Assembly (NCBI GenBank): GCA_036172665.1
Contig: CM069873.1
Location: forward strand, 39,836,001-39,900,000
DNA: 64,000 nucleotides
Direction of reading: 5' to 3'
Source of the DNA: Prosopocoilus inquinatus
Taxonomy: Eukaryota; Arthropoda; Insecta; Coleoptera; Lucanidae
Positions 1 through 64,000 of this stretch are shown piece after piece; position 1 is the stretch's first letter, and each line of letters starts with the position of its first letter. Below the pieces are notes generated by a model that was given only the letters and a program-made list of their open reading frames with translations, ran no database searches and was not told where the DNA came from. A program made the position numbers and the translations under genes.

Positions 1-61
1 AGTGTCAAAACCATATGATGGCAGTACGTGTGTCCTTAGACAGAGATCGAGTACCTTACTT

Positions 62-424
62 AAACAGATAAAACAGCGAAATCCTACGATCGCTTTTTGA
101 CCTGATATTGCAATAGGACAGACAAACTGAAGCGGATTTGCACCTAATAAGTCCCCCATGCAAAGCGGCCATGCTTGCTGTCAAAGCATAATGAAAGTTT
201 TAAAAAAATTTGTTGCAAATCGTTTTTGATTGCAGTGAAAACCTCGAGCATCCTCTGCACAGCTGTTTCAGCCCTGTTTGGGGCTTCATCAGCAGAGACA
301 TAGCTCGACGTTCTCACTGCAAACCAAAACGACTTGTCCAATTTATTCGCAATTGCGATGTATTAGTGGTGAACAGATAAAACAGCGGCATCCTACGATC
401 ACTTTTTTGATCTGACATTGCAAT
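62..424 (-). repeat. hammerhead retroposon, 1.2-unit tandem copy
   Basis: A copy of the ~310-bp ribozyme-bearing repeat, with the hammerhead on the minus strand. The conserved end (aacagataaaac) occurs at 63 and again at 372, so one full monomer is followed by the start of a second, giving a period of about 309 bp. Shared blocks are the terminal segment, a segment around ggcggccatgcttgctg, and the hammerhead core. I found no clear target duplication around this copy. Confidence 0.8.
243..309 (-). ncRNA. hammerhead ribozyme motif (probably inactive)
   Basis: Read on the minus strand: CTCTG, then the invariant CTGATGA, stem II GCCCC/GGGC with an AAACA loop, GAAA, the palindromic stem III ACAGCTGT, then CAGAG closing stem I. 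An outer CGAGC/GCTCG helix extends stem I. The nucleotide at the cleavage position (17) is G, giving GTG instead of NUH, so this copy should fold but not cleave. Confidence 0.75.
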
Positions 425-440
425 AGCAAAAGCGATTTAT

Positions 441-1517
441 TATTTATATTTCTGAAATAAAAAGCAGGCCGTTCCATTAAAAAAAATGAGATACCGCATG
501 CTTCGTAAGTATCCATCGCTCAGTACAATGCAAAAAAATATCTGAATTTTTGAATAATGTTTTCATAAAGGCCAAAGTCCTAAAAATATCGTGTAAAATT
601 TTCGTTCGTCAATAATCAGAAATTCATATTCAAACTGACTGAATGTCTGAAAAATGTTTAAAAAAAAAATTATTTTATGAAAGTTGTTCAGTGAAATCAA
701 TATATGTTTATACCATTGTAATCAGCTTACTGCGGCGCATCCAAATAACTAAAAATATACAGGGTGTTCCATTAAAAAAAAATCCTTTCCACGTTGACAA
801 AACTCCCGTTAAAAGCCACCCTATACTACTGCTGCAAAATTAACAGTATGTAAATGATTTTTTTTCAGTACGCACTAACCGTGCCGTGCATACTGAGGAA
901 ACTGTTTTTTGCTACTATTTTTTGCTTTCGACAGTAAGTTATTAATGTGGCTCATCTTCATTGCTATCTTGTGTAATTGTGACTCGTTTACTTTGATGAT
1001 TCACAGTACTCTTAACTCAAAACAACGAATCGAAATAAATGCAGGGTGTCTCTAAATTCCGTGGACATGGCTTAACCATAGATTCCTACGCTCAAAATAA
1101 GACGATTTAACCAAACTTACCTATATCCTTAATGGTCTCGTTAAGCCGGTATTCTTCTTCAAAGTTCTTGAAGAGAAAGTTAGTTCTTCTTATAACAAAG
1201 GAATGAGGTCCCACAAGAAAGTAAGTCACATTACGGGTAGTTTTAGTTACTCGCAGTGAATCGCTAGCGTGAAAAATAGACTAAACCGTAAGAAATATCA
1301 AAAGTTACAAAGACACGAAAAATTTTCCTATCGAGTGCTTCTTTCTAAAAATTTATTAACTAAGGTTATCTTCCTAACTTCAAAAAAGTTATAGTAAATT
1401 ATGTGTTGTGACAACCCTGTTTCTCACACTAGCGATTAACTGCATGTAACTAAACCTGTAAATATCGTCGTGTGAGACCTCATACCAAATTTCATCTAAA
1501 TCGGTTCAGGCGTTCCT
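441..1517. repeat. MITE-like repeat debris
   Basis: No gene is visible. The stretch holds AT-rich DNA and mariner/Tc-type MITE ends: a 'cagggtgttccatt' end near 760 and a 'gcagggtgtctctaaattcc' end at 1041. The segment 1041-1517 is related to 53604-54000, sharing blocks such as ccgtggacatggcttaacca (with one mismatch) and gttcttgaagagaaagtta, so it is a dispersed family. The short open frame at 643-843 covers such an end and is not a gene. Confidence 0.55.
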
Positions 1518-1875
1518 TTGTTTCTTCGTAGCGATTAAATTGTTTTTTTTTTATTCCTACTAAACGGATGATTTCAAAAATTATAATTTCTCTAGTTTTC
1601 ATAGCCCACTATCTAAAAATAATACCGAAAAGTGGAAAAGAATTACGTGCTAAAAAGAAATCATCAATAACGAGTGAATTATAAGAGATAGGTATAGGGA
1701 ATGCTAATACAGGACGAAAGCATATTTAATCCTGAGTCACATGGTATAAAAATATACTAGGCGTTCCATTTAAAAAACATGACTTTTCGACAGTTGAGAT
1801 TAGTTCGAAGAGAAGTTACTTTTCAACCAGCCTGTAAGCAATCAAGTGCAAAACTGGACATGATCTGAAACAATG
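1518..1875 (+). repeat. left arm of large inverted repeat
   Basis: About 360 bp closely matching the reverse complement of 4498-4856, with scattered substitutions and short indels. Shared blocks include ttcttcgtagcgattaaatt and caaccagcctgtaagcaatc. A TIR-like end (aggcgttccatttaaaaaac) lies inside the arm instead of at its tip, so the arms look like two opposed copies of one element that already contained an older MITE end. Confidence 0.8.
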
Positions 1876-4497
1876 TTACTGTATCCTACTACAGACCAAA
1901 AATAGGCATAGTGGTTTTTGTTGCACAAAGATGACAGTATCATAAACAAGGTTCTGCAAGTCTGAGCTTTTTTTAAAATATGGAAATACCGCGGAAACTA
2001 ATTTTTCTTGTAGTACATGTTGCACAAAATATTTCTAGAATTTTATGGAGATTTCTAAAATGCATTAAAAAATGGGGTATTCCATTTAAAATAAGAAAGT
2101 TGACAGCAACTTCCGGTATAAACGGTGTTTAATGTAAAAGTGTTCGAAAATTGAAAATATTATATTTTGGTAGATCCTTATCGTTAACTTATAAATGCAA
2201 AATATGAAACAGAAATTCAAAGGAGAAGTCCGTAAACTTTTAATGAATGTGTTACTTGAATCTCCCTGTATTATGTAGATCGTCAATGTCAGATCTGAAA
2301 TTGACAGTTATGATATAGCTTCTGAATACATCACATTTCAAGAAATAATCTGTTTTTTTTTTAATTTTTAAAATCAAAATCAATACGGTAGTCTTGATTT
2401 TGAATTGATTTGAATCAACAAAAATTTTCGTAGGCACAAATTATAAAATTAGGCAGGTATTTAAAATAATGGAAAATTATATTATTAAGCACGAAAAAAT
2501 ATATGTCTCATTCTAATTAAAAACATGTTTTCTCCTAAATAGCCTTTCTTGACTTTGAAAAGACGCTCTTTAATCTTTAGATCTCGAACACCCAATACTA
2601 TTCTGTTCGTGATTAATCCTTTCTTTTCTTTAAAATAGCATATGGTTGCAAGAAGACGCAAAGTCGTAAGAAATCGATCCATTTCTCCAGAAGCTGATCC
2701 CGTTTAAAACAATTATAAGATTCCTACAGTAAAATTTTTACAGGTAAGTGTTGACTTTCAGTGTTTCATTATTAAAGCTGGGAATATATGCAAGTTGCAT
2801 ATTTGTTTCTGTGATGTACCGAGTGTGTCACGCAACGGGGTTTCTTCAATAGCGCCTTTCCTGTTGATTATACAAAAAAAATTTTATACAAAAGTTTCAT
2901 CTTCTAAAGCTCCGCATAATTTAAAATTATTTTCATGTATACAGACTTTCCCAATCAGTCTGTACGGTATGGTACTTCGTTATTTTAAATGGAACCCCCT
3001 ATATTTTATAACGAATTTGAGTTTAAAAGGTTATTTTAAAGTAAGATTAATAAGGGTTCTCCATACCCAAATCCAATAGTTTTTGAGTTATTAGGATTTA
3101 TTTACGGTTTTCAAAGGATACAGATGTAATTTTGACAATTATCTCATTAACGAAGAAAGTTATTGCAGACCTCTAATTTTAAAACAAAAATGTCCTGAAA
3201 ATTTTTTTTATATCTGCAACTGTTATCGAGATATACTCCGAGAAGGCATTGTTGGGACACACTGTATAAATTAGCCCGTAAGATGAAAATAATTTGTATA
3301 CTACTCACGATGCATGCTTAGCGTACGGAATGTACATTTAGTGAATAAAAACAAAACATTTGTGAAATCAAGGGTGTTTTTTTCGTGTTACGTTAATTCA
3401 TAAAATGTTCCCAAGTGCTCCAGAAATAACTGTTACTGTCCAAATATTTTTACACAAAGGAAAAATTTAAGTTGTTCCAGATTTTTTCACATTGTCATGT
3501 CATTAATTTATCTGTCAAAAAGAAGTTCTTTTTTTAAATTTATTGAAAATGTTTTATATTCACAAGTATAACATAAATTACCGAAAAACTTTAGCATTAG
3601 AGAATCAGTTTGAATATTTAAATGGCCGCCTTGCATGGAATAACTTATTATGTAGCAAACTGGATTTAATTTGTCAATCCTAATGCATTGTTGGTCAAAA
3701 AGCGACCGTAGGACGTTGTTGTTTATATTATTCGAAAAATAAATTAATTTGACTTAAATTTTTTCGATTAATTCAGTTGTAGAATACTTACCAAAAAATA
3801 CGTAAGACATGGCATTTAATTCATATTGCAATATACCAATATCGTTTATTTGTATAGCCATACAAATTGAAGAACATGCCAGGAGTCCGTTACATAATAG
3901 CCTTATAAGAAAATTTGTTATTTTGCTGACTTTCGTTTCCTTTCTGTTGTAAATTCTCAAGATTTCCAATATTTTCACATTGAAATGTATAAAATTCATT
4001 TGGTTTGAGATGTTGAATTGAATGGAATAAAGAAAAAAGGTATCAATAGAGACTTCCGAACTACTTCGGGTATCTTTTGCGTATTTATTACAAGGCAGAT
4101 GTGCTGCGTTTATATTATGAGGTAACTTACATATCTGACGTGTGCTTTATATATAATTCATTAACAATTACTTGAAAATCTTATTCCAATACAGAACCGT
4201 TTTCGAATAAAGTGAGCCCGGTTTTTCATACAGGATACTCTTACCTTTACTTTTTCTTTTCTTTTTTTTTACACACAACACTAGGTTTGCAAACCAGGTT
4301 GCTACCGAAGTAACCCTACTATTAACTAGCTGAATAGGATTGGGCGGGTTATGTTGTAAAATTGCGGTTATATTGATCATACGTTGTCATGTTGGTTTTA
4401 ATCTAGGTATTTGCATAATTGGAATTTCTTTTAGTGCTCCAATAGTTACGAAATTAATAAACAAAACGTTGATGATAAATAAGAATAATATCACCAG
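1876..4497. other. spacer between inverted arms, no gene
   Basis: AT-rich DNA with no recognisable coding frame. Near 2073 (ggggtattccatttaaaata) and 3003 (read in reverse, gggggttccatttaaaataa) lie two facing TIR-like ends, consistent with a ~930-bp MITE-like unit. A hammerhead-family fragment lies at 3638-3726. The open frames of 60-94 codons here match nothing I recognise. Confidence 0.5.
3638..3726 (+). repeat. 5'-truncated hammerhead retroposon fragment
   Basis: Matches the 3' part of the ribozyme repeat: aatggccgccttgcatgg, then the segment ending aaaagcgaccgtaggacg and a diverged terminal segment. It lacks the hammerhead itself. It is the most diverged copy, and I could not define a target duplication. 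Confidence 0.65.
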
Positions 4498-4856
4498 AAC
4501 ATTCTTTCAGAACATGTCCAGTTTTGCACTTGATTGCTTACAGGCTGGTTGAAAAGTAACTTCTATTCGAGCTAATTTCAACTGTCGAAAAGTCATGTTT
4601 TTTAAATGGAACGCCTAGTATATTTTTATACCATGTGACTCAGGATTAAATGTTCTTTCGGCCTGTATTAGTATTCCCTATACCTATCTCTTAAAGTTCA
4701 CTGGTTATTGATGATTTCTTTTTAACATGTATTTTTTTCCATTTTTCGGTATTATTTTTAAATAGTGGGCTATGAAAACTAGAGAAATTATAATTTTTAA
4801 AATCATCTGTTTAGTAGGAATTAAAGAAAAAACAATTTAATCGCTACGAAGAACCA
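4498..4856 (-). repeat. right arm of large inverted repeat
   Basis: Partner of 1518-1875 in inverted orientation. The match runs from aacatgtccagttttgcact to the ttaatcgctacgaagaa block. Single-stranded DNA or RNA across the region could form a ~360-bp stem with a 2.6-kb loop. Confidence 0.8.
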
Positions 4857-5473
4857 AAAAATGAATAATCAAACACATACATATTAAAGTTATATGATGA
4901 TAAAAAAATCAACAATTCAGGAAGTTAATAAATAATAGCCGAGGACAACTTAGAGCCAATATTATAGCCAACAATTTGTGTATTATTTTTAATGTTTCTG
5001 ATTTATTTATTAGTTTTCATAAAATTTTGTTTTCTAAGTGTAAATTTCTCCTTGTAAATGTGTAAATTAGTCATACCAAGAAATCTAATACATGGGGCAT
5101 ATGTAAACAAAAATGCAAACAGCCGGAATTTTACTCCTAATGTATAATTTCTTATTTTTTGGGTAGTTCTTGCTCGTGAGAATTGCAGAGAATGTGAAAC
5201 AAATAAAAAAACTTTTTAAAACGAGTAACTCATTATCTTACTTGACGTTCCGCAAATAAAATTATTTACTTTATCAAAAGCAAATAATTTGATTTGAGAA
5301 ATAAATAATAATAAATTACCCTTTTAGCTCGTTTTAATAAGTTTTTTTATTTGTTTCATATTCTCTATAAATTCTTAATTATTAAATAAGTCTGGCGTAT
5401 TCCTTTTTAATGGCTCGTAAAAGAATCTAAATTGCGAATGTCTAAATTCTTTTTATCAGGGACTTGCCGTGCC
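4857..5473. other. AT-rich intergenic DNA
   Basis: No coding frame, RNA gene or clear repeat boundary seen. Confidence 0.4.
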
Positions 5474-7468
5474 CGAGACTAAACATTAATGTGATAACAT
5501 TTTTTTTTCTCTTGCTGTGGCCTGGGAATTAAACCCAGTAGAATGTAATTTAACCCACGCAAGAAGAGTAGTTCAGACGGGATACGTCAGGTGACAGCAG
5601 ACACTGGGTGAATTTTGACGTAATTTTGACATATGATCCAGGCTGTATGACCCCCTCGGAGAAAGAAAATGAGCAATGTTCGTTGCTCACTCTTCAAGTA
5701 TGCACATGAATCGCTAGCCCTTTTTGACTATATTGTGGTTTTTATTCATTTTTCCTGTAACTAGTTGAAAGTCCGTTTATGTTAATCTTTTAATCCTCCT
5801 CAAAGAAAATTATTTGTACTGTGTTTAATAACCGGGTGATGGTTGAGTGAATCCAAAAAGAACGGGAGAACCCGACCCGAGAGTAACTCCAAAAAAATCC
5901 TGCTGCGGAGTCCTCAAACAGAGAGGGGAGTCTTTCCTTCAAATATCAGGTACGATCTACTCCTCGCTTCCCGCCTAAATCGTAATGATTTAATAAGTGT
6001 ATAACATTTGATATTCCTTTGTACAGTTTCATTTCCTCAATATACTTTAATTTGTAGCTCTGACTTTAATTACGTGTAATTACAAAGAGACAAAGAAATA
6101 ACTGTATACAGTTCCTTAAGCCTGGAAGAACTCATAAGCCTCTGGCCTTGTAATGATTTCATTCAGTGTCCTAGTTCAAAGACACTTGGTGGCAGCGAAA
6201 ATACCTTAAATTCACCTGTAATAAATCGGCCCCCTACGGTAAACAGTGCTGCAATACGAGTTAATATCCCCCAAACAAAAACTAATGTCCAGTAAAGAAG
6301 GGCAGCCCGGTCTACAAATTGGTGCCAGCGGTGCGAGATTAATTATTTGATTACAAATTGTTTGCAGCACATGTGGGATTTGTCCTAGGAAATGTTTTAT
6401 TTACTGGTTATTCACGTTTTATTTTCAAGAAATTATTATTGCAAAAATAAATTAATTGTTAAAAAAGGACATGGGCTTAGAATGCGTGTACAGTAATATT
6501 TTTTGTTGTCTTGCTATTTGTTGTTAATATGTTATGTTTAATTGATAGGTGCGTCCGTATGATAACTTGGCTAATAAATTTTAATAACGTTCAAAAACAA
6601 ATTTGCAATCACTTTAAAGTACATAAATATTTTGTTTTGTTTTGTTGTCTATAATTTTGAAGTGTTGAAGCAAATTGCGGACGAGCGAACTGCGAGAGTT
6701 CAATCAGCGCCGTTTGTAAATTGCAGCCGTTGCAACGCGACGCTTCACGTATTTGTATGCGACGCCCGAAAGGTATATCTACAAGGTACAGCGAATAAGT
6801 TATGCGCCGCGGAACCAGAATTAATTCGAGTACTATTTACAGGGGACAGTCATAAAGTAATGCGCACCCAAATCTTTTGTTCTGTTATTAAAAAGGAAAC
6901 GTTTCACTTCATTTTATTTTCTCTTTTCTTTTTCTTTCGCAGTCTCAGTAAATTTATTAATTTAGTTATTGCGGTAAAAATTTTGTTTGGAATAATTTCT
7001 TTTTTTTTATATTTTAATTTTTCTTACAAATTTTTAAATAGATAGTTTTACACACAAACGATACTCCTTTTGTTTTAAAATTTATTTCATTTTTTGTTTG
7101 TTTTATGGAAACTTACCCTTTTACAGTAATCATAAATAAAGTTTTGCATCAATTTTTTTTTATAATTCATTTTAAAACGTCTTACGAATTAATGATTGCT
7201 CTTTCTTTGTTTTTGTTTTGTTACGTTCCCGTTCAAAATTTTATTTTTCCTAAATAGGAATTATTCAGTTAAGTGTTCGTTAAGTGATTAATCAGGTTCT
7301 ATATTTTTTTTTTTGTGAGGATTCATAGTAAATTGAAATTTAATCGAAGCCATCAATGAATTTAAGCAAAAAGTTTATGAGTTTGTGTTGTGATTAATTG
7401 AATTTCAGTGATTTTTGTTTTATTTTGTTTCGTGTAGTATTTAAAGTGAATATTAAATAAATTTTAAA

Positions 7469-8818
7469 ATGGCTCAAGAAGCAAGTGCGGCGGATAACAT
7501 TACACATGAAGCAGTTATTCTCCCTGTGGATGGCATTAATAATATGCAGCAACCACCGGCAGTGGACTTAACTACCTACCAGAGTTTTCGGGAAAACCTG
7601 GGGAAAATATACGAGAATTCTTTCTGAAGCTACGCCAAAGAGCGGATATCGACGCCTGGACTGAGCAACAAACCCTGGCAGTGGCAAGATACCAATTAAA
7701 AGGAGAAGCCTTTCGATATATTGATATATTGATATACTGAATCTCATGTGCTGTCGTCTGACCTAACATACGCTGATTTTAAAGCAGCCTTGAAGAAGCG
7801 TTATGATCGGAAGATACTATCAGGCGAAGCATATTTAATGCTCCAACGATGTACACAAGCACCTCGTGAAGGCGTAGAGAATTTCTCAATTCGTGTTAAA
7901 AGAGCAGGAAAGATGCTCCTAGAAGAAAACCTGGCTCACGTTGAACCAAACCAACAGGCGGAAAGAGAAGCTGTTAACAAACGCCATCAGCGAGATTTGG
8001 CGGAACAGTTGAAAAGAGGTTTAGACCAAGAATTAATGAAGATAATTATTTTGGATCTAAACAGAAATCCTCAGATGTCTCTCCCAGAAATAAACGAACT
8101 CGCCCAACAAGCCGAGATGAGCGGGAGAATGCTCAAGCAAATGAGGAAGTTGAATGACCTCTACATTACAAATCAGGAAACAGAAAATTTAGAAGAGGAA
8201 AACCCGGAGGAAATGTTTTATTATGAGGAAAACACAAGTAATCGAAGGGATTACCAACCCGAATATTTAAAAAGAACTCGATATACCAAAGCAACCAACT
8301 ATCTCCCAGAAGGCAGGAACAACAGATTTCCTGTTAGGAACAATAGATTTCCCGAAAGAGAAATGTTCGCGGACGAAGAAGGCATGCAATATAATGAAAG
8401 AGCAAGAGGAACAACGGTAAGAAGGGAAGAACCACAGAGAGAAGCGGATAGGAGAGTGACATACCATGGTGAACACTCAAATGGAGCACCAAGCCAAGAA
8501 GTTTTTTCTCAAGTAAACACAAACCGTCAAAAGCAATACGCAAGGAGCTACGGGAGGAATTACGGAAATAATAATTACCAAGAAAGGAAACCTAATTATT
8601 ACCCGAGATATGACGAAAGAAGGCAGCAAGAATTTAAGAAACAAGTAAAGTGTTTCAAGTGTTCGAGAATGGGACACTATGCTCCGGAGTGTAGAGAAAG
8701 AGTAAATCTACCAAGAACATCTTACCAAGGGAGTGCACGAGCGAATTCAAAGAATTCTTTAAACTTCAGAGGTCCTTTGCTGAAGCCCGAAGCCAAAGGA
8801 CCCAATCGCAAAAATTAA
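7469..8818 (+). pseudogene. Ty3/gypsy gag, frameshifted
   Basis: Gag would form the particle that packages element RNA. The likely start is the ATG at 7469. The frame shifts near 7570 into one reading PEFSGKPGENIREFFLKL (typical gag start of the matrix/capsid-like region), then again near 7735. From 7748 a 356-codon frame stays open, containing a capsid-like helical segment, an Arg/Asn/Tyr-rich linker and a CX2CX4HX4C zinc knuckle at about residues 301-314 (CFKCSRMGHYAPEC). The protease frame begins only 5 bp after its stop. Confidence 0.8.
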
Positions 8819-8823
8819 AAATT

Positions 8824-9192
8824 ATGCTCCCACATACGTATACGGTCGAAGAGGAAGAAAATCAGTGTATCGTCCTACCGAAAGTACGAGGTCACGTAGC
8901 TCCAACGCTAGTGGATACAGGCGCCTCTTTCACCATAATAAAAGAAGAGTTTATTCGGCGAATCGGGGCCCGAACTAAACCAGAACCGCAAGTGGTTTTC
9001 CGAGGAATTTCAGGAGATGAAGAGCCATGTTTGGGATCCATCCATCCATACCATTCCGAAATAGGGGATCGGACTTACGATACCAAATGTATGATATGTT
9101 CGGATTCCGTTAAACTGAAAGTGGATGGCAGAGAGACTTTCTTCAAGCCAATAGCGCATCAGTCGACTATGGGGAAAATGTCCTCAGGCTAG
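8824..9192 (+). pseudogene. Ty3/gypsy aspartic protease segment
   Basis: Retropepsin-like segment of 122 residues. The catalytic signature LVDTGASFTII lies at about residues 29-39 and a flap-like region follows. In an intact element it would cleave Gag-Pol. The frame ends in a stop at 9190 and the downstream charged linker (9193-9640) is broken by several stops and shifts. Confidence 0.75.
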
Positions 9193-9599
9193 GAAGAGAA
9201 AAAATAGAGCTGTTCAGTCATAACGATTTAAGCAATCAGGGATACGACGACACTTACGCTCTACGCCAAGAAGAAGGCTGGAAAACCATGTCTAGAAGGA
9301 AGAAGCCTAAATCTTCGAAGACTGCACCACAGATCTACAGAATCTGAGAGATCTATAGAATCTCAACACCGGGATCGAAGAATGCAGTCAAGCAACAGAG
9401 AAGTTCAAGGGCTAAGAAAGCAAGAACAGGAAATGATAAACAATAGAAAAAAGGGAATTCCTGAAATGGAAAAGGAAAGGAGAAAGTCCAGCTATAGTGA
9501 AGTTGTGAAACAGGGAAAGGAAAAATCGACGGCAAAAAGTAAAATTAGAACCGGAACAGAAGAGTAATCTCAAGATCAAAGAACAGTGCGAAAGGAAAG

Positions 9600-10413
9600 T
9601 GCGTGAAAACGATAAAAAGTTTGAGCAAAAACGGGTTAAAATAAGGGAAGTTTATGGTGATTTATTCTCAGCTTCGGAGGAATACTCCTTAGTCCATTGT
9701 GTAGCAAGAGATCTCCACAAGAGTTCAAACAAAGATTTGGACGGGTTGGAGTTTTGAGAAGGCAAAATGCTCTAGTCGGAGAGATAACAGTATTGCAAGA
9801 CCACTTGGCAAATCGAAAGTACAGGTTTAAGTATTATCTTGCAACCAAGAATCGAACTCACGAAAAACCCACTTACGAGTCCTTAGAACAGGCGTTAGTT
9901 TGTCTACGGGATCACTGTCTACAGAACAGAGTCCGGAAGCTAGCGATGCCTAGGAAAGGGTGCGAACGAGATGGATTAAACTGGAAGGTGGTTAGCAAGA
10001 TTATAGAAAGTGTGTTCGTGGGAATAAAAATAAACATCGTAGTGTATGTGTTCAAAGACAATAGGCAAGCAAAGAAAAATGCAAGTGACGTATTGGAAAG
10101 AAAAACCGAAAGGAATGTAATGTTGCCTAAGTGTAAAGAAGTGGAAAATGAACATAAAAGCGGAAGAAAAGTTAGGAAAGTTATAAAAAAGGAGACTCTA
10201 GGAGAAGATCACAGATTACGCTCCTCACGACCAATGACGATTGATAATCCGGATAAGGTAATTGGGCGTTGCCAAGTCCGAATTAAGAACACGACAGATA
10301 TTCCTCCAAGATGTCAAATGGTATGTGTGGCTGTGCAGAGGAGGTACCTCTCTGAACAAGATATAGTGCTAGAACCCACTCATATGCTAATCCATGGACT
10401 TATAGTGGTATGA
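9600..10413 (+). pseudogene. macro domain (TARG1/OARD1-like) inside gypsy pol
   Basis: The region 9649-10060 reads as a macro domain of the TARG1/OARD1 (ALC1-like) type. Visible pieces are GDLFSASEEYSLVHCVARD, GEITVLQD, the TKNRTHEKPTYESLEQAL block, LAMPRKGCERDGLNW and a final VVYVF strand. Host enzymes of this family remove ADP-ribose from acidic residues. The Lys of the TK motif and the Asp after GCER align with the family's catalytic Lys and Asp. A small deletion with a frameshift at ~9705-9715 removes the glycine-rich phosphate-binding loop normally following the RDL segment. A charged linker and a retropepsin/RT spacer follow to 10413. Placement between protease and RT in a Ty3/gypsy element is unusual. 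Family assignment is from memory of the conserved blocks, not a search. Confidence 0.75.
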
Positions 10414-10432
10414 ACAGTTTCAAAAGCCGGAC

Positions 10433-10970
10433 GTGAAGTGCGTCATGAATATCACCAACGAGAAGGTGAGGATACCTAAGAACATGATAGTTGCCTACAG
10501 TGAAGAAATTGAAGTGAACCAACGCTTAGAAGAAAGAAAGAAAAGACGAGTCACCATAAACAAGGTAGATTTGAAGAAGGCTCGGATTTTAGAAAAGCTA
10601 GAACTTGAACATCTAATAAGAGAAGAAAAGACAAGCTGCTCAACTTAGCGCAAACGTACGGCGTCATCTGTATGGGAAAAGATGTGAAATTGGGATGCAC
10701 GCACGAGGTGAAGCACAAGATTATCACAGAGGAAGTGCCACCTAAAACCAAAGCGCCGTGCAGAGTGCCATACAGTCAACGAAAGGAGCTCCAAAACCAG
10801 ATCGGAGAAATGATAGAGCAGGGAGTGATTAAAGAGTCCTCCTCTCCTTGGAGTGCGCCGGTAATTATAGTAAAGAAGAAAGCCGCAGAAGGTGATAATA
10901 AAATTCGCGTCTGTATAGACTACAGGGCACTAAATTCCATCACCAAGCGAGACTACTTCCCATTACCGAA
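10433..10970 (+). pseudogene. Ty3/gypsy pol spacer and N-terminal RT, interrupted
   Basis: 10433-10648 encodes a charged linker. From 10672 the RT fingers begin: a CRVPYSQRKELQNQIGEM segment, then GVIKESSSPWSAPVIIVKKK and the IRVCIDYRALNSITKRDYFPLP block. The reading frame is cut at PNLQ by the hAT insertion and resumes at 14392 with ETIDQLGNAKFFSTLDLASG once the transposon and one target duplication are ignored. Confidence 0.9.
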
Positions 10971-10978
10971 CCTCCAGG
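10971..10978 (+). repeat. hAT target-site duplication, left
   Basis: cctccagg, matched by cttccagg at 14384-14391 (one mismatch). Eight base pairs is the hAT-family length. Confidence 0.9.
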
Positions 10979-11430
10979 TAGTGATGTGAATAATCGAGAC
11001 ATTAGTAATATTGCCTATTTCATAATCGAAATAATAATTCGAGATATTTAATCGAATTACATATAAAAATGTTGAATACCTATCAATTCGAATTGTGTAG
11101 TCTTCTATAAAAGTTACAAAAAAAAATGATTTATTAACATAAAAAATGTTTGAATATTTTGTAAAGTAAACCGTAAAAGAATCACAACAGTGTTCTAAAA
11201 GCTCATACGCAACAACGAAAATCAAAACTTGTTAGTTAGAAGGGCAATGATGCACTTGCAACTAAAATCCAACCCTCGCTAGAAGCACACTCCACCGCCG
11301 CCGCGTGACACAGGCGCTAGACGTTTTACAGCCACTTTTTTATGTTTTTATTATCTGTATTTAATGCCGCGCTGTATTCATTTATAATAGTTATTTTGTC
11401 TTGAATATCTATTAATGATTGTTGTTACAA

Positions 11431-13300
11431 TAACAAAAAGATCATCTTTAGTGTGGGAATATTTTAAGAAGACTGGAGATAAATCAACCACTTGCAATAT
11501 TTGAAAAAAAGAATTTAAATTTTACGGGAATACAACGAATATAAAGGAACATTTAAAAAGAAGACACCGAGCTTCCATATTACCACCTCATGAACCTGAA
11601 AGTGATGTCGTAGTGGACGTGGACAACAACCCAGTTGCTGCAGGTCCTAGTCGAAGAGCTGATTCCCCATCGGATCATTCAAACAAACGACTCACCGAAT
11701 CAGTGCCCGCTGAGATTTCGTTAGGAGGGACAAATAGTCAAGGAAAGCCGCCAGTGAAACGTCCTCGTCAACTCAAGTTATTTGGTTCTACAAGAGGCGA
11801 TGAACTAACACTGGAAAAGAAAGACAAATTTGACAAAGCTCTTTTGGAAATGATTCTCATTGATTATCAGCCACTGTCCATTGTAGAAAATAAGGGGTTT
11901 ATTAATTATTCAAAGAATCTTAACCCGCATTATCAACTACCAAGCAGAAAACATTTAACATCGGTATTGCTCCAAAACGGGTACCAAGAGGAAAGCCAAA
12001 AAATGAAGACCATGCTAAAAGACGTTGAAAATGTTGCAGTAACGACAGATATATGGACATCACGTAGTAACAAAGCTTATATTTCTGTGACGGTTCATTT
12101 TATTTATAATGACCAAGTATTTTCGCCCAGCATAGCTACCAAATAACTGGAGGACGTTCATACAGGTGAAAATATTGCGAGAGCGCTTAATAATATTTTT
12201 GAAGAATGGCAAATCGATAATAAAATTGTCACAGTGGTATCTGATAATGGTGCCAATATTAAAAGTGCTGTACGTCAGATGAACAAACACCATCACCCTT
12301 GTGTCGCGCATACATTAAATCTAACGGTAAGTGAAAGTTTAGACAACATTCCCTCGTTAGACACAGTTATAAAAAAATGCCGTTCATTAGTTGGACATTT
12401 CAAACATAGCGTTGTTGCGTCTCAAACTTTAAAGGAAATGCAAATTCAAATGAATCTTCCTATTCTCAAAATAAAACAAGATGTAAGAACAAGATGGAAC
12501 TCATGTTTGATTATGATGGAGAGACTTTTAAAGATAAAAGCACCGTTATCAGCTGTCTTAACGTCGGGACCTCAAGCACCTGCATTTTTGGACGTTGAGG
12601 AATGGCAAATAATAGCAGACTGCGTATTAGTGTGAAAGCCTATTGAAGATATAACTACGGTTTTATCAGGTGAGAAATATCCTACTCTATCCATGATACC
12701 TCCTTTAATTAGGGGCCTACAAATATCTCTTAAAAATAAGATAATGGCCACAGATGAGGGAAATCAACTTAAGACGTTTCTACTTGATTCCATAGCTAGG
12801 AGACCAACAAAATTGTGGCAAAAGCTACACTGTTAGATCCACGTTTTAAAAAATTGGCATTTGGTGTTTTGGGAAATGCTAATAATGCACAAACATGGAT
12901 TCAAGAAGAATTAGTTTCGATGGTATCAATGCAAAGTGAAGAAGAGATGCCAGCAGTTTCCGCCGGTAATGATGATATGGAAACCTCGAATTCAATTTGG
13001 ACATTCTTGGACACTCAAATCAAATAGTCGAAGACTCATATCACACCAACTATCACAGGGACAATGATGTTGCGTCGATATTTAGAATTGCCATATTTAT
13101 CGAGAACAAGTGACCTGCTAGAATTTTGGAAATCCCATGCAGTTATCTTTCCTGATCTCTACCGTTTACAGGCAAAATATTCTGTGCCATCAGAGAGACT
13201 TTTCTCAAAAGCGGGACAATTGACAAATAACCGTCTTAACTGTCTTGCCCCAAAAAATTTGGACTATATAATTTTTTTAAATAGCGTTTTAAAAACGTAA
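11431..13300 (+). pseudogene. hAT transposase, broken
   Basis: Cut-and-paste transposase with an N-terminal BED zinc finger, RNase H-like core and C-terminal hATC dimerisation domain. BED finger at ~11440-11570 (SSLVWEYFKKTGDKSTTCNI ... HLKRRH): a TGA replaces the codon where the second zinc-binding Cys is expected. Core motifs: VTTDIWTSRSNKAY, VVSDNGANIKSAV, CVAHTLNL, RTRWNS. The C-terminal hATC segment (VPSERLFSKAGQLTNNRL) is at ~13180-13240. In-frame stops at 12144 (TAA), 12633 (TGA) and 13025 (TAG), plus a frameshift near 12830, inactivate it. It resembles ZBED-type elements. Confidence 0.9.
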
Positions 13301-13589
13301 GTGTTCTGTAGCATGAAACATTAAATTTGTCAATTTATTATTTATAATATTTATGTTTATACATATAAAAAGTTTTCTTATTTATTTTGTTATGCCAAAA
13401 GAAAGGCTTATTTTTGTTTATTAATTTTATTATTACTTATTTATTAATAAAGTAAAATCAGTTCATTAATTAATTTATTTTATGCTTTATGAATACAAAT
13501 GAAAAAGGTTTCGAAAAAATACATTTTTAATCTTAAAACTGTCTAGGTACAACCGGAGTTATGAAATTACTTAGTTGTTAAGAAATAAC

Positions 13590-14009
13590 GAACAGATAAA
13601 ATAGCGACATCTTACTATCGCTTTTTGACCTAACATTGCAGTAGGGTAGACAAATTGAAGCGGGATTTGCTCCTAATAAGTTCCCCATGCAAGGCGGCCA
13701 TGCTTGCTGTCAAAGCATAATGAAAGATTTTAGAAAAATTTTGTGCAAATCGTTTTTGATTGCAGCGAGAACCTCGAACAGCCTCTGGACAGCTGTTTCA
13801 GCCCTGCTTGGGGCTTCTTCAGCAGAGACGTAGCTCGACATTCCCGCTGCAAACAAAAACGACTTGCCCAATTTATTCGCATTTGCGATGTAAGAGTGAT
13901 GAACAGATAAAATAGCGACATCTTACTATCGCTTTTTGACCTAACATTGCAGTAGGGTAGACAAATTGAAGCGGGATTTGCTCCTAATATTATTATTATT
14001 AAAAATTTT
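13590..14009 (-). repeat. hammerhead retroposon, dimeric, with 12-bp TSD
   Basis: Insertion of 420 bp inside the hAT element, flanked by identical ttaagaaataac at 13578-13589 and 14010-14021. It holds one full monomer (13590-13900, 311 bp) plus the first 109 bp of a second, then a short (att)n/A-rich filler. Element sense is minus, so the constant 3' end lies at 13590 and the 5' end at 14009 is truncated. Confidence 0.92.
13773..13839 (-). ncRNA. hammerhead ribozyme, near-consensus
   Basis: Core reads CTGAAGA (position 7, which tolerates variation, is A), stem II AGCCCC/GGGCT with an AAGCA loop, GAAA, palindromic stem III ACAGCTGT, cleavage triplet GTC, then CAGAG pairing with CTCTG. Predicted cleavage falls between 13788 and 13787 on the minus strand. 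All strictly required positions appear present. Confidence 0.85.
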
Positions 14010-14391
14010 TTAAGAAATAACATTATACATATAAAATATATGTATGCGTATAAATTGGAAACAATAATTCATTGTATATTTAAAAAAAATTATGCCGGCG
14101 ATTGTACGTCGACAAAACAACACGGCACGGCGGCACTTGTATTTTCCAGCACAAGCAAATGTCTCGTATTAGTCGTATTACATCTCTCTTTGATACTACT
14201 AATAAGTCGGTTGCATCTCTCTCGATCTAGATTCTCCACCTCTGAGAGCGCTCGAACCAAATTCGAGTATTTACAAATAAATACTACTAAATTATCTCGA
14301 ATTATTTTGAAATTAATCGAAATAATTCGATTTATTTATCATCGAATTATTCGAATTATTTAATTCGATTCTTCCCATCACTACTTCCAGG

Positions 14392-16343
14392 AGACTATCG
14401 ATCAACTAGGGAATGCAAAGTTCTTTTCCACGTTGGATCTGGCAAGCGGATATTGGCAAGTAGAAGTAGACCCGAAGGATAGGGAGAAAACAGGATTTTC
14501 AACTCCCGATGGTCACTATGAATGCCTAAGAATGCCGTTTGGACTGGCAAATGCGCCAAACACCTTTCAAAGTCTAATGTATTCAGTGATGTCGGGACTA
14601 ACAGGGGACAAATGTTTGGTATACCTCGACGACATCATCGTGTTTAGCAAAACACTAAACGAATATTTGGAACGGTTGACCGAGGTGTTCGAAAGGCTCA
14701 GGAAAGCCAATTTAAAGTTGAAGCCGTCAAAGTGTAAGTTTTTAGCCAGAGAAGCTAAATATTTGGGACATGTAATATCCGAAGAAGGAGTGAAACCGGA
14801 CCCTGAAAAATTGAGTATTGTGAAAAATTACCCTAGACCTAGAAATGTGAAGGACGTAAGAGCGTTTCTAGGATTAGTGGGATTTTACAGGAAATTTATC
14901 CCAGAGTTTTCACACAAGGCAATCCCCTTGACATCGCTCACGAAGAAGGACCTTGAGTTGGTATGGACACAGGAACAAGAGGATGCGTTTGAATACCTCA
15001 AAGAAAGGCTATGCAGTCCACCAGTCCTGAAATACCCTAATTTTGAGGAACCGTTTATACTGGCTGTTGATGCTTCTGGAACAGCTATCGGCTCTGTGCT
15101 AAGTCAAAAGGAAGGTAAATATGAAAGACCTATAGCTTATGCCAGCCTACAACTCTACAAAGCCGAGCGAAATTACGACGTGACTCAACAGGAGTGCTTA
15201 GTAGTTGTTTGGGCTATTAAACATTTCAGATGTTACCCCTACTGGACGAAATTCACCATCTACATAGATCACAGACCGTTAAAATGGTTGTTCTCATTAA
15301 AAGACCCAACATCGAGATTAGCCCGGTGGGCTTTGCTCTTGTCGGAATACAACTTTACTATAGAGTACAAGCCAGGAACGAAAAACAACAACGCTGATGC
15401 CATGAGTCGGTTGCCAAAGGTTGGAGAGCAACAACAGAAACAGGAATTTCAAGGAAATCAGGATCATGATGTAAGACCAGAGAAGAAAAGACGAATGACA
15501 AACCTCCATATATTAAATGATGCCTTAAAAAAGGAGCAAGATCGAAAGGTACGACGAGAAATAGAAGTGGTGGATGAAATCAGCGAGGTTGTAAACGAAG
15601 AAAGAAGGAAAGCTAGAGTAACTTGGCCTAAAGAACTTGAGAAGAGAGAATTTAATAATGATCAAAAGAAGATCCTGAAGAAAAGTAAGGGAAGTGTGAA
15701 CCCTAAATGGGAAGCTAGAAACATAACAGTTCCAATTGATGTTCAAGTCAAAGTCAAGAAACACGACGAAGATCTCAGCGATAGTGAACCAGGAGATCGT
15801 AAATATGAAAGAACCTTCTCGCAATTGGGTCAAGAAAAGACGAAAGGATATAAAGAATATCGAGAATGGGCACGAAAGGCCAGAGAACAAGATCGAAGAA
15901 AAAAACCGATCAGAATAAGCCAGCCTCAGGAAATAGTACAACGAGAAGTTGAAACGCATCCAATTCTGAAAAGGGGTCGAGTTGATGATGAAGAAACACC
16001 CATACCATACCTGAACAAAGAAGCCATAAGAAAAGAACAATGGCAAGATACCGTGTTGCAGAAACTACGTGGTCAAATACAAGAAGAGCAAATGGAGGAT
16101 CCGTATTACATCGACGAAGACGGGGTTATATTCCGAGTTAGACGAGGTGGGGAAAGAAATGACAGAATTGTCATTCCAAAGAAGTTGGTAAAACAATGCA
16201 TTCACGATCATCATGACCTACCATACGCAGGACATCAAGACGTACCGAAGATCTTAAGACTACTACAAGAACGGATGTACTGGAAAAACATGGAAGATGA
16301 TGTCAAGGATTATGTCCAAAAATGTCACTCCTCACATGAATAG
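14392..16343 (+). pseudogene. Ty3/gypsy RT palm, RNase H, integrase zinc domain
   Basis: Continuation of pol after the hAT insertion. The 636-codon frame from 14433 is uninterrupted. RT palm motif YLDD lies at 14622-14633, followed by FLGLVGFYRKFIPEFS. RNase H: LAVDASGTAIGSVL, the acidic TQQECLVVVWAIKHFR and YIDHRPLKWL. An unusually long charged Lys/Glu/Arg-rich linker (about 15430-15990) precedes the integrase HHCC domain (H-x3-H type at IHDHHDLPYAGH, first Cys in YVQKCHS). The frame ends with a shift at the position of the second zinc Cys. Confidence 0.9.
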
Positions 16344-17107
16344 GAGACCAGCACCACTGCAACCATTTTGTGAAGTGACGTACCCGTTCGAATTAACAGC
16401 TATGGATATAGTGGGACCGCTAGTTACTACAGATTACTATAGACCAAGGTAACAAATAGGTATTAACATTCCAAGACTACTTCACGAAGTATCCGGAAGC
16501 AATACCTTTGCCGGACCAGAAAGCGGACACTGTAGCTCGAACATTTGCAGAAAATATCGTCGCTAGACACGGTGTGCAAAGAAAGTTGTTGACAGACCAA
16601 GGAACCAACTTCGTATCAGAACTGATGAAAAATGTCTGCAAAATTTTGGCCATTAAGAAAATTCAAACAACTCCTTACCATCCCCAGAGCAACGGAATGA
16701 TAGAAAGAACACATCGTGTGCTTAAGGATATGTTGTCTCATTATGTTTCAAAGTCACAACGAGATTGGGACAAGTGAATTCTATACATGTTAATGCCCTA
16801 CCGAGCCAGCATCCACTCATCCATCGAAGAGACACCATATTTTCTGCTTCACGGAAGAGACATGAGGTTGCCTAACGATGACGAGCTCACTTCTACAAGA
16901 CAGCGATATGACTATAGTGAAAATTATGCATCAGAACTAGTCGCAAGACTGAATTCTACCTTCGAAGTCGTTCGCCAAAAACTGAAGAAATCAGCAGGAA
17001 AAAGGGAAAGACAGTACAATAAGAAGACGAGACCTACTGAATTTCAACTAGGAGATCTACCTGTACAACCCAGCCGTAAAACCAGGTTTGTCAAGAAAGC
17101 TGAGTAA
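16344..17107 (+). pseudogene. Ty3/gypsy integrase catalytic core, broken
   Basis: DDE integrase core: first Asp in TAMDIVGPL (~16398), second Asp in LLTDQGTNFVSE (~16600), Glu in NGMIERTHRVLKD (~16700). A frameshift lies near 16450 and an in-frame TGA at 16775 separates ORFs 16508-16777 and 16787-17107, which read on as YRASIHSSIEETPYFLLHGR. The enzyme would insert element cDNA into chromosomes. Confidence 0.88.
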
Positions 17108-17747
17108 GAAGTGGGAAGGACCGTATAGAATAATGGAAAGGGTAGGTCCAGTAACATACAAAATCTCCAGAATAGGCAGAAATGAAGAACAAATAGTTCA
17201 TGTTAACCGGTTAAAGTGGTATGAAGATAGTGAAGACGTTCAATCGGCACCTCCAAACCAAAAAGACAAGGAGGATGCTCCACCATCAGAGAACTCGAGC
17301 GGCCCAGAGTCAGAAATAGAGTCGGAAGAAGACACTAGAATTCCTAGAAACCTAGAAGAATTGGAACGAGTGTATTTCGGTGGAGAGCCACCACAATTCC
17401 CATGGGAAAATGTCATGAACCCTCCAGCAGGAGAAATAGAACCCTGGATAGGAACCCCGGTATCATTAAACGAAGAACCGGCCAGGCAACGAGTGGTAAT
17501 TTTTAACCCAAATGCTTTGGATGAAATTCCCGAAGACCATCAGCTACAAGACGAAGAGCCGCCAGATTTGGTGAGTAATAGTAGTGCTGATGATGTCGGG
17601 ACGGATGAAGAAGAACCAACAGCAGATCAGCAAGAAACGGAGCAGATCCAAGGAGATAATGAAAATAGCAGACCACCCGAACCATCCACTGACAACGAAC
17701 ACCGCTACGGGACAAGGAGTAAAGGCCCTGCAGAAACCCAGCCGTGA
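17088..17747 (+). pseudogene. Ty3/gypsy integrase C-terminal GPY/F-like tail
   Basis: Overlaps the preceding frame by 20 bp in a different phase, so a frameshift separates it from the core. It starts with the KKWEGPYRIMERVGPVTYKI segment, a typical GPY/F module that follows the gypsy integrase core, then the HVNRLKWY block, and ends in a long acidic Glu/Asp/Pro-rich tail finishing near the YGTRSKGP motif. No chromodomain or envelope gene was recognised after it. Confidence 0.82.
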
Positions 17748-18782
17748 GTCATGCCAAAAACACTCGTTGTTGAGAATGAGTACCTAGACATCGTTGAGGA
17801 TGAGTTTTTGGATATCGTTGAGGATGAGTACCGTGACAGAAAGGAAACTGTGAAACCTGAAAGGAAAAGTAAGAATTTTAACCCCATGAATATAATATAC
17901 ATAACTTATATATTTATTTTCATTATCATAATCCAATCCTTTTAATCCCCCCCCCCTTTAGCAAGGTCAATGATTATTTCAAAATTTAGCAATGGATTGT
18001 TTTGTTGTTTACCTATTTTCTTTTTAATATATTTATTTCATTAATCATGGGATTTTTGTGTGTAACTGTCATTTACTTGGTTGATCGATCGATTTGATTG
18101 ATCGATCATTTGCTATGCCTGTTTCTAGACCAACAATGATTTGTGGACAATCAGCCTACGAAACCGATCACCCAAAGTTTTTCGTCGTCAAACCCTCTGA
18201 GAATGGGAAGTTTTACTTTAAAGAAACAACTCTTAACGTCTTAACCATGGATCCAACAGCCTATACTAACGCGAAGGTAGTATTTGTTGAGAGGCACATA
18301 CAAGGCCAGGTTTCTGCCTTATACGTCGGTTTACGGATAGCCTGTATAAGGCACCTAACTGTGCAGTAACAACATCTTTGTTAGATCCTCCAACCTTTTT
18401 AAAGGGTAGTTTTGTAGGGGGAGCTTTCAATAATTTATCCCTAACTTTTTATTCTTTGCATATTTTGTTAAAAATTTGTAAAAAAAATATTCTTTGAATT
18501 ATTTGGCACAAAAAGGTTCTCTTATTGCATTTCGATAAACTCAACCGTTTTGAAGTAATAGAAGTTTAAAAGTTCGTTTGCACCTATTACGTAATATTAA
18601 TACCCTAAAATTTACTAATTTGTTATTGGTTTTTACTAGTAGTAGGGAAATAGTAGGTAAAAGTACCTAAATACTGGTAAATGTTGGATTTCAGCGCAAA
18701 ACGGCAAAGGAAAAAGTTGTTCAGGTTTTTAAAATCCAATTTAGACATAATTCAATTGAGGAAACAATACATGCACGTCATA
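17748..18782. other. element 3' flank, no recognised gene
   Basis: 17751-17945 encodes a short frame with a tandem EYLDIVEDE-like repeat and a hydrophobic end, probably trailing element sequence. A C12 run lies near 17947. gatcgatcgat repeats occur at 18080-18106. The 91-codon frame at 18094-18369 (PSENGKFYFKETTLNVLTMD) matches nothing I know and may be a remnant. Confidence 0.4.
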
Positions 18783-19225
18783 CAGTGTGGGTCATTGGTA
18801 TCGATTTCTTCAAATGTGCCTTAACTATTAATTATAAAAGAAAATGTCTTCTACAAAAGTTATCGCCTATAATGAGTTCTATCTCAGCAAATTATTTTGA
18901 CATATACAGCATGTACCATAAGTGAGTTATCTATCAAACTTATACTTTTTTTAAATTGAATTTACCAGTTTTTATTGCAGACTTCGATAGACCTCTTAAA
19001 AATAAGTATTTTTTATTCAGCAACTATAGCCCAGAATAGAACCATTCGCAATCTACGTCTGTTCAGCGGATAAAAAAAATTTCTTCAGTGTACCTAACTA
19101 ATTACAAATATCATGTAGAATAATCCCTATGAATAAGAATAACATTTTTTTATGTACGTTTGCACAGAAACAATTGAAACTTAAAAGTTTAAATTTCTCA
19201 AAAAAAATAAACGGAACTCCCTATA
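18783..19225. repeat. MITE related to 44559-45094
   Basis: Starts cagtgtgggtcattggtatcg and shares long blocks with 44559-44880, including ataagtgagttatc, gacctcttaaaaataagta (up to a mismatch) and tgtacgtttgcacagaaa. It ends near a ggaactccctat TIR-like end. It belongs to the same dispersed hairpin family. Confidence 0.6.
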
Positions 19226-19667
19226 TATTTTAACATATTCAAATAGCTCGTTAAATTCTGTTTCTAACAAATGCAACTTGTATTGGTCTGAAGTTTACGT
19301 TTTCGATATATCTGCACTTTCTGTTAGAATTACTGGGAAAAACCATATTTCAAGAAAATAAACAAAAACGAAAGAGCACAATTACGTTTATCTGTTAATT
19401 CTCAAGGAAATATTGACATTTATAAATAATCCGAGAACTTAAGTTCACAATAAAAACTAATTACAGCTGAAATTAACTAATTGCTAAAAGTTCTAACAAA
19501 GAAATTCAGTGTAAAAAAGTAACTTCTATTTTTCATCGCTTCCTTAATTTAAAATTAAAATATAATCGTTTTTGATATTATTTTATTTACATATGGGTTA
19601 TGACACACGGTTGAAATGAGAAAGGAAAATGTTATTTAATCGAATAAATTCAAATTTAAATTTTCCG

Positions 19668-19800
19668 TCACATTTTTTAAACATTCTCCTTCACTTTTTC
19701 TAAACATTCTCCTTCACTTTTTTCAAACATTCTCCTTCGCTTTTTTTAAGCATTCTCCTTCACTTTTATTTAAACATTTACCTTCATTTTTTCAAGTTCC
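19668..19800. repeat. minisatellite, ~26-bp unit, 5 copies
   Basis: Five imperfect tandem copies of a unit containing acattctccttcactttttt, separated by short T/A runs. Confidence 0.8.
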
Positions 19801-19974
19801 TTGCTGCCGCAAGCCCCCACAAAACCAAAAACGAAGCGAAGCGCTTTCTTCTCGTCTGACCGAGAAGACCTCTGTTTAGACGCCCCCCCGTTAACAAACG
19901 AAAATTACAAAAATTAGACTTTTAATTGCCGCAGTTAACTGTTCTATTTTAGTCGACGTTTTGCCGTGAGGTTG

Positions 19975-20641
19975 ACTAGTAATACTAAGGGAACCCCGGG
20001 CGAATCCTGCTTCTAGAAGGAAGAAATTCTGATTTCGCTTCGTTTTCGTTTTATGACTTAAAGAACTCGTACATAAAACTAGTAATACTAAGCGAACACA
20101 AGCGAACCCCGAGGGAATCCTGCTTTTAGAAAGAAGAGTCTGTTTTCGTTTCGTTTTCGTTTTATGACTTAAAGAACTCGTACATAAAACTAGTAATACT
20201 AAGCGAACCCCGGACGAATCCTGCTTCTAGAAGAGAGAAAGTCTGATTTCGTTTCGTTTTCGTTTTATGGCTTAAAGAACTCGTACATAAAACTAGTAAT
20301 ACTAATCGAACACGAGCGAACGCCGGGCAAATCCTGCTTTTACAAGGAAGAAAGTCTGATTTCCTTTCGTTTTCGTTTTATGACTTAAAGAACTCGTACA
20401 TAAAACTAGTAATACTAAGCGAACCCGAGCGAACCCTGGCGAATCCTCCTTTCAGAAGGAAGAAAGTCTGATTTCATTTCGTTTTCGTTTTATGACTTAA
20501 AGAACTCGTACATAAAACTAGTAATACTAAGCGAACCCGAGCGAACCCTGGCGAATCCTCCTTTCAGAAGGAAGAAAGTCTGATTTCATTTCGTTTTCGT
20601 TTTATGACTTAAGGAACTCGTACATAAAACTAGTAATACTA
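19975..20641. repeat. tandem array, ~103-113-bp unit
   Basis: Units begin at actagtaatacta (19975, 20079, 20189, 20292, 20405, 20518, 20629), so six full units and the start of a seventh. Units contain gcgaacccgagcgaaccc, a variable ctagaaggaagaaagtctg part, and cgttttcgttttatgactta. The array continues at 22552 after the inserted TIR element. Confidence 0.9.
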
Positions 20642-22551
20642 GAGTGCGTTCAAAAATGGAGAGTGTAGGGTAGAGCGCAGGAGAGAGGTTTATTGGCAAT
20701 TGAAAATTTTTGTCCAGGCTGTTTTAGTAACGTATTTATATACGCGGAGATGGCGCTAGGAGTAATTGTAAATTTGGCGCGAATGAAATGTCACATGTTG
20801 TCAATGTTAATTGCTTTAGTGATGGCGGTGTTGGTGATCATTTAAGTAAATTAAAGAACTGGCACAAAAATAATGGGTTAAATCAAATTATCCGCTAAAT
20901 AAACATTATTGATGATTAAATTATTTTTGTGTGACCAGAGAATAGTCTCTAATATAAACAGATTTTGAGAAAAATGGACCTCGCAAGATCTGCAAAAGAA
21001 GATTTAAATGTGTAGTTATTGGATGCAATTCTTGTTCCAATCAGACCAAATTTCCTTCAATTTGAAATTGGGGCTGCTAATTTAGGTAACGAAGCCCTGT
21101 GACAATTTCGATGCAAGAAGATGTGTATGCGTCATACTGATGAAAGGTTAGCATTACCGTTAGCATCATAACAATCCATAATAAGGTTTTTATTTTACCA
21201 AGTTAACAATGGCAGTAAAATATAAATTGTTACAGATATGTGTATCCAGGACATGAATGTAGGAAGATTAAATTAATATGGAGACTTAACCTGTATCCTA
21301 CATCGTATTGCCTACCGAGACAATTCATCATTTAAATAGAAATGAAAATGCAGAAGGTAGGAGCTACAACTATGAAATCACTTTAAATAATTTTATGAAA
21401 GTGTAACAAGTATTATTATGTGTGAGTGATTAGCTGATTTATAAAATTTAAAGTTGGTGAAAGTACAACAAGTACAAGTATTCTGAATAAGAATTGTTAA
21501 AAAAAAATTAATTTGCAGTCATTTTGAAGATATTCACACTTAAAGTCAAAGATAATGTGTACGGATAAAGAAGGTATTGAATTGCAATTTTGAAAGCATT
21601 TCCATAACAATGTACAAATAATGTGTTATTACTTGCAGTTACTTTTGCAGTTAAATATAGTAATTTGAGAATAATATGTGGTTTGTTTTATTAGCTTAAA
21701 ATCAAGTAAATATCATAATTTACGCATGATTTTCCGTATCTTTAGGTTTTCTTCTCCATACATTCATTTAGGTAATACGTTATATTCTGTAAAGACTTGT
21801 AATATATATTACAGCATATTAGAGTCTTTGCAGAATATAACGTATTACTTAAATGAATGTATGGAGAAGAAAACCTAAAGAATTATTTAAATTAAAAAGG
21901 CGCGTAAAAAGCGCGCGTAGAATAGTGACGCCATTGCAACAGATAAATACGTTACTAAGTACTATTACGTCATATTACGTGGACAAAAAATTTACATGGG
22001 AATTGGCTCTCTCTCCTGGTAGAGCCTTACCCTGAGGGTAATGACGGCTGATTCACGCAGAGCGTTGCGAGTGCGTGGTAAAATTCTGAACGATGAGAGA
22101 CGTCCTCCGAGTGGCGCAATTTTTTATTATTACTTTTGTTACTATTACTACATGAATATGAGTATTACAGACATCGTTTAATATTTAAATCTTATTTATA
22201 TCAACCCTTGTTCCATATTTAATTTTGTTGGTTCCAAAAACAAATTATATCAAAATCCTTAAAAAAAATTATTACATTCAGTAGGGAGAATAAGTATATT
22301 TTATTTTATAAGTTATTCAATTTGTCTCGCTTCACATCTATTACACACCTATGATTTTACATATTCCGCATATCGGGCGAAATTCACCTCGCTCCTGACC
22401 GGGGAGTTGGGAGCCCACACCGAGCGGAACGCCCTTGCGATTTTAGAACGCTTCAAGTGCGAGGTGCGTCTAGTTTGAAATTGAATTTATTAACGGCTTT
22501 AGCGCACCTGTATAACTCTCACCCGTTCGGGCGTCATTTATGAACGCACCC
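20642..22551. mobile_element. ~1.9-kb TIR element inside tandem array
   Basis: Left end GAGTGCGTTCAAAAATG and right end, read inward, GGGTGCGTTCATAAATG are imperfect terminal inverted repeats. The flanking array units resume directly outside, proving insertion. Flanks cta/tta would be an imperfect 3-bp duplication. No intact transposase is visible. 21541-22017 is repeated in inverted orientation at 48590-49051, so it is a moderately repeated family. Confidence 0.75.
21740..21880. repeat. foldback MITE, 141 bp
   Basis: Near-perfect palindrome with ends ctttaggttttcttctccat / atggagaagaaaacctaaag and a short loop near 21810. A second copy lies at 48728-48868. Confidence 0.85.
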
Positions 22552-22680
22552 TTACGCGAACCCGAGCGAACCCGGGCGAATCATGCTTTTAGAAGGCAGA
22601 ACGAAATTCAAGGCATGTTACGTAAAACAAGTGTTTTCTCAAAGAAAAGTTGGATAAGCGAAAACCCCTTCGCGTAAATC
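22552..22680. repeat. resumed tandem-array unit (degenerate)
   Basis: gcgaacccgagcgaacccgg and gcgaatcatgcttttagaag continue the 19975-20641 array after the insertion, then decay. Confidence 0.75.
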
Positions 22681-23362
22681 CAGTAATCGTTATTTATGGG
22701 GCGTCTTGGTATTATTTTTACTTGTAAAATCATTTAAAATAGTGATCAATGAAATTAATTTTTAATGCCTCCTAGTGCTGCCATTTTGGAACGACCAACG
22801 TGAACTTTCAGATAATCAATGATCACAGGTTCCTGCAGAATTACAGGAATCTGTAATAATCGACGCGCTCTAATTGGTTGTACGTTCAACGTACAGATGG
22901 TGCATCCATCCCTCAAGTGCGTTCAGTAATACTCAACGATGGCTTCAACGCTTCGCTGCTGTACTCAACCACCCCAACGTTAGCGACAATTTTCAGCGTT
23001 GAGGTGAATGAACAAGCGTGTTTACGTAAAATATACGTTGTCAGTGAGTATAGATCTTATATACTCACTGACGTTGTTCAAAAATTAAAAAATCACCACC
23101 TGTTGCATTATGTTGGTATAAAACATAAGTCCCCTATGGAACGTTATCAAAATACTAAGTTGGCAAAGTATTGGAAATTTCATGTCAAAGTAATTTTTCA
23201 ATTTAATTTTACCATTAGATTATTTACATTTATATTCATTTTAACGAGCCGTTCCAATTAATTACAGTTTGTCTGTTATAAAATTGCTTGCGTATGATAA
23301 GGTAAAAATCATGAATTTATCCATGGGTAAAGGGTGGAACAGAATAGACGGTGCTAGCCGGT
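22681..23362. other. intergenic, no recognised gene
   Basis: The 127-codon frame at 22878-23261 has no recognised domain. A perfect 13-bp stem (gtcagtgagtata / tatactcactgac) lies at 23040-23072. Confidence 0.4.
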
Positions 23363-23461
23363 GATAAGCGGTCGTAGCCGTTTGTTCAGTAAACAAGTGC
23401 ACAGATAATTCGGTTACCGAGTGTGACATTTGACATTTCTGATTGAGATTCTAACCTTATT

Positions 23462-24731
23462 TTGAAAATGGACGTGTTTGAATTATATTGCATGTTGTAC
23501 ATTCTCTATTTATTTTATGTTACTGCATCTATTGTAACAAAAAACAAGAAACGGGTACTGAATAGAAGATGGTGGGTCAGAGAAATATTTAGGGACCGAA
23601 ATATAGCAGGGTACTTTGCCACAACGTTTTTAAAAATAAAAGAAACTGATCCCTAACAGTTTTTTAAGCACACTAGGATGACTAGGCCGCTATATGAATT
23701 ACTTCTTTCATTAATGAAAGATGACTTAACAAAAAGTCAATGTGTCCCCCAATTGATTTTGAATGTAGATTGGCTTTAACTTTATCGTAAGTATTAATTG
23801 CTTATACATTAATAATAGTACAGCATTCATATAGCTCAAGTTTCAATCATTTTATAGGCATCTTTCACAAGGTGTATCTTACCAGTATCTTTCTTGGAGC
23901 TTTCATATGGGGAAATCTACTGTCCATGAAATTATATTAGAAACATGTGAATTGCTTTGGAAAATACTATCACCAATGTACGTTCCGCCACCAACATTAG
24001 ACGATTACCAACAAATATCAAAGGATTTTTGGAGAATGTGGAATATGCCGAATTGTGTGGGTGCAATAGACGGGAAACACATTAATATACAATATCCAGC
24101 AAATAGTGGATCAACCTTCTTTAATTACAAAAAAAAGTTTTAGTGTTGTTCTAATGGCTACTTGTGATGCTGTGATGATGATGAATTATTGTTTTACGAC
24201 TGTTGAGGTCGGTGCGTATGGTAGTCAGAGTGATGGAGGTAATAATAATAATAGTTTTGTAATTCAAAATTGTGCTCTTCAGTTACATTTATTGCAGAAG
24301 TTTTTGCTCAGTCAACAATGGGGAAATTATTGTTCAGTGGCAGATTGCCTTTACCACATGATACTGCTCTCCCAAACACAAACATAATGTTTCCTTATTA
24401 TTTTGTGGGAGATGCAGCGTTTCCATTAAAAAATAATATTATGAGGCCCTTTCCAGGGAGATTGCTAGGAGATACGAAACGAATATTTAATTATAGACTC
24501 TCAAGAGCCAGGCGTACGATTGAAAATTCGTTTGGTATTCTCGTTGCTCAATGGAGAATTTTGAAAAATTCTATGATATGCTTTCCCAAAAATTGTGAGA
24601 AAATTGTACTAGCGTGCATTGCATTACATAATTTCATAAAAGTCAACAACAGAGGGATTTATTGTCCTAGAAATTATGTAGACTGGGAAGATGATGAAGG
24701 AAACCTACATTTAGGAGACTGGAGAAGATAG
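23462..24731 (+). pseudogene. PIF/Harbinger DDE transposase, frameshifted
   Basis: A nuclear cut-and-paste transposase. N-terminal part 23468-23655 ends at an in-frame TAA, but the sequence continues as QFFKHTRMTRPLYELL. A frameshift near 23750 precedes a GT-AG intron (about 23789-23857), then SQGVSYQYLSWSFHMGKSTV. Catalytic motifs: Asp in CVGAIDGKHINIQ, Asp in GAYGSQSDGG, Glu in RARRTIENSFGIL. An indel in an A-run near 24136 and a shift near 24265 break the frame. The C-terminal 153-codon frame from 24270 (ADAAFPLKNNIMRP-like block, reading GDAAFPLKNNIMRPFPGRLL) is intact. Similarity to known family blocks is very high, implying a fairly recent copy. Confidence 0.92.
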
Positions 24732-24967
24732 GTAAATGCACTTGATAGCATCAGAGTGGGATCAAATAACGCCAGCAGACATACATTTCTTCTAAGACAG
24801 ACTTTAGCTAATTAGCAAAATAATAGAATGTAAATTAAAATGAGACTTCGTTGAATGTGTAATTTTTTCATTGCTAATGTTTATGCACTTAATTTCTTTC
24901 ATTAATAAGATATGTCTAATTAATTTAGGTAAGTGTGACTAATAAACATACATTTGCATGTGTTTCT

Positions 24968-25920
24968 TTATTCATTTGACTCATCCATTAACAATTCACT
25001 GATATACTTTAAAATTTCAGCCTTGGCTTGTTTCTTTTTGTGGTTGCTTAATAAGCTCATAAAACAAGCTAATGATTTAGCAAACTTCTCTTCATCTGTT
25101 TCTACTGGTGCAGGTTTACTGTGACAAGCTACTGCAAAAGCATCTACTGCTCTTGTGAAGTCTGCATTAAGGACATTTAAGTCATTCAATTTTTTTTTCT
25201 TTGCTGCAGAGTCTTCTCGTTGACTGGAAGACGGAGTCCCTTGTGGTACAGGCTCTGCTATGGCTGCTACATTTTCTTCCACATTCAAAATTTCATTTTC
25301 AGATGTATCTTCGTCCTCTAAATCAAAGTTACTCTTTCCCCTAAAACAATAAGAATTTGTAACAGATTTTCATTCTGATTAAATTAAATACTACTTTGGA
25401 ACTAATTCTGAAATATTTGTAACTACTTATGCCTTGAGTATTAATTTTACAACATTAACAAACAATTAAAAATATGTATTCTATACTTACTTCCTCACAA
25501 GCGTATGAGGTGCTAAAAAGGTCATCGATTCAAATAATGGCCACACTGGGTGCCACTCGCTACCACTACCTGAAGGCAAGTTCTTTCGTTTTGATTCTTT
25601 TGTGAACCGGTCTCTCAAACTTTTCCAGCGCCGCAAACATTCATCATCTAAATAACATAACAATTATACACTTTGTAATACAATACAGGACAAGAGTAGC
25701 GAGGTTCATATATCAAAAATTATGTGAACACAAAATCAAAACTGTAATTTGTGAGCAAAATTTAAAATAATTCAGTAAATAAATTACCTGTTACTCCTAA
25801 TTTAATGGATATTTCGTTCCAAATTCTACTTTTCTGGATTGCATTTCTGAAACCAGGTGTAGTTTTATCATACAATATATAATGCTTTCTGACTTCTTCG
25901 ATTAAGCGTTTGTCATCCAT
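24968..25920 (-). CDS. Harbinger-associated MADF-domain protein, three exons, intact
   Basis: Minus-strand gene with exons 25788-25920, 25491-25647 and 24968-25340, all with GT-AG junctions and matching phases (133+157+373 nt, 220 residues). It starts MDDKRLIEEVRKHYILYD. The MADF fold spans roughly residues 3-95, with Trp residues in SRIWNEIS, RRWKSLRDRFTKE and SEWHPVWPLFESM. The remainder is acidic, then Ser/Lys-rich, with a C-terminal helical segment resembling the BESS-type end. In Harbinger elements this protein helps the transposase reach the nucleus and bind transposon ends. The whole frame is open although the partner transposase is broken. Confidence 0.88.
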
Positions 25921-26132
25921 GATGTACGACACGTGCTAAACAATACTGACTGTCACTAGTCACTGTATAAAAGCAGTAAAGGTTAGGTTTGTTACGCTTA
26001 CCGCCGTGAAAGTAGAAAGTCGACGAACTTTCTTCGGTTACTACCGGCTTGTACCGGTGAATGACTTTCGTTCTGTTCGTCATAATCGGCAAACACATGT
26101 TTTAACTTGATGCGACGCAGCTATCGCCGCTT

Positions 26133-26745
26133 AATAGAGTGCCTTAAATCGAGTGTGGACATACGTGGAGTCGATTTCTATTGGTCGCGAGCGATTTTCC
26201 ACTTTACTTACCAAGGTCGGTAATCATATTTGTTCTAAGCGTATTTGATGTGGTAAGAGAAATGTTATTTCATATGGTTATTCGTTAATTTAACCTACAT
26301 TGAGACGATTGTGACTGTTTAATGGTGTTGTTAATTAATCAGTTAATTGTTTTTGTTAATAGTGTATACTATATTGTTGTTGACTTTACTGTTACTAAGA
26401 AATTAGTTGTCAGATTCGTAGACAAGAATTTTTGTTATTTATTGAGTGTGACACAAAGGTAAGAATTTCTTTTAATATTAACTACAAACATTTTTTAAAA
26501 ATCCTAGCCCAGAAGTATAGTATTGTGTAACAACTAATAAAAAGAAATAACAATTTGATACTGTCCGTACTCTTATAACCTCGTAAGTTATTTTTGGGTA
26601 ATATATACCTACATTTATTAATGAATAAAAGTTACAGAAAAATTACAGTTTTTTTTTTTTTTATCTTACAAAATAACGCTGATGAGATTTATAAGTACTG
26701 TATCGAAATGTGCACTTATGGTATTTATAAAACAATTCTTTACAG
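26133..26745. other. AT-rich spacer
   Basis: No gene or defined repeat seen. Confidence 0.4.
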
Positions 26746-26749
26746 TACT

Positions 26750-27245
26750 ATGGTTGGGTGTGGCAATTGGTTGTTTGAATCAGTCATCGTAGGGATTTCT
26801 GATGAAAGCTTTTCCTCGAGATCGTGTAAGGAGGAAACAATGGACTGACCAAGTAAATCTAAGGGACTGGGAGCCCACGAATTATTCATGGCTGTGTGAG
26901 GTACGACTTGTGCCAATGTATTAAAATAAACACTGTAACATATTAAAAATATCAAACCAACTAAAGTGTGTATCTTTTAGGTAGTATATTTTACACCTGA
27001 AATATGAGAAAAGCCCAGAACTGATGGCAAGAGAGTATTAAGAAGAACGAGTCGCCTGCAAAAAAACGGAAACCACTTGCCGAAAGAACAATTCCACAGC
27101 CTACAGTTCTTGTACAGCAGGCGGCATTACAAGCATAGCCTACAGTTCCTGTAGAGCAGGCAACATTAGAAGCACAGCCTAGTTTGAAAAGTTTTAAGAA
27201 AAATTGCTTATTTTATAGCAATCCAGAAACATTTAATTTTTTATG
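26750..27245 (+). pseudogene. THAP-domain gene remnant, two exons
   Basis: After an acceptor-like ttctttacag comes ATG and MVGCGNW, typical of a THAP N-terminus. A frameshift then leads to AFPRDRVRRKQWTDQVN and WEPTNYSWLCEV (26808-26897). A second exon near 26982 gives VYFTPEI, a stop, then EKPRTDGKRVLRR, matching the end of a THAP zinc finger. A Gln/Thr-rich repeat (two copies of a QPTV.VQQA-like unit) follows to 27245. THAP fingers are the DNA-binding part of P-type transposases and of host regulators. Which one this was cannot be told. Confidence 0.7.
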
Positions 27246-28035
27246 AGGCTAGAAACTGTATTCCAACAGTATTTTGAATTTCTTAATTAAATAAAAATAT
27301 GAAACATGAAAAATGTAATAATATAAAAGACAGTGAATCTATTTTAAATTGCCGATTAAAAATGAAAATAAAAAGATTCATTACATTTATGGCATCACAG
27401 TTATAATACAATATAAATACTATGTCGATGGTATTTGCTGTAAATTATATAATTATTTTTATTATATAAGTATTTTAGTGTCTACATATTAGCATAAATG
27501 TTTATTTCATTTCATATCTGTTTATGTTCTTTTCTTAATTGTGTAATTATGTTCTATGAATAAATATATTTAAAAGTGAAGCGCTTATGTTTTTCTTACT
27601 TGAAATGCAGTCATGGTTATAGTCGGAGGAAGAAAATGGCAAATTAGGATAAGTCAACAGACGCCTGCCTAATTTCAAATTTGCAATTTTAACACTTATT
27701 TGGTTACAAATAAAGACAAAATACTTCTTTAATATATATTGTGGTATTCTGTGAAGTGTAAAAGAGTGAAATTGTTAAAAATGGTATTTTACTGTTGTAT
27801 ACCTCATGCAAAAACAATAACAACCAACAAAAAATGCACATGTTTCCAAAGGATGAAAAGGTATTATTTAATAATAGTTTTGTTAGAACAATACATGGTC
27901 TGCAAACTACAGTGCTTTTTTTTAACTGTGGCCATAGGGTACGTGCTAAAAATTTTGCCTCGATGTTCTGGTGAAAATTGCAAGCAGATTTTGGTTTCTA
28001 ATATTCAGTTACATAATTTATTAGAAAATACACAA
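27246..28035 (+). other. AT-rich region with weak THAP-like fragment
   Basis: Mostly AT-rich. 27781-27870 reads MVFYCCIPHAKTITT and, in another frame, HMFPKDEK, faintly THAP-like (C-x-x-P-x-C then FPKD). Too short and broken to assign firmly. Confidence 0.3.
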
Positions 28036-28276
28036 TACCAGAATAAGAGGTGCGTCATTAATTTAATTATTTTAATATTAAAAGACAAAATTTTTATTGA
28101 ATAAATATGAATCGAATAGGTTCACGTTGGAAATAAATTAGTCACTGACCTCTAAAATGTCTGGATGACGAATTAATTTTTGACTTTGACCTATTCGGTG
28201 CAGATTTACCCGTTAATAATTTCAGCTTTTCATATTAAATTAACTAAAATAATGACGCACCTCTTATTTTGGCAAT
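28036..28276. repeat. hairpin MITE inside EnSpm-like remnant
   Basis: Inverted ends aataagaggtgcgtcatta on both sides with an AT-rich middle. It contains a second nested inverted pair (cgaataggttcacg / gacctattcggtg). Confidence 0.75.
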
Positions 28277-28292
28277 TTTGGCTTATTTGCAG

Positions 28293-29289
28293 TAAATTAT
28301 GCAATTGAATATGCATATATAAAATGTATCAAGTCACATTCGGGATATTCAAGTTGTGATAAATGTACTGATACAGGAGAATATTATGAAGGAAGAATTA
28401 TTTTTCAAAATTTTTCAGCTCATGTTAGACGAACTGATGAATCATTTTTGCTCCAATGTGATGAAGACCATCACCTCGGGGTATCCCCTCTTGTAAAATT
28501 AAATATAGGAATGGTCACAAAATTTCCTATAGATTATATGCATGCATGTTGCTTAGGTGTTTGTAGAAAGCTACTGAATTTTTGGATTTCCGGGAATGCA
28601 AAGACTCGCTTATCATCTAGACAAGTCCATAATATTTCAGATTATGTTTATTAAATCTAAGACCATATATTCCATCAGAGTTTAATCGAAAACCCCGATA
28701 GCTTCAAGAATTACAAAGATGGAAAGCTACCGAATTTCGTACTTTTTTGTTATATTTGGGACCTATCGTATTAAAAAATGTAGTAGACTTAGCTGTTTAT
28801 GAGCACTATTTAATATTCCATTGTGCAATGACAATTCTTTTGTCACAGAAGAATATTTCCAGTTTTAGAGAAAATTTTCCAGATCAATTATTGTCGTTGT
28901 TTATTTCTCACTCACAAGTTTTATATGGTAAACAGTTTTTAATATTCAACGTTCATATATTATGTCACTTAAATGATGATGTTAAACTTTACGGTCCATT
29001 GGATAATTTTTCAGCTTTTCCATTTGAATCTTATTTGGGCTTTATTAAAAGCTTGATCAAATCCCCAACTCACCCACTTCAGCAAGTACACAGACGCTTA
29101 ATAGAAGCTGAAAAATGTGTTCACGGAGATCTCCAAAGACAAATTACAATTGAAAAAACTCCTATTTGCTCTTTGAGTCATGTAGATGGTCCTCTTTTAA
29201 ATTTTAATAAGTTCACGCAATTTAAGAAGATACAGTTTAAAAACTTGTTGCTTCAAATTAACTCGCATCATAAAGCCGATTCATATTGC
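28293..29289 (+). pseudogene. EnSpm-like transposase, N-proximal part
   Basis: Clearly homologous to the intact protein at 36431-38611. Matching blocks: a zinc-binding CDKCTDTGEYYEGRIIF, RRTDESFLLQCDEDHHLG, FPIDYMHACCLGVCRKLL (second catalytic Asp), QRWKATEFRTFLLYLGPIVL, FNVHILCHLNDDVKLYGPLD and SAFPFESYLGFIKSLI (catalytic Glu). Frameshifts occur near 28650 and 28720. The frame 28747-29289 then runs cleanly to DSYC, where the TIR element interrupts it. Coding resumes at 32741. Confidence 0.85.
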
Positions 29290-31078
29290 CACAGACAACA
29301 ACTAAAGCAGACCTGTCAGCCCTGTAGAAATTTTGCACCAGATTTATGTATTAAAATTTTACCGCGAGATGGCATACACTTAGTTGGTTGTACTTCGGAA
29401 ATTAATTTTGAGCCTAGTGCAACCGAGAACTAAGACCGGAGGACTTAAAAATATCTTCCTCCCCTTCTGCGCGGATGTTTTAAAATTGAGATAATCTATG
29501 ATTGAGATTGAGAATATGCCCACTAGAGTCTAGCCACTATCAGACCCGAAGGCGCCACGAAAATTGCCGAGCGAAAGATGATGGTATTTTCATACATATT
29601 GAATTATGTAAATATTTTTCCCAGTGATTCAAAAGTACATTGCCAAATTTTATGGCAAGCGTTAATAAACATTTTAAAACATTACATTTGATATAAAAAA
29701 GAACAAGGCTAAAGAACATAAGATTCTGTCTTAACATGAGGCAAAATATTTCCCACATAAAATAAATTTAAAGTCGACATTTCGAAGTTTTCTGACACTT
29801 AAACGTCGCAAACGTCAAATGCACATTTATGACAGTGCAACGGTGCGAATTAATTAAAACTACTTTGTTATAATTATTAAATTATTTTTATTGAAAGGAA
29901 TAACGTAATGGAGCACGAAATTACATTATAAAGCTTCGCAAGCCAGGATCAGAATAAATTTGTCAAACAGGGCAAGTAATTTTTACGTTACATTATAGAG
30001 TTCCTCTTTGTGCCACAACAACCAAAGAAGAAAGAAGACTAAAGAAGTTTGAGTAAGGAAAGTTAAGAAAACGATTTTTTTATTTTGTACCTACCGTGTA
30101 AAATTTCAAACTACTTTACCCTTAAATTAAGATTTGGCCGTAATTAAATCATTTGTAGAATTAGTAGTGTCTACCAATACCGCCAGAAAACTATACCTGA
30201 GCCAACCTGAGCAAAGAAACACAACTTTACTGAGCATATACGCGAAACTGTCAAAGAAGCCGACATCTGTCAAAAATGACGTCACTGATATACATCCGTT
30301 TCCAGTTTCTGGCGAAGTGGCGTCAACGCAGAAACACTTGAACTAACAAATTGCCCAGGCCGTATAGGGACGTCGTCTCGTGAAATCTAGTAGGTCGTGA
30401 ATAAAACAATCATATGTCGTTTATGTCCAATGATGTAATAAGGTTAGATGGAGTCTAGCGTCATTTTGAATAAGTTTTAACATTACAGAGAGAAAGATAA
30501 TATGAGCATTCCCTAAGAGTAACAAAGATCAGAAATGGCAGATACCTCGTGGTTTGGGGCAAATGAAAGCTTAGTTCAGATGCATCCGGATACGCAAAAA
30601 ACTAGCCAATTAAAAATAAATCGCAATAAATATTTTGCATATTCGGAATCACAGGGGTTTATATCTGTTGCCACAGTTTTAAACGCAATTATAATTCCCC
30701 CCAGGTCGCTGGGATGGCAGTGATGGCACTGTATTTACAGTAAGCTGTAATCCTTAGCATATTTTTAAATTATCATGGTTATCTTTTATTGATTTTGAAA
30801 AGTTTGGAATCGGTTGTCAGAAGCCAAAGTATTAATTCGATTTCTTATTTAATTGAACGTTTAAATTTCGTTTGCGGCCATCCCAGGCGAACGAACAGGA
30901 CAATTTGTGATAAAAATAAGGTAAGAGAGAATGCTAAGCGAAGAGTGCACTTTTTCGGCTATCATGGCCGCGCGGCCTTATTAAGCGCCGGAGCGAAAAA
31001 CGATCCGAGCAAACGTGGTCGTAATTTATAGAAAGAAAATCACAAATTGTCCGTTTATTCTTCTGGAATAGCCCTAAA

Positions 31079-31344
31079 GTTTTTGGGTTGCAGTGAGAAT
31101 GTTGAGCTACGTCTCTGCTGATGAAGCCCCAAACAGGGCTGAAACAGATGTACAGAGGCTGCTGGAGGTTTTCACTGCAATCAAAAACGATTTGCAACAA
31201 TTTTTTTTAAAACTTTCATTATGCTTTGACAGCAAGCATGGCCGCCTTGCATGGAGGACTTATTAGGAGCAAATCCGCTTTAGTTTGTCTATCCTACTGC
31301 AATATCAGGTAAAAAAATGTAGGATGTCGCTGTTTTATCTGTTC
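31079..31344 (+). repeat. hammerhead retroposon inside TIR transposon A
   Basis: Plus-sense copy, starting just upstream of the ribozyme and ending at the constant tgttttatctgttc end. The same insertion is in copy B, so it predates the split of the two transposons. Confidence 0.88.
31090..31180 (+). ncRNA. hammerhead ribozyme, intact core
   Basis: CTCTG (31113-31117), CTGATGA (31118-31124), stem II AGCCC/GGGCT with a CAAACA loop, GAAA (31141-31144), short stem III ACAGATGT, cleavage triplet GTA with predicted cut between 31152 and 31153, then CAGAG. Outside the core an outer helix GCAGTGA/TCACTGC (31090-31096 with 31172-31178) lengthens stem I. Confidence 0.88.
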
Positions 31345-32740
31345 AATACTTAAACCGTTAACGCAGAAATATTTTTAAATTACGCGCCTTTTTTATTTTA
31401 ATTCCCCCCAGGCCGCGCGAGGCGCGCATTTTGTTGCTCCACATATACAACCTTAGCTTTGATATCTAATATATCTTTTATCTATGATTCGGAATGCATC
31501 TGAACTAAGCTTAATGCGTTTGCAAACACCGTTCCATGGCGAATAAGCGGTAGCGAATTGTCAAAATGAAGGCTGCGGTAAGTGAACGGTCGAAGTGGTC
31601 TGATCAAATCACGTGATCACTTTTTTCAATTGCTGATTGGTCAGAGGGTTTAGTCGGACCGTTGAATTGACCATTTTGTGCAATTTGACCACTCATTTAA
31701 CTCGGCCTTAATTAACTTCGTAATTTATAGTTCATATTCCAATTTTAAATTAGACTATCTATTTTTACAATTTGCACATGCGTGTAACACGAAATATATT
31801 CAATATTTTAAGTAATTTTAAAATGCGTCTACCCTCTCTGTAGATGGATATATTTACATCTTCTTGTCGCATATTTATGCAAACATCAGCGAAACAAGTA
31901 GGTATTCTGCATTTTATTAACGCGATTATTGAAATAATATAATAAAAAATAATTAAGAAACCTGCTTATCTTTTTAGAGTAAAATATTCACTCACATAAA
32001 ACTAAAAATCTAATAAAATGACATTCAAAATCAATTTAAAACATCCCGTAAAACTAGAAGCTAAATCAATGGATGTTAAATAATAAACAAAAACTTGATA
32101 AGTCACTTTATATAACTTAAAATCGAGAAAACGACCCCACAAAATCCAAAAAACTGGCTAACTAAACGCGCAGACAACGAATGTTTTCACGTTTTGCCCC
32201 GACTCAGCTGATCGAGGCTAGTTTTCTCTCTCTCTGATGTTCGTCGCGATACCTCTCACTCTACATCCCATCCACCCCATACCAGGTCATTGTTTATGTC
32301 ACACCTCTCACATGTAGATTATGTAGACGTATATTTTTAAGTTCTAACTTCTATGTAATTGCAACTCAATTTAAATTTCCTTCAGCGTATGCATTAAATA
32401 TGTTTATACAAAATTTGCTAAAATTATTTACAATCTTATGATTCTCGTTCTCATGTTGCGAATGTCGAGATGTGTGAAGTGTAATGTTTACAAATACTAC
32501 AAAAATACAGTGATCGTGCCTATTCGGAACAAGTCGTCATTGCTTGGCGGAAATTGAACTGTAATGGTGGGTTGTGTAGACCAGAAGAATAAAAGACCTG
32601 TTGACTACTTCACAGACTTACTGTATCTACAACTGACGACAGTGACACCTAGTTTAGTTGTAGACAATTTTCGATTTAATGGGGTGCATAAAAGTGCATA
32701 TAGGTGGTACGTCTGCTTTAGTTGTTGTCTGTGATATTGC

Positions 32741-33004
32741 ATAGTAAATAATAATGATTTTATTGAAGTCCATAATATTGTTTCAGATGATTCAAACAAT
32801 ACACATTTAATTGGCAAGCGATTTAAAACTAAAAAAGAGTTCTATAATTACCCATTCAGTTCAAATTTACTAAATATTTATATTGTTGACGACGACTCGG
32901 ACAATTTATATAATTGGCCAATTGAAAATTTCGCATCAAAATGTTTATTGTTGCCATTCAATGGACTTCATGTTGCCTTGCCTATTTTACATTCTTTGGA
33001 ATAG
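32741..33004 (+). pseudogene. EnSpm-like transposase, C-terminal part
   Basis: In frame with 29289 once the TIR insertion is removed. Reads IVSDDSNNTHLIGKRF through NWPIENFASKCLLLPF to a stop at 33002-33004. It parallels the C-terminal part of the intact paralogue, which also ends in a WPI.EIS...FPILH-type segment. Confidence 0.8.
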
Positions 33005-33304
33005 TTATTGTTAAGTACTATAATATATATTTATAAACATATTTGATACACTTTTACTTGGAAATCACGGAATGTTATCATTTAAATAATAAAAAAAAAT
33101 TGGCGCTTTTAATATTCGTTTCAAATGTTTAATAATGCCATTCAATGGACTTTATGTTGCCTTCTTTGTAATAGCTTTTATTATGTATGAATGTAGTATA
33201 TAAATGTTCTTATGAACATATTTGATATTGTTTTACTTAGAAATTACGGAATGTTATGATTTAAATAACAATAAAAAAATTGGCCCTTTTAATATTCGTT
33301 TTAA
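32938..33304 (+). repeat. tandem duplication, ~180-bp unit
   Basis: Two units (32938-33122 and 33123-33304) share tgccattcaatggact, acatatttgata and acggaatgttat blocks with moderate divergence. The first includes the transposase stop codon, the second is downstream. Confidence 0.85.
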
Positions 33305-33364
33305 TTAAGGTCCTTAATAACTCGTCAGAAGTAGTAAATTTTATGTACGATTTAAGGTCTGAAC

Positions 33365-33569
33365 ATACACGCGAATGACGTCATTTTGACTCGATTTTCG
33401 ACATTGCCCATACGTCGTATTAGACGTTACCACGACGTCAAAAAAACGACGTCGTGGGATGTGTCTTTAGACCGTCACTGCTACGTCAAAATGACGTCAT
33501 TTTTTTCGTCATTTGACGTCAGATATGACCAAAAAGAAACGTCATTTGGACGTCATTGTGCTAGTTGGG
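33365..33569. repeat. GACGTC-rich EnSpm-like right terminus
   Basis: About ten occurrences of GACGTC or ACGTCA-like motifs in both orientations, ending at TTGTGCTAGTTGGG. Clustered subterminal motifs of this kind are typical transposase-binding zones of EnSpm/CACTA elements. Confidence 0.7.
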
Positions 33570-33712
33570 TACAAACAAAAATTTGCTTGCAATTTTCAGT
33601 AGAACATAAGTTAACATGAGACAAAATTTATAGCACGTAAAACCTTATGGCCATAGTTAAAAAAAGGCACTGTATAATGTTTGTTATATACTTGTAGATT
33701 TATAAATTATGG

Positions 33713-33975
33713 AAAAATTTTTGATTTGCAGTGAAAACCTCGAGCAGCCTCTGGACAGCTGTTTCAGCTCTGCTTGGGGCTTCTACAGCAGAGACGTAGC
33801 TCGACATTCCCACTGCAGACCAAAAACGACTTGCCCAATTTATTCGCAATTGCTTTGACAGCAAGCATGGCCGTCTTGCATGGGGAACTTTTTAGGAGCA
33901 AATCCCGCTTCAATTTGTCTATCCTACTGCAATGTCAGGTCAAAAAGCGATAGTAAGATGTCGCTATTTTATCTG
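33713..33975. repeat. hammerhead retroposon with 5' inversion, 14-bp TSD
   Basis: Flanked by identical tttataaattatgg at 33699-33712 and 33976-33989. The right part (from about 33851 to the constant end ctattttatctg) is plus-sense, while the left part carrying the hammerhead is minus-sense. This is a 5'-inverted insertion like those made by twin priming in LINE-type retrotransposition. It interrupts the P-element THAP exon. Confidence 0.92.
33739..33805 (-). ncRNA. hammerhead ribozyme motif, core mutated
   Basis: Same fold, but the core reads CTGTAGA instead of CTGATGA, changing a normally conserved A. Stem II has a mismatch. GAAA, ACAGCTGT and GTC are kept. Probably inactive. Confidence 0.75.
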
Positions 33976-33989
33976 TTTATAAATTATGG

Positions 33990-34209
33990 TTGAAGAAAGT
34001 ACAGAATCGTGAGCTTTTCTTAATGAAAGCCGAAGAAGTAAGAAAGAATTATCGGGTATGTGACATACCAGTATTTTATATACTATCATTTAATGCTTTG
34101 TAATTCATATGTATAATTATGTAATGTAATTACAGTTTTTGACTTAATGTGTGCTTATTTTTTAGTCTTTACTGAGCAGCAATTGTCCACAACTGAAACC
34201 GAGATGATT
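33990..34209 (+). pseudogene. P-element THAP exon(s)
   Basis: Reads KLWLKKVQNRELFLMK then AEEVRKNYRVCD, matching the W...NYRVC stretch of THAP zinc fingers. The exon begins before the retroposon insertion, after an acceptor-like cttgtag at 33691-33697. A donor-like gtatgtgac follows NYR (34053). A second exon-like segment after ttttttag (34168) is cut by the EnSpm-like element at 34210. Confidence 0.6.
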
Positions 34210-34640
34210 CCCACACAGCACAAGTACATCCATTAGACATACATTTCATGTAATTTATGGATATCCATGATATCCATTAGATGTCTATGGATATCCTATG
34301 GTTTTCTAATGGTTATCCAAATGTCCGCCTAATATCCATATCTTATTTGTATATCCAAGCAAATACGTCTTATGTATATACATTAGATATACAGGTATCC
34401 CTACTTTGGACTTTCTGTGGTCAGCATAACGATATCCATTAGATATCCATCTACTCAGCACAAGTACATCCATTAGACATCCATTTCGTGCAATTTATGA
34501 ACATCCACAATATCCATTAGATGTCTATGGATATCCTATGATTTTCTAATGGATATCCAAATATTCGCCTAACATCCATATCTTTTGCGTATATCCAAGC
34601 GAATACGTCTTATGTATATAAACTGCATATACATGTCAGT
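34210..34640. repeat. EnSpm left terminus with subterminal repeats
   Basis: Two ~239-bp tandem copies (from 34216 and 34455), each starting cagcacaagtacatccatta and filled with gatatccattagat / atggatatcc motifs in both orientations. Counterparts lie at 39385-39514 and 43345-43564. Confidence 0.85.
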
Positions 34641-35714
34641 TTTCTATTAGATTTACTGTAGACTTATTTTGGTCATTGTAAAGATGTCTCAAAAAGAACG
34701 TTTTGTTTTTGTAATAAAAAGCAACATTTATTCGAAAACAGGCGATTTTTATTTATGTTGAAATTATTGTGGAATATGGCCTGCATTCCTTGCACAATAC
34801 AGCGAAATAAAAATATCACCACCTTTTGAATAAATGATATGCTTATTTATTACAAAGTTAGATCTAGCACGACAATTTCATACTTTATAAATATGTTATA
34901 TTCAGGAAGTGCAATTTTCTAAGGTTTTGGATTTTTTATGATACACTTAATGCACCCAATCGAAAGCGTTGTGAAATATGCAGACAGCATCCCGTAGGTA
35001 CGTCAAATAAAAAAAATAGAGAGAGATGTGTAAGAATGAAATCCTATAAAACAAACAAGAGATTATATTTGATTTTGTTTTATTATATTTTTAATTTTAA
35101 CATGTACATGTAATTTCAATTTCAATTCAAAGTCTTCTTTAATTTAGCTGTCTCTTAAAAGTCTCTTCTCTCTAAAATAATTAAATAATACTAGAAAAAA
35201 TAATAAAAAGACATATTTTGAATTAAGACATGTGCCTTACGTCATTGTTATACAAGAAGTTCCGTAATGTAATGCCAGCACTCCACCCATGTGATCAATT
35301 CAAACCAAGTAAAAAAAAAAAAACTCTAATAAATGTTTGTTCTAAAGAAAACCGTTACAGAAATACTGGGTGTTAAATGTTCAAGTTTTTATTTTTTTAA
35401 TTTTAAAGTTAATAATATATGAAAAATAATAAAAACTAACAAAGCAAATCGTTTCTCAAGAGTACAACGTGTTTTTTAATTTTCGTTTTTGAAAACACAC
35501 TACCACTGCTGACAGATATCTAAATTTTTTTGATAATCACAATAAAAACGTCGTATTCTTGAAATACGGTTTGTTTTATTAGTTTCTTTTTATTTGAGCT
35601 CCGTTTGCTCTTCAGCAAGCAATAACTTCTTTCTACCAACTTCATAAGAAGCTTAAAAATAATAAAATTTACTCTTTATTCTCCAACAAATGATATTCAA
35701 ACTAGCCAGATAAG
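34641..35714. other. EnSpm internal non-coding region
   Basis: AT-rich. Downstream exons of the DUF4806-like gene might be here on the minus strand, but I could not recognise them. Confidence 0.35.
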
Positions 35715-35990
35715 AAAAAATTTAAATTTTTTTGCCGCAAATCGTTTTTGATTGCAGTGGATCACTCGAGCAGCCTCTGTACAGCTGTTTCAGGCCTCAT
35801 TGGGGCTTCGTTAGCAGAAACGTAGCTCGAGAGTTCCACTGCAAACCAAAACGACTTGTCCCTAGTTATTCGCAAAAGCGAGTCATGAATAGATTAAGTA
35901 AAGACATCTTAATTAAAATCGCATGCTGACCATCCTAATGCAATGTAAGGTCAGGATATGATTTTAAGATGTCGCTACTTAATCTATTAA
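35715..35990. repeat. hammerhead retroposon with 5' inversion, 12-bp TSD
   Basis: Flanked by identical tagccagataag at 35703-35714 and 35991-36002. The left part is minus-sense and includes the hammerhead and a monomer junction. The right part is plus-sense, ending ctacttaatctattaa. The inverted part contains the reverse complement of the constant end, so the template RNA was longer than one monomer. Confidence 0.92.
35765..35831 (-). ncRNA. hammerhead ribozyme motif, core mutated
   Basis: Core reads CTAACGA, losing the essential G of CTGATGA. Stem III ACAGCTGT, GAAA, triplet GTA and the outer CTCGAG helix remain. Expected to be inactive. Confidence 0.75.
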
Positions 35991-36079
35991 TAGCCAGATA
36001 AGGTTAATTTGAAGTTTCAAAATATATAGTAATGAAAAAGTGTTATAATTATAGAGTAAATTAACGTCTATGTACTCAC

Positions 36080-36272
36080 AATAAGTTCCCAAAATTTTCA
36101 TTTCATACATAGGCCAATCGTCTTGAGGTTGTTCAAAATTTTTAACTGCTGCAGTATATTTCACAGAGCTGTTAAATAAGGGCCAATAACATTGATCGGC
36201 TTTAATCCAATGTATTGGTACAAGTTGGACGCCATCATTGAATTCAACAACACACCATTGCTTTTGCTCCAT
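36080..36272 (-). CDS. DUF4806-like EnSpm accessory protein, first exon
   Basis: Begins MEQKQWCVVEFNDGVQLVPI and continues WIKADQCYWPLFN, the opening typical of insect DUF4806 proteins that often accompany EnSpm-like transposons. A donor (T|GTGAGTAC) lies after ...KILGTY. It lies 159 bp downstream of the transposase stop on the same strand. Later exons were not found, and the hammerhead retroposon lies just beyond the donor. The biochemical role is unknown. Confidence 0.6.
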
Positions 36273-36430
36273 AGCTGAATATATTAAAACATTTCAAGAA
36301 AAATTAAATCTAAAATAATCCTTAAATAATTAATATTACTTACAGTTCAATGGATAACGTTTCCTCTCAGAAGAAGAAGTTATAAATTGAATATTATATT
36401 TATATGGACACGGAATTAATAAATAATTAA

Positions 36431-38611
36431 TTATAAATCTGTATGCAGAATCGGAAATATGGCGTAACCATTTCTATGAGGAATTTTAAAATATTTGCAC
36501 GATATTTCTGCAATTGGCCATATTTCTAGATTTGTACTTAAATCTTTTACATATGCGCAGCCTATTAACGTCGAAGAACAAGGACTACTGTACAGTTCTG
36601 TAGTTTGTAAAAAATTTTTACCGATCACCATCATGCAATCATTCAATGAATGATAAACAAAATTTAGAGCTAACACTACTTCTTCATTTATTTTACAACA
36701 ATTATCTGGTGCTGAAGTTAACAGACAATATGTTCCTGTTTTCATAACTTCGTATTGTTTCTCAGCGGTACAATTATCAAGAAGCGGTCCTCTTAAGTGT
36801 TTCTTTAAAAAAAAAGGTTTCTTGTCATCTTCTTCTTCCCCACATAATAAATTATCTCGTTCTAAATACCTTTTATGTAATTGTTGTAAAGGTTTCTCAT
36901 GTTTGCGTAACATACGTTTCAAAGTACGCATATAATTTTCAGAAGGAAAGGCACTAAAACTATCAAGTGATCCTAAATTATTAACATCATCTAGAAGATG
37001 ACATAAACCATGAACATTATGTGATGTAGGCTCTTTTCCATACAAAATTTGAAAACACTGAATAAAATATTTTAAAAGGTTGTGTGCATATTCTCCATAC
37101 TGATGTATGTGCTCGTTATTGCATAGTATTCTTATAGCAACATGGAGTGACAGTAGGTGTTCATATACCTCCTTTGGTACTATACAAAATAAAACCACTG
37201 GTGAAGTGTACAATAAAAATTGTCGCAGTTCTGTGGCTTTCCATTTCGAAATATTTTTAATTTCTTGTGGTCGACGAGCAAATTCTTTTGGTATATGACG
37301 TCTTAAAGACAACAGATTGGTCGATAATTTACAAATTTGTTTATGTTGAAGTCGTACGTTCAGACTACCATTCAACCATAAACCGATAACTTTTTTGACA
37401 ACACCTATGCAAACTAAATGCATATAGTCCAGTGGAATTTGCGATACTAAACCGAAACTTGAAATATTTGTCAAAATTGTGTGTCCTAAGTGAAAATCTT
37501 TGTCTGTTTGTAATACAAAGCTTTCATCTGTACGTTTTAAACAATCCACTTCAGGAAAACATATTCTCCTGTCAAGATATTCTCCTTCTTGAATACATTT
37601 TGTACATCCAAAATAACCGGTATGTCCTTTAGTTTTCGTTATGAACGACTTGGCCGGCGCATCGCATATGATGCAACGAAGTCGTACGTTAAACTTAAAG
37701 CCTTTATATAATATACCACATTTTGTCAGATGAATCATTTCATCGACAAATTCTTGTAAGAATTGATTTGGATTTTCTGGTTTTGCGTATCCATGACACG
37801 CACCAATTAAAAAAACTTTTCCCTTTGGATAAATACTGCCTAGGATTGGCCAGAGCTGACTATTGTTAGAGTTTGAAAGTGGTAAACCATCAATGCCAAC
37901 ATCAATTTGTATATCAGAATTTACTTCTGCAAAATGACACTTACTTAAAATATTCAATATGGCGTTTTGTATTCCAAAATGGCAATAATAACCAGAATCG
38001 ATGGTTTTTATTTTTGTAACTCTTGGTGTCTGGAGTAAAGTTCTAGCATCCTTTGGCAGAGACAAATTATTTTCTTGTTTTCGTAGGACAACTAATATAT
38101 CGGATATAGCTGTATGGCAAATATTATATTTAATTGCCCACGCGGCCAATTCATGTTTTATATTGAACGCAATACTGTCACCTTCATATATTTGTTTTCC
38201 ATTTTCATCTACTTCCTCAGAGTTTTTTATAAAACCATCACTAGTATGGATGTTTAATGAATTGTCATGAGTTGTATTGAAACATTCATCCTCTGAGCAA
38301 CATTTTTCTTGCTCAAATGAATTATTATAAAATTCATTTTGTAGTTCTTCTTCAATGAAAACCGAACAATGTTTTTTATTAGCTTCCACGCTTTCCTTAC
38401 TGGCTTCTGGTTGTAAATGAGGATTTAAATGGTTGACATGACGTTGGGATACTCTTGCGTTTCTACTGTCTTTAGAAACTAACCTGCGCAAATGTCTTCT
38501 AGATATATTTATTATATCTTTCTTCTTACGTGTCCTCATTGAAATGTTTAACGGGTCAATTTTCTGAAGCTCTATCTTAAAAAAAATCGGTTCAAGTCGG
38601 CTAATAAACAT
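36431..38611 (-). CDS. EnSpm/CACTA-like transposase, intact 726-codon ORF
   Basis: A single uninterrupted frame. Translation may begin at the first Met or at MRTRKKKD 24 residues later. The N-terminus is basic, then an acidic stretch. Catalytic DDE-type residues are likely the Asp of VGIDGLPLSNSNNSQLWPIL, the Asp of IPLDYMHLVCIGVVKKVI and the Glu of AFPSENYMRTLKRML. A zinc-binding region has CIICDAP then GYFGCTKCIQEGEY. A conserved SKWKATELRQFLLYTSPVVL block follows. These match metazoan tnp2/EnSpm transposases that cut and paste elements with short inverted ends. The lack of stops points to a young copy. The decayed relative at 28293-33004 is a different family. Confidence 0.9.
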   Translation of the reverse strand: MFISRLEPIFFKIELQKIDPLNISMRTRKKKDIINISRRHLRRLVSKDSRNARVSQRHVNHLNPHLQPEASKESVEANKKHCSVFIEEELQNEFYNNSFEQEKCCSEDECFNTTHDNSLNIHTSDGFIKNSEEVDENGKQIYEGDSIAFNIKHELAAWAIKYNICHTAISDILVVLRKQENNLSLPKDARTLLQTPRVTKIKTIDSGYYCHFGIQNAILNILSKCHFAEVNSDIQIDVGIDGLPLSNSNNSQLWPILGSIYPKGKVFLIGACHGYAKPENPNQFLQEFVDEMIHLTKCGILYKGFKFNVRLRCIICDAPAKSFITKTKGHTGYFGCTKCIQEGEYLDRRICFPEVDCLKRTDESFVLQTDKDFHLGHTILTNISSFGLVSQIPLDYMHLVCIGVVKKVIGLWLNGSLNVRLQHKQICKLSTNLLSLRRHIPKEFARRPQEIKNISKWKATELRQFLLYTSPVVLFCIVPKEVYEHLLSLHVAIRILCNNEHIHQYGEYAHNLLKYFIQCFQILYGKEPTSHNVHGLCHLLDDVNNLGSLDSFSAFPSENYMRTLKRMLRKHEKPLQQLHKRYLERDNLLCGEEEDDKKPFFLKKHLRGPLLDNCTAEKQYEVMKTGTYCLLTSAPDNCCKINEEVVLALNFVYHSLNDCMMVIGKNFLQTTELYSSPCSSTLIGCAYVKDLSTNLEIWPIAEISCKYFKIPHRNGYAIFPILHTDL

Positions 38612-39384
38612 ATTTTAAAAGGGGTGTTTCCTTTTTAAATGGATCACACTGTATGGTTTACCCTGTCCCCATTAGAAATGAATTCGAAGTACTACTCAAG
38701 AAATACGATGCGCTAATAAATTATTTAGATCAACTCTTGCTATGAAATTTTTATCACTGCATAGTGAAAACCATTTTTGCACTTTTTTATGAGTTTTATG
38801 CCGTAAAAATTAGCAAATTTGACACTTTGAAAGTTCATTCGAATGAAGCGATACTTTAATAGACCATAAAAATCTGTCTAGTTAAATTGCACAGCAAGAG
38901 TTAATTTAAATAATTTAATAACACAATGTGTAAAGAAACAACGTTCCAAATTTTCTCAAGAGATTCATTGTCAGTATTAAAACACTGAAAATGGTAATGA
39001 TGCATAAAATCAAGACATAACCACGATTAGTGATTATCAACGGAAGAAATTCACATAAAAAAAATATATTCCTGTGACTATTTTTTGAAGGTTAAAATCA
39101 CTGCCAATTTTATTATACGAATATCTATAATAATATCAAATAATTAATTATCTGTTTCATTTAAAAATCACTCAACTTTATTGTAATCTCTTGGATAAGT
39201 ACATGTATAAATATAAAAGAATTTACTTGCCTTATCAAAATAATTGAACACACATCGATCACTCTTTGAGTTCAGAAGCGAAGAGAACGATATGCGCCAA
39301 GCCGCCAAACGCTTAGCGAATGCAGTTACGGAACACTCGAATATATGCGATTAGATACGATTAGATACGATTAGCCGCACGTAC
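38612..39384. other. EnSpm 5' non-coding region
   Basis: Just upstream of the transposase start. It includes a MITE-like end (ggggtgtttcctttttaaat, inverted orientation) at 38620 and three copies of gattagatac near 39350. A promoter is expected here but none is identifiable. Confidence 0.4.
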
Positions 39385-39514
39385 ATACGTGTATATCCAC
39401 ATGACATCTAATGGATATTTACTGTGGACTGGATACGACAGACATAAGATATGTCTAGTCATGAATATCCATAGGACATCTAATGTATATTCACTATGGA
39501 CTGGATATGATATA
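39385..39514. repeat. EnSpm right subterminal repeats, inner part
   Basis: Motifs such as gacatctaatggatattt and gaatatccataggacatcta. Separated from the outer part (43345-43564) by the BEL insertion. Confidence 0.8.
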
Positions 39515-39519
39515 GATAT

Positions 39520-39701
39520 TGTAATGGCGATTGAATGGACTGTATTTTAATTTTTGTAGAAAGAAAGAATTTTTACTGTGACATGTTCTAAAGAGCTTTT
39601 TTTATTATTTTTTTTTTAATTCATGGCATTCTTAAATACATATGCATAATTATACATAATACGTATGCATTCATACAAAGCACTCTATTTACATCGTAAC
39701 A
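39520..39701 (-). repeat. BEL 3' LTR
   Basis: Minus-strand LTR beginning TGTTACGATG and ending ATTACA. A short purine-rich GGGGAGCA tract precedes it on the minus strand. Confidence 0.93.
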
Positions 39702-39768
39702 TGCTCCCCGGGTTGAAGGACAAAAGTCTTTAAAACAATTAATTAATACATTCGAAAAATTTTAGTCT

Positions 39769-40721
39769 TTAAGTTGGCACTGGTAACGGACACAAATTCG
39801 TTATAGTTCTTTTGTAAACGCCACTTGGAGTTTTTACACTTACAACTCGAACTTTGCCGTCAGTTCCAGGAAACACTTCAACAATTCTTCCTAAAAGCCA
39901 TCGTGCGGGAGGTAAATTTTCATTTTTTAAAATAACCATGGTTCCTACTGTACAACAATTTTTGCCTTGCTGCCATTTCTTTCTTTGTTGTAGATTACAA
40001 AGATAATCTCTACTCCATCTTTTCCAAAACTCTGACACATTTGTTGCATTAATTGATATCGGGATAATTTATTTATTGGTAAATGCAATAAACTTGGATC
40101 TGGAAGCATTATCATTACTTTACAAATTAAAAAATGTGACGGAGTCAGAGGTGTTAAATCAGTTGGATCTGATGACATGGCATGAAGGGGTCTTGAATTC
40201 AAGATTGATTCCACTTGAGTTAACACAGTTGAAAATTCTTCGTACGTCAAAATCGTTTCTCCAATTACTTTGGTGAGATGGAGTTTTACAATTTTTATAT
40301 TTGACTCCCACAAACCCCCAAAATGTGGAGATTTTGGTGGAATAAAATTCCATTTTACATTATATTGTGAGCAAAAATTAACAATAGAATCATTCGATTT
40401 TTTTAGAAATTGATTTAATTCTTTTAGTTAATTTGCAGCACCAACAAAATTTGTACCATTATCAGACCATAGTTCATTTGGGAAACCTCGTCTTGCTGAA
40501 AATCTACGTAAACATGAAATAAAACATTCAGTTGTCAAATCAGATACTAATTCAACGTGAATTGCTTTTACAGCAAAACATATAAATAAACAAATGTAAG
40601 CTTTTGAAGTTTTATAACCACGACCTTTACGATCCTTAATAATATAAGGACCAGCATAATCAATACCGGTAACTGAAAAAGGATGTAAAGGCGTTACTCT
40701 ACTTTCAGGAAGATTACCCAT
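39769..40721 (-). pseudogene. BEL/Pao integrase and C-terminal DUF5641-like domain
   Basis: Integrase core from 40721: VTGIDYAGPYIIKD (first Asp), LWSDNGTNFVGAAN (second Asp), then after a stop near 40428, PPKSPHFGGLWESNIKIVK (Glu). Then LTQVESILNSRPLHAMSSDP and LTPSHFLI, and a frame change near 40020 into RWLLGRIVEVFPGTDGKVRVV and KRTITNLCPLPV, the module typical of Pao-type integrases. At least one stop and one frameshift break it. Confidence 0.88.
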
Positions 40722-40749
40722 TATATTATTTAAAAATACAGGCTTAGCC

Positions 40750-42801
40750 TTAAGACATATTAAGCAATTTCTGGTTATGTCTTTTTATTGCTAGATTTTT
40801 TGAGTCACCTAACTTATTTTCATTATATTTAAGCGGTAATCTTACAATGAAACGACCATCATCATTTCTTGTATAATTATTTATAAATATTTTTTCACAT
40901 TCTTCATCATCATTAGACATAAATTTAACAGAAGGACAATCCTCAATTGTCCAAAATTTATTTATTACGTCATGTAAAATTTGATTTTCATTTATGCTGA
41001 ATAAACAATTGGAATTCGTATTGAATGAATTAATCTGACCAGCTGTAATATAACCAAAACTAGTGTTTTGTAATATGGGCATATTTTTTCCCAAGAAAAT
41101 TTTACCTGATCTGATTAAATTCCAAAAATGACTACCACCAATCAATAAATCAATTTCCTTTGATGTATTAAAATTAGGATCAGCTAATTTAACATTAGCT
41201 GGAATATTCCAACCAGAAATATCAATGGTTCTAGATGGTAAATGATTTGTAATTTGTTCTAAAATTAAACAAGGAAGATTAAAATTGAAATTATTGTACA
41301 TTGATTTCACACGAACATTACATTTTTTATTTATTTTGGAAGAACTTTGATTAATTCCAGTAATGTTCATGTTTATATTCTTTTGTGGTAACTTTAACTT
41401 GTTTATTAATCTTTTTGAAATAAAATTTGATTGTGAAGCACTGTCTAATATTGCATTACAAATATTAGCATTTCCATTAGCATCATAAATCAACACCTGT
41501 GCTGTTGATAAAAGTACATAAGAATTCAAATGACTATTTGTCAAAGCCATATCATTTTTATTAAAATTCTCCTCTGAAGGATGTAATAATGTATTATGAT
41601 TTTGGTTGCAAATTTTACATGACTTTGATTTACAATCTTTAGTTTTATGACCTACACATAAACACTTTTCACATAATTTATTTTCTTTTACTTTTTCTAA
41701 TTTCTGGTCGAACGACAATTTGGAAAAATCAAAACATTTATAAATTTTATGATTAGGTTTCTTACAATAATTGCAAGAAATTTTTCCTTTTGGAAGATTT
41801 TGAGACAAATAACTTTTTGAAATTCGAATATTTTCTTTATCATTATTCTTAGAAATCTTATTGTCCCTTTCTAATGACTCTAAAAGGTCAGCATGTTGTC
41901 TCAAAAAATCTTGCATATCCTTTAAGGATGGCGATTCATCTTTAAAGTTTTTAAATTTTTCCCATTCTATAGATGAATTTTTCTCAATTTTAGAAGAAAT
42001 TAGAAATATTAATAAAGAGTCCCATTTGTCGGTAGGTTGTCCCAAAGAATATAATGCACGCAAATGCTTTAAAATATTATCATTTAAATGACGTAATGCA
42101 TGAGCATTCTCAAATTTAATAATGGGTAAATGAAATAGTGCTTTTATATGATTATGTACCAATATTCTTGGATTATTATAACGATTGCACAATAAATCCC
42201 AAGCTATTTTATAATGAGAAGCAGTGAATTCTAATGATTTCATTATTTCAAGTGGTTCACCTTCTAAGGTTGCCTTTAAATAATGAAATTTTTGAATTTC
42301 ATTGATATAATCATTTACATGAATAAGACTTTCAAAGGTATCTTTAAAATATAACCATTCATCATATTTACCATTAAATTTTGGCAAATTAATTATGGGC
42401 AATCTAATGTTATTTTTAATATTCTGATTTGACACAGAAGACTTTGACATTTCTGAAATATTTTCATGATGATTTGAAACTGTTTCATTACTTTTCAAAA
42501 TTCTTTTTGCCATTGCAAAATATTTATTGTATTTATTTACAAATTCATCTCTCTCATTATACTGAATTTCAAGTACGTCATCATCACAACTTTGTTCAAT
42601 ATTTAACTGAACAGTTTCAAACTCATCTAAAATTTGTGGCAAATTTTGTAATCTTATATCCATTTCTATTGCTTTTTGCTCATCAATATCATTAGAATCA
42701 TTAAATTCATTAAATATGGGAGTTACAAAAGTTACAAAATTAGTTAATTTACGTTTAACAGCTCCTCTGTTCCTCACCAAAGTATTGTATTCTTGCGCCA
42801 T
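40750..42801 (-). CDS. BEL/Pao Gag-protease ORF, 683 codons
   Basis: Starts MAQEYNTLVRNRGAVKRKLT. Gag-like DUF1759 region includes LPKFNGKYDEWLYFKDTFES (~residues 133-152). Zinc knuckles CNYCKKPNHKIYKC and CEKCLCVGHKTKDC are both CX2CX4HX4C, followed by CKICNQNHNTLLH. The protease (DUF1758) has ILDSASQSNFIS as active-site segment and DLLIGGSHFW near its end. The frame then runs through the linker before RT (FWTIEDCPS, GRFIVRLPLKYN) and stops just past the deletion junction. Confidence 0.92.
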   Translation of the reverse strand: MAQEYNTLVRNRGAVKRKLTNFVTFVTPIFNEFNDSNDIDEQKAIEMDIRLQNLPQILDEFETVQLNIEQSCDDDVLEIQYNERDEFVNKYNKYFAMAKRILKSNETVSNHHENISEMSKSSVSNQNIKNNIRLPIINLPKFNGKYDEWLYFKDTFESLIHVNDYINEIQKFHYLKATLEGEPLEIMKSLEFTASHYKIAWDLLCNRYNNPRILVHNHIKALFHLPIIKFENAHALRHLNDNILKHLRALYSLGQPTDKWDSLLIFLISSKIEKNSSIEWEKFKNFKDESPSLKDMQDFLRQHADLLESLERDNKISKNNDKENIRISKSYLSQNLPKGKISCNYCKKPNHKIYKCFDFSKLSFDQKLEKVKENKLCEKCLCVGHKTKDCKSKSCKICNQNHNTLLHPSEENFNKNDMALTNSHLNSYVLLSTAQVLIYDANGNANICNAILDSASQSNFISKRLINKLKLPQKNINMNITGINQSSSKINKKCNVRVKSMYNNFNFNLPCLILEQITNHLPSRTIDISGWNIPANVKLADPNFNTSKEIDLLIGGSHFWNLIRSGKIFLGKNMPILQNTSFGYITAGQINSFNTNSNCLFSINENQILHDVINKFWTIEDCPSVKFMSNDDEECEKIFINNYTRNDDGRFIVRLPLKYNENKLGDSKNLAIKRHNQKLLNMS

Positions 42802-43158
42802 GCTTGAAACGTAGGTTCTTCTTCTCTTCTTAACAGCTAAGGACCTTCATTATTCATCAGGCTATCGTCCAGTCTTCATGAAAACATCGTAACGAATATC
42901 AGCGTCACACCGACGATATGCTAAGATGTCGTGGACTGTTCTCTTCAGAACGTATATATATAATATTTAATAATCAACAATTCAGAAGATCCTCGCTTCT
43001 TTGAATTTTGAACAGCAGTAGGAGGCAGCAATCAACTCTACGGTAGCAATACAATAGAAATTTCATCATGTTTCATTTACCACTCATCAAGAAATTATTC
43101 CATAGTTATCATTTATGCGGACCGATGTTACCAAATTATCCGGCTCGTTTGGACCAAT

Positions 43159-43339
43159 GTAATGGCGATTGAATGGACTGTATTTTATTTTTTGTAGAAA
43201 GAAAGAATTTTTACTGTGACATGTTCTAAAGAGCTTTTTTTATTTTATTTTTTTAAATTCATGGCATTCTTAAATACATATGCATAATTATACATAATAC
43301 GTATGCATTCATACAAAGCACTCTATTTACATCGTAACA
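43159..43339 (-). repeat. BEL 5' LTR and adjacent primer-binding site
   Basis: Partner of 39520-39701. Immediately inside it on the minus strand is TTGGTCCAAACGAGCCGG, starting with TGG as primer-binding sites do. It resembles the complement of a tRNA-Tyr 3' end, with mismatches. Confidence 0.9.
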
Positions 43340-43344
43340 GATAT

Positions 43345-43564
43345 TATGGATATAGATATGTGTAGTCGTGAATATCCATAAGACATCTAATGTATATTCA
43401 CTGCGGACTGGATATGATAAAGATTTTATGGACATCTGTATGTCCAGGCGTGTATATCTAAAAGATATCTAATGTACATTCATCGTGGTTTGGACATGAT
43501 ATGGATGTACATGATATGAATGTACGTCTAATGTACATACAATGGACGTTTTGTGCTGTGTGGG
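43345..43564. repeat. EnSpm right terminus
   Basis: Outer subterminal repeats (gacatctaatgtatattcac and relatives) and the terminal inverted repeat ending TTGTGCTGTGTGGG. Confidence 0.85.
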
Positions 43565-43860
43565 TTTACAATGTACATAAAGAATCTGTCTCTAATTTCA
43601 TAATGGAAATTGATCAAGCTTCTTCATCTAGTATAAATCTTATGCTGGAGCATGAGGAAATGGTAACAGAAAGTGGAAGACCTTCCACCAATGTTGTAGA
43701 AATGGATTTAGACACAGAAATTCCTGAATTAATAGTCACCAATAAGGTAACAGTAGGAGAAGGTATGGTTTTTTTTAAGAGTACGGCAAAGTGTCATTGA
43801 TTGGATCTCTCTAATTCACAGTTTACAAAAAAATTCAGTAAAAAGATAAATAAATTCGAC
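43565..43860 (+). pseudogene. P-element gene, linker exon
   Basis: The frame from 43603 (MEIDQASSSSINLMLEHEEM) is a plausible acidic/serine-rich linker between the THAP finger and the transposase core. A GT-type donor is possible near 43745. No domain recognised. Confidence 0.4.
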
Positions 43861-43952
43861 ATGTCTCAAAAAAGATGACAAGTAAACTTTAATTTAGTTC
43901 TTATTTTCTTAAAGGTCGTTTATTAAAATCACAAATTATGTGAATTGCTATA

Positions 43953-44345
43953 CAGGGTGATTGCGAAGTAAGTGCACAAACTTAAACCTGTCGTGTACCA
44001 CCGTAAATGAGAAAGATTGAACTCATATGACCTTAACCAAAGTTTTACACTTTTCGAGAAAATCGAAAGATAAGAAATAAGCATACGCCTATGCGTTTGA
44101 GATTAGTCAGGAAACATTTGGCACAAAAAAAATTTTGTCAGGTCAGGAAACATTGGCACAAACATTTTTTTTGTGCCAATGTTTCCAGACCTATCTCAAA
44201 AGCATAGGCGTACGCTTATTTCTTATCTTTCGATTTTCTCGAAATGCGTAAGACTTTTGTTAAGGACAAGTTCAAACTTTCTCATTTATGGTGGTACATT
44301 ACAGGTTTAAATTTGTGTACTTACTTCGCAATCATCAATCGCCTG
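43953..44345. repeat. hairpin MITE with TA duplication
   Basis: Near-palindromic 393-bp unit. Ends CAGGGTGATTGCGAAGTAAG and, read inward from the right, CAGGCGATTGATGATTGCG, flanked by TA. The centre has ggcacaaaaaaaa / ttttttttgtgcc. Lies in an intron of the P-element gene. Confidence 0.85.
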
Positions 44346-44558
44346 TATTTGTCACACATTGAACAAAGCCAAAGAAAAAAAAACTGTGAATAAAGGCTTC
44401 TTTTATATTAATTGCAACTGTTGTTGTAGGCAGAAATGTCAACTCCTAATCACTCAGTAAATTTTGGGAGATGCAAAGGTAATTCTATTAAAATACCATA
44501 TAGCATAAATAATATTCTATCAAATTAAATTCACTAATATAACTTACGTAACATATAC

Positions 44559-45094
44559 AGGATGGGCCATTAGTATCGATTTCTTCAACAGCGCCTGAAC
44601 TGTTAATTATAAAACAAAACGTCCTCTACAAAAGTTATCGCCTGTAATGAGCTCTATTACAGAACATTATTTTCACATATGCAGGATGTTCCATAAGTGA
44701 GTTATCCACCAAACTTATGCTTTTTTAAAACGGAATGTATTAATTTTTATTTTACATTTCGATAGATCTCTTAAAAATAAGCATTTTTTTTATTAAGCAA
44801 CTATAGCCCTAAATCTAAGCATTGGCAGTCTACAGCTATTCAATGTACGTTTGCACAGAAAGAATTAAAACTTAAAAATTTACATTTCTCAAAAAATTTA
44901 AAGCTCTTCAATTCCATTGAATAGCTGTAGATTGCGAATACTTCGATTTAGGGCTATAGTTGCTGAATTGAAAATGCTTATTTTTAAGAGATCTATCGAA
45001 ATGTGCAATAAAAATTAGTACATTCCGTTTAAAAAAGCATAAGTTTGGTGGATAACTCACTTATGGAACATATCGATTTCAATGGCGCACCCTG
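44559..45094. repeat. hairpin MITE related to 18783-19225
   Basis: Ends CAGGATGGGCCATTAGTATC and, inward, CAGGGTGCGCCATTGAAATC. A long inner inverted repeat starts at gttccataagtgagttatcc. Also within the P-element intron. Confidence 0.85.
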
Positions 45095-45164
45095 TATTAT
45101 CAGTAACTAAATTTGAAGTCATCTGTATATGAGATTTATTACTAAATGTTAATTATGCATTTCA

Positions 45165-47434
45165 GATCTATCAAAACGAAGCAATGTTCTTCGTTCTTTA
45201 GGAGTGATAACAAATAATCAATTAACCCCAAGAGCAAGAAAGCTTTACCGAATAGTAGGTGACTTGAGGAAAACAGCAAAACGTTTATTTGTAGAACGAG
45301 CAAACCTCAAGACACGTCTTAAAAAAGCAGAGGAAGTTTTAACTTCATCAACGTATTTAAGTTTGAGACTTAATCCTACATCATACAATTTTGTGCACAT
45401 GCATTAAGGTTTACAAAAAAGAAATCCTAAAGGTAGAAGATTTTCTGTTGATAAACTCCTTGCATTGACCTTAATGAAAAACAGTCCAAAGGGCTATCGA
45501 TTACTCTGTAATTATTTTGCTCTACCATGTATAAAAACGTTAAATAATTTGTTGAAGAAAATTCCTTTACAGAATGGTATTAACAGTGTTATGATGAATA
45601 GCTTGAAAATACAAGTAGAAAAACTGAAACTAGAAGACAGATATTGTACAATAATATTTGATGAAGTTGCACTGGAACCTTCATTATTCTATAGTAGAAG
45701 CAAAGATATTATTATTGGCTTTCAAGATAATGGATTTAGTGACAGAGCACCTATACTTGCAGATAAAGCTATGGTATTCATGGCAAGAGGTATACATAAA
45801 AAGTGGAAACAGCCTTTATGCTACTTTTTTAATGATGGAGGTATGAAAGCTGATTACATTTCAAAATACGTCAGACTTGTCATTCAAGAAGCAAGATCAG
45901 TAGGATTAAAAGTTATAGGAATCGTCTGTGATCAAAGTAGTGCAAACATGAAAGCAATTAATATGTTGTATGAAGAAACGAAACAATACTGCATTTCAAA
46001 TAGCATGGAAAGTACATATTTTGGGGTTTCTTGTGGATGGAGAAGAAGCGGTGCCCTTTTTTGATCCACCACATTTATTAAAGGGAATCAGAAATAACTT
46101 ATTTGCAAACAATTGTCGTTTTACTTGGCGAAATAATAAAACTGAAATTGCCTCATGGGAAGATATAAAGAGATTATATGAATTGGAAGAGGACAAGGAA
46201 GAATATAGAATGTGTAACAAACTAACAGACGTTCATATAAAGGACTTAAAGAAAATGAAAGTCAGTGTTGCGGCTCAAGTTCTTAGTCAAGGTGTTGCAG
46301 CTGTAATGCGTGGATTAGCACGATTAGGTGGTTACATTTCTATACACAATTATACTTCTTTCGAAAGGGAAATCAGAAATTATTTTTATTTTGCAGGTTT
46401 TCAGCACATGCCTACTCGCGCTGCTGAAACAGCCGAATTTTTATTATTTATGGACCAAACGTTTGATAGTGTCAATGGTGCAATTTTATGAGATAAAAGT
46501 GGTAAGAAGCTCCTGTGTGCTGTTAGTGAAAACAGTAAGCATGAACAGTTCTGGCAAGGTGCAATAAATTTGCAATTTTTTTAATGAAGAGAAAGGAGAA
46601 ATAAAGTTCTGCCTCCTTCGGTAAGAAACTAGTACCATACATTAAAAGCATTTGTATACATATGGAGAAAATTGAGAAATGAGGGTTTTAAATATTTATG
46701 CCCACGTAACATAAATCAAGATCCCGTGGAAAACTTTTTCGGTCGTCATGGGGCCCGCAATGTTTACCCTACGTGTTATTCGTTCATTGCATCCTTCAAA
46801 TCGATTATTGTAGGTAATGTTGCCTCAATTAGCTGTAATGCAAACTGTGAAGATGACACTGCACAAATACTGCGTCCTTTAAAAGAATTTTTATGTGAAG
46901 AACGTGAAATTGTCCAAGGACTCAATACTCTTGGGAGATATAACTGAAGAAATTATTATACCTGATAATTTAAATTATTCTTTAATAAAAACTAGTACAC
47001 TGAGCTACATAGCTGGTTACATAGCAAGAAAAATTTTTAAAAAGGTTAAATGCTGTAATACATGTAAGTTTGATTTAATTGGCAATATCAACAAGCTCAA
47101 TGAGGAGGATGGTTTTATTATCAAAAATAGAAGTTTTCGCCCAAATTCCTTGCTGTCTCCTTCAACAACATTTAATAAATTATTTAAAAAATGCATATAT
47201 ATTTTAGATAATACTCTACCGCGTATTTGTTGCAAAAGTAATGTTGCCAGCACATTAAAATTTATATTATTGGCAAATATAAAAAATGAAATGTTAAGTT
47301 GTAAGGAACACGATGTCTTAGATTTAGTTATTACTTCTACAGTAGAATTTCATTTATACACGTGGTGCAAGAATATTAATAAAATTTTGAAGGGTAAAAT
47401 TCAATATAATAGTAATGACCTATTAAGTTATTAG
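45165..47434 (+). pseudogene. P-element transposase (THAP9-like), broken
   Basis: P-type transposase core. Acceptor near 45165, then a leucine/lysine-rich coiled-coil-like segment (ARKLYRIVGDLRKTAKRL). Motifs: IIFDEVALEPSLFYS (first Asp), MVFMARGIHKKWKQPLCYFF, IGIVCDQSSANMKAI (second Asp), PFFDPPHLLKGIRNNL, and GFKYLCPRNINQDPVENFFG with late catalytic Asp/Glu. Damage: TAA at 45405, frameshift near 46030, TGA at 46489, disorder 46500-46670, frameshift near 46930. The last frame ends at 47434 and contains CCNTCKFDLIG. Family members cut and paste with GTP as cofactor. Confidence 0.9.
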
Positions 47435-48589
47435 CACACCAAAAATTTTTGAAGCACGGGAAATATTCGCAGAAAATTCGTCACACTTAAATTTAACATT
47501 AATTAATATTATAAATTTCTTCACTAGTTTTACTTTTTATATGTTAGCAATGGTACAAGAGTATCATACAAGCCAACTGCCAACTGTGATAACGTAGTGA
47601 ACGAACGGATTATTTTTTTTTAAATAAGAATTGTTCGTTGTAAAATTGGTATTTTTCATTTTATTTGAATGAATTATTGGTATGTTACTTTGATCCCAAA
47701 GTACATATTGTTAAATTTTGCACTGCATATTAATATAAGTACACTTTTTATGGTAAGGTTTGATTGTGAAATATGTTATAGTTATTAATTTTCTTATATT
47801 TTGTAATCTGTAGTTCATAATGTGAGATTGTGTATATTTCACAAATTTCAGATTTTGGTAGGCCGTGAAAAAAATATGTAAAAGCTACAACACATGATCA
47901 TTAATTTATCACAAATGTTGAATTAGTAATTTATTAAACTTCACATTCAAGATGTCAATGTGACAACATATTAACTAAGACAAGAAATTAATGAAATTAT
48001 GTTTCATGGTCACACAAAAATTGAAACTATATGACTTTATGTTTAATATGTATATCTAAATAAGTCAAATTTTCATACGAATATAAATACATATTATAAA
48101 ATGTTTATTTGCAATAAATTATATCTGATATATACATATTTTTATTTTATTACTGTAATCGGAAATGTCAAGTATTTTAATAGAATTATTAGTGTTGTAC
48201 ATAACAGTGGTCCTATTAAAATAGTATTTTCTTTTTCCTAAAATTGAGTTAAAATTATATTTAAATAATAAAAATAAAATCCATAATCAACTTTAAAACT
48301 TTTACTTAAACTTCATTTTAAAGTGCGATTATGAAAAAGGCCGTAATACTTGAAATAATGAAAGAAATCTGTATTGAAAACTAAAATAGTACGTGACTAG
48401 AGACACGAGATGGGGCTGTTCTCGTGCAAAAAGAATATATTTTATCTTTCCCATCTATATCTTTCTTTATTTATGAATTTATCATAATTATTAAATTTAA
48501 AACCAGGGATTTGTTCCGAACGTATAACCTTATCGTTCATTTCAAACACTTGCCAATTTTGTTACAAAATTTTTAACTAGGACAATGTT
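47435..48589. other. AT-rich flank of P element
   Basis: No gene or clear repeat. The P-element 3' end and inverted repeat should be here but were not recognised. Confidence 0.4.
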
Positions 48590-49051
48590 CAGGAGAGGGA
48601 GCCAATTCCCATGTACATTTTTTGTCCACGTAATATGACGTAATAGTACTTAGTAACGTATTTATCTGTTGCGATGGCGCCACTATTCTACGCTCGCTTT
48701 TTACGCGCCTTTTTAATTTAAATAATTCTTTAGGTTTTCTTCTCCATACATTCATTTAAGTAATACGTTATATTCTGCAAAGACTCCAATATGCTGTAAT
48801 ATACATTACAAGTCTTTACAGAATATAACGTATTACCTAAATGAATGTATGGAGAAGAAAACCTAAAGATACGGAAAATCATGCTTAAATTATGATATTT
48901 ACTAGATTTTACGCTAATAAAACAAACCACATATTATTCTCAAATTACTATATTTAACTGCAAGTAATAACACATTATTTGTACATTGTTATGGAAATGC
49001 TTGCAAAATTGCAATTCAATACATTCTTTATCCGTACACATTATCTTTGAC
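48590..49051 (-). repeat. inverted copy of 21541-22017
   Basis: Highly similar to 21541-22017 in the opposite orientation, including the 141-bp foldback MITE (48728-48868). Differences include a missing 'acttttgcagtt' duplication. The right end abuts TIR transposon copy B. Confidence 0.9.
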
Positions 49052-50442
49052 CACAGACAACAACTAAAGCAGACGTTCCACCTATATGCACTTTTATGCA
49101 CCCCATCAAATCGAAAATTGTCTACAACTAAACTAGGTGTCACTGGCGTCAGTTGTAGATACAGTAAGTCTGTAAAGTAGTCAACAGGTCTTTTATTCTT
49201 CTGGTCTACACAACCCACCATTACAGTTCAATTTCCGCCAAGCAATGACGACTTGTTCCGAATAGGCACGATCACTGTATTTTTGTAGTATTTGTAAACA
49301 TTACATTTTACACATTTCGACATTCGCAACCTGAGAACGAGAATCATAAGATTGTAAATAATTTTATCAAATTTTGTATAATCATATTTAATGCATACGC
49401 TGAAGGAAATTTAAATTGAGTTGCAATTACATAGAAGTTAGAACTTAAAAATATACGTCTACATAATCTACATGTGAGAGGTGTGACATAAACAATGATC
49501 TCGTATGGGGTGGATGGGATGTAGAGTGAGAGGTATCGCGACGAACATCAGAGAGAGAGAAAACTAACCTCGATCAGCCGAGTCGGGGCAAAACGTGAAA
49601 ACATTCGTTGTCTGCGCATTCAGTTAGCCAGTTTTTTGGATTTTGTGGGGTCGTTTTCTCGATTTTAAGTTATATAAAGTGACTTATCAAGTTTTTGTTT
49701 ATTATTCAACATTCATTGATTTAGCTTCTAGTTTTTACGGGATATTTTAAATTGATTTTGAATGTCATTTTATTAGATTTTTAGTTTTATGTGAGTGATT
49801 ATTTTACTCTAAAAAGATAAGCAGATTTCTTAATTATTTTTTATTATAATATTTCAATAATGGCGTTAATAAAATGGAGAATACCTACTTGTTTCGCTGA
49901 TGTTTGCATAAATATGCGACAAAAAGATGTAAATATATCCATCCACAGAGAGGGTAGGCACATTTTAAAATTTCTTAAAATATTGAATATATTTCGTGTT
50001 ACACGTATGTGCAAATTGTAAAAATAGATAGTCTAATTTAAAATTTGAATATGAACTATAAATTACGAAGTTCATTAAGGCCGAGTTAAATGAGTGGTCA
50101 AATTGCACAGAATGGTCAAGTCAACGGTCCGACTAAACCCTCTGACCAATCAGCAATTGAAAAAAGTGATCACGTGATTTGGTCTGACCACTTCGACCGT
50201 TCACTTACCGCAGCCTTCATTTTGACAATTCGCTACCGCTTACTCGCCATGGCAACGGTGTTTGCAAACGCATTAAGCTTAGTTCAGATGCATTCCGAAT
50301 CATAGATAAAAGGTATATTAGATATCAAAGCCAACGTTGTATATGTGGAGCAACAAAATGCGCGCCTCGCGCGGCCTGGGGGGAATTAGAATAAAAAAGG
50401 CGCGTAATTTCAAAATATTTCTGCGTTATCGGTTTAAGTATT

Positions 50443-50708
50443 CAACAGATAAAACAGCGAAATCCTACATTTTTTGACCTGATATTGCAGTAGGATAGAC
50501 AAACTAAAGCGGATTTGCTCCTAATAAGTCCCCCATGCAAGGCGGCCATGCTTGCTGTCAAAGCATAATGAAAGTTTTAAAAAAATTTGTTGCAAATCGT
50601 TTTTGATTGCAGTGAAAACTTCCAGCAGCCTCTGTACTGCTGTTTCAGCCCTGTTTGGGGTTTCATCAGCAGAGACGTAGTTCGACATCGTCACTGCAAA
50701 CCAAACCC
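50443..50708 (-). repeat. hammerhead retroposon inside TIR transposon B
   Basis: Orthologous to 31079-31344, with the constant end at left (caacagataaaac). Confidence 0.88.
50610..50698 (-). ncRNA. hammerhead ribozyme, intact core
   Basis: Minus-strand core CTGATGA, stem II with a CCCC/GGG helix slightly weakened by one change, GAAA, stem III ACAGCAGT (palindrome broken), triplet GTA, CAGAG. The outer GCAGTGA/TCACTGC helix is kept. Confidence 0.82.
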
Positions 50709-50865
50709 TTTAAGGCTATTTCCCTGGGCTATTCCAGAAGAATAAACGGACAATTTGTGATTTTCTTTCTATAAATTACGACCACGTTTGCTCAGATCGT
50801 TTTTCGCTCCGGCGCTTAATAAGGCCGCGCGGCCATGATAGCCGAAAAAGTGCACTCTTCGCTTA

Positions 50866-51414
50866 AGCCGGCAATACATGTTCAAATAATTTCACGTAAA
50901 AATTCATGTAAACACGTGTGTATAAATTCATGAATTGTAATTCGCAATACACGTTTCAATTATGTTAATAAAAAATGTTCCGCTATATAGTAATTTAGAA
51001 TGTTAATGTTGATGAAAATGGTAACTCATTAATGCTTCTAACTTCAAGTTATTTTCTTTGAATAGCTGGGAATGTTGGATTATGTTATCAAGGGTATCAT
51101 CCAAACGGAGAGCACTTGGTTATCAATGATTAAACTATCTTGAAGCTAAAATTATTTATAAACATATACCCACAAGAACTAGCTGAAGTCGTTCTTCATT
51201 CATCTGAGTCAACAGCCAACAGCAACAATCAAAGCCACTAGAATTTACTAAAATTTCACGTCAAAAACCTTGAAAAATAGAACTTGCTCTATGTTGTCAA
51301 TTTTACACTTATAAATTCATGTAATTCTTTTTTCTCGCTATACACGTTGAAAAATAGGTTTTGTCATAAATTACATGTAAATTTCATGCAATTTATGATC
51401 ATGTATTGCCGGCT
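50866..51414. mobile_element. Harbinger-type MITE, 549 bp, with empty site
   Basis: Perfect 15-bp ends AGCCGGCAATACATG, flanked by TTA (50863-50865 and 51415-51417). Copy A of the host transposon has the uninterrupted site (cgcttagcatt read on the matching strand, near 30931-30941), proving a 3-bp TTA duplication as in PIF/Harbinger. Non-coding, rich in attcatg / catgaat motifs. Confidence 0.93.
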
Positions 51415-53063
51415 TTAGCATTCTCTCTTACCTTATTTTTATCACAAATTGTCCTGTTCGTTCGCCTGGGATGGCCGCAAACGAAATTTAAACGTTTAAT
51501 TAAATAAGAAATCGAATTAATACTTTGGCTTCTAACAACCGATTCCAAACTTTTCAAAATCAATAAAAGGTAACCATGATAATTTAAAAATATGCTAAGG
51601 ATTACAGCTTACTGTAAATACAGTGCCATCACTGCCGTCCCAGCGACCTGGGGGGAATTATAATTGCGTTTAAAACTGTGGCAGTAGACATAAACCCCTG
51701 TGATTCCGAATATGCAAAATATCTATTGCGATTTGTTTTTGATTGGCTAGTTTTTTGCGTATCCGGATGCATCTGAACTAAGCTTTCATTTGCCCCAAAC
51801 CACGTGGTATCGGCCATTTCTAATCTTTGTTACTCTTAGGGAATGCTCATATTATCTTTCTCTCTGTAATGTTAAAACTTATTCAAAATGACGCTAGACT
51901 CCATCTAACCTTATTATATCATTGGACATAAACGACATATGATTGTTTTATTCACGACCTACTAGATTTCACGAGACGACGTCCCTATACGGCCTGGGCA
52001 ATTTACTAGTTCAAGTGTTTCTGTGTTGACGCCACTTCGCCAAAAAACCGGAAACGGATGTATATCCGTGACGTCATTTTTGACAGATGTCAGCTTCTTT
52101 GACAGTTTCGCGTATATGCTCAGTAAAGTTGTGTTTCTTTGCTCAGGTTAGCTCAGGTATAGTTTTCTGGCGGTATCGGTAGACATTACTAATTCTACAA
52201 ATGATTTAATTACGGCCAAATCTTAATTTAAGAGTAAAGTAGTTTGAAATTTTACACAGTAGGTACAAAATAAAAAAATCGTTTTCTTAACTTTCCTTAC
52301 TCAAACTTCTTTAGTCTTCTTTCTTCTTTGGTTGTTATGGCACAAAGAGGAACTCTATAATGTAACGTAAAAATTACTTGCCCTGTTTGACAAATTTATT
52401 CTGATCCTGGCTTGCGAAGCTTTATAATGTAATTTCGTGCTCCATTACGTTATTCCTTTCAATAAAAATAATTTAATAATTATAACAAAGTAGTTTTAAT
52501 TAATTCGCACCGTTGCACTGTCATAAATGTGCATTTGACGTTTGCGACGTTTAAGTGTCAGAAAACTTCGAAATGTCGACTTTAAATTTATTTTATGTGG
52601 GAAATATTTTGCCTCATGTTAAGACAGAATCTTATGTTCTTTAGCCTTGTTCTTTTTTATATCAAATGTAATGTTTTAAAATGTTTATTAACGCTTGCCA
52701 TAAAATTTGGCAATGTACTTTTGAATCACTGGGAAAAATATTTACATAATTCAATATGTATGAAAATACCATCATCTTTCGCTCGGCAATTTTCGTGGCG
52801 CCTTCGGGTCTGATAGTGGCTAGACTCTAGTGGGCATATTCTCAATCTCAATCATAGATTATCTCAATTTTAAAACATCCGCGCAGAAGGGGAGGAAGAT
52901 ATTTTTAAGTCCTCCGGTCTTAGTTCTCGGTTGCACTAGGCTCAAAATTAATTTCCGAAGTACAACCAACTAAGTGTATGCCATCTCGCGGTAAAATTTT
53001 AATACATAAATCTGGTGCAAAATTTCTACAGGGCTGACAGGTCTGCTTTAGTTGTTGTCTGTG

Positions 53064-53603
53064 ACTTAATATTTTGAAACTGAACACGGTTTTCGACTTT
53101 ATAATATATATTTTCGATAGTACATACTAAGGTGTACAAGATACCATCAAAAGCAGAAAATCAAAAATTTTGGACTTAGCACGTTCTTTTCCTGGACCCT
53201 TCACATTGTTAAAGCCAAACAAATTTAATTGCTTTTTTCTTAATTTATAAAAAATTAACAGCTAAAATCCAGCAAATTTGGTATTAAAATGTTTTAAATT
53301 TTATGATCTTTCTGACTAAGTACATAGGATGTACTCATGTAAATTTATTCAGGCAGATAATATAAAGCGATTTCTGTTCCTCGATGTTAATCGTTATGTC
53401 CTAATATCAGACGGGCATACGGTATATTTTCTCGTCCTCTGTGCAAAGGATACCATTGCAAACCTAACTAGGATAAGTCATGTTTAACTGTGTAAAGCTG
53501 TTACCAACCAACAATTTAAAACCTCTTCGTATTCTCCGTAAAATTATTTCAGGTGCGATACGTGTTTCGTAAAATATGTGTAATTTTATTAGCATATATG
53601 TAT
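53064..53603. other. intergenic, no gene
   Basis: AT-rich, nothing recognised. Confidence 0.4.
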
Positions 53604-54000
53604 ATATAGGGTGACTTTAAATTCCTTGGACATGGCTTAACCACAAATTCCTGACCTCAAAATACGACGATTTAACCGAACTTATCTATATCTACAACCG
53701 CCTCGTTAAGTCGGTATTCTTCTTCAAAATTCTTGAAGAGAAAGTTAATTTTTCTTATAACAAAGGAACGCCCGAACCGATTTGGATGATATTTGGTATG
53801 AGGTCCTACAATAAAATAAGTCACAAGGTGGTTTTAGTTAATTGCCGTCAACTGCTAGCGTGAAAACCAGGATTGCCACAACACATATTTTAGTATAACA
53901 TTTTCGAGGTTAAAAAGTCAGCTTTAGTTAATAAATTTTTAGAAAGAAGCATTCCATATGATTTTTTTTGTGTCTTTGTTAACTTTGATATTTAAAATCT
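53604..54000. repeat. dispersed repeat related to 1041-1517
   Basis: Begins tagggtgactttaaattcct and shares ggacatggcttaacca, ttcttgaagagaaagtta and aaatttttagaaagaagca-like blocks with the first kilobases of the window. Confidence 0.75.
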
Positions 54001-54593
54001 AATTGGCTCCAGCAATTCTTATTGAAAACAGGTGTACTTTATTGCATTTTACGTGATTATTTAATTTATTTTCAAAATGAGTTATTCATTTGTAAACTAA
54101 AAGGTATTTGTTTTTCTGTGTACGTAGAATCTGCTGACTTAAAATTCTAAATTAAAGTTTTTCAAAAAAGACACTACAGGCATTTAGATTTTTCTGTTTT
54201 CTGACTAAACAGTAACAGATAGCAAAGTTGGCAATGATACATAAAAGGTTACTAATGAAAAACTCTTTCTGAAAATAAATTAGTTATACACCTAGAAGGC
54301 ACTAACCGTTTTCAATAAGTACCTCTGCAGCCATTTAGATTTTCTTATTCCGTGCCTAAATGGTAAAGTTATTTTCCTAACCTCAAAAAAAATATGGTAA
54401 GATATGTGTTGCGGAAAACTAAGCAGCGGATAAATTCGTCGATATTTTTAAGGCGATAAATTTTTAAAAAATTATGCGGACACGTCAATTTCGCCTAATT
54501 TTTTTCTTGCCCCTTCCAGGCACTATTTTTAATACTACAAGGTATTTACAAAAAGCTGGGCGAGTGTTTATTTAATTTTTTTAATACTTCAAC
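54001..54593. other. intergenic, no gene
   Basis: Nothing recognised. Confidence 0.4.
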
Positions 54594-54780
54594 AGGAACA
54601 GGAAAGGTGTGCGAGTTAGGTCCGGTTTCACCATCACAGTTTAACTTTAAACTTCGCTTTATCCCCATGGCAACAATTGCAAGGATAATTGTTTCCATAG
54701 GAATAAAACTGGGCTTAAAGTTAAACTGTAATGGAGAAACCGGACCTAACTCGTACACCTTTCCTGTCCATTCAAGGGCT
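54594..54780. repeat. foldback MITE
   Basis: Arms aggaaaggtgtgcgagttag and ctaactcgtacacctttcct pair over about 60 bp (one G/A difference), extending through ggtccggtttc / gaaaccggacc and gtttaa / ttaaac blocks. Confidence 0.88.
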
Positions 54781-54929
54781 ATTAGAAGCATCGCAGCCGC
54801 GCAAAGGTGGAAGGAGTGAATAGTACATTCGGTGTGAAAAGCGTTTGTACTAAGTGGGCCCAATTCTTAAGCTTGATAATGATGAAACAAAACCTTAACC
54901 TTAGATTTTGGAATTACTTCACAGACCGC

Positions 54930-55160
54930 ACCTATCCTGATCTGTCAAATTGGTCCGACTAACCACTTAACGTTTCAGACCATGCTGGTCACATTTTAAA
55001 TCGCGACCAATTTTTCCAATCAGCTGATTGATCACGTGGTGGAATCTGACCATTGACTTAACGATTTTGCTCAAAATAACCTTTCACTTAACGCAACCAT
55101 AATCTCTTCTTGATCTCAGAGACATCTCTCGTTTTTGAAACATATCACAGAGAGGTATCA
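54930..55160. repeat. segment related to TIR-transposon interior
   Basis: Imperfect palindrome around aatcagctgattgatcacgt with flanking ggtccgactaacc and cacttaacg blocks. It resembles the CACGTG-centred palindrome in the two TIR transposons (31570-31690, 50100-50220). Confidence 0.6.
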
Positions 55161-55781
55161 CGTAGCCTTAATTTTGATTTATACGATCGGCGTATAAAGA
55201 TAAAGAAAAAAACAAAGTTTAGGTATTCGTACAAATTACATCGAATATTGTGTAAGTACTGGAAGTGATAATTTTCGTAAAACGGGTTTGAAGGATTTGA
55301 TTCATTAATTAGTCCTCCGAATACGATTCGTAGTCAATGTTGTACAGATCATTGACGTCATGCCACCATTTCGGGGTTTTGAGACCCCTATGTTATTTCT
55401 TATGGGATTTTGGCCCCGAACCGGCATAGCTTATCTATTGAAATGCAAATAAAAATATCGATACAAGAAAAAATTAGCCGCTACAGTCAACACTAAACAA
55501 TATTTAAAATAATTGAAATTAATGTTGTACAACTCATTTTTGCAGTGCTGTTACTCATGTCAACAGCGCTTTTGAATTTGCGCACTTGTCAAATTTTTAG
55601 TTAAATTCATATCCCAGCGCCGTTGACCACAAAAATAATCGGCATAACATTGACTACTCATCGTATTACATCTGAATATTTTAACTGAACGACATATTTT
55701 ATAGCTAACTAGATTCAATGAACAGAATATAAAACTACATATCAAGTTTATTTCTTATTAAATTAAAAAAAGATTAAAGAA
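55161..55781. other. intergenic, no gene
   Basis: Contains a small inverted pair (cggggttttgagacccc) near 55370. No coding frame recognised. Confidence 0.4.
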
Positions 55782-55832
55782 GATACAAATTTTTATCAGA
55801 CAGGCAGACTCCTATCTGATAAAAATTTGTAT
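55782..55832. repeat. near-perfect hairpin 1
   Basis: A 22-bp stem (gatacaaatttttatcaga plus 3 bp with one mismatch) and a 7-nt loop. Lies about 175 bp beyond the Aladin stop codon, in its likely 3' flank on the minus strand. Confidence 0.9.
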
Positions 55833-55833
55833 C

Positions 55834-55895
55834 CTTCTCCAAGTAAAATAGGGGAAATTAGTCTGATCTATTTTCCCCTATTTTACTTGGAGAAG
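55834..55895. repeat. near-perfect hairpin 2
   Basis: A 28-bp stem starting cttctccaagtaaaatagg with a single mismatch and a 6-nt loop. Separated from hairpin 1 by one base. Confidence 0.9.
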
Positions 55896-56007
55896 AAACC
55901 AGAATTTCCAGAAAACATAAAGAGAACTTATTGTGTTCGTGGCAAAATTGCTTTCTTCGTTTCTTTTCATTATTTTTTTTTTAATTTTATTCTTTAATCA
56001 GCATTTT

Positions 56008-57005
56008 TTAAGAACCATATAAACTATTATTTAGAGAATTTGAACGAGCAACGTCAGAATAAATCAAAGGGAAATATTGAAGTCTTCCACTGGACCAGGC
56101 GATGGCTAAACATGCTCCATACTCAATTTTTTTTTTAAACTGTATTGTACATGGAATTTCCTCAGGAGCTCCGGCAATCAAGCAACTAGAAAAAAAATTG
56201 AATAAAGCAAAAAAAAAGGAAGACTTTAAACATACCTGGCATTTAACTGCAAACTAGGCGAAAACGTGACTGTAAATACAGCCACATAATTTGTTTCCCG
56301 AAAAACGACTGCCAAGTGGTTTCCAGAGGAATCCCATTCCATGCTTTGAATGATCCCGCCCACAATAACTCCATCAATATCGACTTTACTTGCATCGTAT
56401 ATGAGAATTGCTTGGTTAGGGGAATTGCTCGCATCTTTCGCGAAAATGTAGTCTGATTTTATAAATGACAGGGCGTATATTGTTGGTTCATCGTTCGTTG
56501 TAAACAAGAACATTGTTCCGTTTGGCGACCAACATGCAGCTTGCACGTTTCCTGTAAGAACATTCCAGCGTTCTGCTTGCCAAGTCTGACATTCCCATAC
56601 CCTAAAGTAAAAAAAAATCCCACGAATGAAAAGAAAATGTAAAATTGATCACTTCATGAAAAGAAATTTACTAGTGGTAAGTGATGTCCTTTGGTATTTT
56701 TGAAACGAATAGTTAAAGAACTCATTCCAAAACAATAAAATATTAAATTACCTAAATATCAAGGAATTTGTAGAGCTAAACATTTTCTCGCCAGTCGGTG
56801 ACCATTTCAATAATGTGTTTCCAGTACACCCTGGTTTCTTCAGATTACTAGTTCTATTTAACTCAACATTCCAAAGTAGTATAGACGAATCGTAGGCAGC
56901 AGCAGTAGCAAGGACATCACCTCGAGGGCTCCATGCAATACTTACAATTGGTCGATGTTCAGTCTTAGATAAAATAATAGCACTACTAATTGAAGGGCGT
57001 GTAAC
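56008..57005 (-). CDS. AAAS: Aladin (nuclear pore WD-repeat protein), last three coding exons
   Basis: Three exons with GT-AG junctions in phase: 56752-57005, 56236-56601 and 56008-56185, stop TAA at 56008-56010. Translation includes PIVSIAWSPRGDVLATAA, WSPTGEKMFSSTNSLIFR, VWECQTWQAERW, AACWSPNGTMFLFTTNDEPT and the C-terminal GACLAIAWSSGRLQYFPLIY. Order and motifs match the WD-repeat half of Aladin, a scaffold-associated nucleoporin anchored at the nuclear pore. The N-terminal half is missing: an acceptor at 57006 shows at least one more upstream exon, but none is recognisable up to 64000. A mariner remnant lies in the upstream intron or flank. Insect family members are about 450-500 residues, so roughly half is visible. 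Confidence 0.88.
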
Positions 57006-57230
57006 CTGAAAGTTCCACCTATGTACACGAGTGGCTCAATCTCTTTGACTGCCTAGGAAATCTCAGTAAATATCTTTATAATTAAGTGTATTAGTGGCCT
57101 TCCTCTAAGTCATTTACGAGAATGTACTGATGGAAAAAGTACAATGATTGCCCAAATTGATAGTAATTGACAATATTGCCACTAATGTCGTGCCAATAAT
57201 GCCAGTAATGCTGGTCGTACTGCTAATAAC
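57006..57230. other. Aladin upstream intron
   Basis: A polypyrimidine-type acceptor (minus strand ...ctttcag) is at its left edge. No exon seen. Confidence 0.4.
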
Positions 57231-57860
57231 TATTAGGTTGTTCGGAAAAAAATGTCGTTTTTTCTTCTAATTTATAATGCTTGTATTAAACGAAATATAT
57301 TAATTTTCATTAAACTATGCAATTGCCATTTTGATTAGTGATCATTCTGCCAGCATTTGCATTCGTCGATGATACCAGTAAACTTCTCTAGAGTTAATGA
57401 ATTCTTGATATGCCGTATCGACTTCGTGATATTCATTAAAATTTCTGTCTTTAAGGAAATGTTTCATCGAATAAAACATATTGTAATCCGAAGGAGCAAT
57501 GTCCGGACTATATGCCGAAAGAGGAAGAAAAGTCCATCCAAGCTCCATCAGGTTTTATTGAGATCTAATTGTATTTTGCGGTTTTGCATTATCCTGGTGG
57601 TGGATCACGTGATTTATATTTACTAATGCAGGGTACCCTACATGTAAATTTTCGTGTACTTTGGTAAGTTTAGCACAACAGACTGCAGCATTAACTATAT
57701 GGACATTTGAACAAGTTCAAAATGGTTCACGCCAAAGATATTCCACCAAACACTGAACATTACTTTTCTTCAAAAACGATCTTTGTCCAAGACTGAAAAA
57801 GATACTTGTCGGAGATTAAGCCACTATTTATACCAGTAGGGATTCTTAAGATTCGAACTA
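57231..57860 (-). pseudogene. mariner transposase remnant
   Basis: Minus-strand mariner with its 3' terminal repeat ttaggttgttcggaaaaaaa at 57231-57252. The frame reads KVMLSVWWNIFGVNHFELVQ-like, INHVIHHQDNAKPQNTIRSQ (second Asp), an in-frame stop, then LGWTFLPLSAYSPDIAPSDY (third Asp, D34D spacing) and KHFLKDRNF. The 5' part, with the first catalytic Asp and the left end, is not seen. Non-functional. Confidence 0.9.
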
Positions 57861-59127
57861 TCTGCAAAATTTGAGGTGATAAAGGTTTTTTTTGTTTTCC
57901 GAAACAATTTTAATTATTTAAAGTAAGATGTCTGGTGTTGTCTGGTGTATTTGAAAATAATAACATGACAAACAATTATTTCTGTAATAGAATATGTAAA
58001 AGTATATATTAAACGCTTTAGAATTTATGAACAAAAGAAAGCAGCTATTATTGTGTGGATTATTAAGAACAGGATATAACTTTGTTTTGAGAATGTGTTC
58101 AGATGTTTGCATATTGTTAACATTCTAGTTATTTCACTTTCTTTTGCATTAAACTTTGTAGCTAATTCTTTCAATGCATTTTGTTTTTCTTTTTAATTAT
58201 GTTTCCATATTGTTTACATTTTGCCTTCCATAATTATTAAGGATATAACTCCCAGTGAGTAATTATATAAAATGTTTCATCTTTTTGACGAAGACTTCTT
58301 CTCCGTCCTTATTAAAGGATATAAAAATGACAAATCTCGCTCCTAATTTCCAACATGTTTTGAAATAAATTCTTTATCTCTGAGAGAACACTATTTAGTG
58401 TTTACACTAGAAACCATTTACTTGCTGAAACTAACTGTCGCAGTACAAGTTGAACTAGTAGATCTCATGTGTGTTTACACAGGCACTGAGATTTACTCTC
58501 CCAATAAATCTAAATAAATTTATCGCTAGTGTCCACGTAGCTTAGCGTATGTTCCTCAGTAAAATGTACATATTACTTATACACTTTTAATTGCAATTTC
58601 TTTTTTCATAAGAATTTCTGCTGGCAAAAGCAAATTTCGATGACAAAAGTTCTCGACGATTAAGCCTGAGACGATGATCGTATTGACGTGACGTATTTGT
58701 GGAATGCTAAGTAAACAAATATAAAATACTCGTGTTGAATTTTGTGTAAAACTAAAAGTAAGAAACGAGTTTAGAATATTATTTTTTTAAACGTGACAAT
58801 AATTTGTACAATAACCCCTTGTTACAGCTTATTGCTCTGGACTTCGACTTCACATACAAAAGAAAACTTAAGCAAAATTGCTTTTTCAGAATTTTAGAAC
58901 GCACTGATGTAAAACAAAAAGAAAACATGTTGGTAATTATTATCAACATCGTTATCATTACATAAAGTTATTAATTAATGTTTTCAAGATTGGTATATGT
59001 TTAATAGATGCTGACATAAGAAAAAAAAATGCCTATGTATACATTTTTAAAATATATATTAATTAAACAGAATTTAACGGTTTTATTCTGAAATAATTTT
59101 TTTGTGTGCATAGTGCGGCCGTAAGAG
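57861..59127. other. intergenic or intronic AT-rich DNA
   Basis: No coding exon recognised on either strand. The putative promoter of the next gene is at its right end, with no distinctive motif. Confidence 0.4.
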
Positions 59128-59725
59128 ATGGCTACTATACCCAGCTATTTACTCATTGACACAAAAGAACCAGAAAATCTCACAGTGAAAATGCTCTACG
59201 GTATATTAAAACAATTATTCAGGTAAATTTTCAATTTAATTAATTATTCATCAGTTTATTAATTTTGTTTTCTCTTTTCTTGTTAGGTTTGGTGTAAAGA
59301 GTATTAAAATCCGTGGTAATAGAGGAGTGCTTGTATCCCTTACATATTCACCAAGAGGTGAAACATTAAGAAAGAAACTAGGAAATGTTCCTGTACATTG
59401 CGTTCGATTGAATTTGGAAAATGAAAACGATTTACTTCTCCTAGAAGAAGTAATCATGAAATTTCAAGTTAAATTGGGAACCGAGGAAAATTTCAAAGCA
59501 TTAGGAGATGATAAACCGCAAAAAAAGAAAATTAAATGGCACGAAGAAGAAAAGAATGAAGAAAAGAATGAAGAAAAGAAAAAGAAAAGAAATTCAAAGA
59601 TAACGATTTTGGAACAGAAGATATTTCCTCCTCCAGAACCCGCATTGCCTGAATTTATTACTGTCTATGACGATGATGCGGACCTTTTTTGTACCCACAA
59701 ATTTCATTATGAATATAAAGTATAA
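59128..59725 (+). CDS. two-exon host gene, unknown function, 177 residues
   Basis: Exon 1 59128-59222, intron 59223-59286 (gtaaat...gttag), exon 2 59287-59725. The phase joins as LKQLFRFGVKSIKIRG. It begins MATIPSYLLIDTKEPENLTV. The first ~110 residues look like a compact alpha/beta domain (VKMLYGILKQL, GVLVSLTYSPRGETLRKKLG, VHCVRLNLENENDLLLLEEV). Residues ~125-145 form a Lys/Glu tract with a tandem KNEEKNEEK. The C-terminus is hydrophobic and acidic (FITVYDDDADLFC). No signal peptide or membrane segment. A polyadenylation signal aataaa overlaps 59725-59731. It looks like an ordinary expressed gene, but I do not recognise the family. Confidence 0.75.
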
Positions 59726-59865
59726 ATAAATAAAAGAATTATTACATTTTTTTAATTTTAGTTGACTTTTTTTCACTTTCCAAATTCAGTTAATCTTCAA
59801 AAATTATTTTAGCTGTGCTTGATAAGCACTTAAGAAACTGCACCTTTCCACTTAGGGATAAACAT

Positions 59866-59901
59866 GAAAGCGATCGTAGGATGTCGCTGTTTCATCTATT
59901 T
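59866..59901 (+). repeat. 36-bp 5'-truncated hammerhead retroposon, 9-bp TSD
   Basis: Only the constant 3' end (cgatcgtaggatgtcgctgt through catctattt) is present, flanked by gataaacat at 59857-59865 and 59902-59910. Lies about 140 bp downstream of the unknown gene. Confidence 0.85.
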
Positions 59902-59910
59902 GATAAACAT

Positions 59911-61514
59911 ATTGTTCCAAAACAGGTATCTTAATAATAAAATATTATTTTTCATTTTTTTATAACTTAGAACATTTTTACATTTGTAAGACGTCCACAT
60001 CACCCGCTTTAGGAAACTTGTTCTGTCGGCTAGAATCTATGACTAATGGTGTTAAATCTGTAAATTTTGAAAAACTGAAACACATTACCAAAGGCTTTAC
60101 AGATTGCTGAAATTGCAAACATATCATATGAAATAAAAAAATGTGCTTATCAAAATCTAAAATTTAAATTGTCATAAGGATATACTTAAGAATTAAAACA
60201 GTGTAAAATATGTAGAAATGACATGAATACAAATTATAGGTATTATTAAGTGTAGTTCTTGCTCGGTGAAATAGATGAAAAAATATAACGTTTCGTATGG
60301 AACTAGTACTAATAATAAACTAAATTATCATTTTTAAGCATGTTTTTGCGTCAAAAATTACATAACATATTTATATTATTTATTTTTAAATTTGTATAAT
60401 GATACGAGCAGCGGAAATCGGTTTTTTTCTAATTTCGGAGCTTCCAGTTGTAAATTTATTATATTCAGATCCGGTCTTAAAAATACTTTTTTAGAAATTA
60501 TTTCTTCTGATGACTCTTAACATAGATACGGTCGATATCTTGAAAATATTTCAGAAAAATTTCATCTGTCGTTTTTGTACTAATCCTCATTGTAACGTCA
60601 CAATATTTTTTTAATTAAATAAACAAAACACTCATGCTCATAATAAATCAAATGTAGAAGTTTAATAATTTTTGGTTTTATACAAAATTCAGCATGCGCG
60701 TTTTGGTTTGACAAAAATTGTATTAATTAGCATTTTACAAGTACGGCAGTCGACTGAAGTTTAATCAACTCAATTTTTCTTGAAACCACTACTATTAACT
60801 AACAGTATCAGGCGTCCATTTTATTTTTATTTTTGACGTTTCTTCACTCCCTGCTTCTAGCACACGTTCTACACCATCATCATGATTCACGATATTAAAA
60901 TTAAGCAATGTTATTTTTCACTTAATAAGAAAATAAAACTGTAAATATACTTTAAAGTGTGTTTCATCAAATCAAGTGTAGCATCAAATAATGCAAAATT
61001 TTAAAAGAAATTTGCGTTTACAAGCAATGTTATAATATGTAAGTCGATCTAAATCAACAACGTGGTTGTTTAAAAATCTGTTTAATACGTTCTTTTTGTT
61101 AAATCCAATTTCTGATCGTGATTTATCTTTTTATAAATTTATAATTGTTTCTAGCGAAATTGATAGTGTATTCCTTTCTATTTACGGTAATGTAAATATG
61201 TATAAGAAAAAATCGATAAAAAATCAACATCAAAAATATTCTTCGAGAAAAATTCAACAAATAACAGTTACCTGTTTAAATAACAGTTAAATGATAGGTA
61301 GGAGATTATTGACAACAGTCATCAATTTACCAATAACAGCTATCAGTTCATAAATAACAGGTTAAAAACAAGTGTCAGTTTATAAATAACTCGTAAATAA
61401 CAGCTTATTAATATTATATTTTATTTATTAGTTTTGTAATATAAATGTTTCTTTTGTTGAAAGACACATTGATATTATAGAAAGCTGTAATAAATTATAA
61501 GAGAAAATTGTTTT
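59911..61514. other. AT-rich region, one weak candidate exon
   Basis: On the minus strand, 60798-60914 reads open as NFNIVNHDDGVERVLEAG through KIKIKWTPDTVS and a stop, after an acceptor-like ttattaag. It could be a final exon or chance. No other coding signal. Confidence 0.3.
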
Positions 61515-61690
61515 GAGCATAGAATAATTGTTTGCATCAAACTTAAATGATACGACAGAAACAATTTTCTCTTTTTACCTAAATTATTTTCTCACATCAT
61601 TCTTATACTTAAAGTAATTTTCAAATTATTTCTGTCATTTCATTTAAGATTGACGCAAACAATTTTTCATGTTATTCTATTCAGTTTTCT
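61515..61690. repeat. imperfect foldback repeat
   Basis: agaataattgtttgcatcaa pairs with ttgacgcaaacaattttt further right. Arms are about 60 bp with mismatches, including a (c)gacagaaa / tttctgtc block. Confidence 0.7.
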
Positions 61691-62514
61691 TGAAAGGAAC
61701 ATTGATATTTTCAGGAAGCACTAATAAAAATTTGCGCACACGAACAATTAGTTTTTTATTTCACAAGAACGAAAATTCTCAAATCATTTAGAATTTAGAT
61801 AACGTCAAGCATATAAGAAAATAATTTTCAATTTTGATTTCATAAACTGCGTATGATTACGTAAAATCACATTGTTTTACTTCCTCATTATAAAAGTCTA
61901 ACAACTTCAGAACAGTTATTTTGTGCAGTTTTTATTTTACACAAATAACAGGTAGGAGATTATTCACGACAGTTATCAATTTACCAATAAAAAATAAAAG
62001 ATATAAATATCAATGTAATATATACCGAGTAAACATTGTAATGAATTCTAATATACATGTGCTTGCTATTAGAGTTTATTCACTCTAACAATATTTCGAA
62101 ATTCGTACGCTCCTCTGTTATAATACTTCTCCGCGTGATTAGATGAAACTTTCCTATAAAAAGAATATATTTCTCGGGAGGTCAACAGTGAACTGTTCTT
62201 GGTAAGTATTTAAAAAATAATTATAAATAATTAGCAGATAAACAAAGAAATAATAATATTGAGTGGTTTTCACTGTTTCCTGTATGCTGCCTGTTCTAAA
62301 ATTTCACTTAATGAAAAATAGTTTTTATTTTCCGCTTTGCTATTTAGCAACGTTTCTAGTTTTAATGACACACGTTAACGCAGGCGACATTCCAATACAA
62401 TTTTTTGCTAAATGTGCATAGTTTATTGACTCGACAATACTATACAATATTTCTGAATGAAGAATAAAACACTTTAATTTCAAATGCAGCGAAAGAACAT
62501 TTAAAGGGAGATTA

Positions 62515-62712
62515 TTGATAACAGTTATCAATTTACCAATAAAATTACACAGAATGTCTCAAAAATTAATATCTGAAGCACTCAAATGCACTTAAAGTAT
62601 GAAAATAAAATTCCAATTCCTATTTAATAATATTCATCTTTTCCCAGAACATTTTCAAATACTGCTGTGCTTAGGTCGAATCATCCTAAATGCTAAAGAA
62701 TAAATCTTTTGA
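62515..62712 (+). repeat. direct duplication, copy 1
   Basis: Shares tatttaataatattcat, ttttcaaatactgct and gcttaggtcgaatcatc with 63095-63282. Neither copy encodes anything. Confidence 0.85.
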
Positions 62713-63094
62713 CATTAATAAGATATTATGAACTTTGCGAAATATTGTACCTGACAATTTTCTGTTTTAATTATGCATGTTTCTAAAACCTCTAAAGTAT
62801 ATGGGAAACCTAGACAAATTTGTCCAAATATGTAATAATGTATACGGCGTTCCGTTAGAAATAAATGTATTCGGTACCCAAGAAACTAAACACTTAGTAA
62901 AGTGCTAAGCGCTTCGCGAAACAACTTTCTGACTCGTCGATTTAAAAGTGTGATTGACCGAGGCTCGTTCGAGTTGGCTACTTTAAATTACGGAAGAGAA
63001 CACAGCTTCCTGTAATGTATTCTTATAATCAATTAATTTTTTTTTATTTTGTTTTTCAAGTATTTAATTCTTTTTTCAAAAATTTTTAAAAGAT

Positions 63095-63282
63095 TTACGA
63101 GTTATCAATTTAGCTATAAAATTATACAGAAATGCCTCAAAATTAATACCTAAATGCATTTAAAGTACGAAAATGAAATTCCAATTCTTATTTAATAATA
63201 TTCATTTTTGTAGAACATTTTCAAATACTGCTATGCTTAGGTCGAATCATCATAAATGCAGAAGAATAAATCTTCTCAAAAC
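63095..63282 (+). repeat. direct duplication, copy 2
   Basis: Partner of 62515-62712, about 580 bp away, same orientation, with small indels. Related shorter pieces (ggagattattgacaacagt, atcaatttaccaataa) recur at 61300 and 61950. Confidence 0.85.
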
Positions 63283-64000
63283 GTGAATAACCAAATAAAT
63301 AATTTTGAACCTGAAAGTAGCGTAAAATTATCAATAAAAGTTACTGTTTGCAATTATAAATTCACAATGCAGTACCGACCCAACCGGATGTTATTACTTG
63401 TTTCGTTCAAACACGTTGAATCCTGTCTTTTCAGGTACATGACCTCTTTCTTTATTTTCTCTCTTTTTGTAATGCCGAGGCTTTAAAAAATCAAAAAATG
63501 AATTACTTAACCACACAACAGTTTCAATTCTTTGCAGTTGCTCAAAGATAACTTTATCGGGTAAGCTTCTCAATATTTTTCTTTTTCTTATCTCTACAAT
63601 TACATTTCTGTAGATTTTTCAAAGTTCAGTTACTCGTTATACTGAACGAACACGCCTGACAAAATTACAACCCTTCTTTACGAACTAAACGGGGGGTTAG
63701 ATTTATTTTTTTCCTTAACAATCTCTTCTAGTATTATGACGTCATTGTCAACATTCTTCAGAGCTGCAAGAACTATAGATTTTTCTGCAACGGCCCCTTC
63801 AGCTCAAAAACTAAAGGGGTAACTTCTTCACCTCTTAAACCACTCCCCTAACTTAGGAGATGACCTTCAACGATGGTCACTTCGGATGGACACATGCCAT
63901 CCGCAATTTTTTTCAAGGTCAAATTGTTCCAGGATCCCGCTAGCTATACCACTGTACTACGACCTCTTAAGTGGCACCAAATGGTTGAATTTGATTTTGA
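63283..64000. other. no recognised gene
   Basis: Less AT-rich towards the right edge, with a tgaccttcaacgatggtc palindrome-like block at 63862. No domain found in the 76-codon frame at 63256-63486. Confidence 0.4.

Follow-up and report, generated by a model that had tools for sequence, protein, structure and literature searches.

The 64-kb window examined for the current report (the whole stretch of DNA that was analysed) contains eight loci that represent seven insertion events of one 311-nt non-coding unit, and we consider it probable, at roughly 75%, that this repeat, which probably belongs to an insect genome, represents a new family within the animal non-LTR retrozymes, mobilised in trans by the enzyme of a LINE or a Penelope-like element (PLE). 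The architecture of the ribozyme, a common 3' end, 5' truncation, target duplications, copies that exceed the length of the unit and inversions can all be seen directly in the sequence. Retrozymes are an already known kind of element; the family itself looks new, being set apart from the published ones by description. Its scars hint at the insertion route of such elements. If our reading is correct, they would show the re-entry of a retrozyme into the genome, which is the step left open by the published model, and the defined start point, the target duplications and the 5' inversions would allow direct tests, in the host, of which enzyme is the partner and whether the template is a circle or a multimer. 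These scars of reverse transcription and the fixed 3' end, which were absent from the initial annotation of this DNA, are the most informative part of the analysis.

The reference unit of 311 nt (13900-13590, minus strand) was taken from the insertion I13.6k, and u coordinates count along that unit. Its GC content is 43.7%, its longest ATG-initiated ORF (unit treated as a circle) encodes 89 aa, and the ribozyme cut site falls at u113/114. The stretch 31079-31344, which had been presented as the monomer (266 nt), turned out to be a 5'-truncated copy of this unit, and two additional truncated copies that lack the hammerhead (3622-3724 and 59867-59900) were found beyond those noted before. The insertions are as follows:

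63..426, minus strand: insertion I0.2k, u257-311 and then u1-310
3622..3724, plus strand: insertion I3.6k, decayed, u200-302, without hammerhead
13590..13989, minus strand: insertion I13.6k, u223-311 and then u1-311, 400 nt
31079..31345, plus strand: insertion I31k, u42-311, 5'-truncated, inside a larger duplicated repeat
33718..33980, plus strand: insertion I33.7k, u148-15 inverted and then u184-311 direct, with a junction overlap of 3 nt
35710..35991, plus strand: insertion I35.7k, u184-1 and u311-287 inverted and then u256-311 direct
50443..50706, minus strand: insertion I50k, u42-311, same event as I31k
59867..59900, plus strand: insertion I59.8k, u277-310 only, 5'-truncated, without hammerhead

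Direct terminal repeats were not found in the insertions apart from the partial lap, a simple-pattern search detected no Pol III A and B boxes, and scans of viral contigs with window-derived patterns gave no match.

The copies at 31k and 50k lie in a larger repeat that is present as two inverted copies (about 28702-32733, or 29290-32733, and 49052-53063) with 96-98% identity. The two inserts are identical at 249 of 262 positions (13 differences) and their downstream flanks at 1345 of 1388 (43 differences); 31k and 50k are therefore one insertion that was duplicated together with the larger repeat. The six copies of the initial annotation, whose independence was overstated, accordingly amount to five independent hammerheads. 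An ORF with a DUF4218 domain (28702-29433) adjoins the larger repeat.

All six of the hammerhead-bearing copies that had been described as carrying CTGATGA or variants of it were located by alignment; they belong to five events:

232-320, minus strand: hammerhead of I0.2k, core CTGATGA, but G at position 17
13762-13850, minus strand: hammerhead of I13.6k, core CTGAAGA at 13822-13816, GUC cut site after 13788, matches the strict descriptor
31090-31178, plus strand: hammerhead of I31k, core CTGATGA at 31118-31124, cut site 31152/31153, matches the strict descriptor
33728-33816, minus strand: hammerhead of I33.7k, core altered to CTGTAGA (A6 to U)
35754-35842, minus strand: hammerhead of I35.7k, core altered to CTAACGA (G5 to A)
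50609-50697, minus strand: hammerhead of I50k, core CTGATGA intact, stem II mismatch, does not match the strict descriptor

The strict type I descriptor consisted of CTGANGA, a stem II of at least 4 bp, GAAA, a stem III of at least 2 bp, a U followed by any base other than G, and a stem I of at least 5 bp, with G-U pairs allowed. With these thresholds, which were chosen with the motif already in view, a search of both strands found two loci, 31118 (plus) and 13822 (minus), and no match in any of 200 dinucleotide shuffles. The full descriptor, in which the type I core is joined by three stems, thus describes two of the six copies (13.6k and 31k), and the remaining four (0.2k, 33k, 35k and 50k) are damaged or mismatched. 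The match at 31k agrees with the cut position 31152/31153 that had been predicted for it. Both copies that had been singled out for an intact core, 31k and 50k, do possess one, but the latter fails the descriptor at stem II. Counts of CTGATGA by itself were dropped as evidence, with 13 occurrences in the window versus 6.5 expected and a count of 13 reached by one of 100 shuffles.

The curated Rfam models recognise hammerhead-like RNA in these copies, but under their cut-offs. The match to such models that had been anticipated was obtained only in this sub-threshold form: across the whole window no Rfam model gave a match at its gathering threshold, RF00163 scored 25.8 bits on the 13.6k copy (gathering threshold 34; E of 1.2e-4 for a search of 141 nt only), and HH9 scored 20.3 bits on the 31k copy (gathering threshold 52). 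When searched over the whole window, HH9 yielded scores of 20.3 and 19.0 bits with E values of 2.4 and 6.4. The ribozyme region also drew a sub-threshold match to MIR851 (28.8 of 90 bits), which we read as a response to the long hairpin there, and another to sR14 (16.9 of 38 bits). When a covariance model was derived from the six copies, its 12 matches fell without exception on the same six loci, and half of them are weak opposite-strand matches that result from the palindrome. Standard pairs fill 176 of the 186 cells of the hammerhead fold (94.6%), and sliding the partners by 1-3 columns lowers this fraction to 33-47%. Three two-sided pair changes were observed, all in the outer helix, and support from covariation is modest because 26 of 500 shuffles reach three such changes and the rows for 31k and 50k are not independent.

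In an ungapped 89-nt alignment of the six copies, stem I comprises 7 bp, an internal loop UAC/U, 6 bp more and, outermost, 11 bp. Stem II comprises 5 bp with the loop CAANNA, and stem III comprises 2 bp with a tetraloop. The GAAA, the 2-bp stem III and the CAANNA loop are kept in all six copies and the UAC of the stem I internal loop in five (UAU in the other). The internal loop of stem I and loop II may resemble the contact loops of known hammerheads. The second part of stem I has a mismatch that is common to 31k and 50k. At stem III, four of the six copies carry the 8-nt palindrome ACAGCTGT, for which a duplex between two molecules was computed at -11.1 kcal/mol; by this estimate the palindrome could pair two ribozyme molecules.

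The 3' end is TTTTATCTGTT or a close variant in six of the seven events, the seventh (I3.6k) being decayed; if 3' ends were random, the chance that at least five of six further ends would lie within 3 nt of the first is ~5e-10. The 5' ends are variable, with truncation scattered among the insertions, and the cut site is spanned by five events, none of which ends there. Three of the seven inserts are longer than one unit (maximum ~1.3 units) and none reaches two; arrays of two or more whole units were not found in the 64-kb window. The 5' part is inverted in two events, I33.7k and I35.7k. When the two flanks of each insertion were compared, with 5000 flank pairs drawn at random from the window as the background (pairs less than 200 nt apart dropped), target duplications of 9-14 nt were detected in four of the seven events:

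13578..13589, no strand: 3' target duplication of I13.6k, 12 nt, perfect, P about 0.0008
14010..14021, no strand: 5' target duplication of I13.6k, 12 nt
33699..33712, no strand: 5' target duplication of I33.7k, 14 nt, P about 0.0002
33976..33989, no strand: 3' target duplication of I33.7k, 14 nt
35703..35714, no strand: 5' target duplication of I35.7k, 12 nt, P about 0.0008
35991..36002, no strand: 3' target duplication of I35.7k, 12 nt
59857-59865 and 59902-59910: target duplication of I59.8k, 9 nt, P about 0.017

At I13.6k, 20 nt of A/T-rich filler separate the 5' target duplication from the unit. The same flank scoring found no target duplication at 0.2k, 31k/50k or 3.6k. Two sequences in the 31k/50k flanks, AATAGCCTTAAA (50k) and AATACTTAAA, might perhaps be a decayed target duplication and were left out of the count. 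Descriptor, alignment and insertion anatomy support the earlier proposal that the type I hammerhead is carried by a dispersed element which is short and non-autonomous and has its closest kin among the retrozymes.

Copies that extend beyond one unit permit comparison of their overlapping laps. The laps of I13.6k are identical (89 of 89 nt), and since its 12-nt duplication is also perfect, this insertion is probably recent. In I0.2k, by contrast, 6 of 55 lap columns are different, and part of these differences match other copies; in I35.7k the number is 3 of 25. As do the lack of whole-unit arrays and the three events with no target duplication, the lap differences of I0.2k weigh against the retrozyme reading. 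Variants that are shared by both laps and seen in no other insertion occur at one site in 13.6k, one in 0.2k and two in 35.7k; such private variants appear to favour a single template for each insertion.

Insertions that end alike at 3' but scatter at 5', and whose target duplications vary in length, bear the classic signature of target-primed reverse transcription, and copies that exceed one unit require a circular or multimeric RNA template. Transcription, cleavage, circularisation and the partner enzyme we infer as follows. The 311-nt unit with its type I hammerhead would be transcribed as RNA of more than one unit; the ribozyme would cut these multimeric transcripts, possibly as dimers formed via the palindromic stem III, and the cut pieces would be joined into circles. 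A reverse transcriptase supplied in trans would then start at one fixed point, which lies immediately 3' to a small hairpin and ~198 nt past the ribozyme cut in the downstream direction, with a nick in the chromosomal DNA as its primer, and it would cover up to ~1.3 units and leave target duplications of 9-14 bp. The apparent start of reverse transcription is distinct from the ribozyme cut site. A second priming event would account for the inverted 5' parts. Twin priming by LINEs is a source of inverted 5' parts. By analogy, those observed here fit either a second priming or the head-to-head structures described for Penelope (PMC3846280). The most specific version of this scheme, in which retrozyme circles enter at nicks from a built-in start that is separate from the ribozyme, run for more than one lap and often undergo two primings, is put forward tentatively, at somewhat less than even odds.

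Within the retrozyme reading, LINEs and PLEs are near-equal candidates for the partner enzyme, and a PLE rather than a LINE falls somewhat short of an even chance. According to a review, no retrozyme motif points to a partner enzyme (PMC7761336), and PLEs are the partners favoured by the retrozyme authors (PMC7229834). The 311-nt family resembles PLEs in its partial tandems, 5' inversions, short duplications and internal start of reverse transcription downstream of a hammerhead (PMC11167929, PMC3846280): Penelope copies include partial tandems, head-to-head inverted pseudo-LTRs and duplications of 8-10 bp (PMC3846280), and a purified PLE begins reverse transcription internally, 3' of its own hammerhead (PMC11167929). 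The start region of our family differs, however, from the AC-rich stem-loop described for that purified PLE (PMC11167929). The hammerheads of PLEs are minimal ones located in pseudo-LTRs, whereas those of the 311-nt family have a two-base-pair stem III and an internal loop in stem I, and PLEs carry an ORF for a telomerase-like reverse transcriptase and a GIY-YIG endonuclease, whereas the 311-nt unit has no ATG ORF over 89 aa. The inverted and direct parts of I33.7k have no overlap in unit coordinates, as in LINE twin priming, and this speaks against a PLE.

A less probable, though substantial, alternative is that the template was an uncleaved linear multimer and that the ribozyme plays no part in insertion, the repeat being SINE-like with an internal start of reverse transcription; this overlaps the retrozyme reading except for cleavage and the circle. 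It would explain why all five of the events that span the cut site run through it uncut, and in a purified Penelope-like system ribozyme mutants had no effect on insertion in vitro (PMC11167929). The 64 kb examined, however, offer no array of at least two units as a source of such transcripts, and the lap-private variants (1, 1 and 2 sites) fit a single circle, as they would also fit a homogenised array.

Somewhat less likely again, at about one chance in four, is that this family carries no usefully active hammerhead but a relic of one or a look-alike. The pair 10.1-11.1 is A-U in all six copies; G-C is the usual hammerhead pair at this place. In addition, the best fold in which the core is free is less stable than the minimum-energy fold by 4.9 (13k) and 4.2 (31k) kcal/mol, and together this pair and the competing fold, as modelled, speak against ready ribozyme activity. 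Three of the five events (0.2k, 33.7k and 35.7k) carry a disabling change in the core or the cut site, and the sub-threshold Rfam scores point in the same direction. Against the relic stands I13.6k, probably the most recent insert, whose ribozyme is intact and cuts, by its sequence, at a GUC site. The pair 10.1-11.1 is described as the most conserved of the hammerhead after 15.1-16.1, but natural hammerheads with a U-U mismatch at this place exist, and U-U was the best tolerated mispair there (PMC3088659); it is also present at this position in an active axolotl motif (PMC7229834). Dimers formed via the palindromic stem III (4 of 6 copies) could also help. It is very improbable that the element is a DNA transposon of the foldback or MITE type whose stem resembles a hammerhead by chance: u30-160 does form an imperfect palindrome (68.7% over 134 columns), and palindromic MITE-like repeats are common in the window, but the scattered 5' ends, common 3' end, 9-14 nt duplications and copies longer than the unit disfavour it.

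The retrozyme reading can also be compared with published families. Metazoan non-LTR retrozymes are described as GC-poor, non-coding repeats of 150-450 bp with target duplications of >4 bp and with insects among their hosts (Cervera and de la Pena 2020, PMC7229834). The 311-nt family, compared with them by description, is likewise a short non-coding repeat (GC 43.7%) with a type I hammerhead (PMC7229834, PMC7761336), with no LTR seen and with target duplications of 9-14 nt (PMC7229834). It differs in that the published repeats usually occur as tandem arrays, whereas insertions in the window contain at most ~1.3 units, and in its A-U at 10.1-11.1 (PMC7229834); its fixed 3' end and 5' inversions are without counterpart in the parts of the metazoan retrozyme accounts consulted (PMC7229834, PMC7761336). 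The pDo500 repeat of Dolichopoda cave crickets is another insect repeat with an embedded hammerhead, but it is described as a satellite DNA family, whereas ours, compared with it by description only, consists of dispersed insertions with target duplications (PMC2837043). Amphibian retrozymes of the newt satellite 2 type share with our family a weak stem III, a palindromic tetraloop region and a likely dimeric action, and where stem III is weak their ribozymes work in dimeric form; one axolotl group has a weak base of helix II (PMC7229834). They differ in having vertebrate hosts, and our family has a 2-bp stem III, with an 8-nt palindrome in four of six copies. In the literature searched, a partial collection, neither the 311-nt family nor comparable insertion scars of retrozymes were found described.

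Other mobile sequences are abundant in the window. I13.6k sits between a zinc-knuckle ORF (7733-8818) and an ORF with RT, RNase H and H2C2 domains (14364-16343), which look like parts of one Gypsy-type element; the Gypsy-like pieces extend over 7733-17747, with other ORFs in between. The region 39375-43509 is Pao/BEL-like as judged from a DUF1759 ORF (40753-42846, minus strand) and has on its two sides direct repeats of 182 nt (39520-39701 and 43158-43339), which are 97.8% identical and likely LTRs. A palindromic MITE-like repeat is found at 21739-21881 and 48727-48869, and sub-threshold Rfam matches to MIR5380 and similar models (21742-21878 and 48730-48866) fall on these palindromic repeats and are unrelated to the hammerhead family. 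A minisatellite at 19975-20650 has a unit of ~112 bp and six copies of a 74-nt segment. The ORF at 45408-46064 contains the N-terminal domain of a TNP-like RNase H (P-element/THAP type transposase), and the one at 24255-24731 has a DDE_Tnp_4 domain and is presumably Harbinger-like. Finally, indirect evidence for an insect host comes from a transposon gene, the ORF at 36434-38614 (minus strand, 727 aa), which has no Pfam match but 2193 relatives, many of them named as transposase-domain or DUF4218 insect proteins; the organisms named among the 120 listed of these relatives are insects and one sea spider.
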